A stretch of 37,116 bases of DNA from a virus: IMG/VR virus record IMGVR_UViG_3300036719_001055, positions 1-37,116 of that record; one strand, written 5' to 3'. Position 1 is the stretch's first letter. Each line of letters starts with the position of its first letter. Made by a program: the position numbers and the translations under genes. The notes below the pieces were generated by a model. That model saw only the letters and a list, made by a program, of their open reading frames with translations, had not been told where the DNA came from and did not search any database. This document shows, piece by piece, positions 1-37,116 of the stretch.

Positions 1-127
1 TCGCCGCACTGCCAAACACCACCCTGTTCCCATTCAGCCAGGGCGGCGGCTACAAGATCTGCGAGCAGCGCCCCAGCGGCGTGAGCCTGACCAGCGTGTG
101 GACTGATCGCAAGTCCACGGTCGAACT
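1..127. repeat. Terminal direct repeat, left copy (circular overlap)
   Basis: Bases 1-127 are identical to 36990-37116. The reading frame of a small gene continues without a break through the repeat when the two ends are joined. This is what a contig from a circular or circularly permuted molecule looks like. The length of exactly 127 matches a common maximum assembly k-mer, so the repeat is more likely an assembly overlap than a physical terminal repeat. Confidence 0.95.
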
Positions 128-170
128 GCTGCAGTCCTACCTTTCTCGCCGCCAGGCCACCAGTGCCTGA
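3..170 (+). CDS. Small early protein, 3' part (start lies at 36959 across the circular join)
   Basis: Joined with 36959-36989 this frame gives a 66-residue protein starting MNQAQQLLQQ and ending RRQATSA. Its middle has a Gly-rich turn (SQGGGYKI) and a Trp-Thr-Asp segment, and the ending is basic. I do not recognise the family. It is the first gene after the strong rightward promoter at 36898-36926, and its ribosome site GGAG lies seven bases before the ATG at 36959. The next small frame starts at a GTG overlapping its stop. A position directly behind an early promoter fits a small early regulatory or host-takeover protein, but that is inference. Confidence 0.75.
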   Translation, partial: AALPNTTLFPFSQGGGYKICEQRPSGVSLTSVWTDRKSTVELLQSYLSRRQATSA

Positions 171-279
171 CACCCCTCCCCCGGTCTGGCCCTTCCCCAC
201 CTACAAGGGCCGGCCCTACAAACCGCCCCGGCAAGCAAAGCAAGACCCCTTCAAGAAGTACCCGCCGGCTCCCTTCTGA
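163..279 (+). CDS. Proline-rich 38-aa hypothetical protein, GTG start
   Basis: A GTG codon at 163 overlaps the end of the preceding gene (stop at 168-170) and opens a 38-residue frame to a TGA at 277-279. The peptide is rich in Pro, Lys and aromatic residues and contains the stretch VWPFPTYKGRPYKPP. No domain is recognised. It fills the space between two better supported genes and its start overlaps in the way of translationally coupled phage genes, but there is no strong ribosome site and no ATG, so it could be chance coding in GC-rich DNA. Confidence 0.4.
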   Translation: MPDTPPPVWPFPTYKGRPYKPPRQAKQDPFKKYPPAPF

Positions 280-299
280 CCCACGACAGGACCCACACC

Positions 300-479
300 A
301 TGCTTCGACCCTCTCACTTCCGCACGCCCCGCACCATCCACGAGGCCTGCTTTCTCGACTGTAGCTACATCTACCGCACGCCTGGCGAGCGTCGCATCGC
401 AAAGGCCACGGACATCGCCTTTGCGGCCGCACTTGGCATCGCAGGAGCTTCTTTGCTGTTTTACTGGCTCAGTCGTTGA
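300..479 (+). CDS. Small putative membrane protein, 59 aa
   Basis: An ATG at 300 opens 59 codons to TGA at 477-479. The N-terminal half is hydrophilic (RTPRTIHEAC, then RTPGERR). The C-terminal half holds one hydrophobic segment at about residues 39-57 (DIAFAAALGIAGASLLFYWL) followed by Ser-Arg, so a single-pass membrane protein with a short positive tail is likely. The weak AGGA twelve bases upstream is the only ribosome site, and an ACCCACGACA motif lies at 279-288 just before the start. It sits among early genes. No function can be assigned. Confidence 0.65.
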   Translation: MLRPSHFRTPRTIHEACFLDCSYIYRTPGERRIAKATDIAFAAALGIAGASLLFYWLSR

Positions 480-523
480 GCCACTGTGATGCGATTCTGG
501 CAACTCATCAACAGGAGCACAAC

Positions 524-781
524 ATGAGCATTGAATTTCAACCCCTCGAGGAGTACCGCAAGTCGCTGCAGAACTTTGACTGGCTGTACGACTACAGCGA
601 CGACCACGCCTTCTGGGCCAAGTCGAAGAAGCAATACGACCGGCTCTGGGACCAGGCGCGCATCAGCGACGACCACCGCAAGGTGTGGGACGAGGAGCAG
701 CGCCGCCGCAGGGAGGAGATGGAGCAGCGCGACGCGCAGATCAGGGCTCGCGTGCGGGCCAACAACGAGATCAACGACTGA
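524..781 (+). CDS. Hypothetical early protein, 85 aa, charged and helical
   Basis: The ATG at 524 has AGGAG about seven bases upstream and is preferred to an in-frame TTG at 476 that would overlap the previous gene. The protein begins MSIEFQPLEEYRK, has an aromatic and acidic middle (WLYDYSDDHAFWAK), and ends in a long charged helix rich in Glu and Arg (WDEEQRRRREEMEQRD), probably coiled coil. Family not recognised. It is followed after 13 bases by the Sak4-like ATPase gene and probably shares its transcript. Confidence 0.75.
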   Translation: MSIEFQPLEEYRKSLQNFDWLYDYSDDHAFWAKSKKQYDRLWDQARISDDHRKVWDEEQRRRREEMEQRDAQIRARVRANNEIND

Positions 782-794
782 AGGAACTCACGAC

Positions 795-1544
795 ATGGCA
801 TTCGACCTTTCATCCATCCGCCGCACCAAGAGGCTGCGCGCGCCCAAGATCGTCATCGCCGGCCCCGGCAAGATCGGCAAGACGACGTTCGCCGCCAGCG
901 CACCCAGCGCGATCGGCATCCTGACCGAGGACGGCGCCGACGCGGTTGACGCGGCCGCCTTCCCGCTGGCCACTAGCCTGGCCGACGTCTATCAGGCCAT
1001 CGGCACGCTGCTCAACGAGGAGCACGACTACCAGACGGTGTTCCTGGATTCGCTGGACTGGCTGGAGCCGCTTGTACACACACATGTGTGTACACAGAAC
1101 AAGTGGGCCACGATCGAGGCCGCCGGTTACGGCAAGGGCTACATCGCCGCGGCCGAGGAGTGGCGCACGCTGCTGCAGGGTTTCGAGGAGCTGCGCGCTC
1201 AGCGGAACATGGCCGTGATCCTGATCGCGCACGACAAGATCAAGCGCTTTGAGTCACCGCTGCACGACGGGTATGACCAGTACGTCCTGAAGCTGCACGA
1301 CCGCGCCGGTGCCCTGGTGCAGGAGTGGGCCGACGTCATCGGCTGGGCCAACTACCAGATCGTCACCACCGAGTCGGACGCCGGCTACGGCAACAAAGAA
1401 ACCAAGGCCCGCACGACGGGCAAACGGATCCTTCACGTCGAGCCGCACCCCGCGCACATGGGCGGCAACCGATTCGGCCTGAAGAACATGCCCCTCGACT
1501 GGGAGGCATTCGCCGCGGCTCTGTCCGCATCTCAAAACGCCTAA
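795..1544 (+). CDS. Sak4-like / AAA ATPase, phage single-strand annealing type recombinase
   Basis: A 249-residue P-loop ATPase. A Walker A motif GPGKIGKTT is at residues 23-31 and a Walker B-like segment (VFLDSLDW) near residues 86-93. A short basic N-terminus precedes the core, as in the phage nucleotide-binding proteins of the Sak4 type, which belong to the RecA-like fold and promote annealing or strand exchange together with an SSB partner. Its length fits that family. The start is the ATG at 795, with AAGGA upstream. The next gene encodes a DUF669 protein and further on come a RecB/Cas4-like nuclease and a RuvC-like resolvase, so it is the central enzyme of a recombination module. A UvsX-like or unrelated ATPase role cannot be excluded. 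Confidence 0.82.
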   Translation: MAFDLSSIRRTKRLRAPKIVIAGPGKIGKTTFAASAPSAIGILTEDGADAVDAAAFPLATSLADVYQAIGTLLNEEHDYQTVFLDSLDWLEPLVHTHVCTQNKWATIEAAGYGKGYIAAAEEWRTLLQGFEELRAQRNMAVILIAHDKIKRFESPLHDGYDQYVLKLHDRAGALVQEWADVIGWANYQIVTTESDAGYGNKETKARTTGKRILHVEPHPAHMGGNRFGLKNMPLDWEAFAAALSASQNA

Positions 1545-1562
1545 ACCAAGGAAATCTGAATC

Positions 1563-2042
1563 ATGGCAACCCTCAACTTTCAAGCCTCGTCCGTCCAATT
1601 TGAAGAACGCGCGCCCAGGTCCTATGGACCGCTGCCTCCCGGCGACTACGAAATGATGATTACCGCATCGGCCAACAAGACGACCAAGAGCGGCAACGGC
1701 TCATACCTTGAGCTTGAGATGCAGGTGCTGGGCGGCGAGCACTCCGGCCGCCGGCACTGGGAGCGTCTGAACTTAAACAACCCATCGCAGCAGACGGTGA
1801 AGATCGCCCAAGAGCAGCTCGCGCGGCTCCTGATGGCGATGCACATTGACCGCATCGAGGACACAGTCGAAATGCACGACATCCCGTTCATCGCGGAGGT
1901 AGGCCTCGACAAAAAGGACGACAGCAAAAACATGATCTGGAACTACCGCGCGGCCGTCGACGCCCCCGCGGCTAAGCCTGCAGCACCTGCCAGGCCGGCA
2001 CCGGCTGCAGCAGCCAACAAGTCAGCACGTCCCTGGGGTTGA
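1563..2042 (+). CDS. DUF669-family protein, probable ssDNA-binding partner
   Basis: A 159-residue protein with the DUF669 pattern: an N-terminal beta-rich domain (PLPPGDYEMMI, then SYLELEMQVLGG, then GRRHWERLNLNN) and a helical middle (AQEQLARLLMAM). It ends in an Ala/Pro linker and a short tail with a terminal Trp-Gly, reminiscent of SSB C-termini although it lacks the acidic tip. DUF669 genes are usual neighbours of phage annealing proteins. It lies 18 bases after the Sak4-like gene. The expected role is coating single-stranded DNA and loading the ATPase. Family assignment is good; biochemical role is inference. Confidence 0.8.
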   Translation: MATLNFQASSVQFEERAPRSYGPLPPGDYEMMITASANKTTKSGNGSYLELEMQVLGGEHSGRRHWERLNLNNPSQQTVKIAQEQLARLLMAMHIDRIEDTVEMHDIPFIAEVGLDKKDDSKNMIWNYRAAVDAPAAKPAAPARPAPAAAANKSARPWG

Positions 2043-2044
2043 GC

Positions 2045-2275
2045 ATGAGCGTGCAAGAAAACTCACACCCCGTAGAGGACACCACTGTGTTCATTCATGG
2101 CGGCATCGCGTACCTACCTAAGTACACCGAGCCCGGCGTGTACGTCGGGCCCGGCTACCGGTGGCACAACGGGCGCACCTACAGCAAGAACGAGCTGCTG
2201 CAAGCAGGAGCGGTTGAAACCAAGATGATGTTGTGGCCGCGAGTCAAGAAGGCCGCGTCCCTGATTGGGAGCTAA
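2045..2275 (+). CDS. Hypothetical protein, 76 aa, within recombination operon
   Basis: The ATG at 2045 lies two bases after the stop of the DUF669 gene; an overlapping TTG at 2039 is less likely. The protein has many Tyr, Gly and Pro residues in its middle (YLPKYTEPGVYVGPGYRW) and a basic C-terminus (WPRVKKAASLIGS). No family recognised. It sits between the ssDNA-binding-type protein and the nuclease with almost no spacing, so it is cotranscribed and may be a small accessory of that module. Confidence 0.7.
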   Translation: MSVQENSHPVEDTTVFIHGGIAYLPKYTEPGVYVGPGYRWHNGRTYSKNELLQAGAVETKMMLWPRVKKAASLIGS

Positions 2276-2278
2276 ACC

Positions 2279-3478
2279 ATGGCGGCGCTACCTGAAGATC
2301 CTCACACCACCAGCGCCGCCATCGTGCGGTGGTATGAGAGTAAGCCGCAGGAGCACCGCCCCCACATGGGGGCCAGCCTGATCGGCCATGTCTGCGACCG
2401 CTACATCTGGCTGACCTGGCGCTGGGCCATGAAGCCGGAGTTCAAGGGCCGCATCCTGCGCCTGTTCAACACTGGCGTGCGTGAGGAGTCGCGCCTGATT
2501 GAGGAGCTGCGCGGCATCGGCGCCGAGGTGTGGGACACCGACCCGGCCACCGGCGACCAGTGGCGCGTGAGCACATGCAACGGGCATTTCGGCGGCTCGC
2601 TGGACGGCGTGGCCAAGGGCCTGCCCGAGGGGCCCAAGACGCCGGCGGTGCTGGAGTTCAAGACGCACTCCAACAAGTCCTGGAACGACGTCACGAAGAA
2701 GGGCGTGCAGGCCAGCAAGCCGCAGCACTACGACCAGATGACGGTCTACATGGGGCTGATGGATCTGGACCGCGCGCTCTACATGGCCGTCAACAAGGAC
2801 ACCGACGACGTCTACACCGAGTGGGTCCACTTCAACCGCGAGCGGTTCGACCAGCTCATCGAGCGCGCCCAGCGCCTGCTCGACGCGACGACCCCGCCCT
2901 ACCGCATCAGCACTGACCCCGAGCACTTTGAGTGCAAATACTGCTCGATGTGGAAAGTGTGCCACGGTGGCCAGGCCGGCGAGCCCAACTGCCGCACCTG
3001 CTGCCACTCCACGCCGATCCACGACGCGCAGTGGCGCTGCGCGATGAAGGGCGAGCTCATCTCCGACACGGAGCAGCGCGCCGGCTGCAACACGCACCTG
3101 ATGATCCCTGGCCTGCTGCCCTACGCGGAAGCTGTGGATGGTGGCGAGAACTTCGTCGTGTACCGGCATACCGAGACGGGCAAGCTGTTCGTCAACGGGC
3201 CTGATGGGTGCGCGGACCAGGGCCCGGTGTTCTCGAGCAAGGAGCTGCACCGCTGCCCGGGCTCGCTGATCGGAGAGATGTCGGAGTTCAAGGACCAGTT
3301 CCCCGGCGCAAAGATCACCAGCGGCGAGGTGTTTGCACCCAAGACCGTGGGCACGATCATGGACATGGAGTCGGACGACCTGGACGCGATCCCGACGAAG
3401 CCGACGACTAAGGCGCAGAAGGAGGCCGCGGCTAAGAGGACGCGCACGGCCAAAGCAATCATGGAGGGCAAGGTATGA
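2279..3478 (+). CDS. PD-(D/E)XK exonuclease, Cas4/AddB-like with 4-Cys cluster
   Basis: A 399-residue nuclease of the RecB/Cas4 superfamily. The catalytic series is visible: Asp109 in GSLDGV, then Glu126-Phe-Lys128 in LEFKTH, and a QxxxY-type motif at Gln153 and Tyr157. Cys39 together with Cys219, Cys222 and Cys228 reproduces the split pattern (one Cys before the nuclease core, CxxCx5C after it) that binds a 4Fe-4S cluster in Cas4 and AddB. The C-terminal 130 residues hold further cysteines and a basic Lys/Arg/Ala tail (AAAKRTRTAKA). In this operon it would resect DNA ends to give single strands for the Sak4-like ATPase. Its stop overlaps the next start by four bases. Confidence 0.82.
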   Translation: MAALPEDPHTTSAAIVRWYESKPQEHRPHMGASLIGHVCDRYIWLTWRWAMKPEFKGRILRLFNTGVREESRLIEELRGIGAEVWDTDPATGDQWRVSTCNGHFGGSLDGVAKGLPEGPKTPAVLEFKTHSNKSWNDVTKKGVQASKPQHYDQMTVYMGLMDLDRALYMAVNKDTDDVYTEWVHFNRERFDQLIERAQRLLDATTPPYRISTDPEHFECKYCSMWKVCHGGQAGEPNCRTCCHSTPIHDAQWRCAMKGELISDTEQRAGCNTHLMIPGLLPYAEAVDGGENFVVYRHTETGKLFVNGPDGCADQGPVFSSKELHRCPGSLIGEMSEFKDQFPGAKITSGEVFAPKTVGTIMDMESDDLDAIPTKPTTKAQKEAAAKRTRTAKAIMEGKV

Positions 3479-3636
3479 GCTGCACAGGACCATGCAACCA
3501 GGGCCGCAAGCCCTGCCCCACACCCGAGGCCTGCGAGAACGCGACTATCGACGGCGGCATGGAGCTGCTGGGCATGCTCGTGATCTACCTGATGGGCGTG
3601 GCCACGGGCACCTTCTTCACCATTCTGCTGTTTTAA
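3475..3636 (+). CDS. Small Cys-rich single-pass membrane protein, 53 aa
   Basis: The ATG at 3475 overlaps the TGA of the nuclease gene (ATGA), which indicates translational coupling. The first 20 residues contain four cysteines (MSCTGPCNQGRKPCPTPEAC). The rest is one hydrophobic segment (LLGMLVIYLMGVATGTFF) ending Thr-Ile-Leu-Leu-Phe. A metal-binding or disulfide-bearing head with a membrane anchor is suggested. Family and role unknown. Confidence 0.65.
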   Translation: MSCTGPCNQGRKPCPTPEACENATIDGGMELLGMLVIYLMGVATGTFFTILLF

Positions 3637-3639
3637 GTG

Positions 3640-4137
3640 ATGAGCTATTCACAAGCCATTGAGTCGATCCGATCGCGGTGCGAGGAGATTGGTGATTGTT
3701 GGGAGTGGCAGATGGCTCTGCAGCTGCGCAGCCGCTCGCCGGTGATGCGCTACCAGGGCAAGCACATGTGCGTGCGCCGCGTCGTGGCGCTGGCCATGGG
3801 CCACAACATCGAGGGCAAGGTCGCCACCTACAAGTGCGGCAACAACCTCTGCGTCAACCCCGACCACATCGTCGTGATGACCAAGACGACGCTGCAGAAG
3901 CGGACCAACAAGGTCAACGTGCAGTACATGCACCCGACCAGGCGCCAGCGGGTGGCTGCGGCCAGGCGTGCCAGCGCCAAGCTGTCGCCGGAGATCGTGC
4001 AGAAGATCCGCGAGGACACACGAGCGCAGCGAAAGATCGCCAGCGATTACGGCATCACACAGACCACGGTCAGCCGCATCAAGCGCGGCGAGATGTGGCG
4101 CGACTACACCAACTCATTCATTCAGCTGTTCAGATGA
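3640..4137 (+). CDS. HNH endonuclease with C-terminal helix-turn-helix
   Basis: A 165-residue protein in two parts. The HNH_3-like nuclease part (about residues 36-80) carries RR at 46-47, the core YKCGNNLCVNPDHI (Cys66, Cys71, Asn73, His76), typical of phage HNH/homing-type enzymes. A basic linker leads to a DNA-binding part at 115-155 with a clear helix-turn-helix (IASDYGITQTTVSRIKRG). The arrangement of nuclease plus HTH is that of free-standing homing endonucleases. There is no good ribosome site; the ATG lies three bases after the previous stop and a GTG one codon earlier is possible. Its stop overlaps the next gene by four bases. It may be a selfish insertion or a recruited phage function. 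Confidence 0.75.
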   Translation: MSYSQAIESIRSRCEEIGDCWEWQMALQLRSRSPVMRYQGKHMCVRRVVALAMGHNIEGKVATYKCGNNLCVNPDHIVVMTKTTLQKRTNKVNVQYMHPTRRQRVAAARRASAKLSPEIVQKIREDTRAQRKIASDYGITQTTVSRIKRGEMWRDYTNSFIQLFR

Positions 4138-4307
4138 AGTGCCCGCAGTGCGAAGCCTGGACCGAGGTGCGCGAGACACGCCAACGCACCGATGGCACCA
4201 AGCGCCGGCGCTACGAGTGCGCGAACCTGCACAGGTTCACCACCGTTGAGCGCATCGAAGAAGCAAAGCGCGGCCGCCTGCCGCGTCAGAAGGACCCAGC
4301 AACATGA
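4134..4307 (+). CDS. Zinc-ribbon protein, NrdR N-terminus-like, 57 aa
   Basis: The protein begins MKCPQCEAWTEVRETR and continues RRYECANLHRFTTVER. The CxxC pair (Cys3, Cys6), a third Cys at 29 and a His nearby form a small zinc-ribbon much like the first domain of NrdR and similar regulators, but nothing follows it. It could bind DNA or RNA or contact host RNA polymerase; this is inference. ATGA overlaps at both ends couple it to the HNH gene before and the resolvase gene after. Confidence 0.68.
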   Translation: MKCPQCEAWTEVRETRQRTDGTKRRRYECANLHRFTTVERIEEAKRGRLPRQKDPAT

Positions 4308-4786
4308 GCCAGTACATATTCGGCATCGACCCCGGCGCCAGCGGCGCGATCGCCATCATCCAGTCCGACACCGGCAAGCTGATCGACGTCATCGACATGC
4401 CGGTCACCGAGCTCGAGGTCGGCGGCAAGACCAAGCGACGGGTGTCGCCTGTGTTCCTGCAGTCCGAGCTCGCGTTCTATGCCGACGACGCCCGCGCGGT
4501 GGTCGAGCTGGTGAACGCGATGCCTGGCCAGGGCGTCACCTCCATGTTTGCGTTTGGCGAGGCCCTGGGGATCGTCCGCGGCGTGCTGGCGGGCATGAAG
4601 GTGCCGGTCGACCTGGTGGCGCCGGCCAAGTGGAAACGCGACCTAAAGCTGAACCCGGGCAAGGACGGCGCCAGGGCCATGGCCGCCAACCTCTGGCCCG
4701 ACAAGGCCGACCTGTTCAAGCGGGCCAAGGACGACGGCCGGGCTGAGGCGGCGCTGATTGCCCATTGGGGAAGGTCAACTTCCTAG
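4304..4786 (+). CDS. RuvC-like Holliday junction resolvase
   Basis: A 160-residue RNase H-fold protein. The N-terminal strand GIDPGASGAIAI has the catalytic Asp at residue 9, as in RuvC and phage resolvases. An acidic residue in the segment ARAVVELVNAM supplies the usual Glu, and the last acidic residues lie in DDGRAEAALIAHWG near the C-terminus, where RuvC has its third and fourth acidic ligands. The start overlaps the previous stop. It would resolve recombination or replication junctions before packaging. It is the last gene before the integrase promoter. Confidence 0.8.
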   Translation: MSQYIFGIDPGASGAIAIIQSDTGKLIDVIDMPVTELEVGGKTKRRVSPVFLQSELAFYADDARAVVELVNAMPGQGVTSMFAFGEALGIVRGVLAGMKVPVDLVAPAKWKRDLKLNPGKDGARAMAANLWPDKADLFKRAKDDGRAEAALIAHWGRSTS

Positions 4787-4809
4787 CCGGCTTGTGCCGC
4801 GAAATACTG

Positions 4810-4838
4810 TTGACAGACCCCTATGCTGTTGAGACAAT
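4810..4838 (+). promoter_or_regulatory. Sigma-70-type promoter for the integrase
   Basis: A perfect -35 box TTGACA at 4810-4815, a 17-base spacer and a -10 box GACAAT at 4833-4838 precede the integrase ATG at 4871, giving a leader of roughly 25 bases. This lets the integrase be made independently of the early operon. Confidence 0.7.
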
Positions 4839-4870
4839 CTCACCACAACAACACAGCAAGGACTCACGAC

Positions 4871-5827
4871 ATGACCCTCAAACTCCGCAACGACACCTAC
4901 TGGATCGACGTCCAGATCAACGGCCAGCGCATCCGCGAGTCGCTCAAGACGACCGACAAAAAGCAGGCCCAGGCCCTGTATGACATCCGGCGCGCCGAGC
5001 TCTGGCAGGGCCGCATGCTCAAGGCCAAGCCCAAGAAAACCTTCCGCGAGGCCTGCGCTCGCTGGCTGGTCGAGCGCGCGCATAAGAAGTCGATTCAGGA
5101 GGACAAGGACAAGATTAACTTCTTCCTGCCGAAGCTGGGCGATCGCCAGCTCTCCAGCATCACCCGCGACGACATCGAGGACTCGCTGCCGCAGGACGTC
5201 AAGCCGGCCACCCGCAACCGCTACCGCGCCTTCATCCGCGCCGTACTGCGTGCGGCCGAGCGCGAGTGGGAGTGGATCGACCGCGCGCCGGTGCTGCGCA
5301 CTGAGGCTGAGCCGAAGCGCCGCGTCGCGTTTCTGACACGCGAGCAGGCCGAGGTTTTGGTCGACTCTCTACCAGAAAAGTACCGGACTCCAGTCCGTTT
5401 CGCCTTGCTCACCGGGTTGAGAAGATCTAATGTTTTCAATCTCACCTGGGACAAGGTTGATCTCGAGCGCGGGATGGTGATCATTGAGGCCGACGAGGCC
5501 AAGGCCGGCCAGCGCATCCTGGTGCCCCTGAACAGCGCGGCCAAGGCGATCCTGGCGGCCCTGCCGGAGCCCCGCGCCGGCCGCGTCTGGGGCGACCTTA
5601 CCCGCGTCTGGTGCAACACCTGGAAGGCCTCGTGCAAGCGCGCCGGCGTGCCCTGGCTGCGGTTCCATGACCTGCGCCATACCTGGGCCAGCTGGCACGC
5701 GATGGCCGGGACCCCGCTGTCGGTGCTGCAGGAGCTGGGCGGCTGGCATTCGCCGCAGATGGTGCAGCGCTACGCGCACCTGTCGCCGGAGCACTTGGCC
5801 GCGGCGGCTGAGCGGGTCACGCTGTGA
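4871..5827 (+). CDS. int: Tyrosine recombinase (phage integrase)
   Basis: A 318-residue site-specific recombinase. An N-terminal arm-binding region (about 1-55, TYWIDVQINGQRIRESLKT) is followed by a core-binding SAM-like domain (60-140) and a catalytic domain with all key residues: Arg184 in TGLRRSN, Lys211, His266 and Arg269 in HDLRH, His293 in GGWHS, and the nucleophile Tyr301 in QRYAHLS. The ATG at 4871 has AAGGA eight bases upstream; 16 codons before it remain in frame but are unlikely. It is driven by the promoter at 4810. Its 3' end lies seven bases from the 3' end of a tRNA-His gene on the other strand, the usual arrangement for an integrase beside its attachment site. Confidence 0.93.
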   Translation: MTLKLRNDTYWIDVQINGQRIRESLKTTDKKQAQALYDIRRAELWQGRMLKAKPKKTFREACARWLVERAHKKSIQEDKDKINFFLPKLGDRQLSSITRDDIEDSLPQDVKPATRNRYRAFIRAVLRAAEREWEWIDRAPVLRTEAEPKRRVAFLTREQAEVLVDSLPEKYRTPVRFALLTGLRRSNVFNLTWDKVDLERGMVIIEADEAKAGQRILVPLNSAAKAILAALPEPRAGRVWGDLTRVWCNTWKASCKRAGVPWLRFHDLRHTWASWHAMAGTPLSVLQELGGWHSPQMVQRYAHLSPEHLAAAAERVTL

Positions 5828-5833
5828 GGGGAA

Positions 5834-5910
5834 TGGGGTGGCTGATGGGGCTCGAACCCACGACCACTGGAATCACAATCCAGGGCTCTACCAACTGAGC
5901 TACAGCCACC
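5834..5910 (-). tRNA. tRNA-His (anticodon GTG), complete with CCA
   Basis: Read on the minus strand this folds as a full tRNA: G at position -1, a seven-pair acceptor stem (GTGGCTG with CAGCCAC), D arm with GCTC/GAGC, an anticodon stem CTGGA/TCCAG around the loop TTGTGAT (anticodon GTG), a T arm with GTGGG, loop TTCGAGC and CCCAT, discriminator C and an encoded CCA. The extra 5' G opposite C73 is diagnostic of tRNA-His. It adjoins the integrase and probably contains the attachment core. It is unusual that the gene is complete rather than only a 3' fragment. Confidence 0.93.
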
Positions 5911-5926
5911 TCTGACTGCTTGGAAT

Positions 5927-5942
5927 GGCACAAAAACGGCAC
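5927..5942 (+). repeat. Direct repeat copy 1 beside the attachment region (possible integrase arm site)
   Basis: GGCACAAAAACGGCAC differs by one base from the copy at 6089-6104. It lies 17 bases from the 5' end of the tRNA-His. Short repeats flanking an attachment core are typical of integrase arm-type binding sites; binding here is inferred. Confidence 0.5.
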
Positions 5943-5969
5943 ATTCCTGAATTTTTAACCCTGCGGCGC

Positions 5970-5997
5970 CTTATAAATCAACAGCTTAGCGAGACAA
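5970..5997 (-). promoter_or_regulatory. Possible promoter for the tRNA-His
   Basis: On the minus strand TTGTCT (5997-5992), a 16-base spacer and TATAAG (5975-5970) resemble a sigma-70 promoter. Initiation would occur about 50 bases before the tRNA 5' end. This lies downstream of the terminator that closes the leftward operon, so the tRNA would need such a promoter. Confidence 0.4.
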
Positions 5998-6088
5998 AGT
6001 ACCAGTATCACAATCGGAATTGACAATCCTAACCTATTGATTGAGCGTTTCTCAGCGTTGAGTGACGAATGCCGTGTCACGTTCGTGC

Positions 6089-6104
6089 GGCACAAAAGCG
6101 GCAC
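6089..6104 (+). repeat. Direct repeat copy 2 (possible integrase arm site)
   Basis: GGCACAAAAGCGGCAC, one mismatch to 5927-5942, followed at once by a further partial copy GGCACAAAA. The stretch 5911-6104 between tRNA and terminator has no convincing gene; it is noticeably AT-richer than the rest, as expected for an attachment region. A 64-codon minus-strand frame there runs through the terminator and is not credible. Confidence 0.5.
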
Positions 6105-6132
6105 AAAAAAAATGCCCCGGCTGAGCGGGGCA
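6105..6132 (-). terminator. Rho-independent terminator closing the leftward operon
   Basis: On the minus strand the stem TGCCCCG / CGGGGCA (7 pairs, 6-base loop) at 6132-6113 is followed by eight T residues (6112-6105). It lies 30 bases past the last leftward gene and would end the long late transcript before the attachment region. Confidence 0.88.
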
Positions 6133-6161
6133 AAACCTCGTTGTGGCAACTGCGAGGTGTT

Positions 6162-6308
6162 CTATCTTGTCGCCAGGACGTACAGGCCGACGTTGCTAAA
6201 GGCGTAGCCCGCGTACACCACGCACATCGGCAGGTTTCCCTTTAGGCCCTGCTCCAGGGCGATCCAGGCGTAGATGGCGCCGGTGAGCGCGATCAGCCAG
6301 CCGCTCAT
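6162..6308 (-). CDS. Small membrane protein, 48 aa, two hydrophobic segments
   Basis: The frame starts at ATG 6308 and ends with TAG at 6164-6162. The peptide has one hydrophobic segment at residues 3-18 (GWLIALTGAIYAWIAL), a short polar turn (EQGLKGNL) and a second at 28-46, so a two-pass hairpin in the inner membrane is likely. The start overlaps the stop of the previous gene (ATGA). It is the last gene of the late operon and lies near the lysis genes; a second holin or an antiholin-like role is possible but unsupported by sequence family. Confidence 0.68.
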   Translation of the reverse strand: MSGWLIALTGAIYAWIALEQGLKGNLPMCVVYAGYAFSNVGLYVLATR

Positions 6309-6508
6309 TGCCGAGATGACCTGGCGGCCATCTTGCGTCGGATTTCTTCAGCCTCCTCCTCGGCCACCGGCTCGGCAAGCTGGAACAGGGTGCCGTCCTC
6401 GACCATCTTGTGAAGCTGCGCAATCATTTCCTGCAGCTCCTCCTGGGTGCCGTCGAAGTCGTCAAAGCATCCGGGCGCGAATTCGATCTGGGGTTTGTTC
6501 TCGCTCAT
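6305..6508 (-). CDS. Small acidic hypothetical protein, 67 aa
   Basis: Starts at ATG 6508 (an upstream in-frame TTG at 6514 is less likely). The sequence opens MSENKPQIEFAPGCFDDFDG and continues as an amphipathic acidic helix (TQEELQEMIAQLHKMVEDG) with a second Glu-rich helix and a basic end (RRKMAARSSRQ). The opening with its FDDFDGTQEEL stretch resembles small conserved hypothetical proteins of other tailed phages, but no role is known to me. It lies between the phosphoesterase and the small membrane protein with overlapping ends. Confidence 0.7.
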   Translation of the reverse strand: MSENKPQIEFAPGCFDDFDGTQEELQEMIAQLHKMVEDGTLFQLAEPVAEEEAEEIRRKMAARSSRQ

Positions 6509-6510
6509 GG

Positions 6511-7497
6511 TCAATCGGCAAACAGCCGCCCTCTGAAATAGGCCCGGCCGTCATCGCGCACGGCGCAGAACTCCGGGTGCAGCAGCACCCCCTCCTTCCA
6601 CGTAAGCACCGCGAACCCTGACTGCCAGTTGAACCCGGGCTTGCCCAGCCGGTAGTCGAACTCCTGCTGGTCGTCGTCGGCCAGCATGCCCGTCTTGATA
6701 CCGTAGTGGGTACCCTTGAAGCCCTTGTGTGCTTTGCAGCCTAGCTCATGGGTGTGGCCGGTCACTGTATGACAGCCACCCTTTAATACGTCGTTCCAGC
6801 CGCTGTGGATGCCCGCGTGCCAGTCGTGAATGATGACCATGTCGTCGTTGACGTCGATGCGGTCGGAGTCCATCCACTGCGGCAGGTGGTCGCGCAGGGT
6901 GAACCCGGCGATGCCCTCGTACTGCGGCACCATTGACGACAGCCGCGACTCAAACCGCGCGCAGTGGTTGCCGTAGGTGCGGAACAGGTGCGTGCCTGGC
7001 ACGATCGCCCGCTCGATGTCGCCGGTGCGCTCCAGGACGGCCTCAAGCTCCTGCTTGACCGTTGGGGCCTGTTTCCAGCGGATCCTGGGGTGCCGGCTGA
7101 TGCTGCCGCCGTCCAGGATGTCGCCGTTGAGCACCACGGCCTTGACCTCGCGGCCGAGCTCGGTGATCAGGTTGCACAGGGCCTTGTGCGCCACCGGGAT
7201 CACGCCTGGCGAGTAGTGGGCGTCCGAGCCCACCAGCACAACCCCATCGCGGATCTCCAGCCGGTTGACGTCACGGCGCGACGACATGATCGCCCGCAGG
7301 GCCGTGGGGTCGTGCTTTTGCGCCTTGGGACTGTTGGCCACCAGGGCGATGCCGTGACGCTGCTCGATCGATTCGCGCCGCAGGTAGATGGCGCGAACGC
7401 TTAAGCCCAGCTGCTCGCTCAGGCGTGCTGGCGAGCCGCCGGCCGCGTGCCAGGCTGCAATGAACTGCTCATCCCTTTTCTTGCTGGGGTAACCCAT
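6511..7497 (-). CDS. Calcineurin-like metallophosphoesterase with N-terminal HTH
   Basis: Starting at the ATG at 7497 (MGYPSKKRDE) the protein has 328 residues. Residues 1-50 look like a helix-turn-helix (LSEQLGLSVRAIYLRRESIE). The rest carries the metallophosphoesterase signature in order: Asp92-x-His94 (SDAHYSPG), Asn124-Gly-Asp126 (NGDILDGG), Gly-Asn-His at 176-178 (YGNHCAR), a His near 224 and Gly-His-Thr-His at 247-250. These bind two metal ions. Such enzymes cleave phosphomono- or diesters; the substrate here is unknown, though the HTH suggests a nucleic acid. It overlaps the upstream gene by 29 bases. Its place at the end of the late operon, not with replication genes, is unusual. Confidence 0.82.
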   Translation of the reverse strand: MGYPSKKRDEQFIAAWHAAGGSPARLSEQLGLSVRAIYLRRESIEQRHGIALVANSPKAQKHDPTALRAIMSSRRDVNRLEIRDGVVLVGSDAHYSPGVIPVAHKALCNLITELGREVKAVVLNGDILDGGSISRHPRIRWKQAPTVKQELEAVLERTGDIERAIVPGTHLFRTYGNHCARFESRLSSMVPQYEGIAGFTLRDHLPQWMDSDRIDVNDDMVIIHDWHAGIHSGWNDVLKGGCHTVTGHTHELGCKAHKGFKGTHYGIKTGMLADDDQQEFDYRLGKPGFNWQSGFAVLTWKEGVLLHPEFCAVRDDGRAYFRGRLFAD

Positions 7498-7867
7498 CGA
7501 CCGCTCCAAACAGGACCACCTCAAGCACGTTGATCACCCCGTGTTCTGCAGCCTCAAGCTGCTCGGGGGTTGCGCCACGGTCCTGTGCAGTAGCGATCAA
7601 CTCGTAGAGAAAGACATGCAGCACCTCATGGAGCGCCGTCTGGGAAAGCGACTGTTCGTTGATGGTCGTCGCACCGAAGTCGCCGAGTCGGTACGTGGCC
7701 AGCTTGGCCTGGTCGTTCATTAGGACCGAGGCCATGGCATCAGTTGCCGGCCGCTCGCCGCGCTCCATGCGCCAGCGATGCAGCCCCAGCACTGCTTGCC
7801 AGTGCTTGATGTATTGGTCGAACTGTTGGGCTTGTTCGCGGGTGGGGGCGTTTACTGCTTTTGACAC
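7469..7867 (-). CDS. Putative zinc metallopeptidase-like protein (HEVLH motif)
   Basis: A 132-residue protein with an HExxH motif at residues 80-84 in TALHEVLHVFLYEL, the zinc-binding helix of metallopeptidases, and a further conserved-looking Glu/His pair downstream (LEAAEHGVINVLE) that could give the third ligand. The N-terminal half has a Trp-rich helix (IKHWQAVLGLHRWRM). No signal peptide. It overlaps the Rz gene at its start (16 bases) and the phosphoesterase at its end. In a lysis-proximal position it might process virion or host proteins; that is inference. Confidence 0.7.
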   Translation of the reverse strand: MSKAVNAPTREQAQQFDQYIKHWQAVLGLHRWRMERGERPATDAMASVLMNDQAKLATYRLGDFGATTINEQSLSQTALHEVLHVFLYELIATAQDRGATPEQLEAAEHGVINVLEVVLFGAVDGLPQQEKG

Positions 7868-8301
7868 ACGCCCCTCACGTAAGCCTGCAGTCCTATGACC
7901 TGCGCCGCCAGTCGGTCAGCATCTTCTGCCACTCCAACAAGAGCTGATGCACACGCTCCGAGTAGCTGCCCTTCAATGGTTCCACCATCAGCTCGGATGG
8001 GGGTGGCGGGAGCTTGGGGGGTGGCACCACGGGCGGCGAGCTGGTCGCGCAGCCGGCCAAGCTCAGCGCGAGCACCAGCAGCGGCAGCCTCTGCCTTGCG
8101 TTTGTCTTGCACATATCTGTCCTCCAGCTTCTTGCGCTCGGCCACCAGCTCCTGCTCGCGCTCGCGGGCGGCCTTCTCTGCGGCCAGCTCCTTGGCCTGG
8201 TACTCAGCGCGCACGGCCTTCTTGCCGTTGGTGTAGGCCTTCCAATGCGTGCCGGCCAGGACGACCGCCACAATGGCCACGATCACGAGCCGGATGTACA
8301 T
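7852..8301 (-). CDS. Rz: Inner-membrane spanin subunit, Rz-like
   Basis: A 149-residue protein with one N-terminal membrane anchor (IRLVIVAIVAVVLAGTHW) and a long charged coiled coil (about residues 35-95, KELAAEKAAREREQELVAER), the plan of i-spanins of the Rz/DUF2514 type. It follows the endolysin gene with a 19-base overlap, and a lipoprotein gene of the Rz1 type is nested in another frame, which confirms the assignment. The C-terminal part with several cysteines (GACASALVG, VRGVCQKQ) may form disulfides in the periplasm. Together with Rz1 it fuses inner and outer membranes at the last step of lysis. Confidence 0.85.
   Translation of the reverse strand: MYIRLVIVAIVAVVLAGTHWKAYTNGKKAVRAEYQAKELAAEKAAREREQELVAERKKLEDRYVQDKRKAEAAAAGARAELGRLRDQLAARGATPQAPATPIRADGGTIEGQLLGACASALVGVAEDADRLAAQVIGLQAYVRGVCQKQ
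7893..8114 (-). CDS. Rz1: Outer-membrane spanin lipoprotein, Rz1-like, nested in Rz
   Basis: A 73-residue frame lying wholly inside the Rz gene in a different frame, starting at ATG 8114. It has a short basic N-terminus, a hydrophobic signal (LPLLVLALSLAGC) with the lipobox LAGC and Cys22 as the lipidation site, then a proline-rich linker (SSPPVVPPPKLPPPPS) and a C-terminal amphipathic helix. These are the hallmarks of o-spanins. The embedded arrangement is the lambda type. It would be anchored in the outer membrane and pair with Rz. Confidence 0.88.
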   Translation of the reverse strand: MCKTNARQRLPLLVLALSLAGCATSSPPVVPPPKLPPPPSELMVEPLKGSYSERVHQLLLEWQKMLTDWRRRS

Positions 8302-8741
8302 AGTCGGTACTCCTGCTGCCGCCTGATCGTCAGGCCCCGTAGTGGTTGCCCCTTGAATTTGTCCCAGCGCAGGATCTCCGCGCAGGCGCCGGCGTAGTCC
8401 TCGGCGTTGAGCTTCCTGACCAGGGTGCTGCCGCAGAACGCGGTCGGGCCGATGTTGTAGGACAGGCTGATGTAGGCGTCGTACTCAAACTGGTGCAGCG
8501 GCACCTTGACGCATCGTTTGAGGGCGCCCTCGTACTTCTGGACGTCCTGCAAGGCCCTGGCCAGGGCCTTGGTGGGTGTGATCGTGTCGCCGGGCTTGAC
8601 GCCCTCGGTCGTCCCGAATCCGATCGTCGGGACGTCACCTGGGACCGGTGTGTAGGCCCGGTCGCTGTAGCCCTCGTGAAGCGCGATGCCGACTAGTGCT
8701 GTAGCACTTAGTGCTAGGCCGGCGAGCTTCACGCGGTCCAT
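8283..8741 (-). CDS. Endolysin, GH24 lysozyme with N-terminal signal-anchor (SAR type)
   Basis: A 152-residue T4/P21-type muramidase. Residues 5-21 (KLAGLALSATALVGIAL) form a weakly hydrophobic Gly/Ala-rich segment like the SAR signals that tether and later release the enzyme. The catalytic Glu23 follows in HEGYSDRAY, and the active-site strand VPTIGFGTT (Thr39) after it. The Asp normally nine residues after the Glu is not there; Asp36 just before VPTIGFG may take its place, as in related lineages with a PVPGD insertion. Helical lobe YDAYISLSYNIG and the basic end are as expected. It lies directly after the holin gene. Confidence 0.88.
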   Translation of the reverse strand: MDRVKLAGLALSATALVGIALHEGYSDRAYTPVPGDVPTIGFGTTEGVKPGDTITPTKALARALQDVQKYEGALKRCVKVPLHQFEYDAYISLSYNIGPTAFCGSTLVRKLNAEDYAGACAEILRWDKFKGQPLRGLTIRRQQEYRLCTSGS

Positions 8742-8972
8742 TTAATCCTCGTCGCGCATTCGCTTGTCGTGCTCGGCCTGGCGTCGCTTGTCCTCTTTGT
8801 GCTTGTAGTACCAGTTCACGCCGAGGCCGGCAATACCGATGCCGAGGCCGGCCAGCATTCCGAATTCAGAGGAGAGGAACCATGCCACCACGCTGGCACT
8901 GGCGCCGGTGTAGGTCGCTTTGCTGCCCGCGGCCGCCAACGTGGCGTCAAGTGTTGCGTGATCTGCTGACAC
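8742..8972 (-). CDS. Holin, 76 aa, GTG start
   Basis: The GTG at 8972 has GAGGAG about six bases upstream and is preferred to an ATG at 9005 that lacks a ribosome site. The protein has two hydrophobic segments (about 26-40, and 40-56 GMLAGLGIGIAGLGVNWYY) and a strongly charged, basic C-terminal tail (KHKEDKRRQAEHDKRMRDED), the plan of small class II phage holins. It directly precedes the SAR endolysin (stop and start adjacent), the standard cassette order. It would depolarise the inner membrane to release the anchored endolysin. Confidence 0.8.
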   Translation of the reverse strand: MSADHATLDATLAAAGSKATYTGASASVVAWFLSSEFGMLAGLGIGIAGLGVNWYYKHKEDKRRQAEHDKRMRDED

Positions 8973-8982
8973 AGCTTGCTCC

Positions 8983-9150
8983 TCAGTCGTCTGACGGCGC
9001 AGCATCTGGCGCCTCCTTGGGGATCTGCTGCTCGGCCTGCGCGCGGATCTTGGCCGCCAAGGGCCAGATGTTGGTGCTCGTGGGCTGCGCACCCATCAAG
9101 TCCAGGACCAGGTTCACCTCGCGCAGGTCTAGCTTCAGGTCAATTTGCAT
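8983..9150 (-). CDS. Small hypothetical protein before the holin, 55 aa
   Basis: ATG at 9150 to TGA at 8985-8983. The peptide MQIDLKLDLREVNLVLDLMG begins with an alternating amphipathic stretch, followed by a helical segment (NIWPLAAKIRAQAEQQI) and an acidic tail ending SDD. A GGAG lies about seven bases upstream, and an ACCCACGAC motif lies at 9175-9167. Its stop and the ribosome site of the holin overlap, so the two are probably coupled. Similar short proteins often sit beside phage tail or lysis genes, without assigned role. Confidence 0.65.
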   Translation of the reverse strand: MQIDLKLDLREVNLVLDLMGAQPTSTNIWPLAAKIRAQAEQQIPKEAPDAAPSDD

Positions 9151-9214
9151 GCGAATCTCCGTGGGCGTCGTGGGTGTTGGTTTTTGCTTGTTGTATAGCG
9201 ATTATCTCACCGCT

Positions 9215-9751
9215 TCACTCGTAAATCAGGTTGATCGTGCCGCCGTCGAATGTCCCCGAGCTGTGCACCGACAGCTTGACGCTGGTGAGCTCGCCGCCCA
9301 GGGAAACGTCCCCGGAGCTGAAGCACAGGCGGCCGGTCGACGCCTTAAGGCTGGTGGACATGACCCAGACGTTGGTATCGATTTCAGCCAGGTCGATGAC
9401 GCCGGAGAAGGTGTCGGAGTCGGACACGCTGAACGCGGGCATGAAGCCGATGTTGTCAAACCCAACTGTCGGGTAGGCGTTGTTGGTGACGCTGGTAGCG
9501 GTTGAGTTGTAGCCGCTGCCGACGTACCCGCCCGAGGTGCCAAGCTGGACGCGGAACCAGGCGTTGCTGCCGCCCGTCACCGACACGTTGCGCAGCACCA
9601 GCTTGATCTTCTTGGGCCACGCCGGCAGGCCGGTGAACTCGTAGCTGTTCTGGCCGTTGGTCGTGACCGCGGTGGAGCGGGCGCATGCGCCGCCGGTGGC
9701 CAAGGGTCCGCCCGTGCTCACGGCTTGTGCAAGGATTGCTGGTGATCCCAC
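9215..9751 (-). CDS. Probable virion surface protein, beta-rich, 178 aa
   Basis: GTG start at 9751 with AAGGAG six bases upstream. The protein is rich in Ser, Thr, Gly and Val with alternating hydrophobic strands (KIKLVLRNVSVTGG, TSVKLSVHSSGTF) and ends in NLIYE, as expected of an all-beta structural or receptor-binding domain. Family not recognised. It lies between lysis genes and tail-fibre genes, so a small tail-tip or fibre-accessory role is plausible. The 74-base gap upstream (9752-9825) holds no gene I can support. Confidence 0.65.
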   Translation of the reverse strand: MGSPAILAQAVSTGGPLATGGACARSTAVTTNGQNSYEFTGLPAWPKKIKLVLRNVSVTGGSNAWFRVQLGTSGGYVGSGYNSTATSVTNNAYPTVGFDNIGFMPAFSVSDSDTFSGVIDLAEIDTNVWVMSTSLKASTGRLCFSSGDVSLGGELTSVKLSVHSSGTFDGGTINLIYE

Positions 9752-9825
9752 TTGGGACTCCTTTCGATGTTCTGAAAGGGGCCCACGCGGGGCACCTCAG
9801 TTGCGTTTAGGAATTGTCGGCCAGG

Positions 9826-10209
9826 TCAGGCCTCTGCGGTTTCGATCACACCCTGGAACCAGCCACCCGCGAACGTCCTGCGAGGGTTGGCCGGCAGCAC
9901 GACGTTGCTGGCCATCTCAGCCGGCAGCACGCCCTCACGGAATCGCACGTTGAGATGCCACCCAGGCATCGGCACGGGAGGCGGCGGGTTCTCCGGGTCA
10001 GGGATCGGCTGCTCCTCGTACATCACGCCGATGACGTCGAAGTCGATGTTGGGCGCGGACAGGGCCTTGCTTTTGACCACGGGCGCAGGCGGCTCCTGGC
10101 CGGGCTGCACAGGCGGCTGCGAATCGTACTCGTACTGCACCCACCCCTGCGCGTCAGCAGCGGCCCACCAGGCGGCCTCGTCAGGGAAAACCAAGCGGTA
10201 GTCGTTCAT
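9826..10209 (-). CDS. Tail-fibre-associated hypothetical protein, 127 aa
   Basis: ATG 10209 with AAGGAG six bases upstream. It begins MNDYRLVFPDEAAWWAAADA, has a proline-rich middle (PDPENPPPPVPMPGWH), and ends in a beta-rich part (GWHLNVRFREG). This kind of short protein follows tail-fibre genes in other phages and may be a fibre assembly chaperone or a tip component; I cannot decide. It lies ten bases after the large fibre gene. Confidence 0.68.
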   Translation of the reverse strand: MNDYRLVFPDEAAWWAAADAQGWVQYEYDSQPPVQPGQEPPAPVVKSKALSAPNIDFDVIGVMYEEQPIPDPENPPPPVPMPGWHLNVRFREGVLPAEMASNVVLPANPRRTFAGGWFQGVIETAEA

Positions 10210-10219
10210 CTTGTTCTCC

Positions 10220-11926
10220 TTAGCTGGTCAGGGCCTGCAGGTTGGCGTTGGTCACGCGGATGGGGTAGTAGGCGATCTTCTTGATGGTGCCGTTCAAAGC
10301 GCTTCCAATCTCCAAGACAGAAACGGCGTTGACAATCCCAGACGTGTCTGTCTGAACGGCTGCCCCGTTTCTTGTGCTTGCGAAATCATTTACTTTGTAC
10401 GCGAGGGCGTTTCTAGTGAATTCGTTTCTTGCGGGGACAGAAAATGCAAATGTCGCTTGAGCAATTCCGTTTGCATAAACTGCAGAAGAGTTTGTGTTCT
10501 CAACGAATGCAATCCTATTTGTGCTTCCTGTTCCCAAGTTCATAGAGAAAGCTGTAGACAAATTCGTCGTAGCCCACTCCGAATAAATCGTCCCTTCAGC
10601 CGCGCTGTACCAACTGCTAAAGTTCGTCCCCGTCATGCTGGCCGCATCAGCGTTGCGCGTGACAGTTGCCGCGACGGTGGGGATGTAGGAGGTGGGGAAG
10701 GCGCCGACTTCTAGTTGAGCGCCCCAAACAAGCACGGAGGTATTGTCGCTGTTTAAGCTTATGCCCGCACCAATGAAAGATCCCGCCGCGTTCCATCCTG
10801 AACCACCGGACGCAATTATTGAAACACGCGTTGGTGTAGTTGTTGCGGTAAACGCTTGTGTATAACTGTTATAAAAGATATCAGAAATAGTCAAAACTCC
10901 GGATACAGTACCTGCTGTTGGCAGTGCTTGAACCCATACCGAAAACGAGTAAGTTTTTCCAACATTACCGCCTGTACCAACAGAAACCGCATTGGTTAAT
11001 TGTGCCCAACTATTTAAGGAGCCGGGTACACGGGTCATTAAATCCATGGCTATCGTGCCATCGGGTGCGACAGCTTGATTTGCGGTTACAGAAATACCGC
11101 TGTCTTTACCCCAAGCCCCATTGTCAAATTGCGCTGAGTAGGTGAGGATATTCGTCCGCTGCTCCTCAATCAGCAGACCCAGAGACTCATCCGTGGTCGG
11201 GTTGTGATCGAAGCGCGCCACGCCTGACGCAGCGGTCATCAGCTGCGGGATGTAGTTGGTGATCGCCTGCGTGGTGGTTGGGGTGTAGGCGGTGGCGGCA
11301 GAGCGTTGCTCTAGTTGAGCGCCCCAGAGCAAAATGCCGTTTGTACCGGAGGCCGTCGCTGTTCTGGAGTTATCAGCATCGCAGACACCAATTACGAAGT
11401 TGGCGCCATTTGATCCGGCCAAGTACATGGAGCAGCGATACCAGCCGCCTCCAACAGACGTAATGGTGGCAGTGAATCCAGAAGAGATCGTTCCGATGAC
11501 ACCGTTCGTCAGGTCGAACCAGACGCCGCCACCGCCGGCGCCCGAGGGGTTGGCAAGGTTCATCCAAGACATTCCAGACGCTTTGGCGTAAACGCTGTAA
11601 GTTTTTGCTGAAGTGTCAAAGCCCCCTCTGTAAATCCACCTATCCGTCCCCGTCGATGCAGGGTAGAACAGGTCGGCTGTCGTGGTTCCATCCGGCGCAG
11701 CCGAAGAATTTGCCGTTACCGAAGTGCTAAACCTCGCCCAATATCCGTTGTCAAACTCCTGCGAGTATTGAAGCAAATTCTGCTCAGCCATGGCCGTCGT
11801 CACCCCGTCGTAGTAGGTGGCCGTGGTCGAGCGCGTGAAGGTGATGCGCGGGTCGAGCGCCTTGGTGTTGGCAAAATCAAGCAGCAGCGAGGGCTTGATC
11901 GAGGGGAAGTTGGTTGCGATGGCCAT
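10220..11926 (-). CDS. Tail spike/fibre protein with two carbohydrate-binding-like repeats and LamG-like C-terminus
   Basis: A 568-residue protein with clear internal duplication. Repeat one (about 50-218) begins QNLLQYSQEFDNGYW and ends LLWGAQLEQRSAATAYTPT; repeat two (about 256-420) begins RTNILTYSAQFDNGAW and ends VWGAQLEVGAFPTSYIPT. Each has a VTAN-AAPDGT signature, as in phage head-spike/fibre carbohydrate-binding domains. Residues 445-568 (GTIYSEWATT onward) look like a LamG/concanavalin-type sandwich. AAGGAG precedes the ATG at 11926. The DNA between about 10300 and 11150 is markedly AT-richer than its neighbours and uses different codons, which suggests the receptor-binding part was acquired from elsewhere. 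Role: adsorption to host surface sugar. Confidence 0.78.
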   Translation of the reverse strand: MAIATNFPSIKPSLLLDFANTKALDPRITFTRSTTATYYDGVTTAMAEQNLLQYSQEFDNGYWARFSTSVTANSSAAPDGTTTADLFYPASTGTDRWIYRGGFDTSAKTYSVYAKASGMSWMNLANPSGAGGGGVWFDLTNGVIGTISSGFTATITSVGGGWYRCSMYLAGSNGANFVIGVCDADNSRTATASGTNGILLWGAQLEQRSAATAYTPTTTQAITNYIPQLMTAASGVARFDHNPTTDESLGLLIEEQRTNILTYSAQFDNGAWGKDSGISVTANQAVAPDGTIAMDLMTRVPGSLNSWAQLTNAVSVGTGGNVGKTYSFSVWVQALPTAGTVSGVLTISDIFYNSYTQAFTATTTPTRVSIIASGGSGWNAAGSFIGAGISLNSDNTSVLVWGAQLEVGAFPTSYIPTVAATVTRNADAASMTGTNFSSWYSAAEGTIYSEWATTNLSTAFSMNLGTGSTNRIAFVENTNSSAVYANGIAQATFAFSVPARNEFTRNALAYKVNDFASTRNGAAVQTDTSGIVNAVSVLEIGSALNGTIKKIAYYPIRVTNANLQALTS

Positions 11927-11953
11927 TGGTCACTCCTTGCTTGTTCTCAGCAC

Positions 11954-14206
11954 TTACTGCCCAGCCCACCAGACGATGAACTCGATTTCATCGTTCAGTG
12001 CCGCGCCGGTCGTCAGCGTCAGCGTCGTGCTGTTCGTTTCGGTGTACTCGGTCGAGTAAAGCTTCACGCCGTTCTGGTAGACGTCGATGAACCCGGGCGT
12101 GTAGCCGCCGGTGATCGTGAACGCCGTCTGCCCTGCGGTGGCGAGCTGGCGCTGCGCCTTGCGATACGGCCGCGCCAGGTACGCCAGCGCGCCCAGGTAC
12201 TGGTTCAGCGGAATCTCGTTGGCCGCGGTGCCGATGTCGGTCTGGTCGACGGGGTTGTTCACCGGGTTGAACGTCACCCACGCGGTGCCGGTCCAGACCT
12301 TCATCACGTTGCCGACGCTGTTCCAGTACAGCGCACCCGTCAGCAGCGCGTTGCCGTCGTTGTCGACCGTCGGGTCCACCGTCTTGGCGCCCAGGTAGCG
12401 ATCGTCGAACGAGTCGAAGCTGTTGGCCGCGTTGGTGGCCGACGTCGCAGCGCTGGAGGCGCTGTTTGATGCGTTGGTCGCGGAGGTGGAGGCCGACGCG
12501 GCGCTGTTGGAGGCGTTGGTCGCTGACGTCGCCGCAGCCGCTGCAGACGCGGCCGCCGACGTCGCGCTGCCCAGGATGCTGTCGGTGTAGTTCTTGGTCG
12601 CGGCGTCCTGGGCGTTGGTCGGATCGGCCAGGCCGGTGATCTTGTTGGATCCCATGGCCAGGTTGCCCGACATCGTCCCGCCAGTCAGCGACAGCTTGCC
12701 GTTGAGCAGCGTGTCGGTCTGCGTCTGGGTGTAGGCGTCGGTGATGCCGTAACCGCTCAGGGTTGTGGGATTCGTACCAGCCGTGACACGACCATACAGG
12801 TCGACCGTCACCGAGCGGTACGTCCCGGCCGAAACGCCCGTGGTCGCCAGGTCGATCTCGTCAGCGCCAACGACGATGCGCGAGGCCGAGGCCGTGTTGA
12901 CGTTCAGCGTGTTGCCCGACTTGGTCATGCCGGTGCCGGCCGTGATCTGGCCCGCGCCGGAGAACTGGTCGAACGTCACCGCTGTCACGCCCAGCGTGCC
13001 GCCAGGGGCGATCGTGCTGACCCAGCCGCTGTTGTCGTTGACGGTGCCGTCCTCGACGAACACAAACGCGCTGACCAGCTCGTCCCAGGTGTTGGCGTCT
13101 GCAGAGCGCGACCAGGCGCCGGCAGCGGCCACGTAGATGCCGTTGTCGGCCGCGGCGCTCTGGTTCTTCACCAGCACCCGGTCGCCAGCGATCACCGACA
13201 CCCCGTCGATCGTCTGCGCGCCCGACAGCGTGATGTTGGCCGTCGTGGCCGCTCGCACGCTGGCCTTCACGTCCAGGCCCTGCGCCACGCTGTCGACGTA
13301 GGCCTTGGTGGCCGCATCACCGTCAGCCGTGGGCGTGCCCAGGCCGGTGATCTTCTGATTCGACATGGCGATCGCGCCCGTCATCGTGCCGCCGGTGGTG
13401 GCCAGGCGCGTGGCGACCTGCGTGTCGACGTAGCCCTTGTTCGCCGCGTCCCCGTTGTTGGTCGGGTTGGGCAGGTTGATGATGGTCGCCGAGCTGCCGG
13501 CGTCCATGTCCAGGATGCCGTTGATCGTGACGTTGTTGAACGTCGAGGTGCCCGAGTTGGCCGTCACGTTGCCCGTGACGTTGCCGGTCAGGTTCCCGAT
13601 CACGTTGCCCGTCACGTTGCCGGTGACGTTGCCTGTCACGTTGCCGGTGAGGCCGGAGCTGGCAGACAGCGTGGTGAAGTAGCCCGCCGCCGGCGTCACG
13701 TTGCCGATCTGCGTACCGTTGATCGTGCCGCCCGTGGCCGTCAGGGCGCTGGTGGTGATCGCGCCTGTCACGCCGCCGGTGGCCGTGATCGGGCCCGTGA
13801 CAGCCAGCGTTGAGGCGAACGTCACCTGGCCGGTCACGGCCAGCGTGCCGCCAACGGTCGCATTGCCGGTCGCGGCCAGGACCTTGCCAGCCGGCACGGT
13901 CAAGCCGGTGGTGCTGAACTGAGCGGTGTTCACGCCCTGGATCGACATCCACAGCGAGCCAGCGCCGGAGCGGTACAGGCCGCTGTTGGTTTCGTTTAGG
14001 AACGCGAGACCAGGCGCGGTGACGTTGCCGTCAGCGATACGGAACGGGGCCAACATGCCGCCGGCGCCGGTGCGGCTCAACGAGTTGGTGATCTCGTTGG
14101 CCAGGTCCTCCAGCGTGGTGTTCGCCCAGGCAGCGTCGATTGTGGTGCCTGGCACCACAGGGTTGCCGGCCGGGAGGGTGTAAACACCCGAAAGGTTGCG
14201 GGGCAT
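11954..14206 (-). CDS. Tail fibre protein, 750 aa, with TGNV repeats and Ala/Ser-rich coiled region
   Basis: The first 150 residues (MPRNLSGVYTLPAGNPVVPG) resemble the N-terminal attachment domains of podovirus fibres. A run of TGNV tetrapeptides near residues 185-215 is coded by 12-base repeats. Then come two copies of a fibre motif (GGTMTGAIAMSNQKITGLGT and GGTMSGNLAMGSNKITGLAD, each followed by a DAA-TK-Y segment), the pattern of many phage fibre shafts. An Ala/Ser/Thr/Asn coiled region (about 545-590, TSATNASNSAASAST) and a beta-rich C-terminus (GFIDVYQNGVKLYSTEY) follow. AGGAGG precedes the start. It would trimerise and form the fibre shaft. Confidence 0.85.
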   Translation of the reverse strand: MPRNLSGVYTLPAGNPVVPGTTIDAAWANTTLEDLANEITNSLSRTGAGGMLAPFRIADGNVTAPGLAFLNETNSGLYRSGAGSLWMSIQGVNTAQFSTTGLTVPAGKVLAATGNATVGGTLAVTGQVTFASTLAVTGPITATGGVTGAITTSALTATGGTINGTQIGNVTPAAGYFTTLSASSGLTGNVTGNVTGNVTGNVIGNLTGNVTGNVTANSGTSTFNNVTINGILDMDAGSSATIINLPNPTNNGDAANKGYVDTQVATRLATTGGTMTGAIAMSNQKITGLGTPTADGDAATKAYVDSVAQGLDVKASVRAATTANITLSGAQTIDGVSVIAGDRVLVKNQSAAADNGIYVAAAGAWSRSADANTWDELVSAFVFVEDGTVNDNSGWVSTIAPGGTLGVTAVTFDQFSGAGQITAGTGMTKSGNTLNVNTASASRIVVGADEIDLATTGVSAGTYRSVTVDLYGRVTAGTNPTTLSGYGITDAYTQTQTDTLLNGKLSLTGGTMSGNLAMGSNKITGLADPTNAQDAATKNYTDSILGSATSAAASAAAAATSATNASNSAASASTSATNASNSASSAATSATNAANSFDSFDDRYLGAKTVDPTVDNDGNALLTGALYWNSVGNVMKVWTGTAWVTFNPVNNPVDQTDIGTAANEIPLNQYLGALAYLARPYRKAQRQLATAGQTAFTITGGYTPGFIDVYQNGVKLYSTEYTETNSTTLTLTTGAALNDEIEFIVWWAGQ
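13553..13650 (-). repeat. 12-base tandem repeat coding TGNV units in the tail fibre
   Basis: Units such as ACGTTGCCGGTG on the plus strand recur every 12 bases about eight times with small changes and encode Thr-Gly-Asn-Val in series. Such tracts expand and contract by slippage or recombination and may vary fibre length. Confidence 0.85.
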
Positions 14207-14218
14207 CTTCTAGTCCTC

Positions 14219-16009
14219 CTACGGGGTTCCCTTGAGGTAGCGCAGCAGACGCGCAACCTCGCTTCGATCGAGCACGCTGCCTTCCTTGACAGCCTGATTT
14301 TCCAACATGCGGATGAACGCCTGTTCATCCTGCAGCGCCTGCGCCAGCGCGCGGTCCTTGCGCGCATCGACTGCGCCGCGGATGCCGCTGAGCAGGTTGC
14401 GCCCGACAGCCGCACCAGGGCCGCCAACCGCGTCCAGCGCCACGTCCCCAAGGGCGCGCGCAGTGCCGGCCGCGAACTGGTCGCTGGCCGTGTTGCTGCC
14501 GCCGCCGGCGGTGGCCGAGCGCTTGACGCCCTGCACGATGTTCTGACGGCGCAGGGCATCAAGAACGGACTCCAGGCGCTGCCGTGAGGGGTCGGACAGC
14601 AGCGTGGACTTGTCGGGCGCGCGCGCGGCGTCCAGAGCCCGGTTAAGGCCAGCCTCGGTGATCTTGGGGATGTCGCCTGCTGGGTCAGCCGACACGCCGC
14701 GCACCCGGCCGGTAGCCATGTCGTAGTAGGCCTCGCGCACGCGCCCGGCCGCCTTTGCGGCATCTACCGGGCGCTGGTCCTTGGCGTAGCCGGAAATGAC
14801 GTCCTGCCACTTGTTGCCGGTGACGTTGTTCAGGATGCTGTCGACCTCCCGCAGCACGTCAATGGTGGCAGCCGAGTCTCGAGGGACTGCTTGATAGGCG
14901 TTGGGGCTCAGAGAGTTGCCGCGGCCGCTGAGGTTGTGCCGGATCGTTCCCAGGTGCTCAGGGCCGAATGCCGGCCCCAGTCGGTTCATCTCGCTTTCGA
15001 TCGACTGCAGCATCGACAGCACGGCCGGATTGGACGCCTCTGGCGACTGCTTGGCCAGCTCAATGTTGGCGCGGAACTGCGCCAGGTCGTTGCCGAACTG
15101 AGCACGGTCTGCGGCCTGGAATGCTGTCGCTTTGTTGGCCTTGATGTTGGCCTCACGCGCCGCACGTCGCGCCGCCAATTCACCCACCTCTGCGGTCGCT
15201 GCGTCGAACTCGCCGGCCACCGCACGCGCCTGGTTCTGGTCGAAGTCGTACCAGTTGGCGCCGCTGCGAGCGCGCGAGCCAGCCTCTAGGCGCGCCAGCT
15301 CGGGGTTGCTCAAGCGCGCGGACACCGACAGCGGGATGCTGCCGCCAGGCGCCTGCGGGGCCTGCTGCCGCATGGCCTGCAGCGTTTGCTGCAGGACAGC
15401 CTTGCGCTGCGGGCTGGTGGCGCCCTGCGGCACGATGGCCTCGGTCACTTCCTGCACCGCACGCGACTGACCGCGGAAGGGCATCGTGGCCGCGTTAAGC
15501 GCGGACATCGACAAGGGCAGCGCACCGCCAATCGCGCCGCCAAGAATCATGTTGTTGGTGCGAGTTTCACCCTCGCCGCGCGGGACGATCGCACCGTACC
15601 CGGCGCCCGTCGCAGCACCTGCTGCAGCCGTTGCGAGACGGCCGGCACCAGCGGCCACCGGGATGCCCGGGATCGCCAGCGTCGGCACGATGCCGCCAGC
15701 CGCCTGCAGCAAGCCGCCGCCGGTGACGCTGCCGGCCAAGCGCTTGTCCATTTCCCGCTTGCGCGCCACCTCCTGCTCCATGGCGCGCTTCTGGTCCTCG
15801 CTGCCGAACATGTCGGTGTAGAGACCGCGCACGCCAGTTCCCAGGTCGGCCATGCCGGCGCCGATGTTGGCCAGGATCTTGTCGCCGGTGGACATACCTG
15901 CCGTCGGGTCAAAGACCGGCTCAGGCGCGACCGTCACGGGCCCGCGAGCCTTGCGCTCGAGCTCGGCCAGGCGCCGCAGCTGCTCCAGTTCTTGACGCTC
16001 AGACATCAT
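14219..16009 (-). CDS. Large internal virion / DNA ejection-type protein, 596 aa
   Basis: Starts at one of two adjacent ATGs (16009 or 16006); GGAGG lies six bases before the second, so 16006 may be the true start. The N-terminus is a charged helix (ERQELEQLRRLAELERKARG). Residues 95-180 are Gly/Ala-rich and hydrophobic (AGGIVPTLAIPGIPVAAGAG), suited to membrane insertion, and the remainder is helical and charged (QSIESEMNRLG). This plan, together with its position among two similar helical proteins and tail genes, matches podovirus ejection proteins that leave the capsid and line the channel for DNA entry. No specific family recognised. Confidence 0.6.
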   Translation of the reverse strand: MMSERQELEQLRRLAELERKARGPVTVAPEPVFDPTAGMSTGDKILANIGAGMADLGTGVRGLYTDMFGSEDQKRAMEQEVARKREMDKRLAGSVTGGGLLQAAGGIVPTLAIPGIPVAAGAGRLATAAAGAATGAGYGAIVPRGEGETRTNNMILGGAIGGALPLSMSALNAATMPFRGQSRAVQEVTEAIVPQGATSPQRKAVLQQTLQAMRQQAPQAPGGSIPLSVSARLSNPELARLEAGSRARSGANWYDFDQNQARAVAGEFDAATAEVGELAARRAAREANIKANKATAFQAADRAQFGNDLAQFRANIELAKQSPEASNPAVLSMLQSIESEMNRLGPAFGPEHLGTIRHNLSGRGNSLSPNAYQAVPRDSAATIDVLREVDSILNNVTGNKWQDVISGYAKDQRPVDAAKAAGRVREAYYDMATGRVRGVSADPAGDIPKITEAGLNRALDAARAPDKSTLLSDPSRQRLESVLDALRRQNIVQGVKRSATAGGGSNTASDQFAAGTARALGDVALDAVGGPGAAVGRNLLSGIRGAVDARKDRALAQALQDEQAFIRMLENQAVKEGSVLDRSEVARLLRYLKGTP

Positions 16010-17133
16010 TGACCTCCAGCACCTTGGCCAAACCTCTCGCGCAGCCGGCGCAGCTCTGCGCGCTCGGCAGGCGAGAGCTTGTCGTCACCGCCCGCTCCGC
16101 CGCCGGCGCCAACACGCGGCATCATCGGCAGCACATCCTCCACGCGCAGGCCGTTGCGCTCGGCCATGCTTCGATAGGCGGCTGCCAAGTCGTTGCGGCG
16201 CTGATCGGCGCCTGCAAAAAGCTGACCGGCAATCGCCTGCATGCTGCTCAACTGCTCGGGCGTCAGCCGCGCGCCGGTCATCAACTGATCCGGCTTTTGA
16301 ATAAGCCCCTGGAACACGCCGCGGGCGTTGGCAATCAGCGCGTATTCGCTCTCGCGCACGACCGACTCGGGGTCTAGCATCTTGCCGAACGCAAACACCA
16401 GCGCGACCTGCTTTGTCGGGTTCTGCTTGATGTCGGGATCTGTCAACAGCGTCATCACCGTCTCGGCGTGACGCACGCCCTCGCCGATCTTGTCGGCCTT
16501 CTTGCCGTACTCGTTGCGCAGCGTGGTCGCCCGAGTGAAGTTGCGGTTCTCGTTGGTGTTGCCGGCGATAACGCCTTGCAGTGCTAGGCCTTGCTCTCGA
16601 AAATCGTTGGAGATCTGCTGCTGGCGCAGCCTGTCCTGACGATCGCGCTCCTCCCGCTCCTGCCGATCAATCGCGCCCTGCATGGTGGTGGCCTGGCGCT
16701 CAAGTGATGCGCGCCGCGCATCACGCGAAGCGAACGGGTCCTTGATGTACTGGCCATCGGGCGTGAGCATGCCGGCGCCGAGCTTCATCGGTTCAGACGC
16801 AGCCGCAGCGCGCTTTAGGAACTGCGCCTGCACAGGCTGGAAGTTCTCGCCGGCGTACTGAGCCGCCAGCGCGTTGAGCATGGCCTGCTCGCCCGCCTGG
16901 CCCTGCTGCTTGGCGAAAGCCTGCAGCGCTGACGTGTCGACCTCCTGGCCCTCGATCTTGTCGAGCTCGTCGTACACCTTGCCCAGCCGCTGACGCATGC
17001 TCATGGGCAGCGCCTGGCCAGGCTGCACGCTGTTGGACAACGTGCCGCCAGGCGACACCAGCGAGCTCATGGCCATCGGCAGCATGGCCCGCTTGCGGCG
17101 CTCGACGTCCTCGGAAAAAGTCAGCGGATCCAT
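16006..17133 (-). CDS. Internal virion / ejection-type protein, 375 aa, coiled coil
   Basis: An all-helical protein opening MDPLTFSEDVERRKRAML. The middle is a long Arg/Gln/Glu-rich coiled coil (about 150-190, QATTMQGAIDRQEREERDRQ). A conserved-looking part follows (KQVALVFAFGKMLDPESVVR), which is reminiscent of segments in other phage structural proteins near the ejection genes. A Gly-rich linker and a final charged helix (SPAERAELRRLRERFG) close it. The stop overlaps the next start. Assignment as a virion-internal protein rests on composition and neighbourhood. Confidence 0.6.
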   Translation of the reverse strand: MDPLTFSEDVERRKRAMLPMAMSSLVSPGGTLSNSVQPGQALPMSMRQRLGKVYDELDKIEGQEVDTSALQAFAKQQGQAGEQAMLNALAAQYAGENFQPVQAQFLKRAAAASEPMKLGAGMLTPDGQYIKDPFASRDARRASLERQATTMQGAIDRQEREERDRQDRLRQQQISNDFREQGLALQGVIAGNTNENRNFTRATTLRNEYGKKADKIGEGVRHAETVMTLLTDPDIKQNPTKQVALVFAFGKMLDPESVVRESEYALIANARGVFQGLIQKPDQLMTGARLTPEQLSSMQAIAGQLFAGADQRRNDLAAAYRSMAERNGLRVEDVLPMMPRVGAGGGAGGDDKLSPAERAELRRLRERFGQGAGGQ

Positions 17134-17135
17134 GA

Positions 17136-17489
17136 TCAGTACCCCGCAAGAGGATCGCGGTCGCCGTAATCCATGACGCCGGTGCCGGTGATGCCCTGAC
17201 GCCGGCGGCGCATGTCCTCCAGCGCGCGGCGCTGGCGCTCGTTCATGCCGGCCATGCCAGCGTCCACGCCCTTCTGCTGCTGCCCGGCCATGTAGGCCGT
17301 GCCCATCTGTGCGATCGCGTTGGCGATGCCGGGCGCGACGTAGTGCTTGCCCACCATCTGGCCCTGCATCGGCGTCATGGCCTGGCCGCGCAGCGCGTCG
17401 ACCATGGCCTGCTTGCGACGCATCTCGTCCTGCTCAGGGCGCATGGCGCCCATCTCCAGCAGGTAGTCGAACATCAGGTTGTCGTTCAT
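17136..17489 (-). CDS. Small Met/Gln-rich virion-region protein, 117 aa
   Basis: Begins MNDNLMFDYLLEMGAMRPEQ and is unusually rich in Met and Gln (MTPMQGQMVGKHYVAPG), with a helical, basic second half (MNERQRRALEDMRRRRQG). The start overlaps the stop of the upstream gene (TAATG). It shares its Met/Gln-rich helical style with the neighbouring internal virion proteins and is likely part of the same assembly. No family recognised. Confidence 0.65.
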   Translation of the reverse strand: MNDNLMFDYLLEMGAMRPEQDEMRRKQAMVDALRGQAMTPMQGQMVGKHYVAPGIANAIAQMGTAYMAGQQQKGVDAGMAGMNERQRRALEDMRRRRQGITGTGVMDYGDRDPLAGY

Positions 17490-19300
17490 TACAGGCCTCC
17501 AAGCTCGCTGTAGTTCACCATCAGGTAGCCGTTGGCGTGTCGCTTGACCAGGTCAGGGCGCACGCGCTCCACCTCTTGTGCAATCACACCGCGTTGCGGC
17601 ATTCCCATCATCGTGTAGTCGTAAATGCCCACGCCGATCGCGTGCGTGCCCACCCGCTTGATGCCTGACTTCAGGCGCCGGTCGGAGAACATGAACGCGG
17701 CCGAGCCGAGCTGCGCACCGGCGCCAAGCAGATTGCCGAACCCAGCCTGCTGGGCGTTGTAGGCGCCCAGAGCGGAGTCGTAACCCATCTGCGTGGCGCC
17801 CAGGATGTTGGGCGTCTCTGAACGCTGCGCGGCCGCGAACGACGGCATGTTGGGCATGTTGACCTGCTGGCCCGACAGCAGCGCGTTCATCTCGTTCAGA
17901 GACATGCCGCGACGCTGCATCTGCTCGGCGATCGCCTGCTGGCGCAGACGGTTGCGCGAGTCGGCGAACTGCTGGTTGAGTCCGAACTGCTGCGCGGCAG
18001 CCTGGTTCTGCGCCTGCATGCGGGCGATGTCGAGCGCGGACGCCTGGCCCAGGGCCTGGTTGCCGAACTGACGCGCCTGCAGGTCCTGGTTGAACGCCTG
18101 ACCGGCCGCCTGATTGGCGAGGTTGGCCTGGCCCATCATCTGGTTGTAGGCCTGGTTCTGCGCTTGGTTGCCGAAGTTGAACGCGCCCAGCGTCTGGCCA
18201 TAGGCCTGATTGATCGCTTGGTTGTTCAGGTTGGCGTTGGTGACGTTCTGCTGGAACTGCTGACCCAGCGCCTGGTTGCCGGCCTGCTGGGCCTGCATCG
18301 CCTGGTTGAACGCCTGCCCCGTGGCCTGGTTGGCGAACTGGTTTGCAGATAACCCCTGGTTGAACGCCTGGTTCGCGGCCTGGTTGAAGAAGTTGCCGCC
18401 AGTGACGTCCTCGTTGAACGCCTGCTGCCGCGCACCCATCTGCATGCCGAACAGTCGCTGCGCCTCGGCGCCCGACTGGTCCAGCGCGTTGAAGCGCTCA
18501 GCGGCCTGGCGCTGGTTCAGCTCGTCCAGCGCGCGCTTGTAGCCTTCGCTGCCCAAGTCGAAGCCCTGGTTGGCCAGGCGCGTCTCGAGCTGCTGGCGCT
18601 GGTAGTCGTGCACCGGCTGCATGCGCGTCATCAGCTGCGTGGCCACCTGATCGCGGAAGCCGCCGTCGATCTGCGGCAGCATCGGGTTGTCGCCGGTGGC
18701 CAGCGAGCGCTGCAGAGACTCGGTGCCGGTGCCGCGAGTCAGGTCACCCGTCATGCCGTTGAAGCCGGTGTTCAGCGGTTGCTGGCTCACGCCGTAATTC
18801 AAGCCGCCGGTCATTGGCGACATGCCCATCTGCGGGCCGGCAAAGTTGAAGCCGCTCACCACGTTGTTGGCGCGCGAGTCAACACCCGTCTGCAGGCCGC
18901 GGGCATAGTCGCCCACGTTCGTTTGCAAGTTGCCAACCGGGTTGGCCTCGGCCATCTGCGGCAGGTTGGCGTAGTCGAACGGCCGCTGATACTCGCTGGC
19001 CACGCGGTCCATGAAGTTGCCGGCCAGCTGCGAGCGGTCGTTCTGCAGACCGATCTGAGCATTCAGCGCAGACTGGAGCGCGGGCGCCAGGGTGTTGTTC
19101 TGCGTCCAGGACGTGACCTGCTGACCCGTGGCCGGGTCAATCTGCGAACTCGTCTGCCAGGACTGCGAACCGAACGGCGTGTTGATCGTCGGCCGGTTGG
19201 CAAAATTCTGGATGTTGGTCAGCTCTTTAGAAGCTGCCGCTTGCGTGTTAGCCGCACCGATGTAATCAGGTGGTGGAGGTGCTGATCCCTTGCCGCCCAT
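17489..19300 (-). CDS. Asn/Gln-repeat virion protein with C-terminal peptidase S74 chaperone domain
   Basis: ATG 19300 has AAGGAG seven bases upstream and begins MGGKGSAPPPPDYIGAAN, giving 603 residues. The middle (about 300-470) is a long run of short Asn/Gln/Ala repeats such as NQAANQAFNQ and NQATGQAFNQ. The last 65 residues carry the intramolecular chaperone signature of peptidase S74: SDRRLKSGIKRVGTH, then GVIAQEVERVRPD and a final GYLMVNYSELGGL. In fibres and spikes this domain folds the trimer and then cuts itself off, at the Ser of the SDRRLK motif. Here it ends a protein placed with the ejection-type proteins. Whether it is a tail needle, fibre or internal protein is open. Confidence 0.75.
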   Translation of the reverse strand: MGGKGSAPPPPDYIGAANTQAAASKELTNIQNFANRPTINTPFGSQSWQTSSQIDPATGQQVTSWTQNNTLAPALQSALNAQIGLQNDRSQLAGNFMDRVASEYQRPFDYANLPQMAEANPVGNLQTNVGDYARGLQTGVDSRANNVVSGFNFAGPQMGMSPMTGGLNYGVSQQPLNTGFNGMTGDLTRGTGTESLQRSLATGDNPMLPQIDGGFRDQVATQLMTRMQPVHDYQRQQLETRLANQGFDLGSEGYKRALDELNQRQAAERFNALDQSGAEAQRLFGMQMGARQQAFNEDVTGGNFFNQAANQAFNQGLSANQFANQATGQAFNQAMQAQQAGNQALGQQFQQNVTNANLNNQAINQAYGQTLGAFNFGNQAQNQAYNQMMGQANLANQAAGQAFNQDLQARQFGNQALGQASALDIARMQAQNQAAAQQFGLNQQFADSRNRLRQQAIAEQMQRRGMSLNEMNALLSGQQVNMPNMPSFAAAQRSETPNILGATQMGYDSALGAYNAQQAGFGNLLGAGAQLGSAAFMFSDRRLKSGIKRVGTHAIGVGIYDYTMMGMPQRGVIAQEVERVRPDLVKRHANGYLMVNYSELGGL

Positions 19301-19706
19301 GAGCGTTCTCCTTGATCCAGCGGCACTCGTCGTGTCGCATTTCAAACATTACGCAGTCAACCGTCTCAGCGATCCTGCGGAATCCCAACTTGTCATTCAT
19401 CCGCAGCGCGTCGTCGAGGTTCTTGGGCGTCAAGCCGTAGATGGCCTCCATGCCGCATTTTACGAATGGATACTCGAAGGCTGCGCGCCACAGGTGCCTG
19501 TTCAGCCCATGCGGACCGTCAAACGCCACGTGAATCCAGCAGGCCGACAGCGTCCAGGCGTTAAAACCGACCGCGCAGGCGATCGTCCCGTCATCTCGCA
19601 TGGACGCAATCGTGCGCAGGTCGCTGCTCCAGGGCAGCCGCGTGCGCCGATTCATCCACTCCCAGACGACCGGGTACTCGCCAGGTTGGTCGGTCACCAG
19701 CTTCAT
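19266..19706 (-). CDS. GNAT-like N-acetyltransferase, 146 aa
   Basis: The core has the N-acyltransferase look: strand IACAVGFNAWTLSACWIHVA, a helix (HLWRAAFEYPFVKCG), strand MEAIYGLTPKNLDDALRMND and then KLGFRRIAETVDCVMFEMR, matching the Asn-helix and GF turn after the acetyl-CoA site. It ends in an unusual polar tail. It overlaps the following gene by 35 bases and the preceding one by four. Such genes occur within structural clusters of other podoviruses; substrate unknown, perhaps a virion or host protein. Confidence 0.65.
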   Translation of the reverse strand: MKLVTDQPGEYPVVWEWMNRRTRLPWSSDLRTIASMRDDGTIACAVGFNAWTLSACWIHVAFDGPHGLNRHLWRAAFEYPFVKCGMEAIYGLTPKNLDDALRMNDKLGFRRIAETVDCVMFEMRHDECRWIKENAHGRQGISTSTT

Positions 19707-20719
19707 AGGTATGCGTACTCCGTGTCGCCGAACTTCTCCTGCAACTTGCGCTCGGCGTCCTTGGCAAACGCGAGCATGTCGAGCTCGTCGATCAGCGCGT
19801 TGATGTCGACGATCTCCTCGCGCACGGGGTCTTGGTCCGACATCAGCACGCCAAAGCTGTATTGGTCGCTCTGCAAGTCCGAACCGTTGACGTCGTCGGA
19901 CGAGCCGGGATCGTCGACGTCGTCCATCAGGACGCCGAAGCTGTACAAGTCACTGGCCAAGTCCGCGCCGTTGACGTCGTCCCCAGATCCGGCGTCGTTG
20001 GCGTCGTCCATGAGGACGCCAAACGTGTAGTTGTCGCTGGCAAGGTCCGAGCCGTTGACGTCGTCAACGGCACCTAGCGTGTCGTCGTCCATGTCGGACA
20101 GCAGCACGCCAAACGTGCCGTTGCCGTCGCCCGCAACTAGGTTTTCACCACCTTCGCCCCAATAGCTGGCGTCAGTCTTGGTGCCGCCATTCGTCAAGGT
20201 TGGCGGAAGCGGACGCGGCGGCGGAGGCGGGGGCGGGTCCGGTGGCAAATCCGGCGGCAGCTCAGGCGGCGGCTCAGGCGGCGGCTCAGGCGGCGGCTCA
20301 GGCGGCGGCTCGGGAGGCGGCTCGGGAGGAGGCTCGGGAGGAGGCGGCGGGGGCGGTGGGGGCGGCGGATCTGCCGGCGGTACGGGCGGCACATCAACGT
20401 CCGAAATTACCGCGTCATCCAGCATCACAAGTGCATCCAGCTTGGGCAAAGGCCGTGGCGCGGGGGGCACCATGGGTGCAGGTGCCGGAGCTGGTGCAGG
20501 TGCCGGCGCGAGCGGCTGCGGGATCACCGGACGCGGCGCAGCGGGCGCCATGCTGACAGGAGTGTGGGCGGCGAACTTCTGACGCACGAACGGCGCCAAC
20601 GCCATTCCGTTCTGCGGGTTGTCGTAGAACCGAATGCCGGGGTTAGAAAGGCCTGGCGCGGACGTGCTGCGCAGGGCCTCAATGAGTGCGCTCGTCGGCG
20701 CTGCAGGTGCTGTTGCCAT
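19703..20719 (-). CDS. Proline-rich protein with acidic 28-residue repeats, 338 aa
   Basis: ATG 20719 overlaps the previous stop (ATGA). After a helical start and an Ala/Pro linker comes a long run of PPPE units coded by 12-base repeats, then three near-identical acidic units of 28-30 residues with the pattern [ST]FGVLMDD-DD-DDVNGSDLASDxY plus a fourth degenerate SFGVLMSDQDP, and finally a helix (ALIDELDMLAFAKDAERKLQ). The DVNGSD core resembles calcium-binding loops of EF-hand/dockerin type, which is inference. It lies between the tail nozzle protein and the GNAT gene, so a virion role is likely. Family not recognised. Confidence 0.7.
   Translation of the reverse strand: MATAPAAPTSALIEALRSTSAPGLSNPGIRFYDNPQNGMALAPFVRQKFAAHTPVSMAPAAPRPVIPQPLAPAPAPAPAPAPMVPPAPRPLPKLDALVMLDDAVISDVDVPPVPPADPPPPPPPPPPPEPPPEPPPEPPPEPPPEPPPEPPPELPPDLPPDPPPPPPPRPLPPTLTNGGTKTDASYWGEGGENLVAGDGNGTFGVLLSDMDDDTLGAVDDVNGSDLASDNYTFGVLMDDANDAGSGDDVNGADLASDLYSFGVLMDDVDDPGSSDDVNGSDLQSDQYSFGVLMSDQDPVREEIVDINALIDELDMLAFAKDAERKLQEKFGDTEYAYL
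19841..20124 (-). repeat. Tandem repeats (84, 84, 90 bases) coding acidic FGVL units
   Basis: Units begin at about 19841, 19925, 20009 and 20099 on the plus strand, each opening with a CATCAG-like start followed by (G/C)ACGCC(A/G)AA. They encode the acidic repeats of the proline-rich protein. The copies differ mainly at third codon positions, so the protein pattern is kept. Confidence 0.85.
20252..20346 (-). repeat. 12-base tandem repeat coding Pro-Pro-Pro-Glu
   Basis: GGCGGCTCAGGC on the plus strand is repeated about seven times with small drift (GGAGGCTCGGGA). On the coding strand this gives PPPE units, a stiff extended linker. Confidence 0.9.
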
Positions 20720-22335
20720 CACATCACTCCACCGATCTCAGTCATCACATGCGCAGCCGTGAACACGGTCTGCGGCAGGCCGCGCACCTTCATGCACAGC
20801 GAACCGTAGTAGCCCAGGCCGGTGGTGCCGGCCCAACCTTGGTAGGTGTTCTGCCCTGCCCATGTGGCCACGTTCCACACCGCTGCATCCCACAGGCCCG
20901 TGTCGTCGCCGGTGTAGAACGGCGAGCCGCCGATTGGCGTGAGCTGGAACTGCGTGTTGATCTGCACCTTGATTGAAGGCGCCGACAGCGCGATGAAGAT
21001 GGGACGCACCATGCCAAACTTCTTGTTCTGCGCGGGCGTGCCGAAGTGCGTGAACGCGCCCTGCATCTCGCCTTCAACGTAGTTGCCGCCGGCGCCGACA
21101 GAGTCGACAGCATCACGGTCGCCGTATAAGCCCTTGCAGGTCAGGCCGTCGTCGGTGCCGAAGTAGAGCTCGCCATCGATCACGGTCGCGCACCGCATTG
21201 GCATGCCCTCAAAGTCACACCAGGCGCCCGTGGTGACGTTCATCGCAAATTGGCGATACGTGCCGCCATCGTTAGGCAGCTTGATCACCAGCACCTCGGA
21301 CGACGGCACCACGAACACGTTGAAGAACTTCTCGTTGCGCAGCTTGCGCACGAGCGGTGCGAACACCGACTGGATCTTGGACGCTGGGCCGCCGGCCTGA
21401 ACGTCCTGCGAATACTGGCCAGTGATGAGGCGCGACATCGGCACTAGGCCGAGCTCGCTGACGATCATCACGTCGCCGCCGAACGGCGTGAAATATGTTC
21501 CGTGCCGCGGAACAGGGCCCACGTACCAGACACCCTTGAGGTTGAACGTCGATGCGTTGGTAGGGTCAGTGCCCTCCCACACACCGATGTCGCCCTCAGT
21601 GCCAACCGCGACCAGGAAGTCGTCAACGCTGAAGCCGGCGTCGATTGTCCAGTTGAACAGCGCCGAGATGTAGCCGCCGTTGCGCAAGATCGAGCCCATG
21701 GGCAGCGGATCCGCGTGCCCCTGAATGTCGTTCACGTTGCGCATGTAGTACACACGCGAGTCGCCCTCAACCGTGAACCAGATGCGCCGCTTCCACACGG
21801 CAACGGTGCGCACGCTGGTCGACAGTCCCACCGTCGATGCAGTGCGGTCAACCCAGCCGCCGGTGGCGTCGTAGGTCCAGTACCCAGCACCAGGCGAGAC
21901 GGCCAGCAGGTAGGTGCCGGCGGCCGTGGAAAACTGCGTCGTCCACCACTCGTCATCGGTGCTGCCGGTGCCGCTCGGGGTCATGTCGACGGGCGCGCCG
22001 CCCGACGTGACGTCGTAAATTTTTCCATTGGTGGCCATGAACACGCGGTTGTCAGCCGGGTCCGGTGCCGTGTAGCTGAAGATCGACTCCACCGACTGCG
22101 CAACGCTGGCGACTTCCACCGCGCTCGCGTAGGCCTGCCAGCCCTTGCGCAGCTCCACGCCCTGCTGGCGCGGGATGAAGTTGGTCAACACCAGCGCATC
22201 GGTGGGCTGCATTGCGCTGATCGGGTCGCGGTAGTTCAGCCCGCCAGTAGGCGCGGGGATGACGGCGACCTGCGCTGTCTGCGCGGCGGCCGCCCTTCGC
22301 GGCGTCTTGAAGGGTTTGACCGGGATCAGCGGCAT
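20719..22335 (-). CDS. Tail nozzle / stabilisation protein (tail tubular B-like), 538 aa
   Basis: A beta-rich protein with repeated blade-like segments (NRVFMATNGKIYDVTSG, GTYLLAVSPGAGYWTYD, RRIWFTVEGDSRVYYM, ELYFGTDDGLTCKGLYGD), as in the propeller-like nozzle or P22 gp10-type stabilisation proteins of short-tailed phages. The opening PAPTGGLNYRDPISAMQPTD is typical of that family. It follows the adaptor gene by three bases. It would close the tail tube below the adaptor ring. The assignment is by pattern and order; the family's exact name is less sure. Confidence 0.78.
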   Translation of the reverse strand: MPLIPVKPFKTPRRAAAAQTAQVAVIPAPTGGLNYRDPISAMQPTDALVLTNFIPRQQGVELRKGWQAYASAVEVASVAQSVESIFSYTAPDPADNRVFMATNGKIYDVTSGGAPVDMTPSGTGSTDDEWWTTQFSTAAGTYLLAVSPGAGYWTYDATGGWVDRTASTVGLSTSVRTVAVWKRRIWFTVEGDSRVYYMRNVNDIQGHADPLPMGSILRNGGYISALFNWTIDAGFSVDDFLVAVGTEGDIGVWEGTDPTNASTFNLKGVWYVGPVPRHGTYFTPFGGDVMIVSELGLVPMSRLITGQYSQDVQAGGPASKIQSVFAPLVRKLRNEKFFNVFVVPSSEVLVIKLPNDGGTYRQFAMNVTTGAWCDFEGMPMRCATVIDGELYFGTDDGLTCKGLYGDRDAVDSVGAGGNYVEGEMQGAFTHFGTPAQNKKFGMVRPIFIALSAPSIKVQINTQFQLTPIGGSPFYTGDDTGLWDAAVWNVATWAGQNTYQGWAGTTGLGYYGSLCMKVRGLPQTVFTAAHVMTEIGGVM

Positions 22336-22338
22336 GGT

Positions 22339-23088
22339 TTACGCCCCCATGCCCGTGTCGGGCGTATTGATCAGCGGCTGGATGTACGGGAAGCGGAAGT
22401 CGCGCGCCATGGTCAACACCGGCGCGCCCTTCTCGGAATTCTTGCGGTTCTCGAACGCGATGTTGAAGTCGCGCATCGCGGCACTGCTGTCCAGGCCCTT
22501 CATCTCGAGCCACTTGACTCGTGTGTACAACGTGATGACAGTCGCATCGAGCAGCGACACGTCGCCGTTCTGCGTCATCCGGTTTTTGAACAGCGTCGGA
22601 TCGTTCTGATCGCGCACCCAGCCGGCCGAGACGTAGAACACGTTCATCGTCTGCGGCGAGTTGGGCGGCGCCAGCACGTAGATCTTGTTGTCGCGGACCT
22701 GCCAGTAGAACGACAGCGTCGGCAGCGTCGTGCGGATCAGCAGCTGCTGCCACATCTGCGCCGACACCGGGCCCAGCGAAGGGAACTGCGTCGTCGCGTT
22801 CCAGTTGGTTTGGTCGATCCAGCGGTACAGGTCATCCGGCAGGGCAAAGCCCTTTTCCTTCTGACCGTTGGTGTCCGACTGGATGGGGATCTGGTAGTTC
22901 TTGACTAGCTCCTGCCACTCGAACATCGACAGCAGCTCGTTGCCGGCCATGTTGGCCGCCTGAACCATCTGCTGGACCGCGGGGTCCTCCGAGCCGGCAG
23001 GATCTGCAGGGACGGGGTAGGCCACCATCCCGGCCACGTTTTGCACGATGGCCGAGAGGGTCGATTCGTTGACGATCTGGAAGGCCAT
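22339..23088 (-). CDS. Head-tail adaptor (tail tubular A / gp4-like), 249 aa
   Basis: ATG 23088 is preceded by GGAGG at a spacing of six. The protein is helical at both ends and has a central part rich in aromatic residues (FALPDDLYRWIDQTNW, then FYWQVRDNKIYVLAPP), with a pattern familiar from podovirus tail adaptor proteins that form the ring under the portal. It lies immediately before the nozzle protein in the transcript, the usual order. No catalytic motifs are seen. Confidence 0.75.
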   Translation of the reverse strand: MAFQIVNESTLSAIVQNVAGMVAYPVPADPAGSEDPAVQQMVQAANMAGNELLSMFEWQELVKNYQIPIQSDTNGQKEKGFALPDDLYRWIDQTNWNATTQFPSLGPVSAQMWQQLLIRTTLPTLSFYWQVRDNKIYVLAPPNSPQTMNVFYVSAGWVRDQNDPTLFKNRMTQNGDVSLLDATVITLYTRVKWLEMKGLDSSAAMRDFNIAFENRKNSEKGAPVLTMARDFRFPYIQPLINTPDTGMGA

Positions 23089-23102
23089 CCCCGTCCTCCG
23101 GT

Positions 23103-23708
23103 TTACTCAGCGTCGGCCGTGGCTGCGACCTGTCGCTTGGGCTTGATCTGTGCCTTGAGCGCCTCCAGCTGAGCCTGCATGTCCTCAATCACCTGGTCAC
23201 GCTTCTGCAGCTCCTCGTTCATTTTTTCGATCGGGGCATTGTTGGCCGCGACCTCCATAAACGCCTTGGCGCGGGTCTTGTCCTGCTGGAAGGACATGAA
23301 CTTCTGCCCGAGGTTGTCGGGCGCGTCGGCGAGCTGCTCGATGGTGACGATCTTGAAAAACTTGTACTCCTCAGCCTTCGACGGCGTGATGCCAGGCAGC
23401 GCCGTCAACGGCGTGCCAGTGACGGCCTCAGCCTGGCCCGCCTTCCACTTGTTGTACCGATCGGAAAAACGCTGGATGTCCAGCGCCGTGATCGGCTTGT
23501 CGATGACGCTGCTCTTGTCACCGGGCGTGTGGATGCGGATGTAGTCCACCTCGTCGTAAATCGCGCGCCCTGCATCCTTGCTCTTGGCGTGGTGCATCAC
23601 GGGCTTGCGATAAAACTCGATGTACAGCTTCGAGTCCATCGCGTAGCGGGACTCGTTGGGCTGCGGAAGTGGGATGTCGTCAAATACAGTGGGTGTCGTG
23701 GGTTGCAT
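23103..23708 (-). CDS. Conserved phage structural-region protein with helix-hairpin-helix-like segment, 201 aa
   Basis: The middle contains LPGITPSKAEEYKFFKIVTI followed by EQLADAPD, which looks like a helix-hairpin-helix element of the kind that touches DNA, and the C-terminus is a coiled coil (MNEELQKRDQVIEDMQAQLE) ending in a basic stretch KPKRQ. The N-terminal half is beta-rich (SKLYIEFYRKPVM). Genes of this type stand beside the coat protein in several phages; role unknown, possibly a capsid-internal or completion protein. Confidence 0.68.
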   Translation of the reverse strand: MQPTTPTVFDDIPLPQPNESRYAMDSKLYIEFYRKPVMHHAKSKDAGRAIYDEVDYIRIHTPGDKSSVIDKPITALDIQRFSDRYNKWKAGQAEAVTGTPLTALPGITPSKAEEYKFFKIVTIEQLADAPDNLGQKFMSFQQDKTRAKAFMEVAANNAPIEKMNEELQKRDQVIEDMQAQLEALKAQIKPKRQVAATADAE

Positions 23709-23731
23709 GGTTTTTTCTTTCTAGTGGTGGA

Positions 23732-24184
23732 TTAAGCGCCGGGACCGTCGCCAGTCTCGACCTTGAGGTCAGTCGTCGTACCAGACGCACCGATGCGCTG
23801 GCCGCTGATGCTGGCCTCGTCGTTGCCAGTCGGGTTGATGCCTTCGCACACAGCGCCGAGGCCCTGCGATGCGTTGGTATCGAGCACCGTCTTGGCGTTG
23901 GCGCTCACAGCAGCGCCATATCCGATGGTGTAGAACGTGAACTCAGCCACGGCCGAGTCATCATTGCCTGCGCTCGTGGCGTAGGCGCGGACGACAACGG
24001 TCTGACCCGAGTCTGCGGGCAGCGTGACCGCGCCCGAGTAGGTCGTCCAGCCGGTGCTGGCCGGAGCGGTCCCGTAGGTGTAGCGAATGGTCGCACCCGC
24101 GGTGGCACATGCCAGCGTGAAGGTGGATCCGGGATTGACCTGGCCGCCAGAAGGCGACGCGGTCGGGGTTGCGGTTGCCGGCAT
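23732..24184 (-). CDS. Ig-like domain protein, presumed capsid decoration, 150 aa
   Basis: AGGAG lies six bases before ATG 24184. Residues 8-85 form an Ig/Fn3-like sandwich of the chitobiase C-terminal type (VNPGSTFTLACATAGATIRY, then YSGAVTLPADSGQTVVVRAY and a final strand). The second half (VSANAKTVLDTNASQGLG) is Gly/Ser/Asn-rich. Its place directly after the coat protein and its Ig-like fold are what is expected of a capsid decoration or surface-adhesion protein. A terminator-like hairpin separates it from the coat gene, which would make it less abundant than the coat protein. Confidence 0.72.
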   Translation of the reverse strand: MPATATPTASPSGGQVNPGSTFTLACATAGATIRYTYGTAPASTGWTTYSGAVTLPADSGQTVVVRAYATSAGNDDSAVAEFTFYTIGYGAAVSANAKTVLDTNASQGLGAVCEGINPTGNDEASISGQRIGASGTTTDLKVETGDGPGA

Positions 24185-24202
24185 GTTGATCTCCTGAATG
24201 GC

Positions 24203-24241
24203 AAAAAACCCAAGGGGTGTGGGTCACCCCAGCCCCTTGGG
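24203..24241 (-). terminator. Terminator-like hairpin behind the capsid gene, interlocked with a second hairpin
   Basis: On the minus strand the stem CCCAAGGGG / CCCCTTGGG (9 pairs, 24241-24233 with 24217-24209) is followed by six T residues. A second perfect 11-pair stem (GTGGGTCACCC at 24254-24244 with GGGTGACCCAC at 24229-24219) occupies its loop and 5' flank, so the two cannot form as nested hairpins. In the transcript the second stem's first arm is made earlier. Partial termination or an attenuator-like switch between coat and decoration genes is suggested. Confidence 0.72.
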
Positions 24242-24268
24242 AAGGGTGACCCACGACAGGCCCACCAA

Positions 24269-25243
24269 TTAGTTCTGCATGCGGCCCTGGAACTGGGCGC
24301 CAGAGGTGGTCAGGTTGCCGGCCCAGGCGAGGATTTGCACCTCGGCGTCCTGGTTGATCGCGTAGCGGCGATTCGGCGACAGCGGGACCATGTTGCGGTC
24401 CTTGTGGGGGCGCCACTTGATGAACTTGGTGTTCAGGAAGAACGCCGTGTTCGCCGGGCAGAAGCCACCGATACCGCCGTCCAGCACCACGTCAGCGTCC
24501 ATGAACTTGATGGACGGGAAGCCGAGGTTGCCGGTTTCCGGCGACGTGAAACGCTGCTGAGCCTGCAGGCTGGCCATGTACAGAGCCCAGTAGTTCGTGT
24601 CCATGACGATCAGATCGACACGGTCAGAACCACGGGTGGTCTGGGCCCACAGGTTGTTCATGCCTGCCTGGATGTTGGCCGCCGTGGCGTTGCCGCCGGT
24701 GGCGGTGCTGAAGTCGTACAACTTCGAGCGCCAGAAGGTCCAAGTGGCACGATCGATACCGCCGTAGGTGCCGGTGGTGGGATCGCTGGGAACAGCTGCG
24801 TCGAGGCCGGTCACTTCCTTGCCACCAGAGCCGGTGCCGTTGGAGTAGATCGACTGCGACAGCTCGTTCATCATCGTGCTTTCGGCCACGTTCAGGCGGC
24901 CTTCCAGCAGGTCAATGAACTGTTCCTTGCCGCTGTTCTGCAGCATCTCGAGGCCAGACATCACCACGGGAACGGCGTACTGCTTGATCTGGAACTCAGC
25001 AGCGCTGATCACGTCCTGAGCGGCCACGGGCAGCAGGTCGTAACCCGAGTAGAAGCCGCCGTTCGCGTTCTCAGCGAAAGACAGTTCTTCAAAGATCACG
25101 TTACCGCCAGAGATCGTCTTGACGTTGCCGCGCTGGTTCAGCTTGGCCAGGATGGCGTTGTTCTTGGTGACGTTGTCCGCGATCTGACGCGAACGGTTTT
25201 GAATCGTCGTTGCGACGATGTCTGAGACATTTGGGAATGCCAT
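24269..25243 (-). CDS. Major capsid protein, 324 aa
   Basis: GAGGAG lies six bases before ATG 25243, a strong site. Length, composition and order (scaffold, coat, decoration, adaptor) fit an HK97-fold coat protein. The N-terminal arm is helical (SDIVATTIQNRSRQIADNV), an E-loop-like beta segment follows (GNVIFEELSFAENANGG), then a spine-type helix with Met-rich part (GLEMLQNSGKEQFIDLLEGR) and a beta-rich axial domain (VDLIVMDTNYWALYMASL, FPSIKFMDADVVLDGG). No delta/prohead protease is present; assembly instead uses the separate scaffold gene. It is read from a leader of 187 bases. Confidence 0.85.
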   Translation of the reverse strand: MAFPNVSDIVATTIQNRSRQIADNVTKNNAILAKLNQRGNVKTISGGNVIFEELSFAENANGGFYSGYDLLPVAAQDVISAAEFQIKQYAVPVVMSGLEMLQNSGKEQFIDLLEGRLNVAESTMMNELSQSIYSNGTGSGGKEVTGLDAAVPSDPTTGTYGGIDRATWTFWRSKLYDFSTATGGNATAANIQAGMNNLWAQTTRGSDRVDLIVMDTNYWALYMASLQAQQRFTSPETGNLGFPSIKFMDADVVLDGGIGGFCPANTAFFLNTKFIKWRPHKDRNMVPLSPNRRYAINQDAEVQILAWAGNLTTSGAQFQGRMQN

Positions 25244-25430
25244 GATTAACTCCTCATCTGAGTTGGGTTGTTACGGGCTTTCGCCCACCATTTCAGATGC
25301 GCCGACGCGAACCGATCTCAGTCCGTCTATGTCGTGGGTGGGACGCTTGGCGTCTCCCAGGAGCTGCGGTGGCTGGGGTGCTTGGGCACACCAAGGGAAG
25401 GTTGCCCCTCCCTGTGGTGTGAATTATCCA
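25244..25430 (-). promoter_or_regulatory. Structured leader of the major capsid gene
   Basis: This 187-base gap holds no gene. On the minus strand it contains three hairpins: CACACCA-AGGGA type stem at about 25421-25387, GACGC/GCGTC around 25354-25342 with a three-base loop, and GGGC-GAAA-GCCC (a GNRA tetraloop) at 25286-25275. A GATAAT near 25431-25426 could be a -10 box, with no good -35. An ACCCACGAC motif is at 25339-25331. The leader may stabilise the coat mRNA or carry a late promoter. Confidence 0.45.
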
Positions 25431-26567
25431 TCACCGTGCGCTTTGCATAATGGCCGCCTCAATGGCCGACCGAACGTCAGTGCTGGGTTGCTGCAGAGCG
25501 CCCACCGGCGCCGAGCCGGAAACGCTCACCGCGGCCGACCTGGCCCGCTGCGCGGCCTGGGTCTGAGTCTGAGCGCTCTTGGCCTGTTTGCGCGCCCTGA
25601 GCACGCTCAGCACGCGGTCGTTCATCAGGCAGGCCTTCTTGTAGGCGTCGGACAGGCTGATGTTCTGACCGCGGCGAGCGGCCGTCTCCATGATGTCGGC
25701 CATGTCCTCGCGGACGTCGTTGCCGAACTCGGCGCGGTCCAGGAACTGCTCGACCTCCGACTGAGCCGCCTGGGCAACACGCTCCTGCTGCATCTGCTGC
25801 GCCTGCTGGAACTGCGTCAGCATCTGCTGCACCGGCGCCAGGCGCTGGTTGAGCACCTGCTCCATCGCGGCCTGCTGCGGGTCAACCACCGGCGACTGCC
25901 CAGCCAGCGCGGCGTCTAGGGCCTGGATGAACCCGTTGCCGAAACGGCCGATGCCGAACTGGTTGACGATGCCGGCGACCATCGTGGCCAGCTCAGGCGC
26001 GGTGCCCGTGCGCAGCTTGGCGGCCGTGGCCATCAGGTTGTCGATCGCCTGGATCGGGTTGGAGCCCTCGGCGCGGATGAACGCCTCGTAAGGCGCCACC
26101 GTGCGCATCACCGCGTCGTAGGCCTTGCGGGCCTCGGCCGACTCCTGCAGGGTGCGCTGCACCTCAACCTCGCGGCGCTGGATCTCCGAACGCACCGGCT
26201 CGGGCAGCTGGCCCCAGTGCTCCCTTACATCAGGACGCCAGGATGCCGGTGCACGCTCTCCAGCTTGCCGCGGTCCTGACTTGGGGCCTGGCTGGATGCC
26301 CTCCTCCTTCGCCTTGAATCGGCCGTTTTCATCTCGCTGCTGTTGAGCAAGGTCTTGGGCATCAGCGGGCTTTTCGCCCTCTGCCATCGCATCCAGGTTC
26401 TGCGCAGGTTCTGCAGATTCGGCAGCAGATTCGGCAACAGGTTCTGCAGCCGGTGCAGCCTCAGCTGGTGCCGCAGGTTCCGGTGCCGGCGCTGCGGCTT
26501 GCGCAGGCGCCTCGGTTTCTTCGATCGCTGCTTCGATCTCGTCGCGGAGTGTCGTGGGTCCGTTCAT
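25431..26567 (-). CDS. Capsid scaffolding protein, 378 aa
   Basis: The protein is helical, acidic at the front and basic at the end, as scaffolds are. An Ala/Pro/Glu-rich N-terminus (EAPAQAAAPAPEPAAPAE) gives way to RAPASWRPDVREHWGQLPEP, a segment typical of phage scaffold-type proteins, then Gln-rich coiled coil (QMLTQFQQAQQMQQERVAQ) and a basic helix at the C-terminus (LRARKQAKSAQTQTQAAQR), the part that usually binds the coat protein. It lies directly before the coat gene. It is expected to leave the procapsid before DNA packaging. Confidence 0.82.
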   Translation of the reverse strand: MNGPTTLRDEIEAAIEETEAPAQAAAPAPEPAAPAEAAPAAEPVAESAAESAEPAQNLDAMAEGEKPADAQDLAQQQRDENGRFKAKEEGIQPGPKSGPRQAGERAPASWRPDVREHWGQLPEPVRSEIQRREVEVQRTLQESAEARKAYDAVMRTVAPYEAFIRAEGSNPIQAIDNLMATAAKLRTGTAPELATMVAGIVNQFGIGRFGNGFIQALDAALAGQSPVVDPQQAAMEQVLNQRLAPVQQMLTQFQQAQQMQQERVAQAAQSEVEQFLDRAEFGNDVREDMADIMETAARRGQNISLSDAYKKACLMNDRVLSVLRARKQAKSAQTQTQAAQRARSAAVSVSGSAPVGALQQPSTDVRSAIEAAIMQSAR

Positions 26568-26570
26568 GGG

Positions 26571-26897
26571 TTATCGCCTGTTTTGGAGTTGCTGAATCGC
26601 GCGCTCTACGTCGCGTCGTGAGAACGTGCCACCGTGCTGTCGGTAGTGGTCACGCTGTTGCTGGGACTTGGCCCAGGTTTCTTTGAAGTCGTCGGCCGTG
26701 GCCAGGCCGTTGGCCTTCATGTAATCGCGGTGTTTGGTCCGCGAGCTGATGTCGGTGCCGTCAGTGGCGCGCAGGCCGTCATAGCTGCGATCGCCCCACA
26801 GCGCGCCAGAGTCGGTGCGCAGCTCGGGCTGATAGTCGGGCGTGACCTCGATCAATTCGCCCGTGATGCGGTCCTGAATCCAGCGGCGTCTAGTCAT
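26571..26897 (-). CDS. Conserved small head-region protein, 108 aa
   Basis: Basic protein opening MTRRRWIQDRITGELIEVTP with a central part (LRATDGTDISSRTKHRDYMK) and a helical, Arg/Gln-rich end (SRRDVERAIQQLQNRR). The DGTDISSRTKHRDYMK segment resembles small conserved proteins found before scaffold genes in other podoviruses; I know of no function. It ends three bases before the scaffold gene. Confidence 0.7.
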   Translation of the reverse strand: MTRRRWIQDRITGELIEVTPDYQPELRTDSGALWGDRSYDGLRATDGTDISSRTKHRDYMKANGLATADDFKETWAKSQQQRDHYRQHGGTFSRRDVERAIQQLQNRR

Positions 26898-26937
26898 GTT
26901 GTGGTATTCTCAACGATATGCAGAAAAGGAGATGGCC

Positions 26938-27141
26938 ATGGATGACGTCATCATCGTCGTAGGCACGCGCGTCGTGCGGGCGCCAAGGGAAACCTGGTCT
27001 GCCCTGCTCGAGGCTGCGTCGCTGATGGTTGACACGGGAGACATGTACCCGCACCTAGAGGGCAAGCTCGGCACCGAGCTGCTCGATGCCGCGAAACAGC
27101 TCAAGATTGACCTGGACGATCAAAACTCGTCCTCCTCCTGA
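26938..27141 (+). CDS. Small counter-oriented protein in the head gene cluster, 67 aa
   Basis: The only gene read rightward inside the leftward arm. AAGGAG at 26926-26931 lies six bases before ATG 26938. The peptide is acidic and well balanced (MDDVIIVVGTRVVRAPRETW, then LLEAASLMVDTGDMYPHLEG), with a final Asp/Asn/Ser tail, and looks like a small folded domain. The frame fills the space between two leftward genes and overlaps the end of the 462-aa gene by 22 bases. The competing minus-strand frame is Ser-rich and unconvincing. No clear promoter is seen. The arrangement is that of a moron (a gene added to the phage with its own expression). Function unknown. Confidence 0.65.
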   Translation: MDDVIIVVGTRVVRAPRETWSALLEAASLMVDTGDMYPHLEGKLGTELLDAAKQLKIDLDDQNSSSS

Positions 27142-28508
27142 TTGCGCAGCGCGGCTGCCAGAGCGGCGGTGCCGATGCCGGCAGCGCCCAGGCTGTACAG
27201 CGGATGCGTGCCACGCACCAGGCTGTCGCGAACCACGTCCTGCGGCTTTTTGCCTGTCACGCGCGCGGTGCGCTCGACCGCCTCGTTGACGTGCTGAATC
27301 ATCGGCTTGCCGGGCACTCCCTTCAGGCCCTTCCAGGCCACGTCTTGGAAGTTGGCCGGCTGCACACCCTCGGCCTTGGCCAGGTCGTGCACCACTTTCT
27401 CAAACACGCCATAGGAATCACCCGGCGGCACTAGCAGACCAGGCCGGAAACCTCCGCTCATCTGCTCGTCAATCGTGGCGCGATCGCGGTGCCCCATGAA
27501 GTTGGCCGAAAAGTCGAAACGCTTGGGTGTCTTGGCGGCCTGCAGGCCAGCGCCCTGGTTGATGACCTTGTCGTACATGGCCATGTTTCCAGACGCGAAG
27601 CGGCCGCCGATCGGGTACGGGAACTCATACGCAGCGCTCGGCTGCGGCACGCCTTTCTGACGCAGGAAGTTGCCGTAGGCTGACATCAGCAGGTTGGCAG
27701 TCGGGTCAGCGCCGCCGGTTGTTGCAGACATCGCATCGGCGAACCGCTCCTTGAACATCTCGCGGCCCTTCTTGTCGCCGAACTCCTTGATGAACTCGGC
27801 CTCGAGCTGGCCCATCGCGTACCAGTCCTTCGCGTTGGGGTCCTTGCTGCCCTCGCGAAAGGCCGTCGTCAGGCGCTCGCGCGCCTCCGGCGTGTCGAAC
27901 TCTGCGGTGTACTTGTCGATCGTGGCCTGCTTCTTGGGCAGCGCGTCGGTGACGGTGCGGCCCTGCAACGGATACTTGCTGGCGTCAGCGTAGAAACGGT
28001 CCTCGACCTTGAAATACGGGTCGTAGTTGCCCTTGTCGATGTCCTTCTGCGCGGCCTTGCGCACCTTCTCGACAGCCAGCGCCTCGGCAGAGTTTTGCTT
28101 CTGCAGAAATTCCTTGCCCGTCTTGGGGTCCTTGGCCAGCACAGGGGGCGCGGTGTCGGGATAGTTGGCCGCGATCTTGGCGCGGTCATAGCCGACGTCG
28201 TCAACCTTGCGCAGCGCCTTGACCGTCTCCTCGGTAGCCTTGCCACCCTTGCGCGCCTTGTTGGCCGCGCCGGCAACACCACCGACCACCGGCACCATGC
28301 CGGCCGCTGACAGGACCATCCCCAGCTTGTCGCCCTCGCGGCGCGCGCGCTCGAAATCGCGGCCGCTGGTGGCCGTGCCGACCACCGGCAGGAAGCCGGC
28401 GCCGATGTCGATTGCCAGGTCACCTAGGTCACCGTCCTCGGGGTTGTCCAAAGAGACGAACTTGCGCGCGCGGTCGCGCAGGGCGTTGATCAGGTCCTGT
28501 GGTTGCAT
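27120..28508 (-). CDS. Large protein of unknown function between portal and scaffold, 462 aa
   Basis: Three regions can be seen. Residues 30-90 hold two Gly/Val/Ala-rich hydrophobic segments (IGAGFLPVVGTATSGRDFER, LSAAGMVPVVGGVAGAANKA), the pattern found in front of toxin domains in polymorphic toxins and in membrane-inserting phage proteins. The middle and C-terminal parts are soluble, with segments such as DWYAMGQLEAEFIKEFGDKK and TGGADPTANLLMSAYGNFLR. The last residues give a second hydrophobic stretch (LGAAGIGTAALAAAL) and an acidic end (NQEEDEF). Order places it with head genes, so it may be packaged in the virion. I do not recognise the family, and no catalytic motif is obvious. Confidence 0.62.
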   Translation of the reverse strand: MQPQDLINALRDRARKFVSLDNPEDGDLGDLAIDIGAGFLPVVGTATSGRDFERARREGDKLGMVLSAAGMVPVVGGVAGAANKARKGGKATEETVKALRKVDDVGYDRAKIAANYPDTAPPVLAKDPKTGKEFLQKQNSAEALAVEKVRKAAQKDIDKGNYDPYFKVEDRFYADASKYPLQGRTVTDALPKKQATIDKYTAEFDTPEARERLTTAFREGSKDPNAKDWYAMGQLEAEFIKEFGDKKGREMFKERFADAMSATTGGADPTANLLMSAYGNFLRQKGVPQPSAAYEFPYPIGGRFASGNMAMYDKVINQGAGLQAAKTPKRFDFSANFMGHRDRATIDEQMSGGFRPGLLVPPGDSYGVFEKVVHDLAKAEGVQPANFQDVAWKGLKGVPGKPMIQHVNEAVERTARVTGKKPQDVVRDSLVRGTHPLYSLGAAGIGTAALAAALRNQEEDEF

Positions 28509-28515
28509 CGCGTCC

Positions 28516-30456
28516 TCACTGCATCGGTGGCACGCCGCCGTTAACCGGCGGCATCTGAGGAGCGGCCGGCGGGAGCTGGGGCTGCGGCTGCAGCATCCCC
28601 ATCTGCATCGCCTTCATGCGCGCGTCCATCTCGGTGTTGACGGCCTTGGCCTGGCGCTCCTTGGCGCCGGCCATCTTCTCGGCCACCTCAGCCTGCTGCA
28701 GCGGGCTTGGGCCCTGCTGCTGGGGCATGCCCTGCTGCTTGAGCGCGCCGATTGCCTGGTCGAGCACGCCCTCGATCTGCTGCGACACGCGGAACTTGGA
28801 CACGCTCCACTGCAGCAGCGACAGCAGCACCGGAGCCGCCTGGGGCACCGACTGCGCCATCGGCGCCACCTGGGAGATGAACGCCCCCAGGCCCTGCATG
28901 AACTGCACCGCGGCGTCGCGCTCGGCGGCCCAGTCCAGCGCGGCCATGCTGTCGGCCTCGACGTTCACCCGGTACTGGGCCATGTGCTCGTCCTTGAGCA
29001 GGGCGATCGCGTCCAACGCCATGGCCGCGTCAGGCGTGCGCTCGATGTTCGACCGCTTGATGATCGTCTCGGGCTGCCAGTGCTTGCAGATGATCTCGGC
29101 CTTGATCCGCAGCGCCTGCGAGATCCAGTCGGCGATGTAGAACTGCATCAGCTGGATCCGGGTCGATCCGAACTGCGCCTTGATCTGCTGCGCGGTGGCC
29201 GTCTCGCTGGCGCGGCTCGAGCCCCGCATCACGTCGGAGATGCCCAGCACCTCGTAGATCTGCATCACCTTGTCCTGCCGGTACTGGCGCAGGCGCTCGA
29301 TGCAGTTGACGACCATGTCGATCGGGGCCCAGTCGACCTGGCCCTTGATGCCGCCCTTCTCCGCGAACAGGGCCCAGTTGTCGACCGGGATCATCTGGTT
29401 TTCGGCGCCCTGCTGGAACATGCGTTGCACGCCGTCGGCCGTCTTGTCGTACACGCCCACGACCTTGGCCGCGCGGGTCAGCCAGGTGATGCGTGTGTTG
29501 ATCTCGTCAAGCTCGTTGAACTGGTCCTGCGCGAAGATGTAGTCGGCGCGGGGCATAAAGTTGGAGCTGGTGACGTTCGCGGCCAGGGGCTTGGGGCACG
29601 GGAAGAACCCGTCGAGCTGCAGCGGGTCGTCCTTCACGTCCAGGATGACGTCGGCGCCCTTGGCGTACCAGTAGACCTTCTTGTTCTCCTTGCACCAGAT
29701 CTCGAACACCTCAGCCTTCGACCACGGGTCGTGCTTGGGCGACTGGTCGTTGACGTCGGCCTTCTTGACCTGCACCCCCAGCGGGACAATCTTGGCGATC
29801 TCCTCGCCGAATCGGTCGACCAGCTGGTCCTTGGTCATCCAGACGCGGCGCGCGACCCACCGCACCTCGGGCCAGGTCCGCGCCGGCGAGTAGAAAAAGT
29901 CTTCCCAGTAGATGTAGTCCACCGGGGCGTCCTCGTCGACGATCCGCTCGGCCTCGGTTTCGGGCTGCAGCTCCACGCCGAACTCGTCGAACACGGCCGG
30001 CACGGTGTAGGGCTCAGTCTTGACCTCGTACCGCAGCCAGATCTGGCCCATGCCCACGATCAGCCAGTCCTCGATGCCCTGCCGCACGGCCGCGTCCCAG
30101 ACAGACACGTTCTCGTCGAAGCCGCGGTTGAGGATCCGCTGCAGCATCAACCCGGCCACGCGGGCCTGGTCGTCCTCGAAGTCCTGGAACGTGCGCGAGA
30201 CGTCTGCCTTGGGTGGCCGCGCGTACAGCATCGACAGCAGGACCTTCATCGTCGACCAGAACAGGTTGACCTTGCTCTCGTCCTTCGCATACGCATCGCG
30301 GCGGTCCAGATAACGCTGCGTGATGCGGTTGGCGTCCGTGTGGAACTTCATCAGCTCCTGCTGCGACGCCTGAATCTCAGTCGACCAACGCTGCGCCAGA
30401 CCCGCCGGGGTGCTTTGGAAATCGCTTGCGCTGGTGATCTTGGCGTTGGTTTCCAT
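28516..30456 (-). CDS. Portal protein, 646 aa
   Basis: The ATG at 30456 overlaps the terminase stop (ATGA); a GTG one codon earlier is less likely. Portal features: N-terminal helical part (LFWSTMKVLLSMLYARPPKA), a wing/stem region with Trp and acidic residues (WEDFFYSPARTWPEVRWVAR), a conserved crown-type stretch (VLGISDVMRGSSRASETATA followed by QQIKAQFGSTRIQ) typical of podovirus portals, and a long Met/Gln/Pro-rich C-terminal barrel or tail (AGAKERQAKAVNTEMDARMK). Twelve copies would form the packaging vertex. Length fits the large podovirus portals. Confidence 0.88.
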   Translation of the reverse strand: METNAKITSASDFQSTPAGLAQRWSTEIQASQQELMKFHTDANRITQRYLDRRDAYAKDESKVNLFWSTMKVLLSMLYARPPKADVSRTFQDFEDDQARVAGLMLQRILNRGFDENVSVWDAAVRQGIEDWLIVGMGQIWLRYEVKTEPYTVPAVFDEFGVELQPETEAERIVDEDAPVDYIYWEDFFYSPARTWPEVRWVARRVWMTKDQLVDRFGEEIAKIVPLGVQVKKADVNDQSPKHDPWSKAEVFEIWCKENKKVYWYAKGADVILDVKDDPLQLDGFFPCPKPLAANVTSSNFMPRADYIFAQDQFNELDEINTRITWLTRAAKVVGVYDKTADGVQRMFQQGAENQMIPVDNWALFAEKGGIKGQVDWAPIDMVVNCIERLRQYRQDKVMQIYEVLGISDVMRGSSRASETATAQQIKAQFGSTRIQLMQFYIADWISQALRIKAEIICKHWQPETIIKRSNIERTPDAAMALDAIALLKDEHMAQYRVNVEADSMAALDWAAERDAAVQFMQGLGAFISQVAPMAQSVPQAAPVLLSLLQWSVSKFRVSQQIEGVLDQAIGALKQQGMPQQQGPSPLQQAEVAEKMAGAKERQAKAVNTEMDARMKAMQMGMLQPQPQLPPAAPQMPPVNGGVPPMQ

Positions 30457-31799
30457 CACCCGATCCTTGTGCTCTGTTGGGGACCGCAGTCCCAGATGTC
30501 GTCAAGGGCGAACGCATAGTTCATGCTCTTGACCACAGGTGTCGAGATTTTAGGACCGGGGTGCGATTTCGCCATCACCGGGCGCGCAGCGAGCGCGAGA
30601 TACCGGAACGAGTCACTCGCGTGCGAGTGCTGGTCGTGCTTGGGCCGGTTGCGGTAGGTCTGGGTCTTCTCGTCCCACTCCCGCATGTAGGCGCGGAGGT
30701 GGTCGACGCCGTCGTAGGTGACCTCCTCGTCAAACCAGCACTTGGGCAGCACCAGCCGCGCGGCCTCAATGCCGTCCTGCAGCGACATCTCGGGCACCAG
30801 ACGCGGCCGGATGCCGTTGGCCAGGAACTGCTCGATGATGGATTTTCCCGTCTGCAACGACTTGGCGCGGGCATCGTGAGGCAAAAAGACGCCCTCCGCG
30901 TTGACCCGGTACGGGCGTGACTTTACCCAGTCGATGTAATGCTGGATCGGCTGGTTGTCCGCTTCGTAGAAGTCGACGATGCGATACCCGTCGCGCGTCT
31001 CCTGCCATCCCCACCAGCTGCAGCTGTCGGTGTAGCCCAGGTCGGCCACCAGGTTGACCGGGAACGCCGGGTCGACAGGGAACTTTCCGATCCGGCCCTG
31101 CTCGTAGGCGTCGCCGATCTGCTTGGCGTAGTACGCGCCCGGCACCGCGGCATCAAACGAGCACTCGTACTCGACCTCAAACGCCTCCGGCGTCATCTGC
31201 GCCTTGGCGTCGCGCAGTTCATCAGGGTGGATGATGTTGGTCTTGGACGCGGGCAGCTCCAGCAGCATGTGCGTGGCCGGGTTCAGCCGCGCCTCCTCGC
31301 GCAAATTCCAGAACAGGTTCTTGCCGCGGGGCGTGCCGGCAAAAATCGCCCACCCGCGGCGGTCTGACAGCGCCGGGCGGATCACCGTGTACCAGGCGCT
31401 GGGCCTCATGTCGCCCACCTCGTCCAGCACCGCGCCGTCGAAGTACATGCCGCGCAGGGCGTCGTAGTTGTCAGCGCCCGCGACGTAGATCGTCGACTCG
31501 CCCTTGTGGCCGTTGTTAATCGAAATCTTCAACTCAGATTCGTTGGGCGGCCTGGTCCAGAACGGCCGCGTCAGATCCTTGAGGTAGCCCCACGCCACCC
31601 GCTTGGCCTGGTCGCGCTGGGGGGCCAGGTAGGCAAACTGCGGCTTGGGCAGCGCTGTCTCGAGCGCGCCCAGGACCAGGTCGGCGCACATGGCCACCGT
31701 CTTGCCGCAGCGTCGGTGCGCCACCACCACCGTCCAGCGGCGGTCGCGGTTGTGCAGCGGCAGGAACACCTGGCGCGGTTGGTATTCCTGCAAATTCAT
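30456..31799 (-). CDS. terL: Terminase large subunit, 447 aa
   Basis: The packaging motor. The ATPase part carries Walker A AHRRCGKT at 27-34 and Walker B VLDE at 124-127 (FDGAVLDEVGD), with a coupling motif GTPRGKN soon after. The C-terminal RNase H-fold nuclease has an Asp in VADLGYTDSCS, a middle acidic cluster (VPEMSLQDGIEAAR) and a final Asp in HDQHSHASDSFRYLAL. These cut the concatemer. The length is short for a terminase but complete. It starts 16 bases after a DUF3310 gene, and stop and portal start overlap. Confidence 0.93.
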   Translation of the reverse strand: MNLQEYQPRQVFLPLHNRDRRWTVVVAHRRCGKTVAMCADLVLGALETALPKPQFAYLAPQRDQAKRVAWGYLKDLTRPFWTRPPNESELKISINNGHKGESTIYVAGADNYDALRGMYFDGAVLDEVGDMRPSAWYTVIRPALSDRRGWAIFAGTPRGKNLFWNLREEARLNPATHMLLELPASKTNIIHPDELRDAKAQMTPEAFEVEYECSFDAAVPGAYYAKQIGDAYEQGRIGKFPVDPAFPVNLVADLGYTDSCSWWGWQETRDGYRIVDFYEADNQPIQHYIDWVKSRPYRVNAEGVFLPHDARAKSLQTGKSIIEQFLANGIRPRLVPEMSLQDGIEAARLVLPKCWFDEEVTYDGVDHLRAYMREWDEKTQTYRNRPKHDQHSHASDSFRYLALAARPVMAKSHPGPKISTPVVKSMNYAFALDDIWDCGPQQSTRIG

Positions 31800-31815
31800 G
31801 TCGCGGTGTTGATGT

Positions 31816-32037
31816 TCATCCGCGCGTCAAGCGCTGGATCTCGCGGTCGATGTACCAGCGCGCCTTGCGCAGGTCCTCCACCGGGCTGTTGGATTTCAGC
31901 CCCGCGCGCCAGACGTACTTGATCGCGTTGCCCAGGCAGAAGTTCATGTGCTCGGTGATGTCGATGCACTCCACCCCGCTCGGGTGGGCGGTGTAGTGGG
32001 CGGGGTGGTTGACGGGGTCGTGTTGAGGTTTGCTCAT
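31816..32037 (-). CDS. DUF3310 protein, 73 aa
   Basis: Starts at ATG 32037. The sequence has the DUF3310 pattern: DPVNHPAHYTAHPSGVECID at the front, then FCLGNAIKYVWRAGLKS, and a Lys-Ala-Arg-Trp-Tyr-like end (DLRKARWYIDREIQ). DUF3310 is widespread in phages, often annotated as nucleotide-kinase-like, without proven function. Its place between the two terminase genes is unusual. No strong ribosome site is seen. Confidence 0.85.
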   Translation of the reverse strand: MSKPQHDPVNHPAHYTAHPSGVECIDITEHMNFCLGNAIKYVWRAGLKSNSPVEDLRKARWYIDREIQRLTRG

Positions 32038-32214
32038 AAGGTTGGTCGGGGGTAGAGGAAAAGGGGCGGGGGCCCCTGCTGCGGCCGCCCCCTCCCCCGT
32101 CGCCTCGAAGGGGGGTAGGGGGTCAGGAATCGCCCCGGCCCCGCAGTGCCCCGCGCACGGGCCCAGGATCGCGCAGGAGACGCGATCGCAGAGCAGGTCA
32201 GGCCAGGGCCCCAC
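32038..32214 (-). promoter_or_regulatory. Very G/C-skewed gap between TerS and DUF3310 with terminator-like hairpin
   Basis: No gene is supported in these 177 bases. On the minus strand a stem GGGGCGG / CCGCCCC (32091-32085 with 32069-32063, 15-base loop) is followed by TTTT, a terminator-like structure. A second perfect stem GATCGCG / CGCGATC is at 32167-32187. The plus strand has several runs of four to six G, which could form four-stranded structures. The gap stands between packaging genes and may hold a packaging or regulatory site. Confidence 0.45.
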
Positions 32215-32742
32215 CTAGCCCTCCGCGGGCCTTGTAGGCCGTTCTATCGCGTCGGCATCCGGCGCCTGGCCACTGGCCGGCACCCCCTCCGCCCCTGTGC
32301 CCGGATCAATGATCCGGTACGTGCCGTCGTTTTCCCGTTGCAGATCAAGCACTTGCGCCGGCTGGTTCTCAATTTGTGCCGCAGGTGTGCCCACTTGCCG
32401 CTGCGATAACCAGCCCAGCTCCAGCCTGATACCGCCGTCCACGTTGGCCTGGACCTGCAACGGCAGCGCCTTGTTGACCATGGCCGCGAAGATCTGCCGG
32501 TCGCCCAGGCTGCCCTGCGCGCGCTCCACCAGCCAGGCCGCCAGGCCCTTGGTGCCCTTGCTGTCGGTCACCTGGCTGGCCGCGATCTCGACGGCCTCGC
32601 GGATCGTGCGCGTGACCTTGTTGGGCACGCCCTTAGCGCGGCCCGCCGGCAGCTCGCGCCCGTCAGGCGTCCGCATGACCGGCCTCTTGACCGGCTCAAC
32701 TTTGGAGCGCGCCTCCTCAGCCTGATGTTGCGTTTCCATCAT
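32215..32742 (-). CDS. Terminase small subunit-like DNA-binding protein, 175 aa
   Basis: Starts at ATG 32742 or 32739. The N-terminal part has the pattern of small-terminase-type proteins (RAKGVPNKVTRTIREAVEI, then helical ASQVTDSKGTKGLAAWLVER) and the middle an oligomerisation-like helix (RQIFAAMVNKALPLQVQ). The C-terminus is acidic and Pro-rich. Its place two genes before the large terminase supports the call. It would recognise phage DNA for packaging. The start has no good ribosome site. The repeat-rich gap just upstream could be its binding site. Confidence 0.72.
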   Translation of the reverse strand: MMETQHQAEEARSKVEPVKRPVMRTPDGRELPAGRAKGVPNKVTRTIREAVEIAASQVTDSKGTKGLAAWLVERAQGSLGDRQIFAAMVNKALPLQVQANVDGGIRLELGWLSQRQVGTPAAQIENQPAQVLDLQRENDGTYRIIDPGTGAEGVPASGQAPDADAIERPTRPAEG

Positions 32743-32989
32743 GCCGCCATTTTCTCACCAACGCGCCAAGCAAAAGGGCCGCCCACCTGGAGCAGCCCCT
32801 TGTGCGTTTCGGTGCGCTCGCACCTCACTCGCCACACGGCGAGTGTATCACTGCTAGCGCAAGCGCTCGCACCCCCTCGCAGGGCCTGGCCCCCGCCTTT
32901 AGGCGGCGGGGCCATGCCAGGCCTCCCTGCTGCGTCAGCATGCGCCCGCACTGCGAGCGCACTGCTAGCGCATGCGAGCGCAGCCCCGA
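32743..32989. repeat. Structured gap before TerS with hairpins and repeated GCACTGC units
   Basis: In these 247 bases: a perfect 8-pair hairpin CACTCGCC-ACAC-GGCGAGTG (32826-32845), a 6-pair hairpin at 32811-32824, a large imperfect inverted repeat (32881-32928, inner stem GGCCCC/GGGGCC), and a short tandem array of GCACTGCGAGC / GCACTGCTAGC / GCATGCGAGC units at about 32948-32981. CACTGCTAGCGCA-GCG also occurs at 32849-32865. A minus-strand frame of 89 codons runs through it (32739-33008) but crosses a terminator. Candidate packaging or regulatory region. Confidence 0.6.
32772..32798 (-). terminator. Terminator directly upstream of the terminase small subunit
   Basis: Minus-strand stem GGGCTGC / GCGGCCC (seven pairs including one G-T) with a 9-base loop is followed by TTTT and GCTT. 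It lies 30 bases before the TerS start, after the replication genes. It could separate early-leftward from late transcription. Confidence 0.6.
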
Positions 32990-33775
32990 TCAATCCCCGC
33001 AGAAGCACGACAGCGTCCCCTCGTCATTGAACATATCGGCCTGGTCGACCATGAACCGATGCAGGTCCGAGTAGCTCGGCCGATCGCTGCGGAAGGTCGC
33101 CCCAACCGCCTGCTCCTGTCGCGCCCACCACACCGCGCGCTCGGGCTTGTCCTTGACCAGCCCCGCGATCTGCTGCGGGCCCTTCATGAAGCACAGGTCG
33201 CAGTTGCCCAGCGCCGTGACGCCGTTGCGGAACTCCAGCTCCAAATCGAACGGCTGAGCGCGCCAAAAGGCCTGCACATCGGCCTGGGTGACGCCCGCGC
33301 TGACCAGCGGCAGCAGCAGACCTCGAGCGCGCAGCTTTGGCACGCGCCTGGGCTCATCAGCGCGCACGCCGACCATGGTTTCCCAGTCGCCTGGGCCCAG
33401 CAGCCGCTCGATGGCCTTGCCCTTGAGCTCCTCGCTGCAGAACCTGGCCACGGGGTTGGGCAGGTAGCTCTTGGCGGCGATCAGCTCGGCGAAGGGCTCG
33501 CCGGCTCTGCTGGCTGTCTCAAACGTCACGCGCTTGTACTTGGGCGCCTCGCGTTGGTATTCCACCCACGTGATGGGAACTCCCCAATGCTCTGAGCACG
33601 CCTGCACGAACCGCAGTGTGGCCTCGTCCTCCTTGCCGGTGTTAGCGAAGGTGACGACGGCCTCGGGCGGCAGGCCCTGGTTGGCCTGCAGCACTCGCCA
33701 CAGCATGTAGGCGCTGGTGCGGCCACCTGAAAAGCTAATGCAGGTCTGGCTGTCAATTTTGAAAGGGTCACGCAT
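32990..33775 (-). CDS. PAPS reductase family protein with extra cysteine pairs, 261 aa
   Basis: The PP-loop SFSGGRTS at residues 14-21 binds the pyrophosphate of ATP or a similar nucleotide. RFCSEELK at 111-118 is the region that carries substrate-binding residues in this family. Cys113, the pair Cys192/Cys195 (NCDLCFMKG) and the C-terminal pair Cys257/Cys259 (SCFCGD) suggest a metal or iron-sulfur site, as in the thiolation members of the family and the phosphorothioation enzyme DndC. Several tailed phages carry such genes. It lies between the primase-helicase and TerS. Sulfur chemistry on nucleic acid is possible; whether it reduces PAPS is doubtful. Confidence 0.78.
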   Translation of the reverse strand: MRDPFKIDSQTCISFSGGRTSAYMLWRVLQANQGLPPEAVVTFANTGKEDEATLRFVQACSEHWGVPITWVEYQREAPKYKRVTFETASRAGEPFAELIAAKSYLPNPVARFCSEELKGKAIERLLGPGDWETMVGVRADEPRRVPKLRARGLLLPLVSAGVTQADVQAFWRAQPFDLELEFRNGVTALGNCDLCFMKGPQQIAGLVKDKPERAVWWARQEQAVGATFRSDRPSYSDLHRFMVDQADMFNDEGTLSCFCGD

Positions 33776-35894
33776 CGCTGCTGCCCCGCCACATTGCCGG
33801 AGCCCCAGAACCCTGCGCAGCCCGCATCCGGCCCACCTCGGTCAGCACCACGCAGCGGTGCTTCTTGCGGTGCTCGTTGATGTATTCCTGCTCCTGCACC
33901 AGGCCGTCGCGCTGGAGTTCAAACAGCATCGAGAACAGCTCGCCGCGGTCGAACCCTGCCGGGAAGTCAGCCGAGCGGCGCAGCACGGTGTAGGCGTTGT
34001 TGTTGGACTGCGCGGACATCGACAGCCGCTGGCCTGCGCGCTCGGCGTCCATGACCATGCGCAGAATCGCAGCGCGTTGCGTGTTGCGCATCAGCGCTGC
34101 CGCAGCAGCATGGCCAGGGATGGTCCCGAAGCGCTTGAACGTCTTGCTGCCCTGGTCGAACTCCACGCGCAGCTCGTCCTGCAGCGGGCCCAGGTTGCAC
34201 TTCTCGTGGCGCACGGTGACGACCTGGCCATCGCGGACCATGGCCCAGCGGCTGCGCGCTGAGTTGTTCCAGGCCGTCGACCCTGAGAACGTGCTGTTGG
34301 TGTCTTGGCCGGCGCCCATGCGCACGCTGGCCTTGTCGACGTGGGCCAAGAGCAGCACCGCCGCCCGGGTGACGTGAGCGATCAGGTTCAGGGCCCGCAT
34401 GAAGCCCCTGACTGCGGTTCGGTCGTTCTCGTTGTCCGCGAACACGTCGCTGGCGTTGTCGATCACGATCACCTCGGCGCGCGTGCGCACCGCGGTGTCG
34501 GCCAGCCACTGCATGCGCTCGGTCGGGTGGCCATCGCGCCACAGGACGCAGTCGGCCTGGGTCAGGTCGTAGACGGCCATGCGCCCGGCCAGGTCACGCA
34601 TGGCCACGCCCTGGTCCTGGCAGATGTTGGCCACGCGGAAGTGCACCGTGCGGGCCTCGTCCTCGCCACTGAGCACCAGGACCCGGCTCTGCTTGGTGTC
34701 GATGCCCATGAACTGCTGCCCGGTGGCCAGGGACACGCCGAGCTGCAGGCTGAGGTTCGACTTGCCCACGCCTCCGTTGGCGGCCAGCAGCGTCACCGTG
34801 CCCTCGGGCAGCCAGCCCTCGAGGCGCCAGGCCGTGGGCTCGGGTTGCGTCGTGGCCAGGTTGCCCCAGTCCATGGGCACCAGGTCGCCGGGCTTACTTT
34901 CTGTCGGCACTTGTTCGTCATTGCCGAGGTTCAGGTTCACCGTGATGCTGGGCGGCTTGCGGTTGTCAGGCGCGAACTTCTCCGCGCTCTTGACCGCCCG
35001 CTCGATCTCGTCGTACCGCGACTGCCAGCGCCGGATCTCCTCCTCGGGCCCGGTGGGCTTGACCTGGTGCATTAGGTCGCGCAGGAACTCGACCGCCGCG
35101 CCCGGGAACATGCCGTTGCTGACCAGGCTAGCGGCCAGCCGCGTGATCGACTCGTGATACACGCGCTCACCCACTGGCGCAGTCAGCCCCGCGATCATCT
35201 CGCCGGCGTGCACGCCCTGCCCTGACGTTGATGCAGATTTAGTGGTCTGCGCATCAGACGCCGCGCGCAGGTTGTCCAAGTCGATCCCGATCGCGTGGCA
35301 GGCGTCCTCGAGGGACCAGCGCACGCTCGGGCGCCAGGTGTCCAGCTGCACCGCCCACTCGCCGGCCGCGCGCGGCTTGGTGTTCTGCCCGACTGGCAGC
35401 CGGACATAACGCACCGCGTTATTACCGGAGCGGTCAGCCTTGATGAACCCCCGCGTGGCCAATGCCTGCATAAGTAGATCTACGAGCTGCCTATTCCGGG
35501 CATCGGGGTCATCAAGGTCAATCAAGATGCCGACCTGGAACTTGCCCGGGCTGGTCTGGATCGCGTAGCTGTAACCCTGCAGGTCCTGAAGCTGAACGTC
35601 ATCCAGCACCAGCACCGCAAGCCGAACGAATGAATCCTTGCGTCTGACGATCTCGCCGTCCTCGGTGGCCGCGAGAACGGCAGTGCAGAAATATGTGTTG
35701 TCTTGTCCGCTGCGATCAATGAGAGCCGCCTGCTGCGGCGTTCCCTTGTAGAGCCGCCCAGCCCACACGGCCGGCGGTGCGTTGCTGGGGTCTGCGCGGA
35801 ACGTGCACACCCAGCCGTGTGTGCCCTCCACAAGCTCGCCGTAGATCTCGGCCAGGAAGTCGCTGTTGGTCATGGTTGGTGCTCCGACAACCAT
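33768..35894 (-). CDS. Primase-helicase, RepB-like primase plus RepA-type AAA ATPase, 708 aa
   Basis: A two-domain replication protein. The N-terminal half (about 1-200) resembles phage RepB-type primases, with LAVLVLDDVQ and a TSPGKFQVGILIDLDD strand-turn typical of that fold. The second half is a RecA-like hexameric helicase (AAA_25/RepA type): Walker A ANGGVGKSN at 372-380, SGEDE at 409-413, Walker B VIVIDN at 475-480, then LLLAHVDK. A final winged-helix-like part (FDRGELFSMLFELQRDGLVQ) follows. Starts at 35894 or 35873, both with a ribosome-site-like sequence. No separate polymerase is encoded, so host polymerase would be used. Confidence 0.85.
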   Translation of the reverse strand: MVVGAPTMTNSDFLAEIYGELVEGTHGWVCTFRADPSNAPPAVWAGRLYKGTPQQAALIDRSGQDNTYFCTAVLAATEDGEIVRRKDSFVRLAVLVLDDVQLQDLQGYSYAIQTSPGKFQVGILIDLDDPDARNRQLVDLLMQALATRGFIKADRSGNNAVRYVRLPVGQNTKPRAAGEWAVQLDTWRPSVRWSLEDACHAIGIDLDNLRAASDAQTTKSASTSGQGVHAGEMIAGLTAPVGERVYHESITRLAASLVSNGMFPGAAVEFLRDLMHQVKPTGPEEEIRRWQSRYDEIERAVKSAEKFAPDNRKPPSITVNLNLGNDEQVPTESKPGDLVPMDWGNLATTQPEPTAWRLEGWLPEGTVTLLAANGGVGKSNLSLQLGVSLATGQQFMGIDTKQSRVLVLSGEDEARTVHFRVANICQDQGVAMRDLAGRMAVYDLTQADCVLWRDGHPTERMQWLADTAVRTRAEVIVIDNASDVFADNENDRTAVRGFMRALNLIAHVTRAAVLLLAHVDKASVRMGAGQDTNSTFSGSTAWNNSARSRWAMVRDGQVVTVRHEKCNLGPLQDELRVEFDQGSKTFKRFGTIPGHAAAAALMRNTQRAAILRMVMDAERAGQRLSMSAQSNNNAYTVLRRSADFPAGFDRGELFSMLFELQRDGLVQEQEYINEHRKKHRCVVLTEVGRMRAAQGSGAPAMWRGSSDA

Positions 35895-35896
35895 GG

Positions 35897-36139
35897 CTAC
35901 ACCTCAACGGCCACCAGCTCCTCGATCTTGATGCGCACTTTCTTGTCGCGCGCAATCTTCATCAGCTCCGGCCAGTGCCGCTGCGGGATCTGGCCCCCAG
36001 TGCCCTCGGGCCGCGGCTGGCACCAGCGGCTGAGGGTGCTCTTGTCTAGGTTCAGGCGCTCAGCGACCTCGGTTTTGCCGCCCAGGCGCTGGATGACGTC
36101 ATAGGCCGGGGACAGGGTATGGATCGTGGGAATTGGCAT
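35897..36139 (-). CDS. Cro-like HTH protein, 80 aa
   Basis: ATG 36139 has GGAG five bases upstream. The core LSPAYDVIQRLGG KTEVAERLNLDKSTLSRW has the HTH pattern of Cro/CII/Cox-type phage regulators, with a Gly-rich wing or loop (RPEGTGGQIPQRHW) of the kind seen in proteins of the Cro/YdaS sort. It is divergent from the CI-like gene and the first leftward gene, so it is likely to repress the repressor promoter or to launch the lytic transcript. It ends two bases before the primase-helicase gene. Confidence 0.78.
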   Translation of the reverse strand: MPIPTIHTLSPAYDVIQRLGGKTEVAERLNLDKSTLSRWCQPRPEGTGGQIPQRHWPELMKIARDKKVRIKIEELVAVEV

Positions 36140-36156
36140 TTGCACTCCGTGATGTT

Positions 36157-36201
36157 GTTGCCGCAATCTTGAGGCTGCTCATTGTATGAGGTTGACGCAA
36201 C
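36157..36201. promoter_or_regulatory. Two similar operator-like dyads in the immunity region
   Basis: GTTGCCGCAAT at 36157-36167 and GTTGACGCAAC at 36191-36201 share the dyad GTTG-N3-CAA and are centred 34 bases apart. The second covers the -35 box of the repressor promoter (36192-36197). A minus-strand -10-like TACAAT (36186-36181) lies between them. This is the expected layout of CI/Cro operators; binding is inferred. Confidence 0.6.
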
Positions 36202-36220
36202 ATGGAGAGACTGCCACTAT
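36192..36220 (+). promoter_or_regulatory. Promoter of the CI-like repressor
   Basis: TTGACG at 36192-36197, a 17-base spacer and CACTAT at 36215-36220. The leader to ATG 36266 is about 40 bases, without a clear ribosome site. An operator-like dyad overlaps the -35 box, which would allow autoregulation. Confidence 0.65.
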
Positions 36221-36265
36221 CTAGTCCCTGTTGATTAAGAAGCGGCTCTTTCGCTTTGCGTAGCT

Positions 36266-36850
36266 ATGAACACACAATGGTTTCGTGATCGGCTTGCCGA
36301 CAAGAAGTTGTCGCAGAGAAGGTTGGCGAAGATGTTGGAAATTGACCCAGCAGCGGTGTCCCTCATGTTCAGAGGCATGCGCCGTATCACGCCCCACGAG
36401 GCGCACCAGATCTCGGTCATTCTCGGCGTGCCCTTGAACGAGGTAATGCGCAACGCCGGCATCGAGGTGACCGAGGACGTCAGGCGCTGCCCCGTGGCCG
36501 CGCACGTGGATGAGCACGGTGTGGTTACGACAATGCCACCGCGAACTCACGACGACGTCATTGGCCCTGGTGACTGTCCTGTTGGGACGTTCGCAATTCA
36601 GGTGCGGTCGCACTCGAGCACCAAGGATGGGTGGCTGCTGTTCTTGACGCCCGCCCAGGTGGCGCCTGCAGAGAACATCGACCAGCTGTGCCTGGTGGCC
36701 ACAGGCGACGGCCGGCAGATCCTGGCCGTAGTGCGCCGCGGCTACCGCCGGGACACGCACAACCTGATCATCTGGCCCTCCAACGAGATGATCTCCGACG
36801 CCTCGATCGTCTGGACCTCCACGGTCCTCTGGATCAAGCCCCTGTATTGA
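36266..36850 (+). CDS. CI-like repressor, HTH plus LexA/S24-like C-terminal domain without the dyad, 194 aa
   Basis: Residues 1-65 are an HTH_3 domain (LSQRRLAKMLEIDPAAVSLM, then HEAHQISVILGVPLNEVM). Residues 100-194 have the strand order of a LexA/S24 domain: FAIQVRSHSSTKDGWLLFL where active enzymes have GDSM, and ILAVVRRGYRRDTHNLI where they have the catalytic Lys. The Ser is only loosely matched and the Lys is an Arg or Val, so self-cleavage on DNA damage is doubtful. It is the master repressor by position, divergent from the Cro-like gene, next to its own promoter and operators. Confidence 0.8.
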   Translation: MNTQWFRDRLADKKLSQRRLAKMLEIDPAAVSLMFRGMRRITPHEAHQISVILGVPLNEVMRNAGIEVTEDVRRCPVAAHVDEHGVVTTMPPRTHDDVIGPGDCPVGTFAIQVRSHSSTKDGWLLFLTPAQVAPAENIDQLCLVATGDGRQILAVVRRGYRRDTHNLIIWPSNEMISDASIVWTSTVLWIKPLY

Positions 36851-36861
36851 CCTGATCGGGC

Positions 36862-36878
36862 CTAGGGTATATCCCTAG
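36862..36878. promoter_or_regulatory. Perfect inverted repeat CTAGGG-TATAT-CCCTAG
   Basis: Six-base arms around five bases, 12 bases after the repressor stop and 20 bases before the -35 of the early promoter. It lacks a T run, so an operator is more likely than a terminator. Confidence 0.5.
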
Positions 36879-36897
36879 TAAAAAGTTTGTGTTGGTA

Positions 36898-36926
36898 TTG
36901 AGAAAAGCCAAACATGGAGATATAGT
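36898..36926 (+). promoter_or_regulatory. Strong rightward early promoter
   Basis: TTGAGA at 36898-36903, a 17-base spacer and TATAGT at 36921-36926, near consensus. It drives the small early genes across the join. ATGGAG-N9-CTCCAT (36914-36934) spans the -10 box as an operator-like dyad, and the ten bases AACATGGAGA before the -10 also occur in the repressor promoter (36199-36208). Confidence 0.72.
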
Positions 36927-36958
36927 CACTCCATCGCAACACGAACCGGAGCCCGAAC

Positions 36959-37116
36959 ATGAACCAAGCCCAACAACTTTTGCAGCAGATCGCCGCACTG
37001 CCAAACACCACCCTGTTCCCATTCAGCCAGGGCGGCGGCTACAAGATCTGCGAGCAGCGCCCCAGCGGCGTGAGCCTGACCAGCGTGTGGACTGATCGCA
37101 AGTCCACGGTCGAACT
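36959..37116 (+). CDS. Small early protein, 5' part (continues at position 3 after the join)
   Basis: ATG 36959 with GGAG seven bases upstream opens the 66-residue protein described at position 3. The window ends in codon 53 of it. The rest is read from the left end of the window. It is the first gene of the early rightward transcript. Confidence 0.75.
   Translation, partial: MNQAQQLLQQIAALPNTTLFPFSQGGGYKICEQRPSGVSLTSVWTDRKSTVE
36990..37116. repeat. Terminal direct repeat, right copy (circular overlap)
   Basis: Identical to bases 1-127. Removing one copy leaves a 36,989-base circle. Confidence 0.95.

Follow-up and report, generated by a model that had tools for sequence, protein, structure and literature searches.

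The minus strand of a 37,116-nt viral genome record, IMG/VR IMGVR_UViG_3300036719_001055 (the window, that is, the whole stretch of DNA analysed), appears to encode a conserved attenuator-like RNA directly behind its major capsid protein gene, the unusual part of which is an interlocked layout. Two perfect stems, S1 (11 pairs) and S2 (9 pairs), occupy positions 24203-24254 of the minus-strand transcript in the order a-b-a'-b', with linkers UU, CUG and A, and a third stem, S0, forms a hairpin upstream of both (Table 1). The initial annotation had reported the two interlocked hairpins, which are present as claimed, and had described them as sharing the same bases; S1 and S2 in fact consist of different bases, each stem's arm sitting inside the loop of the other. 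Sharing does occur between S1 and the newly recognised S0: the bases of the S0 3' arm also make up the outer half of S1 on its 5' side, so that S0 and S1 compete for them. Judged by comparison among relatives, S1 and S2 can be taken as certain and S0 as likely conserved stems, and comparison could hardly make the structure surer. The chances that the three stems act together as an attenuator, terminating part of the transcription behind the capsid gene, seem to us about evenly balanced.

Table 1. Positions of the RNA element and its flanking genes in the window.
Feature	Position	Strand	Remarks
Major capsid protein gene, 324 aa	24269..25243	-	PHROG 9953 major head protein, E 1.5e-115
S0 5' arm (GGCCU)	24258..24262	-	7-11 nt past capsid stop codon; 24262-24258 pairs with 24252-24248
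S0 loop GUCGU	24253..24257	-	GU[C/G]GU near-invariant in clade
S0 3' arm (GGGUC)	24248..24252	-	same bases as part of S1 5' arm
S1 5' arm (GUGGGUCACCC)	24244..24254	-	24254-24244 pairs with 24229-24219
Linker UU, S1 5' arm to S2 5' arm	24242..24243	-	UU or UUU in most relatives
S2 (terminator) 5' arm (CCCAAGGGG)	24233..24241	-	24241-24233 pairs with 24217-24209
S1 3' arm (GGGUGACCCAC)	24219..24229	-	
S2 (terminator) 3' arm (CCCCUUGGG)	24209..24217	-	
U-run, six U	24203..24208	-	directly behind S2
Next gene, 150 aa, likely decoration protein, Ig-like N-terminal domain	23732..24184	-	Pfam PF13290, E 2.2e-09

The interlock of S1 and S2 is not a product of chance. Its score in the 84-nt intergenic stretch of the window, 55.5, was reached by 1 of 2000 dinucleotide shuffles, some weaker interlock being present in 1852 of the 2000, and 58 of 66 distinct relatives had no shuffle out of 100 at their own interlock score. 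The weak z-scores of single-strand folding (-0.6 to -1.8) are explained by the high GC content of the stems and by the fact that a fold counts just one of the interlocked pair. S2 is a GC-rich hairpin followed directly by a run of six U, which is the make-up of an intrinsic terminator.

Capsid searches in IMG/VR and genome contigs, together with phage records, yielded 332 loci, 330 of them with a readable 3' end. From these, the 190 loci whose capsid protein is at least 74% identical to that of the window were retained, those of lower identity being left out, and gave 96 distinct 3' UTRs; some loci represent the same contig twice, and counts were taken over distinct sequences. Interlocked stems, with a T-rich tail required behind S2, were parsed in 92 of the 96 (67 distinct cores, of which 66 were counted after exclusion of the misparsed L126). 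The 57 of these 66 sequences with at least six S1 pairs served for the counts on S1, S0, energy, folding order and masking. The stem sequences of S1 and S2 diverge strongly between groups. Of two covariance models, each built from one sequence group (12 sequences for one, 15 for the other), either one matches members of the other's group, and model R2 recovers 57/57 sequences of the main set. At 74% capsid identity, L307 displays, by eye, the same layout with very different stem sequences and is matched by the second covariance model with an E value of 0.0015.

Compensatory changes in relatives, which the initial annotation had proposed looking for, were found for both S1 and S2. In a MAFFT alignment of 57 sequences made without use of the structure (A1), 86.9% of 1012 cells of S1 and S2 were paired, with a covariation score of 0.422 that none of 500 shuffles reached and that slid controls approached to 0.178 at most. 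The number of pairs changed on both sides (11) was not unusual in A1 (332/500 shuffles); the number of cells with a change on both sides was (137 against 49). A second MAFFT alignment of 15 sequences (A3) gave 93.3% paired cells and again a score of 0.422, with slides at or below 0.117, its 22 further pair types being not unusual (337/500 shuffles). When positions were indexed by structure, pairs 1-6 were canonical in 57/57 sequences each for S1 and in 66/66 each for S2, counts that lean towards pairing since the parser picks the best register per sequence. The changes at pair 5 illustrate the pattern, with C-G 32, U-A 20, G-C 4 and A-U 1 in S1, and U-A 28, A-U 22, G-C 7, C-G 7 and U-G 2 in S2. 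An anchored test of S1 pairs 4-8, designed to avoid the bias of parsing and with ties broken at random, gave 49.6% Watson-Crick pairs (335 cells, 67 UTRs), which does not speak for pairing, ties in G-runs causing misregister; the figure was 80.0% in the 8 uniquely anchored UTRs, and 21 of 88 UTRs were not anchorable.

The evidence for S0 depends more on the alignment. In A4, which was fitted to S0, 97.8% of 271 cells were paired, 4 of 6 pairs had changed on both sides, and the score of 0.226 was reached by 0/500 shuffles, with slides of 0.098 or less. In the MAFFT alignment A3 the signal was weak, with 91.6% of cells paired, 40/500 shuffles reaching the score and a +1 slide (0.297) exceeding it (0.254).

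The S0 loop hardly departs from GU[C/G]GU in sequences whose S0 stems differ, and no pairing that would explain the loop was found in the second sequence group. Both features would suit a phage or host protein, or a small molecule, that binds the S0 loop and sets the switch. We consider this quite improbable: there is no candidate factor, little is conserved besides the loop and the UU linker, and known ligand pockets show more conservation than that.

Regarding how the stems relate to one another, the initial annotation had allowed for either one simple hairpin at a time or a pseudoknot of both. The mutually exclusive folds hold, one of them containing the terminator, as in an attenuator. The full-length pseudoknot presumably does not, as linkers of 2, 3 and 1 nt look too short for S1 and S2 to coexist at full length. 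Across the 57 relatives, the computed energy of the S1 form minus that of the S2 form averaged +1.3 kcal/mol (sd 3.7) of about -34 kcal/mol, and the minimum-free-energy structure was the S1 form in 24/57 and the S2 form in 32/57. Folding of successive transcript prefixes, computed at equilibrium and without pseudoknot energies, placed S0 above 0.5 in 44/57 sequences once the S1 5' arm was out. With the S1 3' arm out, S1 was formed in 57/57 and S0 in 1; with the S2 3' arm out, S2 was formed in 42/57; and at the end of the U-run both forms coexisted (S1 27 : S2 30). This order and the near-equal energies fit an attenuator, in which the 11-pair stem closes first and could keep the terminator from forming. 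With S0 formed, S1 is limited to 4 pairs in 35/57 sequences and to 3 pairs in 16/57, and the linker between S1 and S2 becomes 6-12 nt long (median 8), dimensions at which S0, a short S1 and S2 could plausibly form an H-type pseudoknot.

The exclusion between full S1 and S2, together with the competition from S0, leads us to propose an attenuator in which a complete S1 would mean read-through and a retained S0 termination. The element would act in cis where the capsid transcript ends, its terminator, S2 with the U-run, standing under the control of S0 and S1. S0 would fold first as the RNA emerges, and S1 could then capture the S0 3' arm, the full S1 blocking S2 so that polymerase reads on. Should S0 hold its own arm, S1 would be left with some 4 of its inner pairs and be followed by a linker of about 8 nt, S2 could fold, and the resulting pseudoknot of S0, short S1 and S2 would stop transcription. 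The outcome would be partial termination, with capsid message exceeding downstream message. We infer from these computed folds the step from RNA to polymerase, namely that polymerase does terminate here, though not on every transcript, and that S1 is what lets it read through; the element thus probably sets the frequency of termination, and so the dose of capsid protein relative to the next proteins. The attenuator-like reading of the initial annotation therefore stands as regards the terminator and the earlier stem, not as regards base sharing, and it had missed the competition of S0 with the 11-pair stem.

A ribosome at the capsid stop codon might be the input to such a switch. By covering the S0 5' arm it would let S1 zip and the terminator fail, so that the downstream genes are read; with no ribosome, S0 would form and transcription stop, as in the stop-codon attenuation of amino-acid operons. 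We masked the first 10 nt after the stop codon, which we take to be the ribosome footprint there. The S1 5' arm lies wholly beyond them in 56/57 sequences, and the S0 5' arm lies at least partly inside in 51/57 and by half or more in 38/57, the U-run following 59-73 nt after the stop codon. Masking shifted the ratio of S1 to S2 from 27 : 30 to 40 : 17 of 57, with S1 increased in 29. Conversely, S1 decreased in 7/57, the effect was smaller at 12-14 nt, S0 was wholly outside the first 10 nt in 6/57, and proximity to the stop codon could merely reflect a compact genome. Masking and spacing thus lend modest support to ribosome control, which we regard as unlikely on balance. Equally doubtful is the fuller form of this idea, a stop-codon attenuator that would allow transcription of the downstream genes only as the capsid gene is translated. 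In it, S1 and S2 would exclude each other because their loops interlock, with no arm in common, and the terminated RNA would be a pseudoknot. Another candidate, a pseudoknot promoting read-through of the stop codon, was rejected, as the distance from the stop codon to S1 varies freely and no reading frame is kept.

The same putative pseudoknot might instead act after termination, blocking 3' exonucleases so that the capsid mRNA lasts longer. In line with this, the short S1 (3-4 bp in 51/57) and the 6-12 nt linker obtained with S0 formed resemble ordinary H-type pseudoknots, and candidate H-type pseudoknots with A-rich linkers, some of them without a good U-run, occupy the same place in a sister clade (L081, from Stenotrophomonas phage BUCT555, L095/L096, L098 and L103). 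These candidates, picked by eye, are weak one by one, being reached by 3, 10, 20, 20 and 47 of 300 shuffles, and protection of the 3' end would leave unexplained the paired changes in the outer S1 pairs, which are open in the pseudoknot. It has, in our judgement, a low probability.

Termination as the role of the element also agrees with its surroundings. The capsid stop codon is located at 24271-24269 on the minus strand and the next gene starts at 24184, with its ribosome-binding site directly behind the U-run. In 66/66 relatives, a start codon with a ribosome-binding site follows 15-36 nt behind S2, a gap too short to hold a promoter, and a promoter scan of positions 18000-37116 listed no site on the minus strand. 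The 150-aa product of the next gene is likely a decoration protein, as suggested by its position and fold. In both the window and L002 this gene encodes an Ig-like domain before a core, and the corresponding gene of L001 encodes the core alone. A gene-blind scan of IMG/VR with a sequence pattern produced 44 matches, all 44 directly behind a capsid gene and all lying 11-21 nt behind the end of the capsid match. In L001 and L002, the same capsid protein and element are followed by different downstream genes, which would suit an inverted repeat acting at the DNA level, in recombination or replication, and playing no part as RNA. This is highly improbable, considering that the U-run, the gene orientation and the spacing from U-run to start codon are strand-specific, and that the stems contain 94 G-U against 16 A-C combinations, though the parser favours G-U.

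Certain members of the group lack parts of the proposed attenuator. S1 has only 4 pairs in ten of the 67 cores: in L185, L130 and L049 this reflects one mismatch within a longer stem, and in L133, L196, L207, L217 and others S1 is gone. S2 is kept with S1 partly or wholly lost in L014/L015, L066/L196/L207/L217 and L052. Besides L052, the UTRs that failed the interlock parse were L227 (about 2470-2540), which retains S1 without a U-run, and L017 (about 3972-4030) and L128, which have an ordinary hairpin, a long one in L017, in place of the element. The losses of S1 and of the U-run and the plain hairpins indicate that members can do without the complete switch. Among more distant capsid relatives (Mx8, Mx9, ppBjS10J-1 and others), an ordinary hairpin follows either the capsid gene or the gene after it, or is missing; these hairpin terminators suggest that the role common to the site behind the capsid gene is probably termination.

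Phages need far more capsid protein than decoration or tail protein, for which simple terminators or promoters are the usual explanation. The ribosome-controlled trp and his attenuators of amino-acid operons comprise a terminator, an antiterminator and an upstream guard hairpin in series behind a stop codon, the same three-part series as proposed for the element. Unlike them, the element lacks a short leader peptide carrying regulatory codons, the capsid gene would itself have to serve as the upstream frame, and S1 and S2 exclude each other through loop geometry rather than a shared arm. For the Pseudomonas phage LUZ100, an apparent strong terminator directly downstream of the capsid gene has been described as T7-like (PMC10134795). 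This T7/LUZ100 terminator resembles the element in position and probable purpose, whereas nothing in the passages on it indicates interlocked or competing stems (PMC10134795). Riboswitches that combine two hairpins, a pseudoknot and a terminator have likewise been described (PMC9788692). Compared with one of these types, the guanidine-IV riboswitch and its Gd4v variant, the element has far fewer conserved bases and sits in the 3' UTR of a phage structural gene; it has no Rfam match, in a release 15 set that may or may not include guanidine-IV.

A search of the window with 4227 Rfam 15 families at gathering scores gave only tRNA, with nothing at the element, and in 8 related loci two matches appeared at E values up to 5, neither of them on the element. 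Full-text literature searches, covering mostly journals outside subscription, listed no paper whose title or abstract describes it, and the word "capsid" is absent from the main text of the 2010 paper on candidate structured RNAs (PMC2864571). A whole phage group keeps, exactly behind its capsid gene, a compact three-stem RNA that shows strong paired substitutions and matches no Rfam family. Such an element would represent a compact natural case of stem exchange in nascent RNA during the stop decision of the polymerase, and would make the control of capsid stoichiometry directly testable.

Searches with covariance models over 81 sources located one copy of the element in the window. The further matches there were a partial one to the same stem on the opposite strand and one with model R2 at 6108-6161, at chance level (E 3.7). 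A tRNA gene is found at 5837-5909 on the minus strand of the phage. Elsewhere, the element (1346-1412) accompanies a capsid gene (79%) on L247, a contig of 3.8 kb catalogued with a Brevundimonas MAG, which hints weakly at a host.
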